Source of the DNA: an uncultured Verrucomicrobia subdivision 3 bacterium
GTDB lineage: Bacteria; Verrucomicrobiota; Verrucomicrobiia; Limisphaerales; UBA11358
Direction of reading: 5' to 3'
DNA: 64,000 nucleotides
NCBI GenBank assembly: GCA_903878805.1
Contig: CAIRJF010000011.1
Coordinates: 1 to 64,000 of the forward strand
Shown here in pieces: positions 1 through 64,000 of the stretch. Each line of letters begins with the position of its first letter. The stretch's first letter is position 1. The notes below the pieces were generated by a model. It searched no databases, was not told where the DNA came from, and was given only the letters and a program-made list of their open reading frames with translations. Made by a program: the position numbers and the translations under genes.

Positions 1-39
1 AACCATTGGTTGCAGGTTCAAGTCCTGCCTGCCGTGCCA
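1..39 (+). tRNA. tRNA 3' end (partial), possibly tRNA-Trp
   Basis: Only the 3' part is in the window. The T-arm is a perfect 5-bp stem (12-16 with 24-28) around the loop TTCAAGT. It is followed by the acceptor 3' strand CTGCCGT (29-35), discriminator G and encoded CCA (37-39). The anticodon lies outside the window. A tRNA-Trp gene often precedes secE in bacteria, and positions 1-5 (AACCA) could be the 3' half of an anticodon stem after a CCA anticodon, but this identity is inferred from context only. Confidence 0.75.
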
Positions 40-51
40 GTCTGCTAAAGT

Positions 52-141
52 GGAGAGGTGGCAGAGTGGTCTATCGCGGCGGTCTTGAAAACCGCTTTAG
101 GCGAAAGCCTAACGGGGGTTCGAATCCCTCCCTCTCCGCCA
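52..141 (+). tRNA. tRNA-Ser (anticodon UGA)
   Basis: This is a complete class II tRNA. The acceptor stem GGAGAGG (52-58) pairs with CCTCTCC (131-137), followed by discriminator G and encoded CCA. The anticodon stem-loop CGGTCTTGAAAACCG gives anticodon TGA. A long variable arm (TAGGCGAAAGCCTA region) and the T-loop TTCGAAT are present. The long variable arm and the anticodon agree on serine. It lies 60 bases upstream of secE. Confidence 0.97.
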
Positions 142-200
142 TGTTTTGCGGAAGCATGGCTGACAAACTGTAGCGTAGGTGGCTAAAATATAATTTTTTT

Positions 201-521
201 GTGAACGACTGGATACATATAGCAATTTGGGCGGCGGTCATTGGAGCCGTGTTTGGCTACCTTTGGTGTCAGGGGCAAGTTCAACGCTTGGCGACCTACG
301 TTGCGGAAACGCGCGAGGAACTGAAGAAATGTGCGTGGCCGAGCTGGGACGAATTGAAAGGTTCTACCGCACTTATCATCATCATGGTAGCGCTGCTCGG
401 TGCGTTTGTCGTGGCGATTGACGCTGTGCTTTTCAAGACCTCGTTCAACCCATTCGCGCTCGCTGGCGTGTTGGCGGCTGGCTATTTTGGCTGGGTCATT
501 ATTCAATCCAAGCGTCAATAA
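201..521 (+). CDS. secE: Preprotein translocase subunit SecE
   Basis: SecE is the small essential subunit of the SecYEG protein-conducting channel in the inner membrane. The 106-residue product carries the family hallmark ELKKCAWPSWDEL at about residues 40-52, an amphipathic segment followed by a hydrophobic helix (about 56-80). Two more hydrophobic segments lie at about 5-20 and 86-101, so it resembles the three-helix form of gammaproteobacteria rather than the minimal one-helix form. It starts at GTG and has no Shine-Dalgarno sequence, only an AT-rich tract. Its position between tRNA genes and nusG is the classic bacterial order. Confidence 0.95.
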   Translation: MNDWIHIAIWAAVIGAVFGYLWCQGQVQRLATYVAETREELKKCAWPSWDELKGSTALIIIMVALLGAFVVAIDAVLFKTSFNPFALAGVLAAGYFGWVIIQSKRQ

Positions 522-533
522 TTTTATAATTTC

Positions 534-1079
534 ATGCGCAACCAGTGGTTCATCATCCAGACGCTTTCCGGCCAGGAAAACAAGGTCAAAGACAGCATTG
601 AAAAACGCGTCAAGACCGAAGAAATGCAGGACTTCATCAAAGAAGTCATGGTGCCAATCGAAAAAGTTGTCGAAGTTCGAAATCAGAAAAAAACCGTGTC
701 CAACCGCAAGTTGTGGCCCGGCTATGTTTTCGTAGAAATGATTTTGCTGGATGAAGAAAACCGCATCATTGAGAAACCTTGGTATTTCATCAAGGAAACT
801 CAAGGCGTAATCGGCTTTTTGAGCGATCCGCCGCAGCCAACGCCGACGGAAGAAGTTGACGCCATCAAGGTGCAGATTTCCGCTTCCGAAGAAACGGAAA
901 AACCGAAGGTGAATTTTGCGGTTGGCGAAACGGTGAAGATCAACAACGGGCCGTTTTTGAATTTCAGCGGTGTCATTGAAGAAATCGACCCGGAACGCGG
1001 TAAGCTGAAAGTCACGGTAAATATTTTTGGACGCAATACGCCGGTGGAACTCGAATACTGGCAAGTCGAAAAAGCTTAA
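534..1079 (+). CDS. nusG: Transcription termination/antitermination factor NusG
   Basis: NusG binds the clamp of RNA polymerase, suppresses pausing and links transcription to Rho or to the ribosome. The 181-residue product begins with a typical NGN domain (QWFIIQTLSGQENKV; RKLWPGYVFVEM near 60-72). It ends in a KOW domain (about 125-178) with VGETVKINNGPF and FGRNTPVELEYWQVEK. Length is normal. It follows secE by 12 bases, with only an AT-rich stretch before the ATG and no obvious ribosome-binding site. Confidence 0.97.
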   Translation: MRNQWFIIQTLSGQENKVKDSIEKRVKTEEMQDFIKEVMVPIEKVVEVRNQKKTVSNRKLWPGYVFVEMILLDEENRIIEKPWYFIKETQGVIGFLSDPPQPTPTEEVDAIKVQISASEETEKPKVNFAVGETVKINNGPFLNFSGVIEEIDPERGKLKVTVNIFGRNTPVELEYWQVEKA

Positions 1080-1088
1080 TAGAATTTT

Positions 1089-1514
1089 ATGGCAAAGAAA
1101 ATTACAGGACAAATCAAGTTGCAGATTGCGGCCGGTCAGGCCAATCCCGCGCCGCCCGTCGGCCCCGCGCTCGGTCAGCACGGCGTGAACATCATGGGCT
1201 TCTGCAAAGAATTTAACGCCGCGACCAAAAATGACGCCGGCTTGATCATTCCCGTGGTCATCACGGTATATCAAGATAAGTCATTCACGTTCATCACCAA
1301 GTCGCCGCCCGCGTCCGTGCTGCTCAAAAAAGCCGCCGGTATCACCGCTGGTTCCAAGACCCCGAACAAAGACAAAGTCGGCAAGGTCACGCGCAAACAG
1401 ATTTTGGACATCGTAAAAATGAAGTCCAAAGACCTCAATGTGAATTCCGAAGATGCCGCCGTCCGCCTGATTTCGGGCACCGCGCGCAGCATGGGAATTG
1501 AAGTTGTCGGTTAA
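1089..1514 (+). CDS. rplK: 50S ribosomal protein L11
   Basis: L11 binds the GTPase-associated region of 23S rRNA together with L10 and L7/L12, and is needed for the stringent response. The 141-residue product is full length. It shows the N-terminal proline-rich segment [20 protein letters not shown] (about 15-34) and the C-terminal RNA-binding part with [10 protein letters not shown]. The gene starts 10 bases after nusG and precedes rplA, as in most bacteria. Confidence 0.98.
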
Positions 1515-1569
1515 TCAAAACAAACAATCGCGGGAGAGCCAAAAGCTCGCATGCACCGCACAAACATAA

Positions 1570-2262
1570 ATGCCCAGCAAAAGATACAAAAAGGCGCTTG
1601 AAGTTGTGAATGGCAAAAAAGCCTACGCACTAAAAGACGCGGTTGGCGTGCTCGCCAAATTCCCCAAAGCCAAATTTAACGAAACCATTGACCTCGCGTT
1701 TCGCCTCGGAGTTGATCCGAAGCAATCCGATCAGATGGTTCGCGGCACGGTTCCGTTGCCCCACGGCAGCGGCAAGACGGTGCGCGTTCTCGTTTTCGCC
1801 AAAGGTAACGCGGCTGACGCGGCGAAAGCTGCCGGTGCGGAAAACGTTGGCTTCGAAGACATGATTGCCAAGTGCAATTCTGGCTGGAACGATTTTGATG
1901 TCGCGATTGCGACGCCGGAAGCGATGATCGAAGTTCGTAAGCTCGGCAAAGTTCTCGGGCCACGCGGCCTCATGCCGAATCCGAAAACCGGCACCGTCAC
2001 CGAAGACACGGCGAAGGCCGTGAAAGAAGTGAAGGCTGGTCGCGTTGAATTCAAAGTTGACAAGGCGGCGAATATTCACGTCATCGTGGGCAAAGCTTCG
2101 TTCAGCCCGGAACACATTGAAGAAAATGCCCGCGCCGTTATTGAGGCCGTGGCGAAAGCGCGACCGAACAGTCTGAAGGGTGCTTACATCAATTCGTGCA
2201 CGCTCTCGGCGACGATGAGTCCGCCCGTGCGTGTTGACATCCGTGAATTTGTCGCCAACTAA
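1570..2262 (+). CDS. rplA: 50S ribosomal protein L1
   Basis: L1 binds 23S rRNA at the mobile L1 stalk and takes part in release of deacylated tRNA. In many bacteria it also represses its own operon. The 230-residue product has the expected length and signatures, including GRVEFKVDKAANIHVIVGK and KVLGPRGLMPNPKTGTVT. It lies 55 bases downstream of rplK. I did not find a convincing mimic of the rRNA L1 site in that spacer, so autoregulation is not shown here. Confidence 0.98.
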   Translation: MPSKRYKKALEVVNGKKAYALKDAVGVLAKFPKAKFNETIDLAFRLGVDPKQSDQMVRGTVPLPHGSGKTVRVLVFAKGNAADAAKAAGAENVGFEDMIAKCNSGWNDFDVAIATPEAMIEVRKLGKVLGPRGLMPNPKTGTVTEDTAKAVKEVKAGRVEFKVDKAANIHVIVGKASFSPEHIEENARAVIEAVAKARPNSLKGAYINSCTLSATMSPPVRVDIREFVAN

Positions 2263-2276
2263 AAAAGGATTTTACC

Positions 2277-2765
2277 ATGCGTGCTGAAAAGAAATTATTG
2301 ACGGGTGAATATGTCGCCCGATTGAACGCCTCGCCGTTTTTTATCGTCGTCGGCTATCAAGGTTTGAAGGTCGCGCACCTCTCCGAGTTGCGTAAACGTC
2401 TGACGCTCGCGGGCGCGGAAATTCACGTTGTGAAAAACACCGTGTTTAACGTGGCCGCGAAAGAAGCAGGCATCGGCGAATTGAATGGCAGTCTCGCCGG
2501 TCAGATCGCGGTTGTTACGGGCAAGAAAGATATTTTCGTCGCCGCCAAGGCGTTGAAAAATTTTGCGGCGGAATTCGACAAGCTGAAACTCAAGTTTGGC
2601 TTTTTGGACAACAAGCGCGTCGAACCTGCCACGCTCATTGCGTATGCCGATTTGCCGAGCCTCGAAGTGCTGCGGGCGAAACTGCTCGGGCTGTTCAACG
2701 CTCCTGGAACGAAAATCGCGGCGGTCATCAAGGCCAAAGCGGAAAAAGTCGAACAACCGGCTTAA
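2277..2765 (+). CDS. rplJ: 50S ribosomal protein L10
   Basis: L10 anchors the L7/L12 dimers to the ribosomal stalk base. The 162-residue product has the family N-terminus (MRAEKKLLTGEYVARLNAS), the core HVVKNTVFNVAAKEAG, and a C-terminal helix that binds L7/L12. An AGGA lies about 9 bases upstream of the ATG, one of the few recognisable Shine-Dalgarno sites in this operon. Only 14 bases separate it from rplA, so a long L10 leader RNA like that of Escherichia coli is not present directly upstream. Confidence 0.97.
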   Translation: MRAEKKLLTGEYVARLNASPFFIVVGYQGLKVAHLSELRKRLTLAGAEIHVVKNTVFNVAAKEAGIGELNGSLAGQIAVVTGKKDIFVAAKALKNFAAEFDKLKLKFGFLDNKRVEPATLIAYADLPSLEVLRAKLLGLFNAPGTKIAAVIKAKAEKVEQPA

Positions 2766-2773
2766 ACAATTTT

Positions 2774-2798
2774 GGTTTGAAGTTATTCATTTCAAACC
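2774..2798 (+). promoter_or_regulatory. Hairpin in the rplJ-rplL spacer
   Basis: GGTTTGAA (2774-2781) and TTCAAACC (2791-2798) form a perfect 8-bp inverted repeat with a 9-base loop, just after rplJ. No T-run follows, so it is not an intrinsic terminator. It may be a processing or stability element in the unusually long 147-base rplJ-rplL spacer. Function is not shown by sequence. Confidence 0.35.
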
Positions 2799-2912
2799 GG
2801 AAAAACCAACAAGAAACAAAAGCGTAAATCGTCGGTTCGCAGGCCGTGAACTGAAAATTGCCGGGGCGCCGGCAGACGACGAGACGACAACAAAGAAAGC
2901 AAAAGTAAAATT

Positions 2913-3302
2913 ATGGCAGACCTCGCAAACATCGTAGAAGAATTGAGCAAGCTGACGGTTATCGAAGCCGCCGAACTCGTGAAACAATTGGAAACCAAGT
3001 GGGGCGTATCCGCCGCCGCGTCCGTCGCGGTCGCTGCTGGTGGCGCTGCTGCTGGTGGTGGTGCGGCCGCTCCGGCCGAGGCCAAAGACACTTTTGACGT
3101 GATCCTCGCGTCGGTTCCGGCCGACAAGAAGATTTCTGTCATCAAAGCCGTCCGTGAAGTGAAGGCCGGTTTGGGTCTCGCCGAAGCGAAAGCTTTGGTT
3201 GAGGGCGCGCCGAAGACTTTGCTCGAAGGTGCGAACAAGGCTGATTCCGACGCCGCCAAGAAGAAGCTTGAAGAAGCTGGCGCGAAGGTCGAAATCAAGT
3301 AA
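2913..3302 (+). CDS. rplL: 50S ribosomal protein L7/L12
   Basis: L7/L12 forms the flexible stalk dimers that recruit translation GTPases. The 129-residue protein has an N-terminal dimerisation domain ([21 protein letters not shown]), an Ala/Gly-rich hinge at about 35-55, and the conserved C-terminal domain with [20 protein letters not shown] and LVEGAPK. Length is normal. The gene is separated from rplJ by 147 bases and from rpoB by 197 bases containing a strong hairpin. Confidence 0.98.
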
Positions 3303-3315
3303 GTTGCCCGGTTTC

Positions 3316-3348
3316 GGGGCGGCGGCAAATTGCCGTCGCCCCATTTTA
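3316..3348 (+). terminator. rplL-rpoB hairpin, probable attenuator
   Basis: GGGGCGGCGGC (3316-3326) pairs with GCCGTCGCCCC (3332-3342) over 11 base pairs including one G-U, with loop AAATT, followed by ATTTTAT. The T-tract is short, which suits partial termination. In Escherichia coli an attenuator at exactly this place lowers rpoBC expression relative to the ribosomal proteins; the same role here is inferred from position and structure. Confidence 0.65.
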
Positions 3349-3499
3349 TCCCCGCAAAAGGCGGGACACATTGACAATTTTAGATTGGTAGAAACATCGG
3401 TTGCCGGTTGGCAAGCTGGTCGTTTAAGACGACGGGCTTGCCTTGTGTCGTTAAGTGAAAATCGGTGCGGCGTGTGCCGTGCCTAACAGAAAATAAAAA

Positions 3500-6400
3500 A
3501 TGCCATCGCGATCCACAGAACGTATCAACTTCGGTAAAATCAAGGAAATCGTTATTCCGCCGAACATGATTGAGTTGCAGACGAACTCCTACGCGGAATT
3601 CATGCAAGCCGACGTGTCGCCCAAAAAGCGCAACAAATTCACCGGGCTGGAATCTGTTTTTCAGGAAGTATTTCCGATCAAGAGCTACGATGAAAAGGTC
3701 GAGCTGGCCTACGATTCCTACGAAGTGGGCGCGCCGAAGGTAGACTGGCTGGAATGCCTGCGCGAAGGCACCACTTATGGCGCACCGCTTTACGTCACGT
3801 TTCTGTTAAAGGACGATGGCAAAAGCGCGAAGGAAGAAAAAGTTTTCATGGGCGAACTCCCGCTGATGACGCCGCAAGGCACATTTGTCATCAATGGCGC
3901 GGAACGTGTGGTCGTTTCGCAGTTGCACCGCTCGCCGGGTATCGCGTTTGAAGCGACCCAGCATCCGAATGGCAAAATGCTTCACAGCTTCCGCGTCATT
4001 CCTGATCGCGGTTCCTGGTATGAAGCGATGTTCGACACGAGCGATTTGCTCTACGTTTATCTCGACCGCAAAAAACGCCGGCGCAAATTTTTGACGACGA
4101 CGTTCTTCCGCGCGCTGTCTTTCCTCGACCACGAAGAAAAAGAAAAAGGCAGCAAGTCGAAGGAAGATCCGGGTCTGCTGCGCGGCACGGACGAAGAAAT
4201 CTTGAAGCTGTTCTACACCATCGAGGAATTGACGGTGAAGGAAGCCGAGAAGATTGAAGATTTGCAGAACCACGTGCTCGTGAACGACGTCGCGGACGAG
4301 GAAAAAGGTCTCGTTGTGGCACGCGCGTTTGAGCCGCTCTCGAAGGCGGTCGTCAAACAGATTGGCGAACTTGGCATCACCAAGATCAAGGTCGTGGACA
4401 CCTCGGTGGACGAGGGCAACATGATCAAGTGCCTCAAGAAAGATCCGGCCAAGAATGAAGTCGAGGCGCTCAAGGATATTTATCGTCGTCTGCGCCCTGG
4501 CGATCCGCCGACCGCCGCGAATTCGCGCGCGCTCATCAAACGGTTGTTCTTCGACGAAAAACGCTATGACCTCGGTCGCGTAGGTCGTTACAAGATCAAT
4601 CAGAAATTGGGCATGAAGGGCGACAGCCGCATTCTGACCAAGGAAGATTTGGTCGCGGCGACGAAGTATTTGCTCAAGCTCAAGAAGGGCGAAGGTTCGC
4701 TGGATGACATTGATCATTTGGGCAGCCGCCGTATCCGCACGGTCGGCGAATTGCTTTCCAACCAGTGCCGCGTGGGTCTGTCCCGCACGGAGCGTTTGGT
4801 CAAGGAACGCATGACGCTGTTCGATCAGACGATCGAAGCGATGACGCCGCAGAAGCTCATCAATCCGAAAGCACTTTCAGCCGTGATCCGCGATTTCTTT
4901 GGCCGCAGCCAATTGTCGCAGTTCATGGATCAGATTAATCCGCTTGCTGAATTGACCCATAAACGCCGCTTGTCGGCGCTCGGGCCAGGGGGTCTCTCAC
5001 GCGATCGTGCAGGCTTTGAAGTCCGCGACGTTCATCCGTCGCACTATGGTCGTATTTGTCCGATTGAAACGCCGGAAGGTCCGAACATCGGTCTGATCGC
5101 GTCGCTCGCGACGTTTGCGCGCATCAATGAATTCGGTTTCCTCGAAACGCCGTATCGCAAAGTCGAGAACGGTCGCGTCACGGAAAAAATCGAATACTTG
5201 ACCGCCGACCGCGAAGAGCAATTCATCGTGGCGCAGGCGAATTCAGTGATGAACGACAAAGGTCTGTTCACCGACGAACGCGTCGTTTGCCGCCAACGTG
5301 GCGAATTCATCGACGTGGAGCCGACGAAAGTTGACTTCATGGACGTGTCGCCGAAGCAGCTCGTTTCCATCGCGGCGTCGCTCATTCCGTTCCTCGAACA
5401 CGATGATGCGAACCGTGCCTTGATGGGTTCCAACATGCAACGCCAAGCCGTGCCGCTCCTCGTTACCGAGGCGCCGCTCGTCGCGACGGGCATGGAAGAA
5501 CGCGTCGCCCGCGATTCCCGCGCCGTTTTGGTGTCGGAAGAATCTGGTAAGGTCGCGTCTGTCAGCGGTGACCAGATCATCATCACTGAAAACGGTCATC
5601 TACCCGAAGGCAAAAAGAAAATTAAACACGATCCGGAAAACGGAGTTTCCGTTTATCCCGTCCGCAAGTTCATGCGCTCGAACGCGGCCACCTGCATCAA
5701 CCAGAAAATTCTGGTTGAAAAAGGTGACTCGATCAAGAAAGGCCAGATTCTGGCCGATGGTCCCTGCACGCAGGGCGGCGAGCTCGCGCTCGGTCGCAAC
5801 GTGCTCGTGGCGTTCATGCCGTGGAACGGTTACAACTTTGAGGACGCGATTCTGATTTCAGAACGCATCGTGAAGGAAGATATTTTCACCTCGATTCACA
5901 TTGATGAATTTGAAGTGGCCGCTCGCGATACGAAACTTGGACCGGAAGAAATCACGCGTGACATCCCGAACCTCGGCGATGAAGCGTTGAAGAACCTCGG
6001 CACCGACGGCGTTATCCGCATCGGCGCAGAAGTGAAGCCTGGCGACATTCTCGTCGGCAAAATCACGCCGAAGTCGGAAACCGAACTCGCGCCGGAAGAA
6101 CGTTTGCTCCGCGCCATCTTCGGTGAAAAGGCGGCGGATGTGAAAGACACTTCGCTCAAGGTTCCGTCCGGAACTTACGGCATCGTCATGGACGTCAAAG
6201 TCTCGGCCAAGAAAGACTCGGACCGCGTAAGCCGCTCGGTTTCCAGCGAGGAAAAACGCCACGCGAAACAGATCGAAGATGATCACAAGAAGAAGACCAC
6301 GGAACTGGAAGACCAGTTGACGGAAGCGTTGAGCAATATTTTGCTCGGCGAAAAAATTCCGCTCGACGTCGTCAACAGCGAAACTGGCGAAATCATCATT

Positions 6401-7402
6401 CCGGCAAATCGCAAGATCACGAAGACGCTACTGCGCAAGCTCGCGACCGTTTACGATCGCATCGAAATTGATCCGTCGCCGATCCGTAACAAGATCAACG
6501 AAATCATCGGCCAGTTTAAGAAGAAATTCGACGACTTGCAGATGCAATACGACGAAGAAATGGAACGTGCTGAGGCCGGTGAAGGCGTCGAAAGCGGCGT
6601 CGTCAAATCGGTGAAAGTTTACATCGCCTCGAAACGGAAATTGTCGGTCGGTGACAAGATGGCCGGACGTCACGGTAACAAGGGTGTCGTCGCCAAGATT
6701 GTTAAAGAAGAAGACATGCCGTATCTCGCGGACGGAACGCCGGTGGAAATCGTTTTGAATCCGCTGGGTGTGCCGAGTCGTATGAACGTCGGCCAGGTTT
6801 TGGAAACGCACTTGGGCTGGGCGGCGAAGCTGCTCGGTTTGAAGTTCGCCACGCCGGTGTTCGATGGCATGAAGGAAAAGGACATTCGCGGCTATTTGAA
6901 ACAGGCCGGTTTGCCCGAACACGCCAAGACGCATTTGATCGACGGACGCACGGGCGAACAGTTCGATCAGGAAATCGTTGTCGGCTACATCTACATGATG
7001 AAGCTGGGTCACTTGGTGGCGGACAAGATTCACGCCCGCGCCGTCGGCCCGTATTCACTTGTCACCCAGCAGCCGCTCGGTGGTAAGGCACAATACGGCG
7101 GTCAGCGCTTCGGCGAAATGGAAGTGTGGGCGATGGAAGCCTACGGCGCCGCTTACACGTTGCAGGAATTGCTCACCGTCAAATCCGACGATGTTCAAGG
7201 CCGCACGCGCATCTACGAAAGCATCGTCAAGGGCGACAACTCGTTGGAAGCCGGTATTCCGGAATCCTTCAACGTGCTCGTCAAGGAAATGCAATCGCTG
7301 GGTCTCGACGTCAAGGTTGGTTACTCCAACCCGATTGAACACGCCGGTAGTGACAACGCGCAGCAGGCTGCCGTTGCCGCGCTGACGTCCACCGAATCCT
7401 AA
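3500..7402 (+). CDS. rpoB: DNA-directed RNA polymerase subunit beta
   Basis: This is the beta subunit of the core RNA polymerase. The 1300-residue product carries the usual landmarks: the rifampicin-pocket segment [40 protein letters not shown], the active-site strand [16 protein letters not shown], and [18 protein letters not shown] near the C-terminus. The residue matching E. coli Asn518 is Ile, while the His526 and Ser531 equivalents are kept. The length is typical of bacteria without large lineage insertions. It is followed 26 bases later by rpoC. Confidence 0.98.
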
Positions 7403-7428
7403 ACGAAACTTTGTTGAAATAAAATCGT

Positions 7429-10400
7429 ATGACCAGTTCCAAAGAAAACGCCCGCGAGATTCTCGGCCTCGAAAAAGTCAACCAGGTTGACTACGTCGGC
7501 ATCACGCTCGCGTCGCCCGACGCCATCCGCTCTTGGAGCAAGGGCGAAGTCAAGAATCCTGAAACGATCAACTACCGCACGTTCAAACCGGAAAAGGGCG
7601 GCCTTTTCTGCGAACGCATTTTCGGTCCCGTCAAGGACTGGGAATGCTCCTGCGGCAAGTATAAGCGCATCAAACATCGCGGCATCGTCTGCGATCGTTG
7701 CGGCGTGGAAGTGACGTTGTCCCGCGTTCGCCGTGAACGCATGGGCCACATCGAACTCGCCGTGCCGGTGCAGCACATCTGGTTCTTCAAGTGCATGCCC
7801 TCGCGCATCGGTCTGGCGCTGGACATGACCGCGCGCCATTTGGAACGCGTCATTTATTACGAAGATTACCTCGTCATCGATCCCGGCACCACGCCGCTCA
7901 AGGCGAATCAGTTGCTCACCGAAGTTGAACTTCGTGAAGCCCGTGAAACCTACGGCGCGGAAGCGTTCACTGCCAAAATGGGCGCGGAAGGTGTGCGCGA
8001 AGCGTTGGAACGCGTTGATCTCGCCAAGCAGGCGGATGAACTCGCCATCGCGATTACGGAAACCAAGAGCAAACAGATTCGCAAAAAATTGGCGAAGCGC
8101 ATCAAGCTCTTGCAAGGTCTCGCGCTGTCGAAGAGCCGTCCGGAATGGATGATTCTCACGGTGCTGCCGGTGATTCCGCCGGATTTGCGTCCGTTGGTTC
8201 CGCTCGAAGGCGGACGTTTCGCGACGTCTGACTTGAACGATCTTTATCGCCGCGTCATCAATCGCAACAACCGTCTTCGCACGTTGCTGCAGCTCAAGAC
8301 GCCGGAAGTGATTATCCGTAACGAAAAACGCATGTTGCAGGAAGCTGTCGACGCGTTGTTCGACAATGGTCGCCACGGTCGCCCGGTGACTGGCGCAGGC
8401 AATCGCTCGCTGAAATCTTTGAGCGACATGCTCAAAGGCAAAGGTGGACGTTTCCGTCAGAACTTGCTCGGCAAACGCGTGGATTATTCCGGCCGTTCCG
8501 TCATCGTGATCGGACCGGAACTGAAGTTGAACCAATGCGGTCTGCCGAAGAAGATGGCGCTCGTGTTGTTCGAGCCGTTCATCATCCGCCGCTTGAAAGA
8601 GCTCGGCTATGTTCACACCGTTCGCAGCGCGAAGAAAATGATCGAGCGCCAGACGAAAGAAGTGTGGGACGTTTTGGAAGAAGTGACGAAGGGTCATCCG
8701 GTTCTCTTGAACCGCGCGCCTACGCTGCACCGTTTGTCCGTTCAAGCGTTTGAACCGATGTTGATCGAAGGCGAAGCGATTCGCATTCATCCGCTGGTTT
8801 GCACAGCTTACAACGCGGACTTCGACGGTGACCAGATGGCCGTTCACGTTCCGTTGTCAGTCGAAGCGCAGATGGAAGCGCGCATGCTGATGATGGCGAC
8901 GAACAACATCTTCTCGCCCTCATCCGGCAAGCCGATCATCACGCCGACGCAGGACATCACGCTCGGTTGCTATTACGTCACCGCCGAACCGCGCAAGCCG
9001 TTGCCGGCGGACACGGGCGAACTGCCGTTGTTCGGCTCGAAGGAAGAAGTCATTTACGCTTACAGCGACGATGGTGTGAAAACGCATGATCGTATTCGCT
9101 TGGCGAATCCGGACCTCGGCAAGAAAACCGCTTTCGGAAATTCCGAGAAAAAAATCATTGATACGACGGTGGGCCGCGTATTGTTCAGCGAAATCTGGCC
9201 GACGGAACTCGGCTTCCACAACAAGCCGGTGAAGAAATCCGACCTCGGTGATTTGATTTGGAAATGTTACAAGTTTGCCGGCCATGACAAGACGGTGGTC
9301 ATGTTGGACAAACTCAAAGAAATCGGTTTCCGCGAAGCGACCAAGTCCGGTGTGTCCATCGGTATCGACGACATGATTGTCCCGAAGGAACGCGACGAAC
9401 AGATTCGCAACGCGCAAGGCCAGATCAAAGAAGTTGAGAAGCAATACCGCAAGGGTGTCATTACCTCCGGCGAGCGCTACAACAAGATCGTTGACGTGTG
9501 GACGCATTGCACGGATCAGATTTCCGGCGTGATGTTCGATACGTTGAAAGCCAACCAGGGCAAGAAGGAATACAACCCCGTCTATTTGATGGTGGATTCC
9601 GGCGCTCGTGGTAACAAGCAACAGGTGCGTCAGCTCGCGGGTCTCCGCGGTTTGATGGCCAAGCCCAGCGGCGAAATCATTGAGAAGCCGATTCTCGCGA
9701 ACTTCCGCGAAGGTCTGTCCGTCTTGGAATACTTCATCTCGACGCACGGTGCCCGTAAAGGTCTCGCGGACACGGCGCTCAAGACTGCCGACTCCGGTTA
9801 CATGACCCGCAAACTGGTGGACGTGTCGCAAGACGTGATCATCCAGGAATCGGATTGTGGCACCACGAACGGCATCTGGGTTTCCGCTGTGTTCGAAGGC
9901 GAAGACGAAGTCGTCAAGATTTCCGACCGTTTGGTCGGTCGTTACGCTTGCGATGACATCGTCAATCCGACGAGCCCGAAAGAATTCCTCATCAAGGCGA
10001 ACGAAGAAATCGACGAGACCAAGGCCAAAGCGATTGACGTCGCCGGCATTGATCGCGTGCGGATTCGTTCCGTGCTCACTTGCGAAAGCAAGCACGGCAT
10101 CTGCCGTCACTGCTACGGCCGCAACCTCGCGACCGGCGCGCTGGTCAAGCTTGGTGAAGCGGTCGGCATCATCGCCGCCCAATCCATCGGCGAACCCGGC
10201 ACGCAGCTCACCATGCGCACGTTCCATACGGGCGGTGTCGCGGCGGGCGTGTTCAAGCAGCCGCAGATCAAGTCGAAGAACGACGGTATTATCAAATACA
10301 CCGACCTGCGTTCAGTCGAACTCGAAGACGGCAACAACATCGTTTTGAACAAGAACGGTTCCATCCAGATTCTCGCACCGGACGGTCGCGAATTGGAAAA

Positions 10401-11571
10401 CCATACCATCGTCATCGGCGCAGTTATCTCCGTGAAAGACGGTGCGAAGGTCAAGAAGGGCGACACGTTCGTCCAATGGGATCCGCACAACGTCCCGATT
10501 CTCTCCGAGAAGGCTGGTAAAGTTAAATTCCATGACATCATCGAAGGTGTGACGATGAAACAGGAAGTGGACGAAGCCACCGGCGAAGAATCCATGGTCA
10601 TCATCGACCACAAAGAAGATTTGCATCCGCAGATCATCATGTCTGACGAGAAGGGCGAAGTCGTCGCGAACTACCCGATTCCCTCGGGCGCGCACGTCGT
10701 CGTCAACGAGAAGGACACCATTGTTCCCGGCACACTCATCGCCAAGACGCCGCGCAAACAGGCCAAGACCCGCGACATCACAGGCGGTCTCCCGCGCGTG
10801 GCCGAATTGTTCGAAGCCCGCCGTCCGAAAGACGCGTCCGAGATCTCCAAGATTGACGGTATCGCCGACTTCGGTCCGAGCGTGCGCGGCAAGCGCTGCG
10901 TGCTCATCAAAGACGCCGTCACCGGCCTGGAAGAGGAACACCTCATTCCAATCGGCAAGCACGTCATCGTCTTCAAGGGCGACTTGGTCAAGAAAGGCCA
11001 GCAGCTCACCGAAGGCCCGATGGACCCGCACGAAATTCTGGACGTCTGCGGCCCGCAGGAATTGCAGGAACACTTGGTGAGCGAAGTGCAGGAAGTCTAT
11101 CGTCTCCAAGGCGTGACGATCAACGACAAGCACATCGAGATCATCGTGCGCCAGATGCTCCGCAAGATTCGCGTCACCGAAACCGGCGACACGCAATTCC
11201 TCTGGGGCGAACAGGTGGACAAGCTGGAATTCGAAGCCGAAAACGAAGCCGTCGAGAAGAAGGGTGGCAAGCCGGCGGAAGCCGTGCCCGTGCTGCTCGG
11301 CATCACCAAGGCCTCGCTCGAGACCGACAGCTTCCTCAGCGCCGCGTCCTTCCAGGACACCACCCGCGTGCTCACCGAAGCCGCGACGCGTTCCAAGATT
11401 GATAGCCTCCGCGGCTTCAAGGAAAACGTCATCATGGGCCACATCATTCCGGCGGGAACCGGTTTTGATATGCACCGCAAGGTCACGCTCAATCCGCTCG
11501 TCGAATTGCCTGAAGAACCGGAACCGGTGGAAGCTGAAGCGCCAGAAGCGGAAAATCCGCTGCTCGCCTAA
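7429..11571 (+). CDS. rpoC: DNA-directed RNA polymerase subunit beta'
   Basis: This is the catalytic beta' subunit. The 1380-residue product contains the N-terminal zinc ribbon ([19 protein letters not shown]), the Mg-binding catalytic loop NADFDGDQM, the bridge-helix/trigger-loop region ([17 protein letters not shown]), and the second zinc site [15 protein letters not shown]. The extreme C-terminus is an acidic Glu/Pro/Ala tail of about 20 residues. Transcription of the operon appears to end at the perfect hairpin 18 bases after the stop codon. Confidence 0.98.
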
Positions 11572-11589
11572 GCTAAAATAAAATTACGC

Positions 11590-11627
11590 AACGGCGTCCA
11601 ATGAAAATTGGACGCCGTTTTTATTTC
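11590..11627 (+). terminator. Intrinsic terminator after rpoC
   Basis: AACGGCGTCCAAT (11590-11602) and ATTGGACGCCGTT (11607-11619) form a perfect 13-bp stem with a GAAA tetraloop, followed by a T-rich tract. It lies between rpoC and the convergent pseudouridine synthase gene. This is the clearest factor-independent terminator in the first half of the window. Confidence 0.93.
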
Positions 11628-11640
11628 CCCAAAAAAGCTG

Positions 11641-12639
11641 TCAACGAATCGCCCAAATGGGCAGGGGAGCGTTGAATTCGATTGGTTCCAGATTCAAAGG
11701 GTGAATAAGTTTTACCCGCAACGCGTGCAGGCAAAGCGGCGGATCGCCGACGGCCAGCGTCTGTGTCCGGCCAAGTTTTTTGCCAGGCAAATAAATAGCA
11801 TCGCCACACACCGGAAATCCCAGATGCCAGAGATGAACGCGAATCTGGTTCGTGCGCCCGGTCAGCGGTCGCGCTTCCAGCAGGTGCGTGCCGTCGGCGA
11901 ACTGCTTGAGCACGCGAAATTCGGTGCGCGCCGCGAGTCCATTTTTTAGATCCACGCTGCGCGAACAACTTTCTCCGGAATCCGCGCTGATGGGGGCGTC
12001 GCAATAAAAATTATCCGCTGGTAACTGGCCGGTCACGCGAGCCAGATAAATTTTTTCCACGCGCCCCTCGGCAAATTGCGATTGTAGCAGTGCGGCAAAC
12101 TGCCGCGTGCGCGCCACCAGCACCAACCCGGTCGTGTTGGCGTCCAGCCGATGCGCCGGGTGCGGCGTCTGCGGATGATACGCCGCATTTAAAATGTGCT
12201 GGAGCGTGTTGAGATAAAACCGGCCGCCGGCGTGCATTGGCAGCGGCGCTGGTTTATTGACGACAATCAAGGCTTCATCCTCGTGCAAAATCTTTACGTC
12301 GCCATTCACCTCCGGCTCGGTGACGTTCGGAAAAAAATGCTGGTAGCTTTCACCGGCGCGGACAATTTGCGTGGGCAATACAGGTTCCTGTTCCAAACTA
12401 ACAATCCGGTTCAGTGCGAATTCAGCCAACCACTCGGATGTGGAAATATTTCCGACCATACGTTCCAGCGCGGCGAGCAAGGTCAAGCCGTCGCAGTCGC
12501 CGGGAATGTTGAGCGGCTTGAAGTGGTCGCGCGGCTGGCTGCCTGGCAGCGGCGTGACCGCCCGGCGGATGGCCGCGTGCCGTTCGTTCAACGCTGACTC
12601 CAGTGATGCGGTGGCAATCATGTCACCGCGAATCATCAT
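11641..12639 (-). CDS. RluA-family RNA pseudouridine synthase
   Basis: These enzymes isomerise specific uridines in rRNA or tRNA to pseudouridine. The 332-residue protein contains the catalytic motif HRLDANTTGLVL (Asp is the nucleophile), KIYLARVTGQ, and GRTNQIRVHLWHLGFPVCGD, as in RluA/RluD proteins. The first 90 residues, before VVNKPAPLPMHAG, are less conserved, and no clear S4 domain is visible. The start codon overlaps the stop of the upstream M16 peptidase gene (ATGA), so the two are probably translationally coupled. The exact target uridine cannot be told from sequence. Confidence 0.9.
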   Translation of the reverse strand: MMIRGDMIATASLESALNERHAAIRRAVTPLPGSQPRDHFKPLNIPGDCDGLTLLAALERMVGNISTSEWLAEFALNRIVSLEQEPVLPTQIVRAGESYQHFFPNVTEPEVNGDVKILHEDEALIVVNKPAPLPMHAGGRFYLNTLQHILNAAYHPQTPHPAHRLDANTTGLVLVARTRQFAALLQSQFAEGRVEKIYLARVTGQLPADNFYCDAPISADSGESCSRSVDLKNGLAARTEFRVLKQFADGTHLLEARPLTGRTNQIRVHLWHLGFPVCGDAIYLPGKKLGRTQTLAVGDPPLCLHALRVKLIHPLNLEPIEFNAPLPIWAIR

Positions 12640-15167
12640 GGTTTCACCACGGAAATCACCAACGCCTCCGGCTTCAGGTATTTTTGCGCGGCGGCTTTGA
12701 TTTGTTCCAGCGTCACGGCGTCGTATTTGGCATCGTCCAAATCGGCGCGTTGCCAGCCCAGCCCGTAAAGTTCATCCAACGCGGAAGTGGAAGCGAGGTT
12801 GCCGAGGTCGGCCCGCGCGATTTTCTTTTGGCCGATGATTTTGGCTTTCGCGCGTTTCAATTCATCGGCGGTCAAACCTTCGGTGCGCAAGAGTTCGGCT
12901 TCCTTGAGCAATTCAGATTCGACCTGCGCAATCTTGGTCGGCTCGGTGCCGGTGTAGAACGCGAAGTAGCCGGGCACGAGGCCGGTAAAATTCTGCGCGC
13001 CGACGTAGTAAGCGAGGCCCAGCTGTTCGCGGATGCGCAAAAACAAACGCGAGCCGAGGTCGCTGCAACATTCCTGCAGGAGATCGAGCGCGTAACGGTC
13101 ATCGCTGCCGAGCGTCGTGCCGGGAAAACCGATGACGAGCACGGCCTGCTTCTTGTCGCGCGTTTCTTCGACGCGTTTGAGCGAAGTGAGGGCAGGGGAT
13201 TGCGCGTCGAGCGCGACTTCTGCCGCTTTTTTCCAACCGGCAAACGCTTTTTCCACCGCAGCTTTGACGTCGCTCGCGGTCACATCGCCAAAAATTGCGA
13301 GCACGCAATTGTTCGGCGCGGTGAGCTTTTGATGAAACTCTTTCAGCGTGGCGACGGAAACTTTCCCGGCGGATTCTTCCGAGCCGAGCGAATCCAAGCC
13401 GTAGCCGGTCTCGCCGAACAGCGCGCGGCGCATCGCGAGGCTCGCGCTCTTGAGCAATTCATCTTTGCGTGAACGGATGCCGGCAATCTGGACTTCTTTT
13501 TCGCGCTCCAATTCGTCGGCGGGAAAAATGGGATTCAAGATGACGTCGGCGAGCAAATCGAGGCCGGTCGCAAAATCTTCGCTCAACACTTCGGCGTTGA
13601 TGCCAAAACTATTATTGCCGCCGTAGCTGTCAATGTGGCCGCCGACGGATTCAATCTCCGTCGCAATTTTTTCCGCGCTGCGCGTCTTCGTGCCCTTGAT
13701 GAGCAGCTTGGCGAGCAGCATGGTCGTGCCGTTGTTCGCCACGTTTTCGGCCAGCACGCCGCCTTTGAACACGGCGCGAAATTCCACGAACGGCAGGCGA
13801 TGATCCGCTTTCACCAACAGTGTCAGGCCGTTCGGCAAAACGATTTTCTGGATGGCGTTGACGGTGTTATTCTCAACATTCGCCTTGGCCTTGGGCGCGG
13901 CGCCTTCGGGCAACAGCGCGTAAAGCGTGCGGTTTTCCGGCGTGAGATAATTGCGCGCGACGCGTTGAACATCCGCGAGCGTGACGTTTTTGACGGCGGC
14001 GAGATAACGTTCGGAGAAATTCAGGTCATTCGCGGCGAGCCAGTTACTGCCGAGATTTTGTGCCTGGCCTTCCATCGTCTTGCGCGACGACAGCGTGGCG
14101 GAAATGAATTGCTTGATGGCCTTCTGCAATTCGTCGGCGGAAACGGAATTCGTTTTTACTTTTTCGATCTCCGCGAGAATGGCTTGGTTCGCCGCTTCAA
14201 ATTGGTCGCCGTCCACTACCGCGCTGATGCCGAACAGTCCCGGCAATCCGGGGCTGTAAGTCCACGCGTCCACGTGATGCACGACGCCTTGCTTCTCGCG
14301 CACTTGTTGGAAGAGACGCGAGCTGCGTCCGCTGCCGAGCAAAACGGAAAGCACATCGAGCACGGCGATATCGGGGTGGCGCAGTTCAGGAATGTGCCAC
14401 GCGAAATGAACGTGACCGAGTTCCACGGCGGATTCTTCGATAATTTCGCGCGTGGCGGTCTGCTTCGGTTCCAGCGGCAAGACGGACGGCGGCATCGCCT
14501 TGGACTTGCTGTTCGCGTAGGCGGTTTTGATTTGCGCGACGACTTCGTCATTCTTCACGTCACCCGCGACGACGAAGAAGACATTGTTGGGCGCGTATTT
14601 TTCCGTGTAGTAATTCCGGATGTCTTCCGGCTTCACTTCGTTGAAGATGTCAGGATAGCCGATGATGGTGAAACGATACGGACTCTTGGTGTAAGCCGTT
14701 TCGAAAAGTCGGCGGCTTGCGCGGCGACCCGGATCGTCATGGCACATGTCCATCTCGCGGCGGATAACATCCATTTCCTTGGCGAGTTCATCCGGCGGCA
14801 AATTTGCGTGCTGCATGATGTCGCACAAAATATCAATCGCCTTCACCGCGCCGGTGTTCGGCACGTCGATGTGATACACCGTGCGGTCAAAGCTCGTGTA
14901 GGCGTTCATGTAACCGCCCGCTTCCTGCACTTCCTGATCAATGCGGCTGCCCGCGCGCGTCGTCGTGCCTTTGAACAGCATGTGTTCGAGCACGTGCGAA
15001 AGCCCCGCACCCAGCCACTTGTCTTCGTGAATGCTGCCCGCCATCGCCCACGCTTGCGCACTCACAACTGGCGCGCTGTGGTCCTCGCGCACGATGATGA
15101 CAAGGCCGTTTTCAAGCGTCGTAAGTTTGACGCCGGGCGGAATGGACGGAATGAGATCTTTGGTCAT
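12636..15167 (-). CDS. M16-family zinc metallopeptidase, fused double domain
   Basis: This is an 843-residue protein built from two M16 units in one chain. The first (about 10-425) carries the inverted zinc motif HVLEH at residues 58-62 and the downstream Glu ligand in VIRREMDM, so it should be catalytic. The second (about 440-843) keeps the fold signatures (NGLTLLVKADHRLPFVEFRA; TTMLLAKLLIKGTKTRS) but lacks HxxEH, as expected for the inactive half of the clamshell. No signal peptide is evident, so it may be cytoplasmic. It probably degrades peptides, but the substrate is unknown. It is divergent from the M20 peptidase gene across a 130-base spacer. Confidence 0.9.
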   Translation of the reverse strand: MTKDLIPSIPPGVKLTTLENGLVIIVREDHSAPVVSAQAWAMAGSIHEDKWLGAGLSHVLEHMLFKGTTTRAGSRIDQEVQEAGGYMNAYTSFDRTVYHIDVPNTGAVKAIDILCDIMQHANLPPDELAKEMDVIRREMDMCHDDPGRRASRRLFETAYTKSPYRFTIIGYPDIFNEVKPEDIRNYYTEKYAPNNVFFVVAGDVKNDEVVAQIKTAYANSKSKAMPPSVLPLEPKQTATREIIEESAVELGHVHFAWHIPELRHPDIAVLDVLSVLLGSGRSSRLFQQVREKQGVVHHVDAWTYSPGLPGLFGISAVVDGDQFEAANQAILAEIEKVKTNSVSADELQKAIKQFISATLSSRKTMEGQAQNLGSNWLAANDLNFSERYLAAVKNVTLADVQRVARNYLTPENRTLYALLPEGAAPKAKANVENNTVNAIQKIVLPNGLTLLVKADHRLPFVEFRAVFKGGVLAENVANNGTTMLLAKLLIKGTKTRSAEKIATEIESVGGHIDSYGGNNSFGINAEVLSEDFATGLDLLADVILNPIFPADELEREKEVQIAGIRSRKDELLKSASLAMRRALFGETGYGLDSLGSEESAGKVSVATLKEFHQKLTAPNNCVLAIFGDVTASDVKAAVEKAFAGWKKAAEVALDAQSPALTSLKRVEETRDKKQAVLVIGFPGTTLGSDDRYALDLLQECCSDLGSRLFLRIREQLGLAYYVGAQNFTGLVPGYFAFYTGTEPTKIAQVESELLKEAELLRTEGLTADELKRAKAKIIGQKKIARADLGNLASTSALDELYGLGWQRADLDDAKYDAVTLEQIKAAAQKYLKPEALVISVVKP

Positions 15168-15297
15168 TACAGATAAATGTCGAACTGGAAGGGTATTCAG
15201 AAATGCGTTTGGGGCAATTCAATTTAGTTCTCGCACTTGAACATTTATTTTCATCGTTCTGCTTGGCAAAGACGCGCGCAAACGGTTAGCTAACAGG

Positions 15298-16665
15298 ATG
15301 CAATCGGTTCTCAATTACCTGACGCAAAATCAAGACCGCTTTGTGGCGGAACTATGCGACTACCTGCGCTTCGCCAGCGTCTCGGCGCAGCCGCAGCACA
15401 AAAAAGATTTGCTCGCCTGCGCGAAATGGCTGTTAGCGCATTGCCGGAAAATCGGGCTGGACGCGCGGCTTTGTCCGACGGCGGGACATCCCATTGTCAT
15501 CGCCAAAACGCGGCGCGCAAATAATTCCGCCAAGCCGCACTTCATGGTCTATGGCCATTACGATGTGCAGCCGCCGGAGCCGTTGGACTTGTGGAAGTCG
15601 CCGCCGTTTGAGCCGCGCATCGTCGGGAAAAATCTTTTTGCGCGCGGCAGCACGGACAACAAGGGACAGAACTTTGCGCACTTGAAAGCAGTTGAGGCCT
15701 ACATCAAAACTGGCACGCCACTGCCTTGCGACCTGACGTTCGTGCTGGAGGGTGAAGAGGAAGTCGGCAGCAAAAATCTTTCCACGTTTCTCAAGGCGCA
15801 TCGCCAGGAACTCGCGTGTGAAGCCATCGTGGTTTCCGACACGGGCATGCCCGCGCCGCAACATCCGGCGCTGACCTATGCGCTGCGCGGTATCATCGCG
15901 TTTGAAATCACGCTGCACGGACCGGCGCGGGATCTGCACTCCGGCATTTTTGGCGGTGCAGTTGAAAATCCGGCAATGGCCTTGAGCCAATTGCTCGCGA
16001 AAGTGCGCGATGAAAATGGCCGCGTGAAAATCCCCGGCTTTTACAATGGCGTTGCGCCGCTCTCAAAATACGAGCGCGAACAGATTCGGCGCTATCCACT
16101 TTCCGACGCGGGCTTGAAGAAACTTATCGGCGCACCGCAGTTGTTTGGAGAAAAAGGTTTTACCGCGACGGAGCAGCGCAGTTCACGGCCGACGTTCGAG
16201 ATCAACGGCCTGACCAGCGGCTATCAGGGCGAAGGCAGCAAAACGATTGTGCCATCATGGGCGCGGGCAAAAGTCACCTGCCGCTTGGTGCCAAATCAAA
16301 AGCCGGCGCACGTTCGCAAAATTGTCTGCGCATGGCTCAAAAAAAATTGTCCGCCGTCGGTGCGTATGGAAATTTCCGCCGGTCACGGTGCGGAGGCGTA
16401 TCTGGTATCGCCGACAAGCAAGCCGGCTCAAGCGGCGTTGTGCGCGCTGGAAAAAGCTTTTGGCACGAAGCCGATTTTGATGCGCGAGGGCGGCTCGATT
16501 CCGATTGTAAACGAGTTCAAAAAAGTTCTCGGCGCGGACACGCTGCTACTGGGCATTGGTTTGCCAGACGACAACGCGCATTCGCCGAACGAAAAATTTA
16601 ATCTGGACTGCTTCGTCAACGGTCAACGCATGAGCGCATTTTTGTGGAAGGAGTTGACCCGGTAG
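15298..16665 (+). CDS. M20-family dipeptidase/peptidase
   Basis: The 455-residue protein is an M20 metallopeptidase with two zinc ions. It shows the motif GHYDVQPPEP around residues 87-96, GSTDNKGQN, the catalytic EGEEEVGS and the later ligand Asp in VSDTGMP. The dimerisation domain has the typical DLHSGIFGGAVENP. The set fits the M20 dipeptidase subgroup often annotated as peptidase or CNDP-like. It is expected to be cytoplasmic because it lacks a signal peptide. Its neighbour across the divergent promoter region is also a peptidase, suggesting a peptide-turnover locus. Confidence 0.9.
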   Translation: MQSVLNYLTQNQDRFVAELCDYLRFASVSAQPQHKKDLLACAKWLLAHCRKIGLDARLCPTAGHPIVIAKTRRANNSAKPHFMVYGHYDVQPPEPLDLWKSPPFEPRIVGKNLFARGSTDNKGQNFAHLKAVEAYIKTGTPLPCDLTFVLEGEEEVGSKNLSTFLKAHRQELACEAIVVSDTGMPAPQHPALTYALRGIIAFEITLHGPARDLHSGIFGGAVENPAMALSQLLAKVRDENGRVKIPGFYNGVAPLSKYEREQIRRYPLSDAGLKKLIGAPQLFGEKGFTATEQRSSRPTFEINGLTSGYQGEGSKTIVPSWARAKVTCRLVPNQKPAHVRKIVCAWLKKNCPPSVRMEISAGHGAEAYLVSPTSKPAQAALCALEKAFGTKPILMREGGSIPIVNEFKKVLGADTLLLGIGLPDDNAHSPNEKFNLDCFVNGQRMSAFLWKELTR

Positions 16666-16702
16666 AATTCATTAAAATCTGCTCTCATGGCGCGAGTGGA
16701 AG

Positions 16703-17710
16703 TCATTTGTCCATGCCATAGACCAGAATCTTGAAAGTTCCGGGGATGATTTTGCCGCGCTTTTGGCCGGGGGCGGGTGCTTCAAATTTTGCGGAGGCCA
16801 GATAAATTTTATGCGTCATTGGATCAATGGCCATCGTGCGTGCGCTCTTCTCGGTTTTCAAAGTCTGCACCACGGTTAGCGTGTCACCGTCTTCATGCGC
16901 AATCGTCACCGTGCCGTCGCCGCAGGAGGCGAAGGCAAGCTGCGTGCCGGGATCAAACGCGTTGGCGTCCACGCCGTCGCCGATGGGGACAGTCGCCAGC
17001 ACTTTGCCGCTCGCGCTATCGAGCATGGCCATCATTTGGTTGTCGCAGCCAAGAAACAGCCGGTGGTTTTTTTCATCGAGCGCTATCCCGGAAGCCGCCT
17101 CGCCGGGCGCAATCGGCCAGCGATGAATAATGGCATGAGTTTTCGCATCAATGACGGCGACTGCGTTTTGATCTTCAAGATTGTCAAAAACCAGTCCGGC
17201 GGCGGCATCGCACTCCGCGAATTCTGGCCGTCCGCCGAGCGGAATGGTGGTGACGACCTTGCCTGACTTGGCGTCAATCACTGTCGCCGATTCGCCATGA
17301 CCGTTGAACGTGTAAAATTCCTGTCGCCCCGCATCGTAAAGCATGGAATCCGGTCCCGCGCCCGTATCCACCTTGGAAATAATTTGCAGCGTTTTCAGGT
17401 CAAAGATGGCGGCCTTGTTTTCCTTGCCGCAAGTGACCAGGCCGCGTCCCAGTTCCGGCGCGACGGCGACGCCGTGAACGCCCGCAAGATTGGTGATTTC
17501 ACCCGCAACCGTGTCCGTCGTCAAATCCACGACCACAACTTTCGTGCCGCGCGAAACATAGAGCCGGTGTGCCGTCGCATCCACCGAGAGATAATCCCAG
17601 CCGGTGTTGCCGCCCAGCGGGATTTCCTTGATGAAATGATACGTCCCGGCGGCATTGGCAAAGACGGTTGCCGCAAATAAAAACAGTCCAGTCAAAAGAA
17701 CTTTTTTCAT
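16703..17710 (-). CDS. Secreted YncE-like beta-propeller protein
   Basis: The product has an N-terminal signal peptide (MKKVLLTGLFLFAATVFANA) followed by WD/YVTN-type repeats typical of YncE-like seven-bladed propellers, for example YLSVDATAHRLYVSRGTKVV, ATVIDAKSGKVVTTIPLGG and KVLATVPIGD. I chose the ATG at 17710 because it begins the signal peptide; an upstream TTG at 17728 would add six residues. These proteins are periplasmic and often have no defined activity. The gene lies 24 bases downstream of yhbY on the same strand. Confidence 0.85.
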   Translation of the reverse strand: MKKVLLTGLFLFAATVFANAAGTYHFIKEIPLGGNTGWDYLSVDATAHRLYVSRGTKVVVVDLTTDTVAGEITNLAGVHGVAVAPELGRGLVTCGKENKAAIFDLKTLQIISKVDTGAGPDSMLYDAGRQEFYTFNGHGESATVIDAKSGKVVTTIPLGGRPEFAECDAAAGLVFDNLEDQNAVAVIDAKTHAIIHRWPIAPGEAASGIALDEKNHRLFLGCDNQMMAMLDSASGKVLATVPIGDGVDANAFDPGTQLAFASCGDGTVTIAHEDGDTLTVVQTLKTEKSARTMAIDPMTHKIYLASAKFEAPAPGQKRGKIIPGTFKILVYGMDK

Positions 17711-17734
17711 GGTTTTTGAATTACGCAATGTCGG

Positions 17735-18031
17735 TCAGTCGCCCGTAACCGTCGTGTCCACCGGTTTTGGCCGGTGCAACACCATCACGTTGCCGACGCG
17801 CATGACGAGATGGCTGGAAGTTTTTTCCGCAAGCAAGGGCGCCAGCGTTTTCTTGTCTTCTTTGAACTCCGCGAATTTTATTTTCACCAGTTCGTGCCGC
17901 GACAATTCCTCGGACACCGTGCGAATGAAACCTTCGCTCAAGCCCGCCTTGCCGATTTTCAACGTGGCGTCCATGAGCTGCGCCGCCGCCTTGAATTTGC
18001 GGATTTGGGAATTGGCCAGTGGTTCGAGCAT
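17735..18031 (-). CDS. yhbY: YhbY-family ribosome-assembly RNA-binding protein
   Basis: The 98-residue protein is a single CRM domain, as in E. coli YhbY, which associates with pre-50S particles. Supporting segments are LMDATLKIGKAGLSEGFI at about 20-37, the loop that normally reads as a GxxG-like RNA-binding turn, and ELVKIKFAEF followed by LVMRVGNVMVLHRPKP. Length matches the family. It probably forms a short operon with the propeller protein gene downstream. Confidence 0.88.
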   Translation of the reverse strand: MLEPLANSQIRKFKAAAQLMDATLKIGKAGLSEGFIRTVSEELSRHELVKIKFAEFKEDKKTLAPLLAEKTSSHLVMRVGNVMVLHRPKPVDTTVTGD

Positions 18032-18091
18032 TGGCCGCGCAGTCTAAATGCTTTCAGCCAAATTGCCAGAGACAATTCCCGGCGAAACGGT

Positions 18092-19531
18092 TCACCACGA
18101 ATAATGCACCGTGTAGGTCACGGTCTTCTCCTCGTCCGGCTTCACGGGGATGCGGAACTCAATGGTCTGCGCATCTTTCTTCTCGAAGTTGTCGGACTTG
18201 GCGGTGATGTTCCAATTGCTCCAGCGGTAAAGATGCTCCACGACGCGGATTTCCACGGCGTCGGTTTTTTTGCGGTTGCGTAATTTGATTTCAAACGTTT
18301 CATCAATCCACTTTTCGCTCGTGTCCACGCGGAAATTCGTCTGCTTGCGTTCGCCGACCAGATCAAAGGAATTGCCCGTGGTCACGCGGATGGTCTCGTT
18401 GCGCGGCGTGTGATCAATGGTGTTCTCACCGACGAATTGCAACTGCCCATCGCTGTCGCGACGATAGAAGCGCAGCTTGCCCGCAGGCAAAGCGATGCCG
18501 AGCTGATTGGTCTCAGCGTTCTTGAACTCGCGTTGGACGATGATTTTCTTGTTGTCGCTCTGGCCGTAACCTTGGTCGTAGTTCAGGCCGTAGAATTGGT
18601 AGCCGGTCGCACCGTCATAAACGTAAATCGTGGGCGCATACATTTTTTCGGCATGAACAAATTCTACCTGTTTCGTCTCGTGGTCGTGCAACGTGGTCGG
18701 GCGCGCGATGGAATAGAGATGAAATTCATCGAAGGCTTTTTCGGTGACAGCGGGCGCGGCAGCTTCGTCGTAAGCCATGGCCGCCTTAAGCATTCTCACT
18801 CCGCCCATCGGAGCCACAATTGGAGGCTGGATTTTATTCACGTCACCCGCGAGCAATTTTATTTTTGCGTTATCAAACGTTTTGCCGGAATTGTTGTTCA
18901 TCGTAATCCAGCCGACGAGGTCGCAGTAATCACCTTTCTCCGGCGAGACGAGATTGTAACTCGCGCTCCAATCAAAGCCGCCGGTGATGTAGCCGACTTC
19001 CGCATCGAACGCGCCGGGGTGGTCGGATTGCAGCAGCCAATTGAAGGCGGGCTTGAGAATCGTGTCGCTGCCGAGGTCAGGAAACAGCGGTTGGCCCGGT
19101 AAAGTGAATTGCAACTTGCCGTTCACCTCGATGATGGGCTGCGTGTTGCCGCCGCCAGGCACAAAACCGCTGCGGACAATTTTGCCGGGAATGAGTTCGG
19201 TGATTTGCGTGCTGTCCTTCATGCGGACATTTTGAAAATCAATCGTCTTGCCTTCAAACAGCGAGAGGAGCAGTTCCTGCGACACGGGATCGTTGCGGTA
19301 ATTTTGTTCGAGGATTTGCAGCGAATGTTTGCCCGCCGGATCGCGGAGAATCACGGAGTCCGGCTCCACCTGCGCCGTCGCACCGGAATACACGACGGCA
19401 TTCGCGCCGGATTTCAAATCCAGCGGCACGGTATCGCGCACGACGGCGAAATTCTGGTTGTAGATGGTCAGCGCAGGTTCGGCACTGGCGGCGAACGCGG
19501 CGGCGAGGAGCAGAGTGGCGATAGTTTTCAT
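18092..19531 (-). CDS. DUF4139-type secreted protein
   Basis: The 479-residue protein begins with a clear signal peptide (MKTIATLLLAAAFAASAEPA) and continues with the pattern LTIYNQNFAVVRDTVPLDL, which resembles the start of DUF4139 proteins. The second half has the beta-rich middle typical of that family (DWSASYNLV; GWITMNNNSGKTFDNAKIKLLAGDVN) and a C-terminal part that includes VEHLYRWSNWNITAKS. No enzymatic motif is visible and its function is unknown. It is probably periplasmic. It is transcribed away from proS across a 135-base spacer. Confidence 0.78.
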   Translation of the reverse strand: MKTIATLLLAAAFAASAEPALTIYNQNFAVVRDTVPLDLKSGANAVVYSGATAQVEPDSVILRDPAGKHSLQILEQNYRNDPVSQELLLSLFEGKTIDFQNVRMKDSTQITELIPGKIVRSGFVPGGGNTQPIIEVNGKLQFTLPGQPLFPDLGSDTILKPAFNWLLQSDHPGAFDAEVGYITGGFDWSASYNLVSPEKGDYCDLVGWITMNNNSGKTFDNAKIKLLAGDVNKIQPPIVAPMGGVRMLKAAMAYDEAAAPAVTEKAFDEFHLYSIARPTTLHDHETKQVEFVHAEKMYAPTIYVYDGATGYQFYGLNYDQGYGQSDNKKIIVQREFKNAETNQLGIALPAGKLRFYRRDSDGQLQFVGENTIDHTPRNETIRVTTGNSFDLVGERKQTNFRVDTSEKWIDETFEIKLRNRKKTDAVEIRVVEHLYRWSNWNITAKSDNFEKKDAQTIEFRIPVKPDEEKTVTYTVHYSW

Positions 19532-19666
19532 AGTTTGTTAGTCCGTTGGCTGGCGAATGCGTTCAATCTCCACTTTGTGTGCCGACTGTAAAGCAAATTT
19601 GCCAGCCGTTTGCACAAAATAAAAATCTTCGTTCCGGCGTTCCTTTGCTGTTAAAATTTCCGCCAC

Positions 19667-21379
19667 ATGAAGTGGACACAAACTTTGATTCCTACGCTCC
19701 GCGAAGCCCCGGCTGATGCGGAAATCGTTTCGCACAAACTACTGCTGCGCGCCGGCCTCATCCGCAAACTCGCGGGCGGCGTCTATACTTTTCTGCCGCT
19801 CGGCCTACGCGCCTTGCGCAAGGTGGAAAAAATCATCCGCGAAGAAATGGATCGCGCCGGAGCCATCGAAGTGCTCATGCCCGCGCTCCAGCCAAAAGAA
19901 ATCTGGGAGCAAAGCGGTCGCGCGGAAACGGCTAAAGACGTTTTGTGCAAAGTCAAAGATCGCGCCAACCGCGAATGGTTTCTCAGCCCGACCGCCGAGG
20001 AAGTCATCACCACGCTCGCGGCGGGCGAAATTAATTCGTATCGCCAGCTCCCGAAAAACTTTTACCAGATCAGCACCAAGTTCCGCGACGAGATCCGCCC
20101 GCGCTTCGGCCTGATGCGCGCGAAGGAATTCATCATGAAGGACGCCTACTCGTTCGACACGACGGACGAGAACGCGATGGCGAGTTATCACAAGATGTAT
20201 GACGCCTACAAACGCATCTTCGCGCGCTGCGGCTTGCAGGCGTTTCCGGTTGAGGCGGACACCGGCGTGATCGGCGGCAATTATTCGCACGAATTTATGG
20301 TTCCCGCCGAGACCGGCGAGAACGACGTGGTGTATTGCGAAGCGTGCGGCTACGCGGCGAACATCGAGAAGGCGACCAGCGGCATTCCGAAAACGGCGTC
20401 GCGCGAAGTCGGGGCGGCGATTGAAAAATTTGCCACGCCCGGCGTCGTGACGATTGAGGCGCTGGCGAAAGAACCTTACAAAGTTCCGGCGAACCGGCAG
20501 ATCAAAACTTTGGTCTACATCGCTGACTCGAAACCGGTTTTAATTTTAATTCGCGGCGACGACCAGTTGAATGAAACGAAATTTGCGGCGAAAACTGGCG
20601 CGGTCGCAGTGCGTCCAGCGACGGCGGAAGAAATTGTTCCATTGCTCGGCGCGAAGCCAGGTTCGCTTGGTGCGGTTGTGAATGTTCCCGCTGACGTAAA
20701 AGTTTTTGCCGACGAGCGTTTGCAAGGCGCGAACGACATGACCACCGGCGCGAACGAAGACGGTTTCCATTTGAAAAATGTTTCCATCGAGCGCGACATC
20801 AAGGTGACCGCGTGGTTCGATTTGCGCACCGTCAGCGCGGGCGAGCCGTGCGTGAAATGCGCCAAGCCGTTGAAAATCCGCCGCGCGATTGAAGTCGGCC
20901 ACGTCTTCAAGCTCGGCACAAAATACAGCGAAGCTTTGAACGCAATGTATTTGGACGATACGGGCGTGCGGCACTTTCTGGTCATGGGCTGCTATGGCAT
21001 CGGCGTCACGCGCACGTTGCAGGCGATTATTGAGCAGGGCAACGACAAGGACGGCGTCATCTGGCCGTTGAGCGTCGCGCCGTATCAGGTGTGCATCACG
21101 CCGCTGGCTGTCGCGCCGGAAAGTGATGCGATGAAGTTGGCGGAAAAATTTTACGCGGAACTTTCGGCGAAAGGCGTGGACGTGATTCTCGACGACCGTG
21201 ATGAACGTCCCGGTGTGAAGTTCAAAGACTCGGAACTGGTCGGCTTTCCCATCCGCATCGGCATCGGCGAGAAATCGCTGGCCAAAGGCGAAGTGGAATT
21301 GAAACCGCGCAATGGCGCGCTGCAAGCCATCAAAGCCGAAGACGCGGTGGAAGCGGTGATGAAGTTAATAAATGGCTAA
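19667..21379 (+). CDS. proS: Proline--tRNA ligase, bacterial type with editing domain
   Basis: This class II aminoacyl-tRNA synthetase charges tRNA-Pro. The 570-residue length and the inserted YbaK-like editing domain (about 230-390) mark the bacterial type. Class II motif segments are seen in LLRAGLIRKLAGGVYTFLPLG, KFRDEIRPRFGLMRAKEFIM and MGCYGIGVTRTLQAIIEQ. The C-terminal anticodon-binding domain includes LDDRDERPGVKFKDSELVGF. The stop codon lies inside a 9-bp sequence that is repeated at the end of the next gene, and the last eight bases overlap that gene. Confidence 0.97.
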   Translation: MKWTQTLIPTLREAPADAEIVSHKLLLRAGLIRKLAGGVYTFLPLGLRALRKVEKIIREEMDRAGAIEVLMPALQPKEIWEQSGRAETAKDVLCKVKDRANREWFLSPTAEEVITTLAAGEINSYRQLPKNFYQISTKFRDEIRPRFGLMRAKEFIMKDAYSFDTTDENAMASYHKMYDAYKRIFARCGLQAFPVEADTGVIGGNYSHEFMVPAETGENDVVYCEACGYAANIEKATSGIPKTASREVGAAIEKFATPGVVTIEALAKEPYKVPANRQIKTLVYIADSKPVLILIRGDDQLNETKFAAKTGAVAVRPATAEEIVPLLGAKPGSLGAVVNVPADVKVFADERLQGANDMTTGANEDGFHLKNVSIERDIKVTAWFDLRTVSAGEPCVKCAKPLKIRRAIEVGHVFKLGTKYSEALNAMYLDDTGVRHFLVMGCYGIGVTRTLQAIIEQGNDKDGVIWPLSVAPYQVCITPLAVAPESDAMKLAEKFYAELSAKGVDVILDDRDERPGVKFKDSELVGFPIRIGIGEKSLAKGEVELKPRNGALQAIKAEDAVEAVMKLING

Positions 21380-22006
21380 TTTTGAAGATCAACCCAAGTT
21401 ACTTCGTAGTCTCGAAGCTTGTAAAGGAAGGAACAGCGAATTGCGTGATCCGCATATCGCGCCATTGACGACTTTTGTCGAAGCGCTTCGAACTGGCAAT
21501 ACAACATACGATATCCCCTATTTTGATCCGTGGGATGGAGGAATTGAAGCGGAAGTCTTATTTTTATTTGAAGCGCCTGGACCCCAAGCTAAAGGTTCGG
21601 GGTTCATTTCTCGTAATAATCCGGATGAAACCGCAAAGAACTTTTTTGAGTTCAACAAAGATTTAATCTCTCGAAAGAGAACCGTTTCTTGGAATATTGT
21701 GCCTTGGTATATTGGTAATAATGACGGTTCAAAAATTCGCCCAGCCAATTCAAATGATATCGCTACAGGCATTCAGCCGCTAATGACTCTATTAAAACTT
21801 CTACCAAAATTACGAGCCATAGTGCTATTTGGCAAAAAAGCTCAACAAGGTGAAAACCTGATTGCTGGATTACGCCCTAAAATTAAACTTTTTAAGTCTC
21901 CTCATCCAAGCCCGCAAGTGGTCAACCGTTCTCCAGAGAAGAAATTGATCATAGTCGGCGTGCTTCGAGAAGTTGCAGCTTATCTGGATCAGACGCCAAA
22001 TGGCTA
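21370..22006 (+). mobile_element. AT-rich one-gene insertion flanked by a 9-bp direct repeat
   Basis: AAATGGCTA occurs at 21370-21378 and again at 21998-22006, at the exact borders of an AT-rich gene between proS and its original downstream sequence. Joining the outer flanks through one repeat copy still leaves proS intact, ending in AAT GGC TAG. No transposase or terminal inverted repeat is visible. This looks like a target duplication around a single gene, but the mechanism is inferred. Confidence 0.4.
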
Positions 22007-22007
22007 G
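21372..22007 (+). CDS. Uracil-DNA glycosylase-like protein
   Basis: The 211-residue protein resembles the uracil-DNA glycosylase superfamily, whose members remove uracil or other damaged bases from DNA. The first motif position reads LFLFEAPGPQAKGSG (about 59-73), and the C-terminal HPSP-type motif reads SPHPSPQVVN, both placed as in family 4/5-like members. The polar catalytic residue cannot be assigned with certainty. Base composition is clearly more AT-rich than in proS and other neighbours, and the gene overlaps the end of proS by eight bases, so horizontal acquisition is likely. Confidence 0.7.
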   Translation: MANFEDQPKLLRSLEACKGRNSELRDPHIAPLTTFVEALRTGNTTYDIPYFDPWDGGIEAEVLFLFEAPGPQAKGSGFISRNNPDETAKNFFEFNKDLISRKRTVSWNIVPWYIGNNDGSKIRPANSNDIATGIQPLMTLLKLLPKLRAIVLFGKKAQQGENLIAGLRPKIKLFKSPHPSPQVVNRSPEKKLIIVGVLREVAAYLDQTPNG

Positions 22008-22043
22008 CAAACCGTAATTTGGCGCAACCTACGTCACGATTTT

Positions 22044-23027
22044 CTATTTCTTCCTTGGCAGCGGATGAAACTTGAATTGCGCCGGAAGTTTTGCCTCCGG
22101 GTCAATTTCCACGATGTAATAGCCGCCGTCGTTCAGCAGTTCGATGCCGGAGAGCGCTGGGCAGAGGCGCACGCGGAACGGCCACCAATCATGCGCGGCG
22201 TGCAGCGCCGTGGTGAGCTTGCACACGGAATTTCCGAGAAACCGCACGGGCGGGATGCCGGAGAGCAACCGGCTTTTCCACAAAATCAAACGCGTGTGGA
22301 GATGGCCGATGATGGTCTGCTCGATTTGCGGCAGCCGGCGGCGCACGGATTCCTCACCCAATAAAAAAGGCAAGGCGGTGGGGTCGTGGCAAAAGAGCAG
22401 GACGCGTAGTGACGGTGTCAGCGCGTCAAACGCCGCGCGGATCTCGGCCAGATGCGCCTCACGCAATTTCAGCCACTGCGGCAATTCCTCCGGCAGCGCG
22501 TCGGATTCGTGGGCGGGTAGCGCGAGGAGTGATGAACACACGCCGAGCAGCAGATAATTTTCAAAATTGATTTTCCAGAACGGCGGCACGTTGAGCGTTC
22601 CCGTGGCGCGCGTCCAACTGGCTAGGCGCATTCCGCCGTGACCGCCGAACATCGTGAGCTTGCCGAGTTCGTGATCGCCGAGCGTGAACTGGATGCGGTC
22701 GCCAAACTTGCCGCGCAGTTTGGCGAGACATTCCTGCGCGCTGGCGAGCGCTGCCGCGTCGCTCACGCCGACGAAGCCGCTGTCGCAGGAATAATCGCCA
22801 TTGGCCACCACGAAATCCACCGGCGGAACCTCGTGTAGAAAACGGTCGAGCTGCGGCGCTTGCGCGAGCGGATGGCGCATCCAGATGAAATGACGGTAAG
22901 ACCAGGCCAGAAAACGTGTCAGCGAATTTTTGATGGCGCGCAATTCATAGTCGCCACCGCGCGATTGTTCGGCGGCGCCGGCATAATGGATATCGCTCAA
23001 GACGGCAATTTTGAGGCGGCGAGACAT
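22044..23027 (-). CDS. Calcineurin-like metallophosphoesterase
   Basis: The 327-residue protein has the ordered dimetal phosphoesterase motifs: SDIH at 11-14, ANGDYS, LGDHE (Asp instead of the more common Asn), LLFCHDP and GHLHTR. The substrate could be a nucleotide, phospholipid headgroup or phosphoprotein and cannot be told from sequence. There is no signal peptide. The ATG shares its A with the stop codon of the upstream histidine kinase gene (TGATG), so the two are probably translated together and may act in the same process. Confidence 0.85.
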   Translation of the reverse strand: MSRRLKIAVLSDIHYAGAAEQSRGGDYELRAIKNSLTRFLAWSYRHFIWMRHPLAQAPQLDRFLHEVPPVDFVVANGDYSCDSGFVGVSDAAALASAQECLAKLRGKFGDRIQFTLGDHELGKLTMFGGHGGMRLASWTRATGTLNVPPFWKINFENYLLLGVCSSLLALPAHESDALPEELPQWLKLREAHLAEIRAAFDALTPSLRVLLFCHDPTALPFLLGEESVRRRLPQIEQTIIGHLHTRLILWKSRLLSGIPPVRFLGNSVCKLTTALHAAHDWWPFRVRLCPALSGIELLNDGGYYIVEIDPEAKLPAQFKFHPLPRKK

Positions 23028-25414
23028 CAGGAGCGGACGCTGGCATCCAGACAGTCGCGCACGACCTTGGTCAGTTCGGCGTGGCCGTAAGGTTTTTGGA
23101 TGAAGCTGGCGTTGGTGCGTCCGAGCAATTCGGCACTGACATCCTCGGTGGTGTAGCCGCTCATGAAGATGACTTTGAGTTGCGGAGTCTCGTGCACGAG
23201 TCGTTCGGCGAGTTCCACGCCGGAGACGCCTTCAGGCATCACCATGTCGGTGAGGAGCAAATCAATTTTGCCTTCGTGCCGCTGCCAGACCGCCAGCGCC
23301 TCGCGCCCGGAAGTGGCCTCCAATATTTGGTAGCCGGCGTCTTTGAGAATTTCCCGCGCGAGTTCGCGCAACATTTCCTCGTCCTCCACGATCAGGATGC
23401 GTTCATTACCACCGGCGGTTGGGGAAACTGTCGGGACTTCGGCCGTCTCGCTACGGGGCAGGGGTTTGGTCAGCGCGGGCAAATAAATCGCGAAGGTCGA
23501 GCCGCAACCGGGCTGGCTCAAGACCTCCACCCAGCCGTTGTGCTGACGCGCAATGTTGAACACAGTCGCGAGACCAAGGCCGGTTCCTTTGCCAATGTCC
23601 TTGGTCGTGAAAAACGGTTCAAAGATGCGGGCGCGGGTCACTTCGTCCATGCCACAGCCGGTGTCGGTGACTTCGAGTTTTACAAAATGGCCGGTGGCCG
23701 CTTCGGGATGAAGTTCAACTTGTTCCGGGCCGACAAACGTTTCGGAAATCTCGATGATGAGCGTGCCGCCCTCCGGCATGGCATCGCGCGCGTTGCTGGC
23801 GAGGTTCATAACGACCTGCTCAATCATGCTCTGGTCGGCGTGGACCAGCGGCAGCGCGGTCGGGCTTTTGAAACGGAGTTCGATGGTTTCGCCGACGAGC
23901 CGGTCGAGCATTTTGCTCGTGCTGCCGACGACTTCGCGGAGGTCGAGCAAGCGCGGCTGCATGACATTTTTGCGGCTGGTGAGGAGCAGTTGCCGCGTCA
24001 ATTTCGCCGCGCGGTCACCGGCGGAATAAACCTGCGTGAGCGAGTCCTTCATTTCCGGTGAGAGCGAATTGTCGGTGAGCAGTTTGCTGGCGTGACCCTG
24101 AATGATAGTCAGCATGTTGTTGAAATCATGCGCGATGCCGGCGGCGAACTGACCGAACGTCTTCATCTTTTCCGACTGGAGCAGTTGCGCCTCGAGATTC
24201 AGGCGCGCCGTAATGTCCTCGCCGTAGCAATGCACCACGCCGCTGTCCGTCAGCGGATGAAATGACCAGGCGAGCGTGTGGCTGCCGATCTTGGTGAGCC
24301 GCCCGGTCTGACCGTGATTTGCCGCCAGACATTCCTGCACGATCTTCGGAAAATCTTCCGGCAAAATTTGTCGGGGATCTTCCTCATCGAGCGTGGCAGC
24401 GAGTTTTTCAGCGGCGTCGTTGAAATAATTTACTTCGCCGGCGGCGGAAATTTCCATGGCCGCGTTGGGGTTTTCCTTCACGAACGCCGCGAGCTTTTCC
24501 GTTTCCGCCTCGGCCTTGATGCGCTCGGTCGCCATGCCCACGACGTTGGCCACCGCGAGCATGAACTGGATGTCATCGGGCGAAAAATTTCGCTGGTGCG
24601 TCGTATGCGCCGCGATCACTCCAAATGGTTTATGGCGCGTGGGAATGGCCACCGCCGCGCCGCTCACCACGCCGAGTTCCGAAAGTAGAGATGATTTTTC
24701 AAAATTGGTTTCCTTGCTCCAGTCATTAATCACCGCCACCTCGCCGGTTTCCGCCACCCAGGACATCTGTGATTTTTTTTGGTCGGGGCTGGTCGTCTCG
24801 CCGGTGATTTTGGGCGCGAGACCATAGACGGCGAGCGGATACAGCTGACCGTCCGGCAGCCGTTGAAACAGCATCGCATATTCCACGCCGAACATTTCCG
24901 CCACGCGATAGACCGCCTGTTCGTAGATGACCGAGAGGTCGCGGTTCGTCAAAGCGCATTGCCCAACGGCCGCCACCGCCGTCTGTTGCATGGCGCGGTT
25001 GAGAAATTTTCGTTCGGCCTCGTCACGTTCTTTCTGGCGCAACTGCAACGTCGCTACCATTTCATCAAACTTCAAAGCGAGCTGACCGATTTCGCCTTCG
25101 GCTTTTTTCAGACCCGACCGCGCTTCAAAATCGCCGCTGGTCAGCCGTTGCACCGCCGCAATCAAGGCGCGCACCTGCCGCAAAATAAAATGTTCGCCGC
25201 CATACCACGCCGCGACCAGCGCCATCAGGCCGACAAAGAAACTTTCCCACGGCACACTGGTCGAGTAGTGCCGCAAATTTTCCGGGGCGTAGGCCCAGAA
25301 CCAGTTTTGGTTGATGATGTAGATCAGCACCAGCGGCGGACAAATCCACAGAAAGACACTCATCACCAGTTGCATTCGCACACTGGAAAGGTGTTTGAGT
25401 AGTTTGGCGATCAT
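23027..25414 (-). CDS. Hybrid sensor histidine kinase with GAF, PAS and receiver domains
   Basis: The 795-residue protein has two N-terminal membrane segments (about 12-36 and 58-72) and a HAMP-like linker (75-125). A GAF-like domain follows (about 150-295), then a PAS-like domain (305-405) and a HisKA domain with phosphoacceptor His429 in GIAHDFNN. The HATPase domain has an N-box around NLASNARDA and G-box DTGCGMD, and a C-terminal receiver (about 672-790) has Asp723 in [10 protein letters not shown]. The attached receiver suggests a phosphorelay or self-control. No separate output regulator lies next to it. It follows recO by 48 bases and overlaps the phosphoesterase gene by one base. Confidence 0.92.
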
Positions 25415-25462
25415 TCGGACTGGGCAGAATATAACGCAGATTCCCGCCGTAAAAAATTAAAA

Positions 25463-26113
25463 TCAACCGTCCGCCGCCACGGCCGCGGTCCGTCCCCGCG
25501 GTATCCGGCCAAGTTGGGAAATCAAAAAACCATGCAGCCAGGCGCGCAGTTCCTCGCCCTGCGCGGCGGAAAGTTTCAGGCGCGAACCGTCGTTCCAGTT
25601 GTCGTCCGCCAAAGTGCTGGCGATTTTTTTTGCGCCCGGCGTCAGCCATGTTTCCGCCAGGTCCGGCATGAGGCCGAGTGCGAGGAGCAATTTCAGTTCA
25701 AGCGCAAAGATATTTTGTGGCGACGGTTTTTGTTCACACAAAAATTTCAGGAAGCCATGCAGCAGTTCAAAAATTTCCGGCAGCGGCGTCTCCGTCTCCG
25801 TCACCAGTTCCAGAAAATTCACCGCGTAGGCGGCCTGTTGCAGCTTCCTCAAGTCTTCGCGAATCGCGCCGTGCGTCTCGCGCAGTTTCACCTCGCGCAG
25901 ATTGTGCAGCTCGGAGTGGCGGCTGCGGCTGAAGGAAAATTCCGCCGCGTAAAACAAATCCAGCTTGCCCGCGAATGGCGACTTCGCCCGGCGCGCGCCC
26001 TTGGCCACCGTCGCGACGCGGCCCAATTCGGCCGTGAGCCAGTGGACGATGAGGCTGGTTTCCGTCAGCGGACGCGTGCGCAGAATGATGCCGCTGGCAT
26101 TTTCAATTTTCAC
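25463..26113 (-). CDS. recO: DNA repair protein RecO
   Basis: RecO helps RecR load RecA onto SSB-covered single-stranded DNA. The 216-residue protein starts with the typical OB-fold segment GIILRTRPLTETSLIVHWLT and AKGARRAKSPFAGKLDLF. The helical C-terminal part contains LELVTETETPLPEIFELLHGFL. It is slightly shorter than many RecO proteins and lacks the CxxC zinc motif, which is common. The start overlaps the DUF502 gene by ATGA, placing it in the phoH-ybeY operon. Confidence 0.92.
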   Translation of the reverse strand: MKIENASGIILRTRPLTETSLIVHWLTAELGRVATVAKGARRAKSPFAGKLDLFYAAEFSFSRSRHSELHNLREVKLRETHGAIREDLRKLQQAAYAVNFLELVTETETPLPEIFELLHGFLKFLCEQKPSPQNIFALELKLLLALGLMPDLAETWLTPGAKKIASTLADDNWNDGSRLKLSAAQGEELRAWLHGFLISQLGRIPRGRTAAVAADG

Positions 26114-26757
26114 ATTTTCGGCGGCAACTCCGGCGCGATGGAGCCGAGGCTGACGATATATTTCACGCCGTCGGCCACGCTCATGTCGAGCTTGGTGATT
26201 TTATTTTCGGGAACGAGCACCAGAAAGCCGGAGGTCGGATTCGGCGTTGTCGGGATGAAAACGGCCACGACCTTCTCGCTGGTTTTTTCCTGCACCTCCG
26301 CGCGCTGCTCGCTCGTGACAAAGCCGACCGAATACATTCCTTCGCGCGGAAATTCCACCAGCACGACGGTTTTGAAGGAATTTTTGTCGCCGGAAAAAGC
26401 TTCGTTGACCTGCTTGATTGCGCCGTAAAATTTATTGAACAGCGGCACGTTCATCATCAGCGCATCCAGCCACTCGATGATGCGTTTGCCGATATAATAC
26501 CGCGCCAGCACGCCGACCGTGGAGATTAAAATCACCGCCAGCACCAGCGCCGCCACGCTCCAATACCAGAACATCGCGCCATGACCGTCGTTCTCGTGCG
26601 TTACGGTTTTGGGCAGAAAAAACAGGAGTAGATCTGTTAGATTGGAGACGGTCTTGAACAGCCACGTGAGCGCGGCTATCGAGATGATGGCCGGCAACAT
26701 CACCGCCAGACCCGTCGCGAAACTCGCGCGCCAGCGTGCAAAAAATGATTTTCTCAC
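26110..26757 (-). CDS. DUF502-family membrane protein
   Basis: The 215-residue protein has two N-terminal transmembrane helices (about 13-48 and 65-88). The conserved DUF502 core follows: YYIGKRIIEWLDALMMNVPL, FNKFYGAIKQVNEAFSG and the VVLVEFPREGMYSVGFVT stretch, then FIPTTPNPTSGFLVLVPE. DUF502 proteins are widespread inner-membrane proteins of unknown function. The gene is translationally coupled on both sides, to ybeY and recO, through ATGA overlaps. Confidence 0.9.
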   Translation of the reverse strand: MRKSFFARWRASFATGLAVMLPAIISIAALTWLFKTVSNLTDLLLFFLPKTVTHENDGHGAMFWYWSVAALVLAVILISTVGVLARYYIGKRIIEWLDALMMNVPLFNKFYGAIKQVNEAFSGDKNSFKTVVLVEFPREGMYSVGFVTSEQRAEVQEKTSEKVVAVFIPTTPNPTSGFLVLVPENKITKLDMSVADGVKYIVSLGSIAPELPPKM

Positions 26758-27239
26758 GCGCGCAGTTTAGCCGTCCGCGAAAGTTGTGCGAGTAAAAATC
26801 TTTTTTCCAGCTGCCGCACCAAGCGGTTTTCCGCGCGCTTCATTTTGCGGCGTAAAGCCGGTTTCAAATCGTCGTAGCCAATCAGATGCAAGACGCCGTG
26901 CACGAGGTAACGCAGGATTTCCGACTGCCAGCTTGTCTTGAATTCCTTCGCCTGTTTCACGGCTTCATCCACGCAGATGAACAATTCGCCGTGAATTTGG
27001 GAGTTGGAAGTTGGAAGCTGGAAGTTGGGGAATATATGGTCAAACGTAATCACGTCCGTCGAACCTTCATGCTGAAGAAACTGCCAGTTCACCCGCGCCA
27101 TTTCTTTTGCGCCAACGAATGCGATGCCTAAATCCGCTTCGGTAATTTTTAATTCCGCCAGCAATTCGCTCGTGATTTGCCGGAGCAGATGCGCGTTGAT
27201 TTTTTTTGTCCGCTGACGGTTGGCGATGACGAGGTTCAT
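26754..27239 (-). CDS. ybeY: Endoribonuclease YbeY (rRNA maturation factor)
   Basis: YbeY is a single-strand RNase involved in 16S rRNA 3'-end maturation and ribosome quality control. The 161-residue protein has the core GSTDVITFDH and the metal motif HGVLHLIGYDD (114-124). The usual third ligand His is Asp124 here, a variant whose effect is unknown. Residues about 69-83 (IFPNFQLPTSNSQIH) form an in-frame insert in a loop and are encoded by a short genomic repeat at 26998-27030. The gene overlaps phoH and DUF502 by ATGA, giving the conserved phoH-ybeY pair. Confidence 0.92.
   Translation of the reverse strand: MNLVIANRQRTKKINAHLLRQITSELLAELKITEADLGIAFVGAKEMARVNWQFLQHEGSTDVITFDHIFPNFQLPTSNSQIHGELFICVDEAVKQAKEFKTSWQSEILRYLVHGVLHLIGYDDLKPALRRKMKRAENRLVRQLEKRFLLAQLSRTAKLRA
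26998..27030 (+). repeat. Short TTGGAAG-type repeat inside ybeY
   Basis: GAGTTGGAAGTTGGAAGCTG continues as GAAGTTGGGG, an iterated TTGGAAG pattern. It lies in frame inside ybeY and encodes the loop segment NFQLPTSN. A related, degenerate copy (CAACTCCCATCTGCCAACTT and onward) lies at 30214-30243 in an intergenic region, so this appears to be a genome-level micro-repeat rather than a native YbeY feature. Confidence 0.6.
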
Positions 27240-28201
27240 TCCGTTTTAGCCTTGCCGCGATGGTTTTCGTAGGCCGCGATGATCCGTTGCACCAGCGGAT
27301 GCCGCACCACGTCGCGCTTGGAAAATTCCACGATGGCGATGCCTTCCGTGCCGCGCAACGCGCGATGCGCTTCAGCCAGACCGGAATGTTTGTGCGTCGG
27401 CAAATCCACCTGCGTTTCATCGCCCGTGATGACCGCCTTCGAGCCGTGGCCGAGCCGCGTGAGAAACATCAGCATCTGTTCCGTCGTGGAATTTTGCGCT
27501 TCATCCAGAATGATGAACGCGCCGTTCAACGTGCGCCCGCGCATATATGCGAGCGGCGCGATCTCAATCGTGCCGCGCTCCGTGAGCTTCACGATTTCCT
27601 CGCCCGGCATCATGTCCTGCAAGGCGTCGTGCAGCGGACGCAGATACGGCGTGATTTTTTCGAGCAAATCGCCTGGCAAAAATCCCAGCGCCTCACCCGC
27701 TTCGACGGCGGGGCGTGTCAAAATGATCCGCGAAACCGTGCCTTCGCGCAAAGCCGAGAGTGCCATCGCCACCGCCAGATACGTTTTGCCCGTGCCCGCC
27801 GGCCCGATGCCGAACGTGATGTCATGTTTGCGGATGGCCTCGATGTATTTTTTCTGTCCGACCGTTTTGGCCGTCACGCCCGCCTTACGTTCGTGCGTCG
27901 TCACGCGGTCGCTGACCATGTCCTTCAACGTCGTTGCGCCTTCATGCTTCACCACCTGCAACGCATGCATGAACTCGCGGTTCTTCACCGGCGAGCCGGC
28001 CTGCAACAGATTTTGCAGCGACGCAAACAGCTGTTTCGCGCGCTCAATGTTTTCCGGTAAGCCATCCAGTTTTATCCAACCCTCGCGCGCGGTCGCCTTG
28101 ACGCCGAGTTCCGTTTCGAGCGCGGCCAGATTGCGCGGCTCGTGGTTGAATAACTGTTGCGCCAGCCGCGCGTTCTCGTAATGAAGGGTTTGGGTTGCCA
28201 C
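27236..28201 (-). CDS. phoH: PhoH-family ATPase
   Basis: The 321-residue protein has a single P-loop NTPase domain: Walker A GPAGTGKT, IILTRPAVEAGEALGFLPGD, Walker B-like AFIILDEAQNSTTEQMLMF, and ITGDETQVDLP. PhoH proteins pair with YbeY and may act in RNA metabolism. It starts with GTG, which lies inside a 10-bp sequence (TTGTGGCAAC) duplicated at the start of the upstream AT-rich gene. The stop overlaps ybeY. The usual N-terminal dimerisation part (about 1-110) is present. Confidence 0.95.
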   Translation of the reverse strand: MATQTLHYENARLAQQLFNHEPRNLAALETELGVKATAREGWIKLDGLPENIERAKQLFASLQNLLQAGSPVKNREFMHALQVVKHEGATTLKDMVSDRVTTHERKAGVTAKTVGQKKYIEAIRKHDITFGIGPAGTGKTYLAVAMALSALREGTVSRIILTRPAVEAGEALGFLPGDLLEKITPYLRPLHDALQDMMPGEEIVKLTERGTIEIAPLAYMRGRTLNGAFIILDEAQNSTTEQMLMFLTRLGHGSKAVITGDETQVDLPTHKHSGLAEAHRALRGTEGIAIVEFSKRDVVRHPLVQRIIAAYENHRGKAKTE

Positions 28202-28706
28202 AATTAAAAGCCGATATATTCTTTGTAAGGTTCTCCAGTTCGTATTCGAGTAATTACTTCAATTGAAGGAAATACTGCGCCAAGTTCTGCATTTCGATAT
28301 TCACCTTCTAGTTTGCCGATTCGAGTCTTTGGTTGATTGACTTTCCAAACATACCAGTTTTTCGAAATTGTTATTTTAGGATTTCCTGTGTCGCCGCTAC
28401 TTCTAAAGATTGCCTCACAAGTTCCGACTTCAGAAGATTTCCCAGCCTTTTTCCAATGCTCAAGTTTAATTCCAACCTTCAAAATAGTGTGGGTGTAAAA
28501 TTCAACTGCTCCTTTTACTACTTCATTCCAATCTAGTGTTTCTTTTTTTTGATAAACTTCCTTGAAAACTCTAATTACTGAACTATTCAATTGAGTCAGG
28601 TCGTCGGCAATGTATTGAAAATACTTTACTTGATTCTCATCAATTTCAACTGAAAACAAATCGCCAATCTTGGTTATTATTCGTTTCATAAGTTCAGTTG
28701 CCACAA
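28194..28706 (-). mobile_element. AT-rich one-gene insertion flanked by a 10-bp direct repeat
   Basis: GTTGCCACAA (plus-strand reading) occurs at 28194-28203 and 28697-28706, bordering an AT-rich gene inserted immediately before phoH. On the coding strand the repeat is TTGTGGCAAC and contains the GTG start codon of both phoH and the inserted gene. The layout is the same as at 21370-22006. No transposase or inverted terminal repeats are visible, so the mechanism is inferred. Confidence 0.4.
28204..28704 (-). CDS. Hypothetical protein, AT-rich, probably acquired
   Basis: I do not recognise this 166-residue protein. It starts at GTG (28704, within the direct repeat) or at an internal ATG (28689). 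It is mostly helical in its first half (VEIDENQVKYFQYIADDL), then beta-like and Lys-rich (KIGKLEGEYRNAELGAVFPS in spirit). It has no signal peptide or transmembrane helix, and no catalytic motif is visible. Base composition and codon use differ strongly from phoH and from the toxin-antitoxin genes on either side. It ends two bases before the phoH start. It could be an accessory or defence-related protein, but nothing in the sequence proves it. Confidence 0.6.
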   Translation of the reverse strand: MATELMKRIITKIGDLFSVEIDENQVKYFQYIADDLTQLNSSVIRVFKEVYQKKETLDWNEVVKGAVEFYTHTILKVGIKLEHWKKAGKSSEVGTCEAIFRSSGDTGNPKITISKNWYVWKVNQPKTRIGKLEGEYRNAELGAVFPSIEVITRIRTGEPYKEYIGF

Positions 28707-28723
28707 ATTATTTTGTCGAAGTT

Positions 28724-28977
28724 TTAAGACAGCAGCCGGTCGTATTCCGAGTGATGGCCGATCCAGAACCAGACGACATCGTCTCCGTCTTGAACCGCCA
28801 GTGCGCGGTAGTGCAGCCCAACGCGCGCCGACCAACAGCGGCCAACTTTCTTGAAATGCAGCGACGGATGGCGGGGTTATTTTTGAGCAGTTGAAAATTT
28901 GCATCGGCCAGCTGCTGGATTTCTTCCGGCAGCCGCGCGCGAAACTGCCAGAACTTGATGCTGGCGCGGTGCTTCAC
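28724..28977 (-). pseudogene. RelE/ParE-like toxin gene with a one-base frameshift
   Basis: The N-terminal frame reads KFWQFRARLPEEIQQLADAN and LLKNNP, the usual start of RelE-type toxins. After a CCCC run (on the minus strand, AATAACCCCGCC) the frame is lost. The continuing homology is in the -1 frame: HPSLHFKKVGRCWSARVGLH, YRALAV, and WFWIGHHSEYDRLL before a TAA at 28724-28726. Restoring one C would give NNPRHPSLHFKKV, as in intact relatives. The GTG start overlaps the antitoxin stop. It is inactive unless the shift is a sequencing error. Confidence 0.75.
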
Positions 28978-29174
28978 AATTCCTTGCAGCGGCCGCCGCG
29001 CAAGTCGCCCAGCGCCTCGCCCGCCAGCGCGTCGAGCTTGCCGGCGTGGACATCCTTTTCAAACTGCGCGTCCCACGCTTCGGCATCGAATTCCTGAAAC
29101 CAATTGCGGAAGGACTGCAGCTCGTCCCGCGACAACTTGCTCACGGCGGACTCAATTTCTTTGACTGTGCTCAT
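28974..29174 (-). CDS. Antitoxin of a RelE-type addiction module
   Basis: The 66-residue protein from the ATG at 29174 begins MSTVKEIESAVSKLSRDELQ. It ends with AWDAQFEKDVHAGKLDALAG and EALGDLRGGRCKEL, the C-terminal pattern of small antitoxins that wrap RelE-type toxins. It overlaps the downstream toxin start by four bases (GTGA), the normal antitoxin-first order. A longer start six codons upstream (29192) is possible but less likely. The antitoxin reading frame is intact while its toxin partner is frameshifted. Confidence 0.78.
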   Translation of the reverse strand: MSTVKEIESAVSKLSRDELQSFRNWFQEFDAEAWDAQFEKDVHAGKLDALAGEALGDLRGGRCKEL

Positions 29175-29216
29175 GGTGCGAAAATAATTCAACCGCCGTT
29201 GTTCGGCAAGCGCCGT

Positions 29217-30071
29217 TCAGCCGACCTTCACCGTGAACATCTCCGGACTGGTCACACCCTCGGCCACACGCGTCACGCTACCGGTCATCAAAATGTCGAA
29301 GCCCTCGCGGATCTCGATCTTGATGATACCGCCAGGGCAGTGGACCGAAATGTTTTTATCCACGAGGCCGAGCTTGTGCGCCACCGCCGCGCTCGCGCTG
29401 CTGCTGCTGCCGCTCGCGAGCGTGTAACCCGCACCGCGCTCCCAGATCTCGATCTGGATATTCGCGCGGTCGAGCACTTTCAGGAATTGCACGTTCGTCT
29501 TGCGCGGGAAATTCGGATGCACCTCCAGCAACGGCCCGAATTCATGCGCGAGCTTGGCGCTGATCTCCGGCAAGGGCAGAACGCAATGCGGATTCCCGAT
29601 CGTCGCCGCGCAAAAGGTGAATTCCCGGCCGCCGACGGAAATCTTTTCATTGATGACCTCGCGCGGCGCGCCTGTCACCGGAATCTGCTCGCTGTCGAAA
29701 CTCACCTTGCCCATCTCCACGCGCACCATCGCGCCGCCGTCGAACACCGTCGAGCGCACGATGCCGCCATCCGTTTGCAGCGCGAATTCCTCGTTGCCCA
29801 CAAACTTCGTGTCCCAGAGATAACGCGAGAAGATGCGCACGCCGTTGCCGCTTTTCTCCGCGATACTGCCGTCGGGATTGTAAATCTTCAGCGCGCACTT
29901 GGCGGTGGCGGAAGGTAATGGCCCGAGCAGGATGCCATCCGAGCCGACGCCGAAATTGCGGTGACAGATGATTTTGACCTGTTCCGTGGTGAGCGGCGCG
30001 GACAAATCTTTTGGGTGGATGACAATGTAGTCGTTGCCGAGCGCGTGATATTTGGTGAAAGCAATGTTCAT
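29217..30071 (-). CDS. dapF: DapF-like epimerase with both catalytic cysteines replaced by serine
   Basis: The 284-residue protein is a full-length homologue of diaminopimelate epimerase, which converts LL- to meso-diaminopimelate for lysine and peptidoglycan. Fold signatures are KYHALGNDYIVI, FGVGSDGILL, YNPDGSIAEKSGNGVRIF and ERGAGYTLASGSS. The two active-site cysteines of normal DapF map to Ser74 and Ser220, so the standard two-base proton transfer should be lost or altered. It may belong to a distinct paralogous clade rather than being a true DapF. No second dapF is in the window. Confidence 0.75.
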   Translation of the reverse strand: MNIAFTKYHALGNDYIVIHPKDLSAPLTTEQVKIICHRNFGVGSDGILLGPLPSATAKCALKIYNPDGSIAEKSGNGVRIFSRYLWDTKFVGNEEFALQTDGGIVRSTVFDGGAMVRVEMGKVSFDSEQIPVTGAPREVINEKISVGGREFTFCAATIGNPHCVLPLPEISAKLAHEFGPLLEVHPNFPRKTNVQFLKVLDRANIQIEIWERGAGYTLASGSSSSASAAVAHKLGLVDKNISVHCPGGIIKIEIREGFDILMTGSVTRVAEGVTSPEMFTVKVG

Positions 30072-30213
30072 CGCGCGCAGGATAACGGGCGGAGCGCAGA
30101 GCGTAAAACAGATTCAAGCCTAACGAAAAAAGCTGGGCCACCGCCGACTCGCGACGTGAACCGCGACAGCGGAACGGACCGCGCCAACGGCGATTGGGCG
30201 ATGGGGTTTCTGC

Positions 30214-30243
30214 CTCAACTCCCATCTGCCAACTTCCATCTCC
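30214..30243 (+). repeat. Degenerate short repeat related to the ybeY insert
   Basis: CTCAACTCCCATCTGCCAAC followed by TTCCATCTCC resembles the complement of the TTGGAAG-type repeat found inside ybeY. It lies directly upstream of a small gene and carries no coding function here. Relatedness is judged by eye and is approximate. Confidence 0.35.
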
Positions 30244-30252
30244 TAATTTATT

Positions 30253-30455
30253 ATGCCATTCGATGCAACATTACCCGTGGACCATTCGCCGATTGTGGCG
30301 GCAGAATTACGCAAGCAGTTGAACGCGCTCAAGGCGTTATTAATGCGCAGGCGGCGCAGATCACGGCGTTGCAATCGCTGGCACCGATGATTCCGACCGA
30401 TGTCTATCCTCTCTACGACAAGGTCAACAAACTGATTCTCGCGCTCCAGTCGTAG
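30253..30455 (+). pseudogene. Small gene with an apparent one-base frameshift
   Basis: From the ATG at 30253 the first 29 codons give a plausible small protein (MPFDATLPVDHSPIVAAELR, then KQLNALKAL). After the TTATTAATG sequence the frame turns into an Arg-rich run and stops. The adjacent frame continues sensibly as INAQAAQITALQSLAPMIPT and DVYPLYDKVNKLILALQS, ending at 30455. A deleted base is the simplest explanation. The intact product would be about 67 residues of unknown function. A strong terminator follows. Confidence 0.45.
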
Positions 30456-30524
30456 CCCGGAAACATGAAGGCGGCGCTGACGCACGACGCAATGCCGTCC
30501 ATCGCCGCCCCGCCCAAAAATCAG

Positions 30525-30558
30525 AAAGCCGCTCCGGTTACCCGGAGCGGCTTTTATG
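30525..30558. terminator. Bidirectional intrinsic terminator
   Basis: AAAGCCGCTCCGG (30525-30537) pairs perfectly over 13 bp with CCGGAGCGGCTTT (30542-30554) around the loop TTAC. It is followed by T's on the plus strand and by ATTTTT on the minus strand. It lies between convergent genes, so it can serve both. Confidence 0.9.
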
Positions 30559-30571
30559 TTTTGGGATTTTA

Positions 30572-30994
30572 TTATCCGCCGAAGGAGATGAAGTCACCTA
30601 GTTCTGTGGGTAGTGTGGGTGTGAACGGCTGGAAGGCGTAGCTCGTGCCGGTGTCAAAGCCGGCTTTACCTGCGGCCGTAGCGTTCACAAACGGCGTTAA
30701 AGCAGCAACCGCCTGATCAATCTTTGTCCATTGCAAGGTGCGTTCGTAGCCGTTGTTGTTGGATGGACTGACGTTTTCGGCAACTCCTTGGGCACCCGTG
30801 ACGGTGGCGAGGCCAAGGTCGGCGGCAATGACGCGGGCGAGGCTGCGGTGGTCGCTTTCAATTCCCATGATGCGGGCCGCGCTGACCCGTAGTTTCCGGT
30901 TGCTAAAATCAGCAACGCCCACGAGATACGCCGCGACGAAAGCGTCCTCCAACGTGACCAGGATGTTGAGGGTCGTTTGGGCGTCCTGAAACAT
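30572..30994 (-). pseudogene. Ferritin-like domain fragment
   Basis: The reading frame from the ATG at 30994 gives 140 residues that resemble the end of ferritin-like/DUF4439-type proteins: FQDAQTTLNILVTLEDAFVA, FSNRKLRVSAARIMGIESDH and RSLARVIAADLGL. The Glu in TLEDAF and the Glu-x-x-His in ESDH fit the metal-binding helices. The N-terminal part of such proteins, including signal peptide and first helices, is missing. The fragment overlaps out of frame with the end of the upstream propeller-like gene, so it looks like a truncated gene left after a deletion. Confidence 0.6.
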
Positions 30995-31592
30995 ATTGGT
31001 AATAGATATAACCTTGCCGATGATCCACCAGCCCGCTGCCACCATTGGTTTCGCCGACATTGAGACTGGTGTAAAAAATTTCCGTGAAGGTGCCGAGGCG
31101 AATTTTTTCCACGCGATCCGCCGTCCCATTGATGCGGCAGAAGACATAAAGATTGTGGTTGGTCGGGTTCGGGTCGGAGTCATCCAAGCTCACTTCACCG
31201 ATGGAATTCACGCCGCTCACCGTCAGCGAACCCGCACTGGTCACGGGATTGGTCCCCACGCCGAGCGAATAGCGATACAACGTCGTAGGCCGGGAGATAT
31301 AGCAATAGCCACCGGCTGAATCTAATTGCGCGTAACTGGAACCGCCCGTGTTCGTGGGCGCGCAGACGGCATACGGGAAACCATTGGTGATGCACAGCTT
31401 CCAAAGGTAGTTGCCCAGGAAATAAGCGTAGCCGTGCGGCACATCTATGAAGGCATTATACAAACCGGCATCATCGGGATTGCTGTTGCGGGGCATCAAC
31501 TCCGAGGGTCCACGGCGTTTCGGATTGTCGGCCAAACCCGAAAGGCACAACCCGATGATGAGCAACCCAAGCAGCAGTGTAGCTTTATTCAT
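30909..31592 (-). pseudogene. Secreted propeller-like protein, C-terminally broken
   Basis: The 227-residue frame begins with a signal peptide (MNKATLLLGLLIIGLCLSGL) and contains propeller-like repeats, for example VYVFCRINGTADRV-type text (here NLYVFCRINGTADRVEKIRL) and LVDHRQGYIYYQY. The last 25 or so residues, after that point, become Arg/Gly-rich and out of character. The coding signal then continues in another frame as a ferritin-like domain. The best reading is that a deletion joined the 5' part of a propeller gene to the 3' part of a different gene, out of frame. Confidence 0.55.
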
Positions 31593-31830
31593 GCGGTCTA
31601 TTGGATAGCAACTAATAAGCCATTTTGAGGCGTGCGTCTATCACCTAGTCGGACAAAATAGCGGATGAATGTTTTCAGGCGCCGTCCGAAAACAATGAAA
31701 TTTCGTCCAGTAGTCTCAGCCGAAGTTTAGTGGCTTCAGCACGAAGGATTGAAGTCTGAAAACTGGTTGAAAAGGGGAGGAAACAGGGTTCTACTGCCAC
31801 CCCATCCAAGGCTTAAAGATCCAACTGACC

Positions 31831-31860
31831 GGGCAACCCACGGTTTCACCGTGGGCTACC
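31831..31860. repeat. REP-like palindrome
   Basis: CCCACGGT (31837-31844) and ACCGTGGG (31848-31855) form an 8-bp stem with a TTC loop, extended imperfectly by GGGCAA and CTACC. It is the kind of short GC-rich hairpin that is scattered as REP elements and moved by RAYT-type transposases. Only this copy was noticed here. The surrounding 31593-31871 has no credible gene. Confidence 0.4.
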
Positions 31861-31871
31861 TTAATAACCGT

Positions 31872-32030
31872 TTAGCTTTTCGTGGCGCGAAAGCCGCCCA
31901 TCAGATAAACCACCAGACAGATCAGCAGGACGAGTCCCAATCCGCCGCCGCCGATGGCCGGTCCGCCGAAGTAAAACCCGCCGCCACCAAACAACAGCAT
32001 CAAGACCACCAAGACTAATAATAGATTCAT
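31872..32030 (-). CDS. Small Gly-rich membrane protein (DUF3309-like)
   Basis: This 52-residue protein starts at the ATG at 32030. It has two hydrophobic helices (NLLLVLVVLMLLF and GLVLLICLVVYLMGG) separated by a Gly-rich turn with GGGGFYFGGPAIGGGG. That layout fits DUF3309-type small membrane proteins, which are common and of unknown function. It is divergent from the aldo/keto reductase gene, with a perfect palindrome in the shared upstream region. Confidence 0.7.
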   Translation of the reverse strand: MNLLLVLVVLMLLFGGGGFYFGGPAIGGGGLGLVLLICLVVYLMGGFRATKS

Positions 32031-32066
32031 ATCGGTAGAATAGTCCCGATGCGGCGCGATGACTAT

Positions 32067-32080
32067 GGGGTGTTCACCCC
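32067..32080. promoter_or_regulatory. Palindromic site in a divergent promoter region
   Basis: GGGGTGTTCACCCC is a perfect inverted repeat with 6-bp arms and a 2-base centre, located between the divergent DUF3309-like and aldo/keto reductase genes. It has the size of a transcription-factor operator, but no matching regulator gene is nearby. Confidence 0.3.
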
Positions 32081-32232
32081 AGGACCTTGCGGTTGGCCAC
32101 TCTGCGATTGAATTCGCGGGCGAATTAAAAAAAGCTTGGCCAATCCGTTCAACCGGCAGAGAATCGCTAAATGTTAAACCCACCCAGCCCACGCTCGTTG
32201 CGGGTTGGCAACCGCACGATGAATCAATCCAT

Positions 32233-33171
32233 ATGAATAATGAACGCAATTTCACCGGCATGAACCGCCGCCAATTTTTGCAGACCGGCGCCAGTTGTGC
32301 CGCCTCGGCGATGTTCTTGAGTCTTGGCCGCACGGTGGCATGGGCCGCGCCGACGACCAGCAATTTAGTCCCCTTCGCCACGCTCAATAACGGCGTGCAG
32401 ATGCCGCTGTTGGGATTGGGCACTATGACGCTTAAAGGTGACATCGGGATGAGGAGCGTGGCCGAGGCCATTGCGCTGGGCTATCGGCTGATTGATACCG
32501 CCATGATTTACGGCACTGAGACAACCGTGGCCGCCAGCATCAAACAGAGCGGCATCAAACGCGAAGAATTGTTTATCACTTCAAAACTGTGGAAGTCCGA
32601 TATGGGGTATGAATCGGCGAAGAAAGGATTTCAAACTTCCCTTGATAAGTTGGGGACGGATTATCTGGATCTCTACCTCATTCACCGGCCGGCGGGCGAC
32701 ATCAAAGGCGCTTGGAAAGCGATGGAGGAACTTTATCATGCGGGAAAAATCAAGGCCATCGGCGTGAGCAATTTCAAACCTGCGCAACTGGCGGACTTGA
32801 TAGCGAATAGCGAGGTCAAGCCGGCCATTCATCAAATTGAAACTCATGCTTTCTTTCAGGAAAGCACGTCGTTGGAATCCTTGAAGCAACTCGGCATTCA
32901 AATGGAAGCCTGGGCGCCGTTGGCGGAAGGTCGTCACGGACTGTTCACCAACACCACGCTGACGACCATCGGCAAGAAATATAATAAGACGGTGGCGCAG
33001 GTGTGTCTGAGATGGCATTTCCAAAGAGGAATCATTGCCATCCCGCGATCCAAACAGCAAGCGCACCTCGCCGAAAACATTAACATCTATGATTTCAGTC
33101 TGGATGATTCGGATCTGGCCGCGATTGCCACGCTGGATTTGAACACCACCCAATTTCCCGAGTGGAGTTGA
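32233..33171 (+). CDS. Aldo/keto reductase with Tat-type signal
   Basis: The 312-residue protein is an NADPH-type aldo/keto reductase with the conserved tetrad segments RLIDTAMIYGTE (Asp, Tyr), TSKLWKSD (Lys) and DLYLIHRP (His), plus GVSNFKPAQL and IPRSKQQAHL for cofactor binding. I chose the ATG at 32233 because it opens a twin-arginine signal, MNRRQFLQTGASCAASAMF, so the enzyme is likely exported folded to the periplasm. The upstream reading frame could extend further but has no signal-like character. The natural carbonyl substrate is unknown. Confidence 0.88.
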   Translation: MNNERNFTGMNRRQFLQTGASCAASAMFLSLGRTVAWAAPTTSNLVPFATLNNGVQMPLLGLGTMTLKGDIGMRSVAEAIALGYRLIDTAMIYGTETTVAASIKQSGIKREELFITSKLWKSDMGYESAKKGFQTSLDKLGTDYLDLYLIHRPAGDIKGAWKAMEELYHAGKIKAIGVSNFKPAQLADLIANSEVKPAIHQIETHAFFQESTSLESLKQLGIQMEAWAPLAEGRHGLFTNTTLTTIGKKYNKTVAQVCLRWHFQRGIIAIPRSKQQAHLAENINIYDFSLDDSDLAAIATLDLNTTQFPEWS

Positions 33172-33632
33172 ACGCGGGGTCACAAAAAAAACTCCCGCAC
33201 CGCTCGCTGGAACGTTCGGACAATCATCGGCGGCAACGAAAACGCGACGTTGCGCGAGCAATCCGTGTGCTTCGGTGGTCATCGGTGGTTAAAATAAAGT
33301 CTTTATCCGAATTGCTTGAAGCGGTTTCGGTGCTGGCGCACGGCCATCGTATCGGCAGCGGGTTATTCCGCTCAAACACCGGACGCTATCGTAACGGCGG
33401 CTTTGCGCTGGGGTTTGGCGTATTTACCCGGCTTGGTCAGGCCAACCAAAACAGCTTGGAGATGGCGGCGCGTTCCTATTTTTTTCCGGCAACGGCGGAC
33501 AACGTGAAATTTTTCACAAACTTTTCTTGCGAAGGGAACGAGCAGTTGTTAAAACATCGCCCTCGATTTTGTGGTCGGTAAAACAATCTTTGGCTGTTGA
33601 TGAATTTAGGCGGTTTTTAATTTTAGAACGCA
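33172..33632. other. 461-base intergenic stretch before the act operon
   Basis: I see no credible gene. Open frames here have no recognisable domain and no coding-like composition. Positions 33261-33295 (ATCCGTGTGCTTCGGTGGTC, then ATCGGTGGTTAAAA) resemble another kind of short interspersed repeat seen in many environmental genomes. The region should hold the promoter of the respiratory operon, but no clear -35/-10 pair stands out. Confidence 0.5.
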
Positions 33633-34295
33633 GTGATTTTTCCAAAGTGGACAAACAGTTTGCCGTTGGTGCTGCTCGTAGGAGCGGCACTGGCTGGCGT
33701 CGGCGTGGCGACGGGCGTGACGGTTTATCTCACGCCCAAATACACCCGCGCCGGTTATCAGCCGGTGCAGCCGGTTCCGTTCTCGCACAAGATTCACGCG
33801 GGTCAATTGGGCGTGGATTGCCGCTATTGTCATAACGGCGTGGAAAAATCCTGGTTCTCAAATCTCCCCGGTGCGTCCACCTGCATGAATTGTCATAATC
33901 AGGTGTTGAAGGACGATCCGCGTCTGGCCATCGTCCGCGACAGCGCGGCGAACAATACGCCGATTCCGTGGGTGCAGGTTCACAAGGTGCCGGATTACGT
34001 TTATTTCAACCACTCGGTTCACGTCACGCGCGGCATCAGTTGCGTGGAATGTCATGGACGCGTGGATCAGATGGATGAAGTCAAACACGCGAAATCTTTG
34101 AGCATGAGTTTCTGCCTGAACTGCCATCGCGATCCGGCGGCGTATATCCGCCCGCCCGACAAGGTCACGAAGCTGGACTGGCAGTGGAGCACGAATGCCG
34201 TGGAAGCCGAACATTTGCAGGAAGTGAACGGAAAGAAGTTTGTCCACGATTGGAAAGTGGAATCGCTGCAAAGCTGCTCGGCCTGTCACCGTTAA
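33633..34295 (+). CDS. actA: Alternative complex III subunit ActA (pentaheme cytochrome c)
   Basis: ActA is the multihaem cytochrome subunit of alternative complex III (quinol:cytochrome c oxidoreductase). The 220-residue protein has an N-terminal membrane anchor/signal (LPLVLLVGAALAGVGVATG) and five CXXCH haem motifs: CRYCH, CMNCH, CVECH, CLNCH and CSACH. It starts at GTG and is joined directly to actB, which starts one base after its stop. The haem count and gene order are typical of ACIII. Confidence 0.95.
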   Translation: MIFPKWTNSLPLVLLVGAALAGVGVATGVTVYLTPKYTRAGYQPVQPVPFSHKIHAGQLGVDCRYCHNGVEKSWFSNLPGASTCMNCHNQVLKDDPRLAIVRDSAANNTPIPWVQVHKVPDYVYFNHSVHVTRGISCVECHGRVDQMDEVKHAKSLSMSFCLNCHRDPAAYIRPPDKVTKLDWQWSTNAVEAEHLQEVNGKKFVHDWKVESLQSCSACHR

Positions 34296-37200
34296 ATGAA
34301 TTCAAACCCGAACAATTCTACACCCGTCACCGGCCGCCGTTACTGGCGCAGTCTGGATGAACTGGCCGACCAGCCGGAGTTCAAGGACTGGCTGCACCGC
34401 GAATTTCCCGTGGGCGCGAGCGAATTGGTTGAGGATGGTCAGAGCCGCCGGAATTTTCTGAAGATCATGTCGGCGTCGTTCGCGTTCGCCGGCATCGCGA
34501 CACTCGGCGCGGGCTGCCGTCGCCCCGAAGAACATCTTGAACCTTACGGCAAACAGCCGGAGAATTATACTTACGGCGACGCGCAATATTTTGCGACCGC
34601 CATGCCCACGCGCACCGGGGCTGTTCCGCTCGTCGTCAAATCTTACGAAGGTCGTCCGGTAAAAATCGAGGGCAACGCGCTGTTCCCCGGCAGCAACGGC
34701 AGCACCGACCGCTACGCGCAGGCTTCCATTCTCGACCTTTACGACGTTGATCGTGCGAAAAAGTTCAAGCACGAAGGCAAAGAAGTTTCGCGCGAAGACG
34801 CGTTGGGTTTCCTCGACGAACTCTCCAAGAAATTCGCGGCGAACTCCGGCGAAGGTCTGGCGTTCCTCGCCGAAAGCAGCACGTCGCCATCGCGCGCGCG
34901 TCTGCAAGGCATCATCGCCAGCAAGTTTCCGAAATCCAAGTGGTTCACCTACGACGCGATTGATTCCGCCATCCATCAGCGCGCCGCGACGCAGGCGTTT
35001 GGTCAATCGGTGAAGCCAGTGTTCCATTACGACAAGGCGAAAGTTATTTTGTCGTTGGATGCGGATTTTCTCGGTGGCGAAGATGACGCGCATAATCACA
35101 TCCGCAAATTTGCCGCAAGCCGCAAAGCCGGTGACGGCATGAGCCGGCTTTACGCGGTGGAATCATTGTTCACTTTGACGGGCGCGAGTGCGGATCATCG
35201 CTTGCGGCTGACCGCTTCGTCGGTCGGGAAAGTGGCGGCGGAAATTTTGGCGGAAGTGAACGGCGGCCCGGCGTCGCTTTCCGCGTGGATTGCGGAATGC
35301 GCCAAAGATTTGGTCGCGAATCGCGGGCAGGTTCTCGTCGTGGCCGGCCAGCGTCAGCCGATTGAAGTGCATTTGCTCGCTTACGCCATCAATTCCGCGC
35401 TCGGCGCGATTGGCAACACGGTCGAACTGTTTCAGACAAACGCCGTGGTCACCGGCTTGGAAGGTTTCGATCTGGATGCAATCGACACGCTGGTGGTTCT
35501 CGGCGGCAATCCGGTTTACCATTTGACCGCAACGGCAAAGCCGAAGAATGTTGTTCGCCTGGGCTACTACGAAGATGAGACGGCGCAAAAGTGCGACTGG
35601 AATTTTCCGGCGGCGCATTATCTCGAATCATGGAGCGACGCCACGACCGGCGACGGAACCGTGGTTGCTGTGCAGCCGTTGATTCAGCCCTTGTTTGGCG
35701 GCTTGCCGGAATTGGAATTTCTGGCGCGCGTCGCTGGCGAGTCGCCGACCAGCGCCCACGAAATCGTGCGCGCCACGTTTGGCGGTTCGGACGAAGAGTG
35801 GAAGAAATTTTTGTTCAACGGTTTTGCCAACAGCTCGGCGAGCAAATCAGAAACGCTATCGTTTCAGGCGGCTGTGCCGGCGTTTCAATCTGTCGCCACT
35901 TCCGGCACAAATCTCGAAGTTGTTTTTTTCCGCGATTCCAAAGTGGACGATGGTCGTTATGCCAACAACGGCTGGATGCAGGAGTTGCCCGATCCGGTCA
36001 CGAAGATGACGTGGGACAACGCCGTGCTCATCAGTCGCAAGACGGCGCGCGAACTCGGCGTGGCGAACGGCGACGTCGTGGAAATTTCGTTGAACGGCAA
36101 AACGGTTTCCGGGCCGATCTGGACGCAGCCGGGCATGGCGGATTATTCGCTCGGCCTCGCGCTCGGTTACGGTCGCGAAAAAGCCGGTCGCGTCGGCAAC
36201 GGTGTCGGCTTCAACGCGTATAAAATTTTCTCCGGCAAATATATTGAGACCGGCGCGACGATCAAAAAGACCGGCGCGACTTATGTGCTCGCTTGCACGC
36301 AGCATCATTGGTCAATGGAAGGCCGCCCGGCGGTGCGCGAGGCGAACCTCGAAGAATTCATCAAAGAACCGACCTTTGCGCAGGAAAAATTTCATGGCGT
36401 CGAGCCGCCCGTCGTCCAGTCGCTTTATGTGAACCCGCTCGACGAGGCGAAGAAGACCGCGTTGCATCAATGGGGCATGACGGTGGATTTGAACGCTTGC
36501 GTCGGCTGCGGCACTTGCGTCGTCGCGTGCCAAAGCGAGAACAACATTCCGATTGTCGGCAAGGATCAGGTGTTGCGCGGCCGCGAGATGCACTGGATGC
36601 GCATTGACCGTTATTTTACCAGCGATCCAAAACGCAAACACAACGCGAGCCGTTTTGATTTGTCGGCGGACATGAACCAGACGGACGAGAAGCAGCAGTA
36701 TGCCGAGTGGATTGACGATGTGCAGGCGGTCAACCAGCCGATGCTCTGCCAGCAGTGCGAATCCGCGCCGTGCGAAAACGTGTGCCCCGTGGCCGCGACC
36801 GTCCACGATCAGGAAGGTTTGAACGTGATGGCGTATAACCGTTGCATCGGCACGCGCTATTGCTCGAACAATTGTCCTTACAAAGTCCGCCGTTTTAATT
36901 TCCTCGATTACAACAAGCGTCCGTTGACGGAACTCAAAGGCACTTTTTATTCCACGACGCTTACGCACAAGACGGACGGCGTGCCGGACATTTTGCGCTG
37001 GTGGAAAGACCCGAACAGCGGCATGCGCACGGAAGACGAATGGGACTTGATCAAGTTGAGCAAGAATCCTGACGTGACGGTCCGTATGCGCGGCGTGATG
37101 GAGAAATGCACTTACTGCACCCAGCGCATCGAGCACGCAAAAATTTCGCAGAAGGCCAAGGCGGGCGCGAGCGACAACGTGCGTTTGTCCGAAGCGGCGG

Positions 37201-37463
37201 GGACGATTCCAAAAACCGCGTGCCAGCAGGCATGTCCGGCGGGCGCGATCACGTTCGGCGATGTCAGCGACCCGAACAGCTCGGTATCGAAATCAAAATT
37301 GTCGCCGCTGAATTACTCCGTCCTCGGCGAACTGCTCACGAAGCCGCGCACGACGTATCTCGCGCGCGTCCGCAACCCGAATCCCGCGATGCCGGATTAT
37401 CACGATCCGTTTAGCACGGAGGAATTTGAGAGCCAGAGTCTCACCCCGAAAGGAAACAGCTAA
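34296..37463 (+). CDS. actB: Alternative complex III subunit ActB (molybdopterin-like and iron-sulfur)
   Basis: ActB is the large periplasmic iron-sulfur subunit of ACIII. The 1055-residue protein has a twin-arginine signal with SRRNFLKIM at about 50-58 and a lipobox-like GAGC. A molybdopterin-oxidoreductase-like region follows (about 85-700), which in ACIII binds no molybdenum. The C-terminal ferredoxin-like domain has the clusters CVGCGTCVVACQ, CQQCESAPCENVCP, CIGTRYCSNNCP and CTYC...CQQACPAG. The third group lacks one Cys (Thr in its place), which fits one [3Fe-4S] and three [4Fe-4S] clusters. Confidence 0.95.
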   Translation: MNSNPNNSTPVTGRRYWRSLDELADQPEFKDWLHREFPVGASELVEDGQSRRNFLKIMSASFAFAGIATLGAGCRRPEEHLEPYGKQPENYTYGDAQYFATAMPTRTGAVPLVVKSYEGRPVKIEGNALFPGSNGSTDRYAQASILDLYDVDRAKKFKHEGKEVSREDALGFLDELSKKFAANSGEGLAFLAESSTSPSRARLQGIIASKFPKSKWFTYDAIDSAIHQRAATQAFGQSVKPVFHYDKAKVILSLDADFLGGEDDAHNHIRKFAASRKAGDGMSRLYAVESLFTLTGASADHRLRLTASSVGKVAAEILAEVNGGPASLSAWIAECAKDLVANRGQVLVVAGQRQPIEVHLLAYAINSALGAIGNTVELFQTNAVVTGLEGFDLDAIDTLVVLGGNPVYHLTATAKPKNVVRLGYYEDETAQKCDWNFPAAHYLESWSDATTGDGTVVAVQPLIQPLFGGLPELEFLARVAGESPTSAHEIVRATFGGSDEEWKKFLFNGFANSSASKSETLSFQAAVPAFQSVATSGTNLEVVFFRDSKVDDGRYANNGWMQELPDPVTKMTWDNAVLISRKTARELGVANGDVVEISLNGKTVSGPIWTQPGMADYSLGLALGYGREKAGRVGNGVGFNAYKIFSGKYIETGATIKKTGATYVLACTQHHWSMEGRPAVREANLEEFIKEPTFAQEKFHGVEPPVVQSLYVNPLDEAKKTALHQWGMTVDLNACVGCGTCVVACQSENNIPIVGKDQVLRGREMHWMRIDRYFTSDPKRKHNASRFDLSADMNQTDEKQQYAEWIDDVQAVNQPMLCQQCESAPCENVCPVAATVHDQEGLNVMAYNRCIGTRYCSNNCPYKVRRFNFLDYNKRPLTELKGTFYSTTLTHKTDGVPDILRWWKDPNSGMRTEDEWDLIKLSKNPDVTVRMRGVMEKCTYCTQRIEHAKISQKAKAGASDNVRLSEAAGTIPKTACQQACPAGAITFGDVSDPNSSVSKSKLSPLNYSVLGELLTKPRTTYLARVRNPNPAMPDYHDPFSTEEFESQSLTPKGNS

Positions 37464-38897
37464 ATGGCTGAAGCAGTGAACATCGAAGAACTGAAACGGC
37501 TCGCGCCACCGGCGGAGTTGCAACGTGCGCCCGTTGTCGAGGGCAAGCCGAGTCTCGGTGCGCTTACGGACAAACTGTCAGCTTTCGCCGAAGGCAAGAC
37601 GCCGCTGTGGTGGTGGATTTTGTTCCTGCCCGCCGCGTTCGCCGCGACGGTGATTTTCCCGACGTGTTTGTTTTATCAAGTGTTCACCGGAGTCGGCGTG
37701 TGGGGCAATAACCATCCGGTGATGTGGGGCTTGGACATCGTGAATTTCATCTGGTGGGTCGGTGTCGCGCACGCCGGCACTTTGATTTCTGCGCTGCTGT
37801 TTTTGACGAAGCAGCACTGGCGCACCACGATTGGCCGCATGGCCGAGGCGATGACGGTTTTCTCCGTGATGATGGCGGGACTTTATCCGGCCATTCACGT
37901 TGGTCGCGCATGGTTTGATTGGTTCATGTTTCCCGTGCCGAACTCAAATGGCAACTGGCCGCAGTTCAAATCACCGCTGATGTGGGACGTGTTCGCGGTG
38001 AACACCTATCTCGTCGTGTCCTCGCTGTTCTGGTTCATGGGCATGATTCCCGATTTTGCCGTGCTGCGCGACCGCGCGGTGGGGCGCATTCGCAAAACTA
38101 TTTTTAGCGCGTTAGCGATGGGCTGGACCGGCTCGGCGCGGCAATGGCACAATTACGAAAAAGCCTACGTCGTTCTTTGCGGCCTCTGCACACTGCTCGT
38201 GTTCACCGTGAGTTCCATCGTCGGTCTGGACTTTTGCACGTCGCAGATTGCGGGCTGGCACGCGACGATTTTCCCGCTTTACTTCGTCATCGGCGCGGTC
38301 TTCTGCGGTTTCGGCATGATGCTGGTGATTTTGATTCCGCTGCGCAAATGGTGCGGACTGGAAGGCGTCATCACGATGGCGCACATGGACAAAGTGGCGA
38401 AGCTCGCGCTCGTCAGTGGCCTAATCATTGACTACATCTACTTGCAGGAATTTTTCATCGCGTGGTATAGCGGCGACCCCTACGAACGCTGGGTGTTCGG
38501 CCATCGCTTGTTTGGTCACACATATTTGTATCTCGGCTGGGCGCTCATCGGCATCAACGTCTGCGTGACGCAACTGCTGTGGTTCAAAAAAATCCGCTCG
38601 AACCTGCTTGCGCTTTTTATTATCGGCGTGCTGATCAACTGCGGCATGTGGTGCGAACGCTTCGTCATCGTCGTCGGCTCGCTGTATCAGGAATTTCTCC
38701 CGGCGAACTGGGGCAAATACATGCCGACGATCTGGGACATCGGACTTTACATCGGCACGCTCGGCGCGTTCTTCATGCTGTATCTGCTGTTCGTGAAATT
38801 TCTGCCGATGATCGCAATTTCCGAAGTCAAAGGCGTGATGCCCGAAGCCGACCCGCATCACAAGCTTGGCGGTGCCAAGAACGGAGGCCATTCATGA
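37464..38897 (+). CDS. actC: Alternative complex III subunit ActC (NrfD-like quinol-binding)
   Basis: ActC is a polytopic membrane protein of the NrfD/PsrC family that holds a quinol-binding site and takes part in proton translocation. The 477-residue protein has about ten hydrophobic helices beginning near residue 50 (LWWWILFLPAAFAATVIFPT), with WWVGVAHAGTLISALLFL, GLYPAIHVGRAWFDWFMFP and FMGMIPDFAVLRDRA, as in other ActC sequences. It overlaps actD by ATGA. Confidence 0.95.
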   Translation: MAEAVNIEELKRLAPPAELQRAPVVEGKPSLGALTDKLSAFAEGKTPLWWWILFLPAAFAATVIFPTCLFYQVFTGVGVWGNNHPVMWGLDIVNFIWWVGVAHAGTLISALLFLTKQHWRTTIGRMAEAMTVFSVMMAGLYPAIHVGRAWFDWFMFPVPNSNGNWPQFKSPLMWDVFAVNTYLVVSSLFWFMGMIPDFAVLRDRAVGRIRKTIFSALAMGWTGSARQWHNYEKAYVVLCGLCTLLVFTVSSIVGLDFCTSQIAGWHATIFPLYFVIGAVFCGFGMMLVILIPLRKWCGLEGVITMAHMDKVAKLALVSGLIIDYIYLQEFFIAWYSGDPYERWVFGHRLFGHTYLYLGWALIGINVCVTQLLWFKKIRSNLLALFIIGVLINCGMWCERFVIVVGSLYQEFLPANWGKYMPTIWDIGLYIGTLGAFFMLYLLFVKFLPMIAISEVKGVMPEADPHHKLGGAKNGGHS

Positions 38898-39433
38898 GCG
38901 AAAAGATTTACGGCCTGATGGCGGAATTTGATTCGCCAGCGGCGATTTTACAGGCGGCGGAAAAAATCCGCGACGCTGGCTACCGTCGCTGGGACGCGTT
39001 CACGCCGTTCCCGATTCACGGCATGGACAAAGTCATGAAACTTGGCAACTCGCTCGTCGGCTGGGTTTCGCTCGCGGGCGGCGCGTTCATGTTTTCGCAA
39101 ATCTTCGGCCTGATCTGGTTTTGCAACGCGTTTGACTATCCGCTCATCGTTGGCGGCAAGCCGATGTTCAGCATGCCGATGACCTTTGTTCCCGCTTACA
39201 TCATGCTCATCATGGGCGGCGCGGTTGGTGCGCTCATCGGGATGCTCGGCCTCAACCAGCTTCCGCGTTTGCACCATCCGATCTTCGCCAAAAAACGGTT
39301 TGAACTCGTCTCGCGCGATAAATTTATTCTGCTCATCGGCGCGCAGGATGAAAAATTCTGCGTTACGGAAACCAAATCTTTTCTCGAATCCCTCGGCGGC
39401 GCGCACGTCGAAATTGTGGAGGACGTTGACTGA
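38894..39433 (+). CDS. actD: Alternative complex III subunit ActD (DUF3341)
   Basis: ActD is a small two-helix membrane subunit of ACIII with a cytoplasmic face. The 179-residue protein starts MSEKIYGLMAEFDSPAAIL and has YRRWDAFTPFPIHGMD, which is strongly conserved in DUF3341. Two membrane helices follow (about 60-83 and 98-120), then the loop RLHHPIFAKKRFE. I chose the ATG overlapping the actC stop over an earlier start because homology begins there. It overlaps actE by one base (TGATG). Confidence 0.93.
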   Translation: MSEKIYGLMAEFDSPAAILQAAEKIRDAGYRRWDAFTPFPIHGMDKVMKLGNSLVGWVSLAGGAFMFSQIFGLIWFCNAFDYPLIVGGKPMFSMPMTFVPAYIMLIMGGAVGALIGMLGLNQLPRLHHPIFAKKRFELVSRDKFILLIGAQDEKFCVTETKSFLESLGGAHVEIVEDVD

Positions 39434-40086
39434 TGCGCATCATCATTTCCATTTTATTGGTTGGCGCGGCCATCGGCGCGGCGGTGTTCGGAATGCTCGG
39501 CTTGCAGGGCGGCCTGATGCGCAAGCCGCCGTTTGAATTGTTCCCCGACATGGACCGCCAGGCTAAGTTACGTCCGCAGGAGCCGAATCATTTTTTTGCA
39601 AACGGCGTCAGCTCGCAATTGCCACCGGAAGGAACCGTCGCACGCAGTCAGCCGATTCCGACGGCGGACGGCGCGGTCTATCGCTTTGAAGATTCGTCGG
39701 TGAATACCGGCTGCGTCGTCGGCACAACAAATTTTGTGGAGACGAATCCGCTGGCCGTGAACGCGGAACTCATCCAGCGCGGCCGCGAGCGCTATGAAAT
39801 TTATTGCTCGCCCTGCCACGGGCGGCTTGGTGACGGCAACGGCATTACGAAAAAAATTGGCGTCATGCCTGCCGTCGCGAACCTGCACGACAAACGCATC
39901 GTCGAAATGGCCGATGGCGAAATTTTTAACACCATCACGCACGGCAAAGGTTTGATGGGCGCAGCCGGGCCACTCGTGCCGACCGAAGACCGCTGGGCAA
40001 TCATCGCCTATGTGCGCGCGTTGCAATTGAGCTGGCTGGGAGACAAGACTGATTTGCCGGCGGATCAGGCCGCTGCGCTGAAATAA
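39433..40086 (+). CDS. actE: Alternative complex III subunit ActE (monoheme cytochrome c)
   Basis: ActE is the monohaem cytochrome c of ACIII, a likely exit point for electrons. The 217-residue protein has an N-terminal hydrophobic anchor (ISILLVGAAIGAAVFGMLG) without a lipobox, so it may be held by an uncleaved helix. One CXXCH motif (CSPCHG) follows in YEIYCSPCHGRLGDGNG, with an axial Met probably in HGKGLMGAAGP. MDRQAKLRPQEPN is typical of ActE. It is three bases from actF. Confidence 0.93.
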   Translation: MRIIISILLVGAAIGAAVFGMLGLQGGLMRKPPFELFPDMDRQAKLRPQEPNHFFANGVSSQLPPEGTVARSQPIPTADGAVYRFEDSSVNTGCVVGTTNFVETNPLAVNAELIQRGRERYEIYCSPCHGRLGDGNGITKKIGVMPAVANLHDKRIVEMADGEIFNTITHGKGLMGAAGPLVPTEDRWAIIAYVRALQLSWLGDKTDLPADQAAALK

Positions 40087-40089
40087 AAT

Positions 40090-41328
40090 ATGAGCAGCAA
40101 AAACACAACTCATTTGCCGCCGCTGGACTTGTCCGGCTGGAGTAAGCTGCCCGCCGTGTTGATGGTTATTGGCGGTGTGCTGTCCATCGCGGGACTCGCC
40201 ATTCGACCGGCGGAGTTCGGGTTTTCCTGGCTGCTGGCGTTTATGTTTTATTACAGCATCGCGCTCGGCGCGCTGTTCATCGTCATGGTGCATCACCTGA
40301 CCGACGCCGGCTGGTCGGTCGGCATCCGCCGGTTCAGCGAACACCTCGCTTCGCTGCTGTTCCCGTGGCTGGCAATTTTATTTCTACCGATTTTAATTTT
40401 GTCGAAGCAAATTTATTCCTGGCTCACGCTGAATCCCGATACGAACAATTTGGTCGCCGCCAAGCTGCCGGTGTTCACCTGCACCGGCTTCATCGTCGCG
40501 TCGGCGATTTTCTTCGGCGTCTGGTGGCTGCTCACGTCGCAATTGAGCCGCTGGTCGCTCGAACAGGACCAGACCGGCGCGGCGGAATGCACGCGCAAGC
40601 TGCGTTTTTATTCCGGCTGGGGCATCGTCGCCTTCGCGCTGACGCTCTCGGCGTCAGGCGTGCTGTGGATGAAGTCCCTGCAATACCAGTGGTTTTCCGC
40701 AATGCACGGCGTCTATTTCTTCTCCGGCTGCGCGTGGGCGGGACTGGCGACGGTTTATGTCATTTCGGCGGTTCTGCTGCGGCAGGGAACCCTCGCGTCA
40801 GTGCTGCAAAAAAATTATTTTTATTTCATCGGCGTGCTGCTGCTAGGGTTCACGCTCCTCTCGGCTTACACCGAGTTCGCGCAATATTTTGTCGTCTGGA
40901 ACGCCAACGTGCCGGAAGAGACTTTCTGGTATCTCATCCGCGAACGCGGCAACTGGTGGACGTTGAGCCTGATTTTGATTTTTGGAAAATGCTTTATACC
41001 GTTCTTCATCTTGCTGCCGGAAAAAATCAAGATGAATTTCAAAGTCATCATCCCGCTCTGCCTGTGGATCTGGCTGATGCACGCGCTCGATCTCGCGTTC
41101 AACATTCTGCCTGCGCGCCACAACAACGGCTACCCGCTCCATTGGCTCTGGCTGCCGCTTGGCTGCCTAATGCTCATGGGTGGATTTCTTGCGACCATTT
41201 TCGTGAAAAAATTTAACGCGCACCCGCCGTATCCGCAGCGCGACCCGCGCCTGCTCGAGGCGATGGGTGTGAGTCAGAATGTGGTTCGCGATCTCGTGGA
41301 TGCGCAAACCAGCGGAGGTTCCCGATGA
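40090..41328 (+). CDS. actF: Alternative complex III subunit ActF (NrfD-like)
   Basis: ActF is the second NrfD-like membrane subunit of ACIII, shorter than ActC and without an obvious quinone site. The 412-residue protein has about ten helices, for example WLLAFMFYYSIALGALFIVM and LFPWLAILFLPILIL. It ends with a soluble tail, HPPYPQRDPRLLEAMG, which is conserved in ActF proteins. It overlaps the next small gene by four bases, continuing the operon. Confidence 0.93.
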   Translation: MSSKNTTHLPPLDLSGWSKLPAVLMVIGGVLSIAGLAIRPAEFGFSWLLAFMFYYSIALGALFIVMVHHLTDAGWSVGIRRFSEHLASLLFPWLAILFLPILILSKQIYSWLTLNPDTNNLVAAKLPVFTCTGFIVASAIFFGVWWLLTSQLSRWSLEQDQTGAAECTRKLRFYSGWGIVAFALTLSASGVLWMKSLQYQWFSAMHGVYFFSGCAWAGLATVYVISAVLLRQGTLASVLQKNYFYFIGVLLLGFTLLSAYTEFAQYFVVWNANVPEETFWYLIRERGNWWTLSLILIFGKCFIPFFILLPEKIKMNFKVIIPLCLWIWLMHALDLAFNILPARHNNGYPLHWLWLPLGCLMLMGGFLATIFVKKFNAHPPYPQRDPRLLEAMGVSQNVVRDLVDAQTSGGSR

Positions 41329-41678
41329 ATAATGTCACCATCAACCGCGCTTCCGGGGCTGCCATTGGCCTTATTGGTGCCGCCGTGCTGTTTGCCCTCA
41401 TCACCGTGGCCGTAAAACTCGCCTTGCCTGTGACCGCTATTGATGCTGACCGTGCCGCCGAACGAAGCAAGGCGCTCGCTGAAATCCGCGCCACGGAGGA
41501 AATTTCTTTGAGCCATGCAGCAGTGATTGACGTCAAGCGCGGTATCGTGCGCCTGCCAATTGAAACGGCGATGGCGCTCGCCGCGCAGAAATGGGCGAAC
41601 CCGTCCGCTGCTCGCGCCGACTTGAACCGCCGCGAGGAAAAATCCGTCGCGCCCGTCAAAACCGAATCTTTTGAATGA
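41325..41678 (+). CDS. Small membrane-anchored protein between actF and the CcoN-like gene
   Basis: The 117-residue protein has one N-terminal transmembrane helix (about 10-38) and then a soluble, charged helix-rich part. The segment RATEEISLSHAAVIDVKRGI is followed by VRLPIETAMALAAQKW. I do not recognise a named family. The gene overlaps actF and the CcoN-like gene by four bases on each side, so it is made with the complex. A role as an assembly factor or small subunit linking ACIII to the downstream module is inferred from context only. Confidence 0.75.
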   Translation: MNNVTINRASGAAIGLIGAAVLFALITVAVKLALPVTAIDADRAAERSKALAEIRATEEISLSHAAVIDVKRGIVRLPIETAMALAAQKWANPSAARADLNRREEKSVAPVKTESFE

Positions 41679-43120
41679 ACCCGACCGAGAATAAAACCTC
41701 TTGCGAGAGCGAGATCAATGACTCGTTGCGCGTGCCGCTCCTCGCGCTGTTTGGGGGCGCGGCGCTGTGGCTCGTCGGCGGCCTGCTGCTCGGCCTGATT
41801 GCCGGCATCAAATTTCACGCGCCGGATTTTCTCGGCGGCTGCCCGCTGTTCACCTACGGCCGCGTTGCCCCGGCGGCGAATGACCTCTTGCTTTACGGCT
41901 TTTGCATTCCCGCCGCGCTCGGCGTGATGCTCTGGATTTTTGCGCGTTTGAGCCAGTCTCCGCTTGCGTTGCCGCTCGTGCCGGTGGTCGCCGCACATCT
42001 CTGGCATCTTGGAGTTTTCATCGGCACGGCGGGAATTTTGCTTGGCGGCAGCACCGGCCACCTCTGGCTCGAATACCCGCGCGCGGCGGCGGTTCTGCTA
42101 TTCGCAGCCTTCCTGCTCATCGCCGTTTCGGCAGCGGCAACGTTCGGCTGGCGTCAGGAAAAAAGTCTTTATCCCTCGCACTGGTTTCTGTTTGCTGCGC
42201 TGCTGTGGTTCCCGTGGATTTATTCCACCGCCAACCTGTTCCTCAACGCCCACCAGCTTCCGCGCGGTGTCGTGCAACCAATCATCTGTTGGTGGTTTGC
42301 GAGCAATCTGATTTTCGTCTGGCTTGGGCTCGTGGGCGTCGGTATCGCGTTTTATTTTCTGCCAAAATTTTCCGGGCGACCGCTCGCCAGTTCCGGCTAC
42401 GCGCTGCTCGGCTTCCTGTCGCTGGTTTTTTTCGGAACTTGGTGCGGGATTCCACCGGGTGCGCCGGTTCCCGCGTGGCTGCCGGCTTTGAGCGGCGTGG
42501 CGGCGCTGTTGACGATTATTCCGCTGCTGGCGATTTTGATTGTCGCCGTAAAAACCGTCTGCGGTGCGTCTGTTTCCTGCAACGGCGGGCCGTTCTGCTT
42601 CATTAAAATTGGTATGATCAGCTTCATTGTTGCGGGCGGCCTTTACATCGCCGCCGCGTGCCCGCAATACAGCCGAGTGCTGGAATTCACTTGGTTCGGC
42701 GCGGCGCAAGTGCAACTGCAACTGCTAGGTTTCACGGCAATGATTTTGTTCGGCGCCATTTATTTCCTGCTGCCGCAGGTGATGGGCAGGCCGCTGCCGT
42801 TGGCAAAATTCACCAAGCTGCATTTCTTCCTTTCGGTGGCGGGCGCGCTGTTGTTGGTCGTGCCGCTGGTTGCCGCCGGCATTGTGCAGGGCGAAAAACT
42901 TGCCGACGCCAGTGTTGCCTTTGCCGATGCCAATTCCGCCGCCTTGAAATTTCTGCGTATCAGCACACTCGGCCAACTGGCTCTTCTGGCAGGGTCGCTG
43001 TTGTTTGCCGCTAATATTTTTGCCATGACGATTCAGTGGAAACTGGGCATTGCCAGGACGGTGATTGACTACATCAAGTCGCCACTCGCAACCGCGAAAA
43101 CCTCGGAGGTGAAATCGTGA
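41675..43120 (+). CDS. CcoN-like membrane protein lacking all haem and copper ligands
   Basis: The 481-residue protein has the multi-helix fold and landmark sequences of CcoN, the catalytic subunit of cbb3 cytochrome oxidase: FTYGRVAP, ICWWFASN, YFLPKFSGRPL, AAQVQLQLLGF and LPQVMGRPL. Alignment by eye to Pseudomonas CcoN shows every metal ligand replaced. The low-spin haem His60 becomes Ala68 and CuB His207 becomes Ser210. CuB His257/258 become Pro260/261, and His347/349 (haem b3 and haem b) become Gln345/Gln347. The cross-linked Tyr is a Gly. It should not reduce oxygen; a structural or quinone/proton role is possible. Confidence 0.85.
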   Translation: MNPTENKTSCESEINDSLRVPLLALFGGAALWLVGGLLLGLIAGIKFHAPDFLGGCPLFTYGRVAPAANDLLLYGFCIPAALGVMLWIFARLSQSPLALPLVPVVAAHLWHLGVFIGTAGILLGGSTGHLWLEYPRAAAVLLFAAFLLIAVSAAATFGWRQEKSLYPSHWFLFAALLWFPWIYSTANLFLNAHQLPRGVVQPIICWWFASNLIFVWLGLVGVGIAFYFLPKFSGRPLASSGYALLGFLSLVFFGTWCGIPPGAPVPAWLPALSGVAALLTIIPLLAILIVAVKTVCGASVSCNGGPFCFIKIGMISFIVAGGLYIAAACPQYSRVLEFTWFGAAQVQLQLLGFTAMILFGAIYFLLPQVMGRPLPLAKFTKLHFFLSVAGALLLVVPLVAAGIVQGEKLADASVAFADANSAALKFLRISTLGQLALLAGSLLFAANIFAMTIQWKLGIARTVIDYIKSPLATAKTSEVKS

Positions 43121-43914
43121 AGACCGGCATCTCTGTTTTCGTGGCGACCTTCGTGGCGCTTGGTGCATCGTGGTGCGGCTTTGTGCTCGCGCCGTTATTG
43201 CAACTTGGCGGGGCGAAACAGACCGTCGTTCTGCAAACGACCGACAACTGGCCGCTCCAGCGCACCGGCGCAGCGACGCTTGGCCTGCAAGTTTACCGCG
43301 CGAACGGCTGCGCCGCGTGTCACACGGAACTGGTGCGGCAGACCGGCGTCGCCTTTGAGGTTTTGTTGACGAGCGCCGGAAATAATCCCGCAGCCGTGAG
43401 CAATCTGATTTCCAACCTCAAACTAGCCGGTCTGACTAAAGAAGAGGCTGACGACGCAAATGCAAAAATTACCGCTATCGGCGGCAAAGTTGAAACGCGC
43501 CTCACCGCGACCGGTGCGGACATTGCGCGCGGCTGGGGTTTGCGCCAGAGCGTCGCGGCGGATTATCTCTATGACCAGCCCGTGCAACTCGGCAGCCTCC
43601 GCGCCGGGCCGGATTTGGCGAACATCGGCGTTCGCGCGCCGGATTTGAACTGGCAGTTGCTGCATCTTTACGCGCCGAAAGCGGTCAATCCCAATTCCAC
43701 AATGCCGTCATTCAAATTTCTTTTTGAAGTCCGTAAAATCGGGAATGCGCCTGCGCCGGACGCTTTGCATTTGCCCAAGGAATTTGCCGCCGCCGACGGT
43801 TACGAAATCGTGCCGAAGCCGGAGGCGATCGAGCTGGCCGCGTATCTTTTGAGTCTCAAGGCCAACCAGCCGCTTTACGAAGCGCCGTTTTCACCCGTCA
43901 CCGCTGCCAAATAA
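43117..43914 (+). CDS. CcoO-like monoheme cytochrome c with an insert
   Basis: The 265-residue protein resembles CcoO, the membrane-anchored cytochrome of cbb3 oxidases. It has an N-terminal helix (about 3-28), GLQVYRANGCAACHTELVRQ with one CXXCH, YLYDQPVQLGSLRAGPDLAN, and NPNSTMPSFKFLF carrying the axial Met. Between the haem motif and ARGWGLRQSVAADYLYD it has about 50 extra residues (LTKEEADDANAKITAIGGKV region) that are not in classical CcoO. It overlaps the CcoN-like gene by four bases and is followed directly by the next cytochrome gene. Confidence 0.85.
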   Translation: MKTGISVFVATFVALGASWCGFVLAPLLQLGGAKQTVVLQTTDNWPLQRTGAATLGLQVYRANGCAACHTELVRQTGVAFEVLLTSAGNNPAAVSNLISNLKLAGLTKEEADDANAKITAIGGKVETRLTATGADIARGWGLRQSVAADYLYDQPVQLGSLRAGPDLANIGVRAPDLNWQLLHLYAPKAVNPNSTMPSFKFLFEVRKIGNAPAPDALHLPKEFAAADGYEIVPKPEAIELAAYLLSLKANQPLYEAPFSPVTAAK

Positions 43915-44520
43915 ATGAGCGACGAAAATAAATCCTGTTCCGTCCCGCCGCCCGGCGAACCGACCGCCACGCCTTCCACCGCGCCGATGTGGATCATTGT
44001 CGTGACGCTGATTTTGCTTTTCATCGGCGGCATTTATTTCGACCGCAACAGCGGCTGGTTCAATGCCAAGGTTTATTCACCCTACGCCAGCGCGGAAAAC
44101 CTTGACGCCTGCCAGCCGCAGTCCGGCGCGGCGGCGTTCATCGCGCGCGGCAAAAAAACTTATGAAGCTGTCTGCGGCGTTTGCCACGGGCCGGACGGTC
44201 TGGGCAAACCTGGGCAGGCACCCCCGCTGGCCGGTTCCGAATGGGTGATCGCCAAAGGCTTCAACCGCCTGGCGCATATTCCCCTGATGGGCGTTGCCGG
44301 TTCGATCCAAGTTTCCGGCAAGGACTGGAACATGAATATGGCCGCAATGGGCGCAGCGCTGCCGGATGAAGATCTTGCCGCCGTGCTGACTTACATTCGC
44401 AATTCCTGGGGCAACAAGGCATCGTCTGTCGCCGGCGATGACATCAAGCACATCCGCGCCAAACTGCCGGCTGGTGCGCAGCCGATGACGCATGACATGC
44501 TGATGCAGATGCCGGAATAA
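43915..44520 (+). CDS. Membrane-anchored monoheme cytochrome c
   Basis: The 201-residue protein has an N-terminal cytoplasmic tail, one membrane helix (about 25-42) and a periplasmic cytochrome c domain with the single haem motif CGVCHG (about residue 84) and axial Met in MNMAAMGAALPDEDLA. It fills the CcoP place of the operon but has one haem rather than two. It may carry electrons from ActE or the CcoO-like subunit to another oxidase. It is the last gene of the operon, with the next gene convergent. Confidence 0.85.
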   Translation: MSDENKSCSVPPPGEPTATPSTAPMWIIVVTLILLFIGGIYFDRNSGWFNAKVYSPYASAENLDACQPQSGAAAFIARGKKTYEAVCGVCHGPDGLGKPGQAPPLAGSEWVIAKGFNRLAHIPLMGVAGSIQVSGKDWNMNMAAMGAALPDEDLAAVLTYIRNSWGNKASSVAGDDIKHIRAKLPAGAQPMTHDMLMQMPE

Positions 44521-44534
44521 TTTTTCTCGCCCGC

Positions 44535-45983
44535 CTATTTCGCCGGCATTGATTCCGAAAGATTTGCCTCCGCAGATTGCGTTGGTTCAAAACTTCCGCC
44601 GAGTGCCAAGTGTAGATTTACCCGCTGGCTCAATTCTTCGCTCTGGACGCGCAGTTCAGCAAGGCGCGCAGAGTAAACACTCAACTGCTGTTGCTGCACG
44701 CTGCGCAAATCAACTTTGCCAATGCGATAGGAAGTCTGCGCGAGTTCGAGTGCACGCTGATTTTCAGCGACATTCTTTTCCAGAAGCTGTTCGCGTTCGG
44801 CCAAGTTTGCGCCGGTCGCCAGTGCGTTCTCCACATCGCCGATGGCGCGTAAGGCGGCGGCGTATTGCGCCACGGCTTCCTTCTGTTCGAGCGTGCGTAT
44901 TTTCACCTGCGCCTGCAACGCGCCGCCGGTGTAAATCGGCGCAATCAGATTTCCGCCAAACCCGCCGATGGGATTTTGAAAACCGGGTTTGAGTTCCACA
45001 ACATCGCTGCTGATGGCCGCGACGTTACCATTTAGAATGACGCGCGGCAAACGCGCGGCCTTCGCTTCACCGACGCGGTTGAACGCCGCCGCCACGCGCC
45101 GCTCGGCGGCAATCAGATCTGGCCGACGCTCCAATGATTGAAGCGGCATTCCAACCGGAACCGGGCCGGGCAACGGCGTGAGACTCGCGCGCGCCGACAA
45201 TTCAGCCGCCGGATAACGTCCGAGCAAAAGTTCCAACGCGCGCACCGCCTGCTCATGCGCGAGGCCGACTTGTTTCGCCGTGTCTTGAAAATTTTTCAAG
45301 TTGGCCTGCGCCAAGGCGACTTCCGATTCACTGCCCGCGCCGACTTGCTGACGTTTTTCGGCAAGTGTCACAAGGGTTTTCGCCGACTTCACCATGTCGT
45401 CGGCGAACTGCATTTGCAACCACGTTTCACTGGCGGTGAACCAACTTTTCGCCGTGGCCGCCGCGAGCGACTGGCGAGCGAATTCAAAATCTGCCTGCGC
45501 GGAACCATAAGTTAACTGCGCGGCGTTGCGGGCGTAACGCATCCGCCCCCACAAATCCGGCTCCCACGACGCGAAGAGCATGATGCCTTGCAACGCAGAA
45601 CTCACGTCGCTGCCGCCGCCGCCTTTGAAACCGCCCGTGCCAAACACACCAATCGCCGGACGCAGCGCGGCTTTCGCGAGTTCGACATATTGCTGCGACT
45701 GCTCGATGCGCGCGGCGCTGACGCGCAAATCTAGATTATTGGTCAAGGCTTCGCGGACGAGCGCGTTGAGTTGGTCGTCGTTGAAAGTCGCGAGCCAGTT
45801 GTCCTGAATTGCGTTCGTGTTGCTGACGGTTCCGCCCGCTTTCCATGCGTTCGTCAGGACGATGTTATTATTGGTCAATGCTAGTTGCTGAATTTCCGCA
45901 CGCGTCGGTGGCGAATCAGTTTTGCAACCGGCAAATAAAATTACGCCGAGTAAAACACCGATGATGAATGGAACTTGTCGCAT
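44535..45983 (-). CDS. Outer-membrane efflux lipoprotein (TolC/NodT-type)
   Basis: The 482-residue protein has a lipoprotein signal with LFAGC (Cys about 20). It has the two-repeat outer-membrane factor pattern of NodT/OprM proteins: WLATFNDDQLNALVREALTN, ASWEPDLWGRMRYARNAA, PLQSLERRPDLIAAERRV and ALRAIGDVENAL. It forms the trimeric exit duct for a tripartite exporter. The upstream HlyD-type gene ends seven bases before its start, so they form one operon. Confidence 0.92.
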   Translation of the reverse strand: MRQVPFIIGVLLGVILFAGCKTDSPPTRAEIQQLALTNNNIVLTNAWKAGGTVSNTNAIQDNWLATFNDDQLNALVREALTNNLDLRVSAARIEQSQQYVELAKAALRPAIGVFGTGGFKGGGGSDVSSALQGIMLFASWEPDLWGRMRYARNAAQLTYGSAQADFEFARQSLAAATAKSWFTASETWLQMQFADDMVKSAKTLVTLAEKRQQVGAGSESEVALAQANLKNFQDTAKQVGLAHEQAVRALELLLGRYPAAELSARASLTPLPGPVPVGMPLQSLERRPDLIAAERRVAAAFNRVGEAKAARLPRVILNGNVAAISSDVVELKPGFQNPIGGFGGNLIAPIYTGGALQAQVKIRTLEQKEAVAQYAAALRAIGDVENALATGANLAEREQLLEKNVAENQRALELAQTSYRIGKVDLRSVQQQQLSVYSARLAELRVQSEELSQRVNLHLALGGSFEPTQSAEANLSESMPAK

Positions 45984-45989
45984 GGCCGC

Positions 45990-47063
45990 TCAATGAATTT
46001 TCAGAACGAGCCAGTCCATTTTCGAGCCGACGCGAAGAATGATTTTGCGCATGATGTGAATCAATTTTCCCGAATCGGTATAAATCGCGCCTTGGCCGCG
46101 TGCACCGGCGGGTAGGAACAAATCCTTGTCCTTGCCGTCCAGCAACAGCCGCACGGGAAAACGGCCTTCAGCCGCCGGCGCGTTGGGAACCATGCCGGCA
46201 ATCGGCAGCATGCCCTCGCCAGACGCCCAGACGACGGAATCCACTTTGCATTTGATGATGTGGCCGGGGTAAGTGCGTAAGGCGATTTCCGCCTCCTGAC
46301 CGGGTTTGACTTCGCGCAATTCGTTTTGCGAATAAAAAGCCATCACCCATTGTTCATCCTCGACAAACGTCATCGCCACCGCCGCCGCGATTGGAACTGC
46401 GTAAGAACCTTCGCGTAATTGGAGATTTACCACCGTGCCGTCGGCGGGCGCATAAACCGTGGCTTGATCCAACTTCCATTTTGACGCGGCCAGTTGCGAC
46501 TCCGCTTGTGCGATTTGTGCTTTGATTTGGTCTTCGCCCGCCGCAGCGGAAGCCACTTTGCTCGACAAATTTTCCACATCGGTCTCGGCCTGCTCCACAT
46601 CAAATTGATTGCCCGCGCCCGCAGCGGCCAGTTCGGTATATTCGGCCAGACGTTTTTGCGCGAGCGTCAGTTGCGCGGTGGTGACGGCATTGCCCGCCTG
46701 CGTGCTTTTTAATTGCTCCTGTAAACTGCGGAGGCTCGCCTCGTTCGCCGCCGCTTCCAGTTGAAACGGCGTCGGGTCAATCTTCAGCAACACATCGCCC
46801 TTTTTGATGTGGCGGTTCGGTTCAATCGGCACTTCCACCACGCGCCCGGCCACGCGCGGCACAATCTGGACGTAATAATTTACCACGCGCACATCGTGCG
46901 ACGACGGCGCGACGACATTGAGAATGAGAATCAAAGCGGTCAGCGCAATGATCGGAATCGTGACGACAATGACCTGGCTCGTGATGTTCCACGGCAGCCA
47001 TTTGAATTTGAAAAAAATTAGCCAGGCAAAGAACGCATAGATGCCGAGCAAAATAATGTCCAT
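45990..47063 (-). CDS. HlyD/EmrA-family membrane fusion protein
   Basis: The 357-residue protein has two N-terminal transmembrane helices (about 5-22 and 27-50). The periplasmic adaptor layout follows: barrel-sandwich segment IVPRVAGRVVEVPIEPN and VLLKIDPTPFQLE, a coiled-coil hairpin (about 105-200), and YAPADGTVVNLQLREGSY. It bridges the inner membrane to the outer-membrane factor. Its partner is a DUF3302 protein, as in the E. coli yiaVW pair, and no MFS or ABC pump is in the operon. The start overlaps the DUF3302 gene by one base. Confidence 0.9.
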   Translation of the reverse strand: MDIILLGIYAFFAWLIFFKFKWLPWNITSQVIVVTIPIIALTALILILNVVAPSSHDVRVVNYYVQIVPRVAGRVVEVPIEPNRHIKKGDVLLKIDPTPFQLEAAANEASLRSLQEQLKSTQAGNAVTTAQLTLAQKRLAEYTELAAAGAGNQFDVEQAETDVENLSSKVASAAAGEDQIKAQIAQAESQLAASKWKLDQATVYAPADGTVVNLQLREGSYAVPIAAAVAMTFVEDEQWVMAFYSQNELREVKPGQEAEIALRTYPGHIIKCKVDSVVWASGEGMLPIAGMVPNAPAAEGRFPVRLLLDGKDKDLFLPAGARGQGAIYTDSGKLIHIMRKIILRVGSKMDWLVLKIH

Positions 47064-47539
47064 TACGCCTGTCCTCCGTTGGTGCTGGCCTTCAACTGCT
47101 CTTCAAGTTTGGCAATTTGTTCACGCAATTTGTTCACTTCATCATCGGCGCTTTCCGTTTTGTTGTTGCCGTGGCCGATGGATTCATCCACGTCCGTGCC
47201 ATAAGCCAGCTTGTGCAAAACCGGTTTGGTATACGCCCACAGCCACGCCAGCGGCCAAAGCAACCCGCCAAAAAACAGCGACAAGATGCACAGCACCTGA
47301 ATCGCCTTGGCCTGCGGATGCTTTTTCCTTTCCGCAATTTTTTCCGGCAGAATGTGGATGAGCCAGAACAGAACAATAACCACAATCGGCACGACAATCA
47401 GCACCACCCAGCTCATGACATCCGCCGCCGTGTCGAGCGCCTCGCCATGCAGAAAAGAGGCGTGCGCCGAGTCCGGCACCAGTGAGCCGGCGGCAACCGG
47501 TGCGAGAAAAAAGAGTCTTCGGATGGTGTTTCGCTTCAT
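47063..47539 (-). CDS. DUF3302-family inner-membrane protein
   Basis: The 158-residue protein from the ATG at 47539 has a signal-like N-terminus and two strongly hydrophobic helices: VMSWVVLIVVPIVVIVLFWL and VLCILSLFFGGLLWPLAWLW. A C-terminal coiled coil follows (about 130-150). This matches DUF3302 proteins (E. coli YiaW type), which are encoded next to HlyD-type adaptors. Its role in export is unknown. An earlier ATG at 47731 would add 64 residues with no homology, so I used the later start. Confidence 0.82.
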   Translation of the reverse strand: MKRNTIRRLFFLAPVAAGSLVPDSAHASFLHGEALDTAADVMSWVVLIVVPIVVIVLFWLIHILPEKIAERKKHPQAKAIQVLCILSLFFGGLLWPLAWLWAYTKPVLHKLAYGTDVDESIGHGNNKTESADDEVNKLREQIAKLEEQLKASTNGGQA

Positions 47540-47666
47540 GATTTTAATTCCTCCAACCGGACGCAACTTCAGTTTGCCGGGCGGTTTGCTCGTCAGAACG
47601 CGCGCATTTTGTTTCGGAACGGTTTGTTCGGCAAGAATTATCCTTGCCGCAAAATCATTTGGCGAT

Positions 47667-48755
47667 TCAACCCTGCTTGCCAGATGAACGCGCTTCGATT
47701 TCCGAAACTGCCCAACGCGCGTGTTCCGCAATCAACGGCTCGTAATCGGCTGCGGCTTTTCCCAAAGCGGGCAGCGCGTTTTCATCACCCATGTTTCCGA
47801 GCGCCACGCAGACATTGCGCAAAAATCCGCGGCGCTTCGTCCGCAGCATCGGCGTGCCGGCAAAGTGTGATTTGAATCCGGCGTCGTCCAGTTGCAGCAG
47901 TTCAATCAAATCCGGCGCGGCCAAATCCGTCCGCGCGTGTGGCTTCATCAAATTTCCTGCGCGCGCAAATTTATTCCACGGACACGCCGCGAGACAATCG
48001 TCGCAGCCGTAAATGCGGTTGCCAATCGCTTTGCGAAACTCCAATGGAATTGCACCTTTAAGTTCAATCGTCAAATATGAGATGCACTTGCGCGCGTCCA
48101 ATTCAAACGGCGCGGTGATGGCATTGGTCGGACAGGCGGAAATACAGCGCGTGCAATTGCCGCAATGATTTTTCTCCGGCGCGTCCGGCTCCAGTTCAAG
48201 CGTCGTCAAAATTTCCGCGAGAAAAATCCAGTTGCCAAGTTTGCGGCTGATGAGATTTGTGTGCTTGCCGATAAAACCAATTCCCGCGCGTTGCGCCAAG
48301 TCGCGTTCCAGAATCGGGCCGGTATCCACATACCAAAGCGAACTTGTGTCTGCGCCGCTGAATTGATTTACAAATTGCGTCAGCAATTTTAACTTTTCGC
48401 CGATCACATCGTGGTAATCTTTGAACTGCGCGTAACGCGCGACCACGCCGGTGGAGTGGCGAGTGGCGAGTGATGAGTGACGCGGCGCGGCTGGTTGCTC
48501 CATGTCATTCGCCACTCGCCACTCGTCACCTTGGGCGTAGCTGACCGCGAGCGCGATGATGCTTTTTACATCGGCTAAAACTTTTTGCGGTTCGATTCTT
48601 TTTTCCGCGTTGCGTTCGAGCCATGTCATTTCACCATTTTGTTTGCCAGCGAGCCAGTTTTGAAATTTTTCCGCGCTGGCCGGCGGCGTGGCGGTCGTAA
48701 AGCGGCAATCGTCAAAGCCCAATTCCGCCGCGCGTTGACGGATAGCGGTCTTCAT
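47667..48755 (-). CDS. queG: Epoxyqueuosine reductase
   Basis: QueG performs the last step of queuosine synthesis in tRNA, reducing epoxyqueuosine with a cobalamin cofactor and two [4Fe-4S] clusters. The 362-residue protein has the catalytic VDTGPILERD with Asp144, the clusters CGNCTRCISACP (198-209) and CDDCLAACPW (251-260), and a C-terminal HEAT-like repeat (LRNVCVALGNMGDENALPAL). Residues about 76-103 are an in-frame insert encoded by an inverted-repeat micro-element. It overlaps aroK by ATGA. Confidence 0.95.
   Translation of the reverse strand: MKTAIRQRAAELGFDDCRFTTATPPASAEKFQNWLAGKQNGEMTWLERNAEKRIEPQKVLADVKSIIALAVSYAQGDEWRVANDMEQPAAPRHSSLATRHSTGVVARYAQFKDYHDVIGEKLKLLTQFVNQFSGADTSSLWYVDTGPILERDLAQRAGIGFIGKHTNLISRKLGNWIFLAEILTTLELEPDAPEKNHCGNCTRCISACPTNAITAPFELDARKCISYLTIELKGAIPLEFRKAIGNRIYGCDDCLAACPWNKFARAGNLMKPHARTDLAAPDLIELLQLDDAGFKSHFAGTPMLRTKRRGFLRNVCVALGNMGDENALPALGKAAADYEPLIAEHARWAVSEIEARSSGKQG
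48451..48530. repeat. Inverted micro-repeat inside queG
   Basis: GAGTGGCGAGTGGCGA (48454-48469) is repeated in inverted orientation as TCGCCACTCGCCACTC (48509-48524), with iterated GAGTGGC/GAGTGA units around it. It is translated in frame as part of a queG loop (SSLATRHST). It resembles short interspersed repeats common between genes in such genomes, so queG appears to have tolerated an insertion. Confidence 0.65.
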
Positions 48756-49291
48756 TTTCGGACACGCGTGGCGAGCTTGAATTGCAGCGCGACCTGCATC
48801 GCCGCCTCGCGGACGGAACGCAGGTCGGTGTTGATCAAAACATCGGCCTGCTTGTAAAACGGCTCGCGCACGGCGAGCAGCTCGCGGATTTTTTTCTGCG
48901 GATCCGCGTCGTGGAGCAAAGGGCGGTGCGACTGGTTGCGAACCCGTTCCCAGATTTTTTCCGGCGACGCCCAGAGGCAGATGACCAGCGCATAAGATTT
49001 GAGCGCCGCCAGATTTCCCGCGTTCGTCGGCAGGCCGCCGCCGGTGGCAATGACGGTTTTCGCACGGGTGGAAAGTTCGCGGACAATTTGTTTTTCCAGT
49101 GCGCGAAAGGCCGTTTCGCCATCTTTTGCAAAAATATCCGCAATCGTGCGCCCGGTATGCGACTGGATGAGTTCGTCCGTGTCGAGAAATTCAAAGCCAA
49201 GATTTTCCGCGACGTGCCGGCCCACGGACGTCTTGCCCGTGCCCATGAAGCCCACGAGCGCGACGTTGGTGGGATGGCGACCGATTTGCAT
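48752..49291 (-). CDS. aroK: Shikimate kinase
   Basis: AroK phosphorylates shikimate at the 3-hydroxyl in the pathway to chorismate and aromatic amino acids. The 179-residue protein has the P-loop GFMGTGKTSVG, the shikimate-binding DTDELIQ, ATGGGLPT, and the lid RPLLHDADPQKKIRELLA. Length is normal. It is the first gene of an aroK-queG pair with a four-base overlap, and it is divergent from maf. Together with aroB at 57.9 kb it shows that aromatic biosynthesis is present. Confidence 0.95.
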   Translation of the reverse strand: MQIGRHPTNVALVGFMGTGKTSVGRHVAENLGFEFLDTDELIQSHTGRTIADIFAKDGETAFRALEKQIVRELSTRAKTVIATGGGLPTNAGNLAALKSYALVICLWASPEKIWERVRNQSHRPLLHDADPQKKIRELLAVREPFYKQADVLINTDLRSVREAAMQVALQFKLATRVRK

Positions 49292-49375
49292 GGCGATGGA
49301 TTAACGGAAAATCGCCCGAGACGCACGCCCGTTTTTTCCCGCGCTCGACAGACTGACAGTTTGCGCTAGGATGAA

Positions 49376-49951
49376 ATGGTGAAACTGCCGCCGCTCATTC
49401 TGGCCTCGGCCTCGCCGCGCCGCGCGGAACTTTTGAAACTGCTGCCGGTAAGGTTTCAGGTCTCACCCGGCCACGCCGATGAGGTTGCCTATGCGCATCT
49501 CACGCCCCTCGAAGTCTGCCAACTCAACGCGCATCGCAAGGCGCGCGTGGTCGCCAAGAAAATTCCCGATGCGCTTGTCCTGGCCGCGGACACGCTGGTG
49601 TTTCTTGACAATCAAATTCTCGGCAAGCCGCGCAATCTTGCCGATGCACGCCGGATGATTGCGCGGCTGCAAGGCCGCCACCATCAAGTCGTCACCGGCG
49701 TTTGCCTCATGCACCTGCGCCGCCACCACGAAAAGATTTTTGCCGTCAGCACCGATGTTCTTTTTCATCCACTGAACGCGCGGCAGATTCGCGAATATCT
49801 CGCCAGCATCAACCCGCTCGACAAGGCGGGCGCTTATGCCATTCAGGAGTCCGGCGAAAAGATCATTTCCGAAATCTCCGGCTCTTACAGCAACGTCGTC
49901 GGTTTGCCCGTGGAAAAACTGCGTGAAGAAATTCTAGCTTGGCCAACCTGA
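49376..49951 (+). CDS. maf: Maf-family nucleotide pyrophosphatase
   Basis: Maf proteins hydrolyse non-canonical or methylated nucleoside triphosphates (for example dTTP or UTP) to monophosphates. The 191-residue protein shows the motif SASPRRAELLKLL at 9-21, the substrate/metal segment ADTLVFLDNQILGKP with the Asp ligand, and DKAGAYAIQESGEKII near the end. Length is normal. The exact nucleotide cannot be read from sequence. It ends before a convergent Minf_1886 gene. Confidence 0.92.
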   Translation: MVKLPPLILASASPRRAELLKLLPVRFQVSPGHADEVAYAHLTPLEVCQLNAHRKARVVAKKIPDALVLAADTLVFLDNQILGKPRNLADARRMIARLQGRHHQVVTGVCLMHLRRHHEKIFAVSTDVLFHPLNARQIREYLASINPLDKAGAYAIQESGEKIISEISGSYSNVVGLPVEKLREEILAWPT

Positions 49952-49964
49952 AAGTGTCCGCGCC

Positions 49965-49999
49965 GAGTTTTATCCGTTGGAAAGAGTTTTATCCGTTGG
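49965..49999. repeat. Short tandem duplication
   Basis: GAGTTTTATCCGTTGG occurs at 49965-49980 and again at 49984-49999, a 19-base period with an AAA spacer, in the convergent gap between maf and the Minf_1886 gene. It has no visible function and is probably a slippage duplication. Confidence 0.6.
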
Positions 50000-50043
50000 G
50001 AAATAAAAAACGCAAACCAAAGAACAACCAAATCCATGGTCAC

Positions 50044-50466
50044 CTATTTCACCGCCGGCTTGGGTTCGGCTTTCAATTTACTTTCTGGCCAGAAGGGTTT
50101 GCAGAAGGCGTCGGTGAAATCGTAGCCGTTCTGAAAATCCTCGCGCGAATCTTTTTCCGTGCGCTTGAGCAGGCTGATTTCCACCATGTTGAAAACGATT
50201 TCGCCGAAGTCCTTGCAGTTGCGAATGCCCCATTCTTCAAACACGGTCGCCGCCATTGGGCCGAACTGTTGCAGCGCGTATTGCCGGAGACCGCCGAGCA
50301 ATTCCTGACCGGTGACATGGTGGCGCACTTTGCCCTGATTTTCCCGGCCAACGAGCTTCTGCGTGAAGTCGAGCGCCTCGCGCATGAACAAATAGGCGTC
50401 GCGATGAAAACGCGGATCGCGCGCGAGGATTTGCTCAACCGCTTCGTCGAAATTGACTTCTTGCAT
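50044..50466 (-). CDS. Minf_1886-family protein
   Basis: The 140-residue protein matches the Minf_1886 family, named after a Methylacidiphilum gene and typical of PVC bacteria. Recognisable parts are FDEAVEQILARDPRFHRDAY, HHVTGQELLGGLRQYALQQF, FGPMAATVFEEWGI and VFNMVEISLLKRTEKDSRED. The function is unknown; it is probably cytoplasmic and helical. It starts three bases after the stop of a 43-residue membrane microprotein gene, so the two are probably co-expressed. Confidence 0.82.
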   Translation of the reverse strand: MQEVNFDEAVEQILARDPRFHRDAYLFMREALDFTQKLVGRENQGKVRHHVTGQELLGGLRQYALQQFGPMAATVFEEWGIRNCKDFGEIVFNMVEISLLKRTEKDSREDFQNGYDFTDAFCKPFWPESKLKAEPKPAVK

Positions 50467-50469
50467 AGA

Positions 50470-50601
50470 TCAAAGTTTGACTGGCTGGCGACTGGTTGCG
50501 TCTGGATGGGCGGCGCGATAATACTTCACTGCCAACCCGGTCACCAGCAGCCCGATGACGATGCAAATGATGAATTGTTCCTGCTTCGTCAGCCAGTTCA
50601 T
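50470..50601 (-). CDS. 43-residue single-pass membrane microprotein
   Basis: This short gene reads MNWLTKQEQFIICIVIGLLV, then TGLAVKYYRAAHPDATSRQP and VKL. One transmembrane helix (about 10-26) is followed by a short basic tail. It has a plausible ATG at 50601 and a stop three bases before the Minf_1886 start. The coding character is convincing because the helix is well formed and the spacing is tight. It might anchor or regulate the Minf_1886 product. It is shorter than a usual annotation cutoff. Confidence 0.6.
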   Translation of the reverse strand: MNWLTKQEQFIICIVIGLLVTGLAVKYYRAAHPDATSRQPVKL

Positions 50602-50644
50602 GGCGATAATGTAGCTTAAATGCGGCGAACGGCAACCATCGTGT

Positions 50645-50666
50645 GCGAATTACGAATTGCGAATCG
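50645..50666 (+). repeat. Short GAATTACGAATTGCGAAT-type repeat
   Basis: GCGAATTACGAATTGCGAAT lies in the 122-base divergent spacer between the membrane microprotein gene and the FAH-family gene. It is an iterated GAATTxCGAATT motif, again of the kind scattered through intergenic regions. It may overlap promoters, but no -10 element is clear. Confidence 0.4.
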
Positions 50667-50723
50667 TAGGCAACCGGGCAGAATCGTGGGGCGGAGAGTA
50701 AGAAGCATAATTCTTAAATTGTC

Positions 50724-51479
50724 ATGGCTGCCATCGGCAGATTTTCCAAAGGCGACGAAGTCTTCCACGCCAAGGTTGTGGACGGAGAAATTTTTCGTGC
50801 CCACGGCGACATTTTTGGTGCGCCGTCATTTGACCGCCAGCCGACACCGCGCAAGGGAGTGAAGACGTTGGTGCCGGTTGTGCCGAGTAAGGTCATCGCA
50901 GTCGGTTTGAACTACGCCGACCACGTTCGTGAAATGAAACACGAGTTGCCGAAGGAACCGCTTTTTTGGTTTAAAGCTACGACTTCGCTGCTGCCAGACG
51001 GCGGAAAAATTGAAATTCCTTTTCGCGATCATCGAACGGATTTTGAAGCGGAACTCGCCATTGTCATTGGCCGAAAAATTCGCAACGTCACGGCGACGAC
51101 CGCCGCGCGTTATATTTTTGGCTACACCGCCGCGCAAGACATCAGCGACCGCACGATTCAAAAAGCCGAGTCGCAATGGGCGCGTTGCAAGTCGTTCGAC
51201 ACCTTCACACCGCTCGGCCCGTATGTCGAGACGATGCTTGACCCAAACGAATTGAGCATCCAACAATTTCAAAATGGTCAGCTCCGGCAGAACTCAAACA
51301 CGCGCGAATTAATTTTTAAGCCCGCCGAAATTGTCAGCTTCGTTTCCACCAACATGACGTTGCTGCCCGGCGACGTCATCCTCACCGGCACGCCCAGCGG
51401 TGTCGGCGCAATCCAAAGTGGCGATAAATTGGAAGTGCGCATTCAAGGTCTTGCTTCGCTCATCAACACCGTCAAGTGA
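50724..51479 (+). CDS. Fumarylacetoacetate hydrolase-family protein
   Basis: The 251-residue protein is an FAH-fold hydrolase/decarboxylase of the kind acting on oxo-acids such as acylpyruvates. It has IAVGLNYADHVREM, WFKATTSLLPDGG, the metal ligands in DFEAELAIVIG (two Glu) and TAAQDISDRTIQ (Asp), and LPGDVILTGTPSGVG. The presumed metal-binding set is complete. It could be an acylpyruvase or a related decarboxylase; context does not decide. It stands alone upstream of smc. Confidence 0.88.
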   Translation: MAAIGRFSKGDEVFHAKVVDGEIFRAHGDIFGAPSFDRQPTPRKGVKTLVPVVPSKVIAVGLNYADHVREMKHELPKEPLFWFKATTSLLPDGGKIEIPFRDHRTDFEAELAIVIGRKIRNVTATTAARYIFGYTAAQDISDRTIQKAESQWARCKSFDTFTPLGPYVETMLDPNELSIQQFQNGQLRQNSNTRELIFKPAEIVSFVSTNMTLLPGDVILTGTPSGVGAIQSGDKLEVRIQGLASLINTVK

Positions 51480-51666
51480 ACCGCGTTTGACCGCCCGATT
51501 TTCAGCGCAAATTCTATCAAAAACGCTCTCAAAACCAACTTTTTCAGTTCAAGTCAAACCATAATTATTCACAATTAGTAGTGCCATTGGCAAAAGTCAG
51601 GCACAACATATTGTGTTTTTCCCTTTACAGAAACCGCCAGCTTTGGTTGGCTAGTCGAAACAGATT

Positions 51667-54600
51667 ATGTATCTCAAAAATCTCACAGTTTTCGGCTTCA
51701 AATCCTTTGCGGACAAGACGGCGCTGAACTTTCAGCCCGGCGTCACCGCCATCGTCGGGCCAAACGGTTGTGGCAAATCTAACGTGTCCGACGCGATTCG
51801 CTGGGTGCTTGGCGAGCAGTCGGCCAAGGCGTTGCGCGGCGGCGAAATGGCCGACGTGATCTTCAACGGCACGGACGGACGCAAACCGATGGGCATGGGC
51901 GAAGTTTCGCTGACGCTTGGGGGCGTCGGCGAAGAAAGTTTGCGCGCGGCGGGCGTGGAAGTTTCTTACGACGAAGTGACATTGACGCGTCGCATTTTTC
52001 GTGACGGCGGCAGCGAATATTTTTTGAATCGCACGCCGTGCCGGTTGAAAGACATCCAACAACTTTTTATGGGCACGGGCATCGGGCGCACGAGCTACAG
52101 CATTTTGGCGCAGGGCCACATCACGCAGATTCTTTCCAGCAAGCCGGAAGACCGCCGGATGATTTTCGAGGAAGCTGCCGGCATCACCAAATTCAAATCG
52201 CAGAAAAAAGAATCGCTCCGCAAACTCGAATACACCGAGCAAAATCTTCTGCGTATCGCGGACACGATCAAGGAAGTGAAGCGGCAGATTGGTTCGTTGC
52301 AACGGCAGGCGGGCAAGGCGCGGCGCTACAAACAAATTTCGCAGGAGCTGCAGCATCTCGAAACGCAACTGGCGCGGCATCAGTTTGACGTGCTGCAAGG
52401 GGAAATTTCCGAGCGCGAGACGACGGTGGAAAATTTGCGGAACGAAATTGAGGCCGGCTCGAACGATGTACTGCGGTTTGAAAATGAAATCTCCAAATTG
52501 CGCGAACTGCTTTCCGATCTGGAACATCAGGTCGCGGCGCAGCAGCAGCGTGGATTGGAATTGAAGGCCAACATTGATCGCAATGAGAGCCGCATCCAGT
52601 TTAACGAAGAACGGCTGCGCGAAATTGAGTCGCAAAATGCGAAGGCGCTCGCGGAAATCACGCAGGCCGAGGAGCGCTGCCACGCCGCATCGAGCGAACT
52701 GCTGTCCGTGCAGGAACGGCTGAGTGCCGCGGAAAACTCGCTCGCGCAGCACAAAGAAAGTTTGCAGTCCAAGCGTGATCATTTGCAGCAGATCGAAAAT
52801 TCCCAGCGCGAGAACCAGGAGCAATTCCGCGCGGCGCAAACCGCCGCGTTTTCGGCGGCGCAGGATTTGTCACGCCTCCGCAACGAAATCACCGCGCTGG
52901 ATTTGCAGAAGCAAGGGAATTTTGTCCGGCTCGAAAAATTGTCGGCGGAAAAAATCCAGCTGGAAACGGAACGCACGGGTTTGGATTCGCGCTTGCAGGA
53001 ATTCACCGCGAGCGTGGAAGTAGAAAAGCTGAATGTCGCCACGACGCGCGGCTCGGTCGAGCAGCGCCAGAATCGTTTGCGCGAGTTGCAGACGGAATTG
53101 CAGAACGCCTCGACGGAGCAGGACAAATTTTTGCACCAGCAATCCGACAAGCGTTCGCGCCTGACCGTGCTGGAGCAGCTTGAAGGTTCGCACGAAGGTT
53201 TCGATGCGGGCGCGGTGGCGGCATTGCGCCAGTCGCGTTCGGTCATCGGGTCGCTCGCGGATCGGATTCGTGTGCCGGATCAGTTTGTCACGGCGGTGGA
53301 GAATGCCCTCGGCCACAATCTTCAACTGGTTCTCACCGAGCAGCCGTCGAGCGCGCAGGAAATTCTGGCGGAACTCAATACCAACAAGTCCGGTCGTGCG
53401 AGCATCGCCGCTTTGGCGATTCAACAGTATCAGGATGAAAAGCAGTTGGCGTTTGTCGGCGAAATGGCGCCGAGCGAGAAGACCGACAATCACGAAGGAT
53501 TAGCTCCCGGCAAAATCGTCCACGCCATGAGCGTGATTCACGCGGAGCCGAACGTGGAGCCGCTGCTGAAATCGCTGCTCGGTCGCACGTTCATCGCCGC
53601 CGACCTCAACACCGCGACGGCGCAAATCCAAAACGGTCACGCTGGCTGCGATTTCGTGACGATGGGCGGCGAGCTGCTGAATCGGCACGGCATTTACACG
53701 GGCGGTTATTTGAATAAAGGGAACAACGGCAAAGCGCCGTCGTCCATTCTTGGCCGCAAAAATCAGATTGCCGAACTGCAAGCGGAGTTAAACGAATTGC
53801 AACAGCTCGTCGAAGCCGCGAGCCGGAAACGTGGCGAATTGTTGAGCGAGCAGACGGAGTTACAAGCGTCGTTGCAACAGGCGCAGACGGAATTGCGGGT
53901 GCAGGAAGTGGCCATCGCGACGCGCGAAGGCGAATTCAAGGCGCTGCAAAATTCCAATCGTTTGCTGCACCAGAAGATTGAGACCGTTGTCTTCGAGGTG
54001 CAAAGTCTCGCGGCGCAGGAAGCGGAAGGTTTGCAGAAGCGCGACGCGCTCACGGCGAAGTTGAACGAACTTGAGGCGCGCGAAAAATCCGCGCAGGAGC
54101 AGGTCGCCACGCTCACGGAGGAATTGGAAAATCTCCGTCAGCAGCGCGACGCCGCGAACACGGCGTTGACCGAGAGCAAGGTGGCCCTCGCGTCCGACGA
54201 GCAGTTGGCCTCGTCGTTCAAGCAGCAACTCACCGCGCTCGAACAGCGCATTCGCGAGCTTATGCAGGTGGTCGAACAGCGGAAGGGCGAATGTTCTTCC
54301 TTCATCTCGCGCAAAGAGCAGGCCGAGTTTGAGATTCAGGAATCACGCGGCCAGATTGAACGTTTGCAGCATGAGCGCGAACAGGTCAGCGCGCAGATGG
54401 CGGAACTGGTCGGGCAGAAAAACTCCCAGGAATCAGAGATTTCCACCCGCGAAGAAAGTTTGCGCGGCCAGCGCAGCCGGTTGACGGAAATTCAAAATCA
54501 GCGCGGCGCGGTGGAAGTGGAACTCGCGCAGAAAAACATGAGCGTCCAAAACCTGCGCGAGAAGGTGCAGCAGAAATATCATCTGAACCTCGACGACATC

Positions 54601-55398
54601 CGCAGCGAGTGCATCACCATCACGCACGCCGACGAAGGTCCGGCGAAAGTCGAGACGCTCACGCCGGAGCAGATGGCCGAAGCGGGCGTGGGCACGGATT
54701 GGAATGCAGTGAACGAACAGGTTTCTCAACTGCAAACCAAATTGGATGAGATGGGGCCAGTCAATCTTGTGGCGATTGAAGAATACGAGGAGACCGAGCA
54801 GCGCCATCAATTCCTCACGACCCAGCACGATGATTTGGTGAATGCCAAAACGCAGTTGCTCGAAGTCATCAACCGCATCAATACGCAGACGCGTCAGATG
54901 TTCATCGAGACGTTCGAGAAGATCCGCGACAATTTCCGCGCGATGTTTGTGGACGTCTTCGGCGGCGGCAAAGCGGATCTCGTGTTGTCCGACGAAAATG
55001 ACGTGTTGGAATCCGGCATCGAGATTGTTGCGCGTCCGCCCGGCAAGCAGTTGCAGAGCATCTCGCTGCTGTCCGGCGGCGAACAGACGATGGTCGCCGT
55101 TTCGCTGCTGTTCTCGATTTACCAGGTCAAGCCGAGTCCGTTCTGCGTGCTGGACGAGTTGGACGCGCCGCTCGACGAATCCAACGTCATCCGCTTCGTG
55201 AAGATTTTGCAGCGGTTCCTTGCGCATTCGCAGTTCATCATCATCACGCACAACAAGCGCACCATCGGCATGGCGGATGTGCTTTACGGCGTGACGATGC
55301 AGGAACACGGCGTGAGCAAAATCGTCAGTGTGAAATTTCACAAAGCGGATGAGACGCCGCAGTTATCCGCGCCGAATACCGAGACGGCAACGGCCTGA
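51667..55398 (+). CDS. smc: Chromosome segregation protein SMC
   Basis: SMC organises and condenses the chromosome as part of the SMC-ScpAB complex. The 1243-residue protein has an N-terminal Walker A ([10 protein letters not shown]) in a GFKSFADKT context, a long coiled coil, a hinge at about 500-680 ([40 protein letters not shown]) and a second coiled coil. The C-terminal head has signature [16 protein letters not shown] and Walker [16 protein letters not shown]. The length is typical. ScpA/ScpB are not in the window. The upstream region 51480-51666 is AT-rich. Confidence 0.97.
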
Positions 55399-55517
55399 TT
55401 GCGGTTCGGGAAATTCGGTTTGCCGCCTTGGAATTTTTCATTGGCAGGATTACTAAATTGGGCATGGTTGGCGCTTCTTCATTTACGCTGCTGTCAGGTT
55501 CGGTTAAGCTGCGCAAA

Positions 55518-55721
55518 ATGAATTTGACCAAGAACAAATGGTATCGCGCGCTGGGTTTGGTGATGGTTCCGCTAGGATTGTTTCTGACCGTCGCGGCGTT
55601 CAAGGCGCAGGGCAAGCCCGTGACCGGCGTGCCGTGGGTCAAGCTCGGGCCGGTCGGGCTGATGAGCATCATCGGCGGCATCGGACTTTTATTTCTGCCG
55701 GACAAAATCAAATTCAAATGA
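55518..55721 (+). CDS. Small two-helix membrane protein
   Basis: The protein is 67 residues long if it starts at the ATG at 55518 (MNLTKNKWYRALG); an earlier frame opening at 55428 would add 30 residues with no homology. Two hydrophobic helices, ALGLVMVPLGLFLTVAAFKA and LGPVGLMSIIGGIGLLFL, are separated by a short loop with KPVTGVPWVK. I do not recognise a family. It lies between smc and lepB on the same strand and 40 bases before lepB, so it may be cotranscribed with the signal peptidase. Confidence 0.6.
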   Translation: MNLTKNKWYRALGLVMVPLGLFLTVAAFKAQGKPVTGVPWVKLGPVGLMSIIGGIGLLFLPDKIKFK

Positions 55722-55761
55722 ACGAAACCCATTCCGCGTTCGTCAGAGCAGGGGATTATTT

Positions 55762-57045
55762 ATGACCATTGTCCGCTGGTTTTTTTCCAAGACCGTCCGC
55801 GAGGCGTGTGCGGTGCAAAAGCATTACCGCCGTCTGCTCACGGCGCAGCGCGACGTCCTCGCGCCGCCGGCAATTGCCGCCGTGCAGGCGAAGCTGGAAG
55901 AATTGCGCGCCGCCATTGCCGAAGGCCACACCGGAAAAATCCGCATCAAGGCCGAGGAACTTCAGTTCGCTGCCGACAAAAACCTTAAGCCGTATCCAAA
56001 CGCGGCGTGGCGCGAGAATGTGGAAGTGCTTTTGGTCGCGCTCGCCGTGGCGATGGCAATTCGCACATTTTTTCTCCAGCCGTTCAAGATTCCCACCGGT
56101 TCGATGCAGCCGACGCTTTTTGGCGTGAATGCGTTTCCTGATTATTCGCGCACTTGGGAGGCGGCCCGCTACGGTCAAGAGGAGCGGGCGCGAGCCGAAT
56201 TTGAAAAGCAGCTTCAAGCCGCAAGAACCATGGTGATTCCGACCGGCTGGCAGCGTATCAAAGAATGGTTTGAAGGCGTCTCCTACGTTCATATCGTAGC
56301 CGACACGGACGGAACCGTCGAGGTTGGCCCGGTCACGCGCCTGCTCATCTTCAACCTCAAGCAGTCCTACACGCTGGGCGGCGTCGCCCACACGCTCTGG
56401 TTTCCGCCCGATTACGGCGAGGCGCCGGGCGACATCGAAGCATTGACGTATCGGGCCGGGATTTTCCCTGGCCGCGTTTTTCACAAGGGCGAAGATGTGG
56501 TGAAACTGCGGATGAGCATCGGCGACCATTTGTTTGTGGACCGGATGTCATACAATTTCCGAAAGCCGTATCGCGGCGACACGATTGTTTTTGAAACCGC
56601 CGGCATTCCCGAGGACAAGCGCGAAATGTATCGCATTCCGGCGGATCAATTCTACATCAAGCGGCTCGTGGCGTTGCCCGGCGAAAAAGTTTCCATCGGC
56701 GACGACCGTCATTTACGCATCAATGGCCAGCGACTAGATGCCTCAACGCCGCATTTTGAAAATGTCTATGGCTTCAATCCCTCCGAGCCGCCGCAACCCA
56801 GCCATTGGTCCGGGCATATTAACGGCGCGATTGCCCAACAATATAGGTTCGGCGATCTCCCCATGTTTCCGAATGCGGATACGGTCTATGAAGTTCCGCC
56901 CGGCGGCTGCATGCCGATGGGCGACAATACCTGCAACAGTCTGGACTCGCGTTTCTGGGGCGCCATCCCGGAAGATTATGTCATCGGCAAATCCTTCTTT
57001 GTCTATTGGCCGCTGACCGGGCGCTTCGGCTGGGGCAACCGTTGA
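55762..57045 (+). CDS. lepB: Signal peptidase I, enlarged form
   Basis: LepB cleaves signal peptides after export. The 427-residue protein has a membrane helix before the active site (about 88-106) and the catalytic IPTGSMQPT with Ser114. Box C follows as GDHLFVDRMSYNFRKPYRGD, then FYIKRLVALPGE with the general-base Lys300, and GDNTCNSLDSRFWG near the end. About 140 residues separate the Ser box from box C, many more than in most LepB proteins. There is also an N-terminal extension of about 80 residues. The catalytic dyad is intact. Confidence 0.92.
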   Translation: MTIVRWFFSKTVREACAVQKHYRRLLTAQRDVLAPPAIAAVQAKLEELRAAIAEGHTGKIRIKAEELQFAADKNLKPYPNAAWRENVEVLLVALAVAMAIRTFFLQPFKIPTGSMQPTLFGVNAFPDYSRTWEAARYGQEERARAEFEKQLQAARTMVIPTGWQRIKEWFEGVSYVHIVADTDGTVEVGPVTRLLIFNLKQSYTLGGVAHTLWFPPDYGEAPGDIEALTYRAGIFPGRVFHKGEDVVKLRMSIGDHLFVDRMSYNFRKPYRGDTIVFETAGIPEDKREMYRIPADQFYIKRLVALPGEKVSIGDDRHLRINGQRLDASTPHFENVYGFNPSEPPQPSHWSGHINGAIAQQYRFGDLPMFPNADTVYEVPPGGCMPMGDNTCNSLDSRFWGAIPEDYVIGKSFFVYWPLTGRFGWGNR

Positions 57046-57054
57046 TTCAGTGCG

Positions 57055-57837
57055 ATGAAAGCGGAAACTGTTCTCGTCACCGGCGCTTCCTCCGGCATCG
57101 GTTTGGAACTCGCAAAATGTTTTGCGGCGGACAGATCAAATTTGGTTCTCGTCGCGCGCAACACGGACGCTCTGGAAAAGCTAGCTGAAGAATTGCGTCG
57201 TGAACACGCCATCGAAACCCACGTCCTCACCGCCGATTTGGCGCGACCGGAATCGCCACAAATCATTTTTGACGAATTGCAGGTCAGAAAAATCAGCGTG
57301 GACGTGCTGGTTAACAACGCTGGTTTTGGACTTCACGGCGGCTTCGCGGAACTACCATTGAAGCGGCAGTTGGAAATTATCCATGTCAACATCGCGGCGC
57401 TCGTGGAACTCACCGGGCTTTTTCTTCCCGGCATGATTCGGTGCCAGCGCGGCGGCATCTTGAACGTCGGTTCGGTCGCCGGATTTTTGCCCGGCCCGAA
57501 CATGGCGGTTTATTATGCGAGCAAGGCGTTCGTGCTCTCGTTCAGCGAAGCGCTCCACGAAGAATTGCTTGGTAGCGGCGTCAGCGTGACCAATCTTTGT
57601 CCCGGCCCGACGGAATCCAACTTCTCGCAGGTCGCCCGCAGCCATCGCACCCGCGAAACCCGCGTGGAAAAAATGTCCGCCGCCGCCGTGGCGCAAATTG
57701 GCCATGCGGATTTCCGGCGCAACCGTTGCCTGTCCGTGCCGGGAATCAAAAATAAAATCCTCACCGTGGTTGGCTCAAAGATTCTGCCGCGCGCCGCCGC
57801 CCGAAAACTGGTCAAGCGCTACAACAAATTGACATGA
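57055..57837 (+). CDS. Short-chain dehydrogenase/reductase
   Basis: The 260-residue protein is a classical SDR: NAD(P)-binding VTGASSGIGLELA near the start, NNAGFGLHG in the middle, the catalytic Ser in VGSVAGF and YYASK with Tyr and Lys, and LCPGPTESNF. The downstream helix is typical of the DltE/YqjQ-like SDR group. The substrate is unknown. It begins nine bases after lepB on the same strand and is followed by aroB after a gap. Confidence 0.88.
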   Translation: MKAETVLVTGASSGIGLELAKCFAADRSNLVLVARNTDALEKLAEELRREHAIETHVLTADLARPESPQIIFDELQVRKISVDVLVNNAGFGLHGGFAELPLKRQLEIIHVNIAALVELTGLFLPGMIRCQRGGILNVGSVAGFLPGPNMAVYYASKAFVLSFSEALHEELLGSGVSVTNLCPGPTESNFSQVARSHRTRETRVEKMSAAAVAQIGHADFRRNRCLSVPGIKNKILTVVGSKILPRAAARKLVKRYNKLT

Positions 57838-57887
57838 CGCGGAATTTCAATTTTTGACACGCGCCCGCCGCTGTTTATCCTTTGACC

Positions 57888-58967
57888 ATGCGTATCGTTC
57901 CCGTTTCGCTCGGTAGCCGCAGCTACGCCATCAAGGTCGGTGGCGGTTTGCTCACGCAACTTGGCGCGGAGTGCGCGGCGCTCAAGCTCGGCCAGCGCTG
58001 CGCGGTCATCACGGATGGCAATGTCGGTAAAAAATTTGCGAAGGCCGCGTTGAAATCACTTTCCACTTCCGGCTTCCAACCGGTGCTCATCACTGTTCCC
58101 GCCGGGGAAAAATCCAAGCGCATCACCGTCGTTGAAAAATGTTTCGACGAACTCGCAAAACACCGGCTGGAAAGAAAATCCTTCATCGTCGCGCTCGGCG
58201 GCGGCGTCGTCGGTGATTTGGCCGGATTTGTCGCGGCAACTTATTTGCGTGGCATCCCGTTCGTGCAAGTCCCGACCACGCTGCTCGCGCAGGTGGACAG
58301 CTCCGTCGGCGGAAAAACTGGTGTCAATTTGCGCGCCGGCAAAAATCTTGTCGGCGCATTTTACCAGCCGCGCCTCGTGCTGTGCGACTTGGACACGCTA
58401 AAAAGTTTACCGAAGCGCGAATTTATTTCCGGTCTTGCCGAGGTCATCAAATACGGTGTGATTTACGACGCGATTTTGTTTGCGCAGCTCGAAAGCAATC
58501 TGCCGAAAATTTTGCAGCGTGATGAGAAAACGCTTTTACAAATCATCGCGCGCTGTTGCGAGATCAAGGCTGATGTCGTCGGCCAGGACGAAACGGAAAG
58601 CAGCCTGCGCGCGATTCTGAATTTCGGCCACACGCTCGGCCATGCGATTGAAAACAGCTCCGGCTATGGAAAATTCCTGCACGGCGAGGCGATTTCGATT
58701 GGTCAGGTCGCGGCGGCAAAGCTGTCGCAAAAAATCCTCGGCCTACCGTCGGGCGAGGTGGCGCGAATTGAAAAATTATTGGTTCAATCGGGGCTGCCGG
58801 TAAAAATTAAATTAAACGCGGCACAGCGGAAAAAACTGTTCGCCGCGATGCTGCTGGACAAAAAAGTCAGCGGCGGGGAAGTTAAATTTGTGCTCGCGGA
58901 AAAAATTGGGAAGGTTGTCTGGGGGCAAAAAGTGCCGCTGGCTTTGATTGAATCCGTGTTGGTCTGA
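57888..58967 (+). CDS. aroB: 3-dehydroquinate synthase
   Basis: AroB makes 3-dehydroquinate from DAHP with NAD and zinc, step two of the shikimate pathway. The 359-residue protein from the ATG at 57888 has the Rossmann segment GGGVVGDLAGFVAATYLRG, TTLLAQVDSSVGGKTGVNL, GLAEVIKYGVI and the zinc ligand segment LNFGHTLGHAIE with HGEAISIG. A TTG two codons upstream is a weaker alternative start. It probably forms part of a lepB-SDR-aroB cluster and pairs functionally with aroK at 48.8 kb. Confidence 0.95.
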   Translation: MRIVPVSLGSRSYAIKVGGGLLTQLGAECAALKLGQRCAVITDGNVGKKFAKAALKSLSTSGFQPVLITVPAGEKSKRITVVEKCFDELAKHRLERKSFIVALGGGVVGDLAGFVAATYLRGIPFVQVPTTLLAQVDSSVGGKTGVNLRAGKNLVGAFYQPRLVLCDLDTLKSLPKREFISGLAEVIKYGVIYDAILFAQLESNLPKILQRDEKTLLQIIARCCEIKADVVGQDETESSLRAILNFGHTLGHAIENSSGYGKFLHGEAISIGQVAAAKLSQKILGLPSGEVARIEKLLVQSGLPVKIKLNAAQRKKLFAAMLLDKKVSGGEVKFVLAEKIGKVVWGQKVPLALIESVLV

Positions 58968-58973
58968 AAATTT

Positions 58974-60107
58974 TCAGCGCAGGCTTTTGTTGAGGTTGCC
59001 CGCGTAGCCGGTGAGTTCCAAGTAGGCGGAACCGATTTCTTTGCCCGCATCGTCGCGAATGCGGCACGCGCCTTCCCAGTAGGCGAGATTGCCGCCGCCG
59101 GTGATTTCCTGATTCTCCGCAAGCGGCTCCAGCAGAAAATTCACCGGCAGCCCGGATTGCGGATCGCGCGTCTGCACCTTCATGCTGATGGGATAATTCG
59201 CGCCGGTTAGCGGACTCGACCATGTCCGCTGCGTTTGCATTTTGAATTCCGCCGACGGCAGTTGCGTGACGACGCCGTTCGTGCTGACCCAGGCAAGTGT
59301 GGAAAAATCATCCTGCGAACCATCTTTGCGGCGCATCCGGTAGGCCATGATTTCACGGCCATCCTTGAACTGCAAACAGCACCAATCCCAACCGACTTCG
59401 CCCGTGCCGAGCTGGCTGCTGCTGATTTCGTGATCCATCCACGCCTCGCCGTGAACATGACTTGTTTCGGAATTAAATTTCACCGTCCCGTCAGCCTGCA
59501 AACGCGGAAACGTGAGGTAATAACTCGACGCCGTGGGGTCAGCGGCCTTGCGCGAAACAGAGTTTTTTCCGAATACAACGAGCGGTTTGCGGGGTTGCAA
59601 ACTCAATTGAAAGCCCGTTTCGCCATCCAGCGGGCCGCGCAAATCGATCGTCTCGCGATTGGTGTCGGTCATTCGGAGCGACCAGTTGCCGTTGCGGATG
59701 TTGAGTCCGTTCGTCGCCGAAAACGCATCCCAGCCGTCACGATTCAAGCGCTGTTCGTGAACAAACTTTCCCGACTTCACGTCGAGCAGCGCCATGTGCG
59801 CGAGAAATAATTTGTCCGCGCCGAAATCGGGATTGTTTGCATTGGTAGAATTTGCCGGCGCACCCGCGCTCCGAAAAAAAGTTGCCTGAAAACCGAAACG
59901 CCTGCCATCGTCCCCGAAAAGATGGCCGGTAATATACCACCATTCGATTTTGAAATCGTCATGGCTGCCGTGATCGCGCGGAAAGGAAAAAACTTTGCCC
60001 GCTTGCGGCAGCGCAAAGCCGTCCGAAGTTTTGTCGGCGGTTTGAGCGTTCGCTTTCATCAGCAAAAAAAAGAACAGCGTCAAAATAATTGAGATAGTTT
60101 TTTTCAT
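58974..60107 (-). CDS. AttH/CrtC-type lipocalin-like secreted protein
   Basis: The 377-residue protein from the ATG at 60107 has a signal peptide (ISIILTLFFFLLMKANA). It resembles AttH/hydroxyneurosporene-synthase-like lipocalins: IEWWYITGHLFGDDGRRFGF, DKLFLAHMALLDV, SHVHGEAWMDHEIS and GWDWCCLQF. It lies one base after the ABC permease gene, an arrangement seen in AttEFGH-type clusters, so it probably works with the transporter on a lipid or isoprenoid-like compound. No CrtC catalytic assignment is made. Confidence 0.85.
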   Translation of the reverse strand: MKKTISIILTLFFFLLMKANAQTADKTSDGFALPQAGKVFSFPRDHGSHDDFKIEWWYITGHLFGDDGRRFGFQATFFRSAGAPANSTNANNPDFGADKLFLAHMALLDVKSGKFVHEQRLNRDGWDAFSATNGLNIRNGNWSLRMTDTNRETIDLRGPLDGETGFQLSLQPRKPLVVFGKNSVSRKAADPTASSYYLTFPRLQADGTVKFNSETSHVHGEAWMDHEISSSQLGTGEVGWDWCCLQFKDGREIMAYRMRRKDGSQDDFSTLAWVSTNGVVTQLPSAEFKMQTQRTWSSPLTGANYPISMKVQTRDPQSGLPVNFLLEPLAENQEITGGGNLAYWEGACRIRDDAGKEIGSAYLELTGYAGNLNKSLR

Positions 60108-60108
60108 G

Positions 60109-62760
60109 TCATTCTTCACGATCCGCCGCCAAGCCGGAACCCCAGCGGCCAACGAAATAAGCCACGACCGTTCCCGCGCCGATGACGAGCATCCCCAAGG
60201 CGGCAAGTTGCGGCCACGGAATGGCAAATTGCAGCGTCCAGCCAAAACTTTGTTTGTTGATGACGTAAATTAAAATCCAGCCAAGACCTAGACTGACAAT
60301 CATGGCGACCGCCACTCCGCAGGTCGAAAGCAGCGCGCCTTCGATGGCCGTGGCCCAGGCCATTTCGCGCCGTTGCCAGCCGAGCGCCCGGAGCGTGGTA
60401 AGTTCCGCACGCCGGTCCAATAGGATGCTCGACAGCGTCATGCCGAGGCCGATGACGGCGACGATGATGCCGATGAGTTCGAGCGCATACGTCACCGAAA
60501 AAGTCTGGCGGAAGATGCGGAGAATTTCCGAGCGCAGGTAGCGGTTCGTCAAAATCGAGAGACCGGGAAATTGTGCGGACAAATCGGCCTGCACGTTTTC
60601 GGGCGAGACATTTGTTCGCGTCATCACAATCACGCTAGTCGCCAGTTCGTCGCTGAACCACGCGGCGAAGTGGCGGCGCTCAACGACCAGCGAGCCGCGT
60701 TCGTTGCCGTAATCGGAAAAAATTCCGGCGATGGTTAATACTTTTTCGCCGCCGGGCGTTGGAATTTTAATTTTATCGCCGCGCCGCACCCGGAAGCGTT
60801 CGGAAAAACTTTCGCTGGCGAGCGCGAGATTTTCGTTTTGAGCGAAATGGTAAATTTTTTCATCGCGTGGCGGATTTTGCCATGAAAGATTCGGGTGACG
60901 CCGGGTGAATTCCAAATCCACGCCCACAAGCATCGTGCTGATGCCGCCAATCTCGATGGCCGTTGACTGCATGACGTTGGCATCGGCCAAGTTGGGATTG
61001 GCGACGATGGCGTGCCAAGTCGTCGGCGAGATACGGTTTTGGGTGGCAGCGCTTTGCGCACCGTCGCTGCTGATATAAAGATCGGCTTGAAACGTGTTGA
61101 TAATCCAGCCGCGCATAGTGGTCTCAAAACTGGTGACGAGAATGATCATGCCTGCGGCCATCGTCACCGCGCAGAGCAGGCCGGCGGCGGCGAGCCGATG
61201 ACGACTGGAAGTTTTTCGCAGATGGCTGGTGGCAATTTTTGCGGCCACGGAATAGTTGCCGGCGAATCGCAGCATCTGCGCGAGTTGTCGCAAAACTTGG
61301 CTGCATAAAATTCCACCGCCGAAAATCAAGCCCAATGCCGCCGCGTAGCCGCCGAGCGGAAAACGCAGCGCGCCGGAAAAGCGCAACGGCGGCAGCAAAA
61401 CCAGCAATCCGCTGGTCGCCAACAACCACAAGGCAAATGGCGCCGATTGCAAAAGCGATTTGCGTTCCTGGTTTTCTGCGTGACGCGAAAGAATTTGCGC
61501 GGGCGGAATTTTGGCGGCCTGCCGTGCGGGCCACCAACCGGCCACGAGGCTTGCAGCGAGAGCGAGCCCGATGGCGATAAAAAATTCTCCGGCATCCAGC
61601 CGCGCGGAGTTCACGGTGGTCGCGTAGTAGAGGGTGTTGACAGTTTTTCCGATGAAACGCACGGCAAATTGCGCGCCGCCCCAGCCAAGCAATACGCCGA
61701 GTGCGCCGCCAAAAAAACCGAGCAGCATGGCTTCCAGCAGCCACGCGCGGCGAATAATTTTTTCCGTCACGCCGAGCGAGCGCAGCACGCCAATTTCCTC
61801 GCGCCGCCGGACGACCGCGCCGTCTAGGCTTTGAAAAATCAGATACAAACCGACGAGCAAGCCGACGAGTGAAAGAATGGTGAGGTTCATGCGGAATGCG
61901 CGCGTCATCGTGGCGGCGCTGGCACGGCGGTCAGCCGGCGAAAAAACAGTCCACCGATTTTTACCCAGCGCGACAAGCTGGTCGTGCAGCTTTCCGCGGC
62001 GGGCATCGGCATCTGCGCCGTCGGCCACGATGAATTCGATCCGGTCCAGCTTGCCTTCGCGATGCGCGAGCCGTTGCAGCGCGGGTAAATCCATCATCAG
62101 CAAATCTTCCGGCGGGTTCGGGCGCGCGGGGGATGTGGGAATCAGTCCCGCAACTTCGAGGTTCGCCACATTTTCATCAATCACCACGGGAAATGCGTCG
62201 CCGATTTTTAAATTTGCCTTTTCCGCCATCGTCTGGCTGATGAAGACCGCATTTTTTTTGCGCAGCAAATTCCAGAATTGATTTCCACCCGCGTAATTGG
62301 TTCCCGCGCTTTGCTGGTCAAACCAGCCGTGGTCGGCCTCGCTCGCGGACGCGAGATTTTGGATTGCGACCAAATCCAGGCCAAGCAAATGGAACGACTG
62401 GCGCGAACCAATCATCTCCTCCCTTTGCGTGTGCGGTTTGCTAGCGGTGGTCTCGACAACGGGAATGATTTCCACCGCGTCATCGCCGAGCGCGGAACGC
62501 AATTCGCCGAGAACGGAAACGGGCAGTTCGCCGGCGGGCGCGCTGATTTGCCAGTCGCTTTGCTGCGTCAGCAGGCCGGCAAAGTTCTGAAAGCTGGAAA
62601 CGGTGGCGCGGTTCGCGAGGCGAATGGAAAAAAATACGGCGATGCCGAGCGCGAGAATAAAAATTTGCAGTGCCGTCGCGCGCGGCGCTGAACGCCAGTG
62701 CCGCAACGTGAAGCGTCGCAACAGCAGACCGATGGTGGCGAGCGGGCGCAGTTCGTTCAT
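60109..62760 (-). CDS. FtsX/LolE-family ABC transporter permease
   Basis: The 883-residue protein has two FtsX-type halves, with about 8-10 transmembrane helices. These include LTILSLVGLLVGLYLIFQSL, AWLLEAMLLGFFGGALGVLL and AIEGALLSTCGVAVAMIVSL, with large periplasmic domains before and between them (about 50-280 and 555-750). It belongs to lipoprotein/lipid-type exporters (MacB/LolE-like, COG0577). It overlaps the ATPase gene by four bases (ATGA) and is followed by the lipocalin-like gene. The cargo is unknown. Confidence 0.92.
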   Translation of the reverse strand: MNELRPLATIGLLLRRFTLRHWRSAPRATALQIFILALGIAVFFSIRLANRATVSSFQNFAGLLTQQSDWQISAPAGELPVSVLGELRSALGDDAVEIIPVVETTASKPHTQREEMIGSRQSFHLLGLDLVAIQNLASASEADHGWFDQQSAGTNYAGGNQFWNLLRKKNAVFISQTMAEKANLKIGDAFPVVIDENVANLEVAGLIPTSPARPNPPEDLLMMDLPALQRLAHREGKLDRIEFIVADGADADARRGKLHDQLVALGKNRWTVFSPADRRASAATMTRAFRMNLTILSLVGLLVGLYLIFQSLDGAVVRRREEIGVLRSLGVTEKIIRRAWLLEAMLLGFFGGALGVLLGWGGAQFAVRFIGKTVNTLYYATTVNSARLDAGEFFIAIGLALAASLVAGWWPARQAAKIPPAQILSRHAENQERKSLLQSAPFALWLLATSGLLVLLPPLRFSGALRFPLGGYAAALGLIFGGGILCSQVLRQLAQMLRFAGNYSVAAKIATSHLRKTSSRHRLAAAGLLCAVTMAAGMIILVTSFETTMRGWIINTFQADLYISSDGAQSAATQNRISPTTWHAIVANPNLADANVMQSTAIEIGGISTMLVGVDLEFTRRHPNLSWQNPPRDEKIYHFAQNENLALASESFSERFRVRRGDKIKIPTPGGEKVLTIAGIFSDYGNERGSLVVERRHFAAWFSDELATSVIVMTRTNVSPENVQADLSAQFPGLSILTNRYLRSEILRIFRQTFSVTYALELIGIIVAVIGLGMTLSSILLDRRAELTTLRALGWQRREMAWATAIEGALLSTCGVAVAMIVSLGLGWILIYVINKQSFGWTLQFAIPWPQLAALGMLVIGAGTVVAYFVGRWGSGLAADREE

Positions 62761-63497
62761 GCCGCCGAGGTTTCCTTCACGATGATGCCATCGCGCATGT
62801 GTAGGGTGCGATGACAGATGCGCGCGGCGTCCGCGCTGTGCGTCACCATGAGCATCGCCGTGTTCAGTTCGGTGGAAAGTTCCGCGAGCAGGTCCAAAAT
62901 GTTTTCGCCGTTCACCGAGTCGAGATTGCCCGTCGGTTCGTCGGCGAGCAGCAAAGCGGGTTTGTGTGCGAGCGCACGGGCGATGGCGACGCGCTGCATT
63001 TCGCCGCCGGACAACTGGCCAGGAAACGCATCGGCGCGCGCGGTGAGCTTCACACGCTCCAGAAGCTCCATGCCGCGAACACGCCGTTCGCGCGGCGGGA
63101 AGTTGAGCAACTGCATGGGCAGTTCGACATTTTCAAACGCGGTGAGCGTGGGTAGCAGGTGAAAAAATTGAAAAATTGTCCCGATGCGTTTGCGGCGCAA
63201 TGCAGCCAGTTGATCGCTGGAAAGTTTTTCCAGTGCGGCATCCTGCAACAAAATTGAGCCGCTGTCCGCGCGGTCCACGCCGCCGAGACAATTCAGCAGC
63301 GTCGTCTTGCCGCAGCCGGACGGCCCCACCAGCGCGACGCGTTCGCCGGCCGCGAGCGTGAACGAGACTTCGTTCAGCACGCAGCGCGTCGCGTAATTTT
63401 TTGAAACGCGTTGCACGCGCAAAATTGGCAGCGCAGTTGGCGCCGGTGCGGACGGAATTTTCCCCGATTGCATCCACACAGATTCGCCCAGCTTCAC
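62757..63497 (-). CDS. ABC transporter ATP-binding protein (LolD/MacB-type)
   Basis: The 246-residue protein is an ATPase subunit with Walker [13 protein letters not shown]-loop [20 protein letters not shown], the signature [15 protein letters not shown], Walker [14 protein letters not shown] and the switch His in VTHSADAA. This layout is typical of the LolD/MacB/FtsE class that powers FtsX-type permeases. It is the first gene of an ATPase-permease-lipocalin operon and is divergent from trpG. Confidence 0.95.
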
Positions 63498-63583
63498 GAG
63501 GCGTCAAATGGAATTGCAAAATAGAATTTCGCGCGCGAGCCTTAAGACTTTTCATTTTGCTGATTTGGATTAGATTGGCCGGA

Positions 63584-64000
63584 ATGATTTTGGTCTTGGA
63601 CAATTATGATTCGTTCACCTACAACCTCGTGCAATACTTGGGTGAACTGGGCGTGGAGTTACAGGTGCGACGCAATGACGAGATAAGCCTTGAGCAAATC
63701 CGCGCCCTCAAGCCGGAACGCATTTTGGTTTCGCCCGGCCCGTGTTCGCCGCGCGAAGCCGGTTTGTCCAACGACGTCATCAAGACTTTTGCCGGCGAGG
63801 GCGTTCCAATTTTTGGCGTGTGCCTCGGGCATCAGTGCATCGGCCACACATTTGGCGCAGAAGTGGTCGTAAATTATAGCATGATGCACGGCAAAACCTC
63901 GCCGATTAAACATAACGGAAAAGATTTGTTCGCCGGGATGCCCAACCCGTTTCTCGCCACGCGGTATCATTCGCTCGTCATCAAGCGCGACACATTGCCC
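63584..64000 (+). CDS. trpG: Anthranilate/aminodeoxychorismate synthase glutaminase subunit (partial)
   Basis: The gene runs off the end of the window; 139 codons are visible. It has the class I glutamine amidotransferase start [19 protein letters not shown], the oxyanion segment [12 protein letters not shown] and the nucleophile Cys in [11 protein letters not shown]. It also has MMHGKTSPI and RYHSLVI, typical of TrpG/PabA. It supplies ammonia for anthranilate (or para-aminobenzoate) synthesis. TrpG and PabA cannot be told apart without the rest of the locus. Confidence 0.93.

Follow-up and report, generated by a model that had tools for sequence, protein, structure and literature searches.

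A CcoN-like protein stripped of its haem and copper ligands in the alternative complex III operon of Verrucomicrobiota

Strict conservation of the metal ligands is a textbook feature of haem-copper oxidases. The window studied here, a stretch of 64,000 nucleotides from an uncultured Verrucomicrobia subdivision 3 bacterium, carries in an operon for alternative complex III (ACIII) a gene, N, that the first-pass annotation described as a CcoN homologue with every haem and copper ligand replaced. Is this loss real, is it a peculiarity of one clade, and what could such a protein do beside ACIII? As indicated in Table 1, the genes actA-actB-actC-actD-actE-actF-X-N-O-P follow one another on the forward strand (33633..44520) with short gaps or overlaps, in a genome of 2.29 Mb and 40 contigs. 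ActF gave no Pfam match, and Pfam and family-model searches placed protein X convincingly in no family. As had been annotated, the reading frame of N is intact and overlaps its neighbours; the overlap is 4 bases on each side. Downstream of N lie haem-c partners of the CcoO/CcoP type, a FixO-like O and a cytochrome c P; CcoP is a dihaem protein, unlike the monohaem P.

Table 1. Genes of the act-N-O-P locus and codons of N at the former ligand positions (window positions; ligands numbered as in Pseudomonas stutzeri CcoN).
Feature	Position	Strand	Basis
actA, pentahaem cytochrome c	33633..34295	+	Pfam cytochrome c7/c3 matches; five CXXCH
actB, fused molybdoenzyme-like and ferredoxin-like ACIII subunit	34296..37463	+	ORF, kept gene order; name presumed from position and length
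actC, NrfD/PsrC-like membrane subunit	37464..38897	+	Pfam NrfD 1e-17
actD	38888..39433	+	Pfam ActD 3.5e-55
actE, monohaem cytochrome c	39433..40086	+	Pfam Cytochrome_CBB3 1.2e-12; one CXXCH
actF, second NrfD-like membrane subunit, named by gene order	40090..41328	+	same-place homologue in relatives
X, small protein of 117 aa between actF and N	41325..41678	+	same-place homologue in many loci
N, CcoN-fold protein without haem/Cu ligands, 481 aa	41675..43120	+	profile matches, alignments, AF2 model
Ala68 codon, place of haem b ligand H60	41876..41878	+	three alignments
Ser210 codon, place of CuB ligand H207	42302..42304	+	three alignments
Gly254 codon, place of cross-linked Y251	42434..42436	+	three alignments
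Pro260-Pro261 codons, place of CuB ligands H257/H258 (H258 to gap/P261)	42452..42457	+	three alignments
Gln345 codon, place of haem b3 ligand H345	42707..42709	+	three alignments
Gln347 codon, place of haem b ligand H347	42713..42715	+	three alignments
O, CcoO/FixO-like monohaem cytochrome c (CAACH)	43117..43914	+	Pfam FixO 6e-20, match in two stretches
P, monohaem cytochrome c (CGVCH), N-terminal hydrophobic stretch	43915..44520	+	Pfam Cytochrom_C 9.9e-13

N matches Pfam COX1 (2.2e-35) and thus has the fold of haem-copper oxidase subunit I. It also matches the ccoN model TIGR00780 (4.3e-31), its 108 bits lying far under the family cut-off of 583, which ligand-bearing N linked to ACIII do not reach either (253 bits for one such protein, and 245-254 for three in another search). 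The best relative of solved structure is CcoN of P. stutzeri (3mk7, E 2.5e-20), and the best PDB matches to an AF2 model of N (pLDDT 84.9, pTM 0.88) are CcoN chains, with a TM score of 0.81 for 3mk7 at 22% identity and E about 1e-17. In the P. stutzeri structure, whose numbering is used throughout, we take H60 and H347 to be the haem b ligands, H345 the haem b3 ligand, H207, H257 and H258 the CuB ligands, and Y251 the cross-linked tyrosine. Three alignments (pairwise HMMER; MAFFT with relatives and canonical CcoNO fusions; a 219-protein alignment) concurred: none of the six ligand histidines is present in the window N and the tyrosine is replaced too. The residues listed by the first-pass annotation were exact, and its description of a conserved fold without a metal site agrees with the structural match to 3mk7. 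Within the window genus, 24 of the 25 N found in the ACIII slot lack all six histidines, the last one (L140) retaining His at 347, and the places of H60, Y251 and H257 are occupied by Ala, Gly and Pro, respectively, in every one of the 25. The ligand loss is therefore not due to chance, since N of the same genus share the replacements; seven further named relatives have no His at the ligand positions either (219-protein alignment). The loss in the window N is thereby confirmed. The claim that every ligand is gone stands for the window gene, but not for the operon slot, which in other families houses N with all ligands present.

We then looked at the spread of N and its ligand states. Ten of the 13 named loci encoding a relative of N belong to Verrucomicrobia subdivision 3 or Limisphaerales. 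With the window N as query, matches (E<=0.001) were obtained in 57/59 near genomes, 173/196 genomes of the order and 75/240 genomes of a phylum sample, and with a ligand-bearing N as query in 263/335 class genomes; these counts are upper bounds, since canonical 700-aa CcoNO fusions are included. Once matches under 60 bits or 330 aa had been dropped, 219 distinct N-like proteins could be aligned, 61 with six His and the Tyr and 90 with zero ligand His, the others having one (56), two (9), three (2) or five (1). For the count in the act slot, as for the conservation columns described below, N under 400 aa were excluded, as were 16 loci that mostly carry other CcoN types and, in addition, the canonical CcoNO fusion of L074. 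The 199 distinct N left comprise 45 with all seven residues (full), 151 with at most two His (termed ligand-poor in both data sets) and 3 with three or five. All but four have act genes upstream (195/199; 149/151 ligand-poor, 43/45 full and 3/3 partial N), so that one operon with actABCDEF is found well beyond the window locus. At one exceptional locus, L087, a nosZ/nosD cluster separates actF from N; a nos cluster at that place is also described for Methylacidiphilum caldifontis IT6 (PMC11102522). ActD was found in 278 of the 335 class genomes, in 262 at E<1e-25; compared by eye, 253 of these 262 have an N-family match, which may be a canonical CcoNO fusion, and 9 have none. N accompanies ACIII in most, not all, genomes of the class. 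The full N share the operon slot and the N subfamily of the window N, unlike which they keep all seven residues, and they probably represent the ancestral state. Refojo 2010 is reportedly a source for a C-type oxidase beside ACIII, being cited by others for it. Such an oxidase is described in Opitutaceae and verrucomicrobial methanotrophs (PMC8498564).

The window N holds seven His, of which H48, H111 and H169 are invariant in a 13-row alignment of close relatives. In the wider ligand-poor set the sole His kept in at least 75% of the proteins (family-weighted) is at the P. stutzeri H384 position, and it is also present in ligand-bearing N. No substitute ligand set was found in the window N, its close relatives or the wider ligand-poor set, and the idea of shifted histidines filling the ligand places was thus rejected; H111 might conceivably act as a single ligand. 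Some relatives are less depleted: in family f29, three of the five aligned N retain both haem b ligands (H60, H347), the CuB and haem b3 ligands being gone, N of f26 and f31 retain H60, and N of f27 retains His at 258. These remnants, together with the invariant H111 located within a helix, could mean that a single haem b or some other cofactor is still bound by N, which would then relay electrons. We consider this improbable, as the window N lacks the haem b pair and shows no substitute pair of wide conservation; haem b binding would suit f29 best.

We also asked how N evolves. In 14 pairs from the window clade (85-90% N identity; the window itself is in none and some pairs repeat one contig) the dN/dS of N was 0.096-0.187, with dS of 0.46-0.75, and the same pairs gave 0.077-0.250 for ActF, 0.123-0.328 for O and 0.058-0.395 for P. 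These ratios indicate that N is under purifying selection. Full N has 119 columns that are at least 95% invariant, and 45 of these stay at least 75% the same over the 151 ligand-poor N (family-weighted). The ligand columns themselves diverged: H60 became mostly Ala (0.48) and Y251 Gly (0.69), no letter reaching 0.35 in any other ligand column. The pace of change rose as well. Between a full and a ligand-poor member of f35 (genus g47), identity was 94% for ActC, 91% for ActF, 69% for O, 66% for P and 48% for N, and a similar pair in f25 gave 93% for ActC and 60% for N; pairs of full members within a family (f25, f28, f7) gave 84-93% for ActC and 75-76% for N. After ligand loss, N thus speeds up most among the operon genes compared.

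This acceleration, the long branches of N in a quick N tree, the N of only about 350 aa in two genomes (G136 and G472) and the lack of an ActD match in G136 would suit a decaying gene, translated only because it sits in an essential operon. We judge such decay unlikely. Long open frames exist in 151 distinct ligand-poor N (N under 400 aa having been dropped beforehand), the dN/dS in the window clade is 0.10-0.19, the structural columns are retained, and ligands were lost across the order with subsequent speciation in which the operon was retained. Neither a broken frame nor relaxed selection was found in the window clade, in agreement with the first-pass annotation, which had set the gene apart from a decayed one; nor is N a rare degenerate copy lacking conservation.

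That annotation had proposed a structural, quinone-binding or proton-conducting subunit. Y223, Y237 and S240 are, we assume, K-channel positions of the C family. In ligand-poor N, Y223 is changed to Phe (0.60) and S240 to Ala (0.76), and Y237 to Arg (0.35), the window N having Ser there; a proton path through N was rejected on account of these changes, and the proton-conducting role is disfavoured. A broader proposal is that N has acquired a new membrane function feeding ACIII, be it the conduction of protons or ions or the binding of quinol. A few polar residues are indeed kept in ligand-poor N (R55 0.92, E125 0.82, K228 0.68), and this large membrane subunit is retained beside ActC and ActF, for which putative proton paths have been published (PMC5928083). 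We nevertheless regard a new function as unlikely, because the K-channel residues are replaced and because scattered ligand loss with varied replacements is unlike selection for one new site. The structural role is the best of the three.

Does the ligand-poor N form a single clade, as the first-pass annotation envisaged? A quick N tree (161 rows, ligand columns and N under 400 aa removed, most same-genus rows and named loci omitted) showed only 3 state changes and grouped 114 ligand-poor rows with an SH-aLRT of 91. The tree of ActC (100 rows) gave a different picture, with 17 state changes, at least 10 of them forced by well-supported branches; shuffled labels gave 19.3 changes, 32 of the 500 shuffles being as low as 17. 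The window ActC row is an odd long branch in this tree. The tree was repeated with 93 rows, seven loci with long ActC branches (the window locus included) being omitted and any N missing at least one of the seven residues, partial ones included, counting as lost. The fewest changes were then 16, and irreversible loss with midpoint rooting required 27 losses. Collapsing ActC branches under 80, 90 or 95 left 23, 20 or 14 losses, respectively. When f7, f25, f35 and f28 were each held together in an N tree of 57 rows, so that the ligand-poor N grouped with the ligand-bearing N of their own family, the log-likelihood exceeded that of the free quick search by 36, 59, 65 and 34, with p-AU of 0.86, 0.974, 0.99 and 0.817; an AU p over 0.05 is no proof of a clade, the held trees simply having a higher likelihood than the free quick search.

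Genus g218 of f35 seems to have been caught early. Writing the residues in the order H60, H347, H345, H207, H257, H258, Y251, two of its species read HHHRHHY and HHHHSHC, each known from one assembly, with sequencing error possible. These two states suggest that the CuB and Tyr residues were the first to go in this genus; another intermediate, L215, reads YHHHYYV. Species with one or two ligands lost make it possible to test directly in which order the ligands went.

The ActC tree and the likelihoods of the AU tests suggest that long-branch attraction best explains the ligand-poor group of the quick N tree. Ligand-poor N thus seem not to be one clade, but to have arisen repeatedly and in place from ligand-bearing N, and the single origin suggested by the quick N tree is disfavoured. 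We find it improbable that the two kinds of N, ligand-poor and full, go back to an ancient duplication or to horizontal exchange of cassettes with no repeated loss in place: the 3 changes and the ligand-poor group of the quick N tree would fit, as would the several N-like genes carried by genome G365, but the likelihoods of the held families and the different early losses in the two g218 species argue against it. Of the envisaged clade always next to actABCDEF, the tie to ACIII is supported and the single clade is not. Recurrent conversion of the ACIII-linked oxidase into a subunit without metal sites, rather than one odd clade, is most likely.

If N has lost its metal ligands, have its cytochrome partners kept their haem motifs? 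In the motif counts, where N lacking any of the seven residues were again counted as lost, one CXXCH is present in 151/153 distinct O beside such N and in 47/47 beside full N, and P has at least one CXXCH in 158/158 and 51/51 cases, respectively. A loose axial-Met pattern was seen in 122/153 O and 107/158 P beside N lacking residues, and in 41/47 O and 36/51 P beside full N. Tyr directly precedes the second Cys of the O motif in 45/47 O beside full N and in 36/153 otherwise, a sign that O is relaxed where it may face the oxidase. The identity of O also drops in ligand-poor members of f7 and f28 (in f7, from 72 between full members to 51-56 between full and ligand-poor ones); this drop and a dN/dS above that of N suggest that O may be relaxing.

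We then studied the other oxidases of these genomes. The window genome encodes on contig C29, separate from that of act-N-O-P, one A-type cox1 in which all ligands were recognised by eye, cox3, cox2 with the CuA motif CAQLCGGGH, ctaA and ctaB; it also encodes cydA. In a census of 80 genomes (51 with ligand-poor and 29 with full N), a second COX1-family match (E<1e-90) was present in 50/51 ligand-poor genomes, the remaining one, G050, having a weak COX1 match only plus a bd oxidase. Among the 29 ligand-bearing genomes, N is the only COX1 match in G059 and G204, where no bd was found, and in G299, which has two weak bd-family pieces; full N is thus the likely oxidase in these genomes. Genomes with no other terminal oxidase match number 2/29 for ligand-bearing and 0/51 for ligand-poor N, too few for a contrast. 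A cox1 like that of the window genome lies within 8 kb on the same strand in 25 of the 114 loci whose downstream sequence exceeds 4.5 kb, among them L061, a close relative of the window. By state (recounted by eye) these were 4/23 full, 21/86 ligand-poor or partial and 0/5 of another CcoN type, and cox adjacency was rejected as a mark of ligand loss.

We think it rather probable that N is a dead oxidase core kept as a membrane scaffold for cytochromes O and P beside ACIII. N would derive from the C-family (cbb3-like) oxygen reductase core of an ACIII-linked N-O-P oxidase. Lacking every ligand of haem b, haem b3 and CuB, it is expected to be incapable of O2 reduction and of electron transfer, and would be a cofactor-free support that keeps O and P, the two haem-c proteins, beside ACIII. 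Electrons would pass from menaquinol to ACIII (ActB/ActA/ActE), then to the P/O haems and on to another acceptor, mainly CuA of an A-type oxidase; anchored beside N, O and P would extend the haem-c chain of ACIII, their acceptors being an A-type oxidase, a soluble carrier or NosZ. We thus infer that N is complexed with ACIII and haem-free, electrons leaving via O/P to another oxidase. The scaffold role is supported by the kept fold, the ligand loss, the haem-c motifs, the gene order, the purifying selection, the repeated state change and the second oxidase. Counting against it are the 9/262 strong-ActD genomes without an N-family match, an axial-Met pattern that is not in all O, the lack of clear enrichment of cox adjacency beside ligand-poor N, the place of cox on another contig in the window genome, the signs that O may be relaxing, and the quick N tree, which groups most ligand-poor N.

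Known systems offer partial parallels. N resembles CcoN of cbb3-type oxidases such as 3mk7 in its fold, the N-O-P order and a CcoO-like O with a haem-c motif; it differs in the missing metal ligands and cross-linked Tyr, the changed K-channel positions, a ccoN score far under the cut-off and its place in the act operon. ACIII-aa3/caa3 supercomplexes are described in F. johnsoniae and R. marinus (PMC8552683, PMC5928083); in them, as in the proposed path, ACIII passes electrons to an A-type oxidase via haem-c domains, but the available parts of these papers make no mention of an N-O-P module. ActB1, a molybdoenzyme-like domain of ACIII without a prosthetic group (PMC5928083), is likewise an enzyme fold retained in a respiratory complex without its cofactor, and N looks like this principle transferred to the membrane; ActB1 is a peripheral domain, whereas N is a membrane oxidase core with recurring loss. 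Among the open-licence PMC papers retrieved on ligand-free CcoN, ACIII-cbb3 and pseudo-oxidases, no title or abstract opening mentions missing ligands.

The methanotrophs deserve separate treatment. Four genomes of genus g33 contain 3-4 pmoA-family genes each and, from pmoA and the nos insertion, we infer g33 to be Methylacidiphilum. In the above order, the seven places of their N read S,V,F,E,S,H,S (4 aligned), and those of g203, of the same family, A,(T or V),Q,D,A,H,A (4 aligned). Both have lost the Tyr and five of the six ligand His, the only His being at 258. In 12 genomes of this family the best match to the ccoN model does not exceed 46 bits, against 245-254 for the three ligand-bearing ACIII-linked N, and the absence of ccoN rests on this score gap, as the cut-off of 583 is failed by ligand-bearing N too. 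The genes beside ACIII in Methylacidiphilum have been called a cbb3 oxidase and tied to high O2 affinity (PMC6688271), and cbb3 is counted among three oxidase types (PMC8498564, PMC10205796); the missing ligands go unmentioned in the available parts of these three papers. With one of the seven residues left, the ACIII-neighbouring N that is called 'cbb3' in Methylacidiphilum-like methanotrophs is probably no oxidase.

Put together, the chance is close to even, if slightly short of it, that an ACIII-attached haem-copper reductase lost its active site many times independently (14-27 in one class), starting with CuB and Tyr in the single genus seen at an early stage, that it was kept each time as a metal-free scaffold wiring ACIII via two haem-c proteins to other acceptors (aa3 oxidase, NosZ), and that the Methylacidiphilum 'cbb3' is such a dead form, reducing no O2. 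If true, the oxidase core would have a second, structural role, selected on its own, and 'cbb3 oxidase' calls made from annotation only would be in error across many Verrucomicrobiota, among them methanotrophs in which that gene has been tied to a high O2 affinity (PMC6688271). The 'cbb3-type oxidase' of Methylacidiphilum (PMC6688271, PMC8498564, PMC11102522) occupies the same act-N-O-P slot as in the window; unlike the window N, it is published as an oxidase, its N is more diverged, and in four g33 loci cox1-cox3-cox2 follows directly downstream, the order in genome G100 being actABCDEF-X-N-O-P-cox1-cox3-cox2.

The small protein X, encoded between actF and the gene of the CcoN-fold protein N, has a counterpart of its motif (see the table) in the X protein of the act-N-O-P loci of methanotroph-like (Methylacidiphilum-like) genomes, where it reads RIVHIPIEEAM. 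X is possibly a conserved small partner. As for the CcoO/FixO-like cytochrome O of the window, its FixO match falls in two stretches, and a long additional stretch lies between the CAACH motif and the remainder of the match.

Coordinates of the features discussed
Feature	Sequence	Position	Remark
Small protein X	window	41325-41678	motif like IVRLPIETAM
Cytochrome O	window	43117-43914	
nosZ/nosD cluster	locus L087 (genome G130)	10834-18140	between actF and N

In 14 genomes of genus g26, family f26 (G079, G082, G085, G088 and ten others), ActD was matched only weakly, at E values between roughly 1e-9 and 1e-19, and a match to N was absent from these same 14 genomes; this combination perhaps reflects a diverged ACIII or a remnant. 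In two genomes of genus g38, family f32, N had lost the ligands and was only about 350 aa long (loci L265 in G472 and L266 in G136), and no ActD match was present in G136. These short proteins may represent real decay.

A different, full-ligand CcoN-type gene was found in loci L091-L095 (family f46, genus g80), directly after a protein of ~600 aa with seven CXXCH motifs; no further act gene was found within these loci.

The act-N-O-P arrangement was also present on L053, whose contig is entitled 'uncultured Rhodospirillales bacterium'. Its N is 76% identical to that of the window, and L053 is probably a mis-binned Verrucomicrobia contig. Finally, in the methanotroph-like genome G130 a nosZ/nosD cluster separates actF from N, and the ACIII operon is therefore shared by an N2O reductase.
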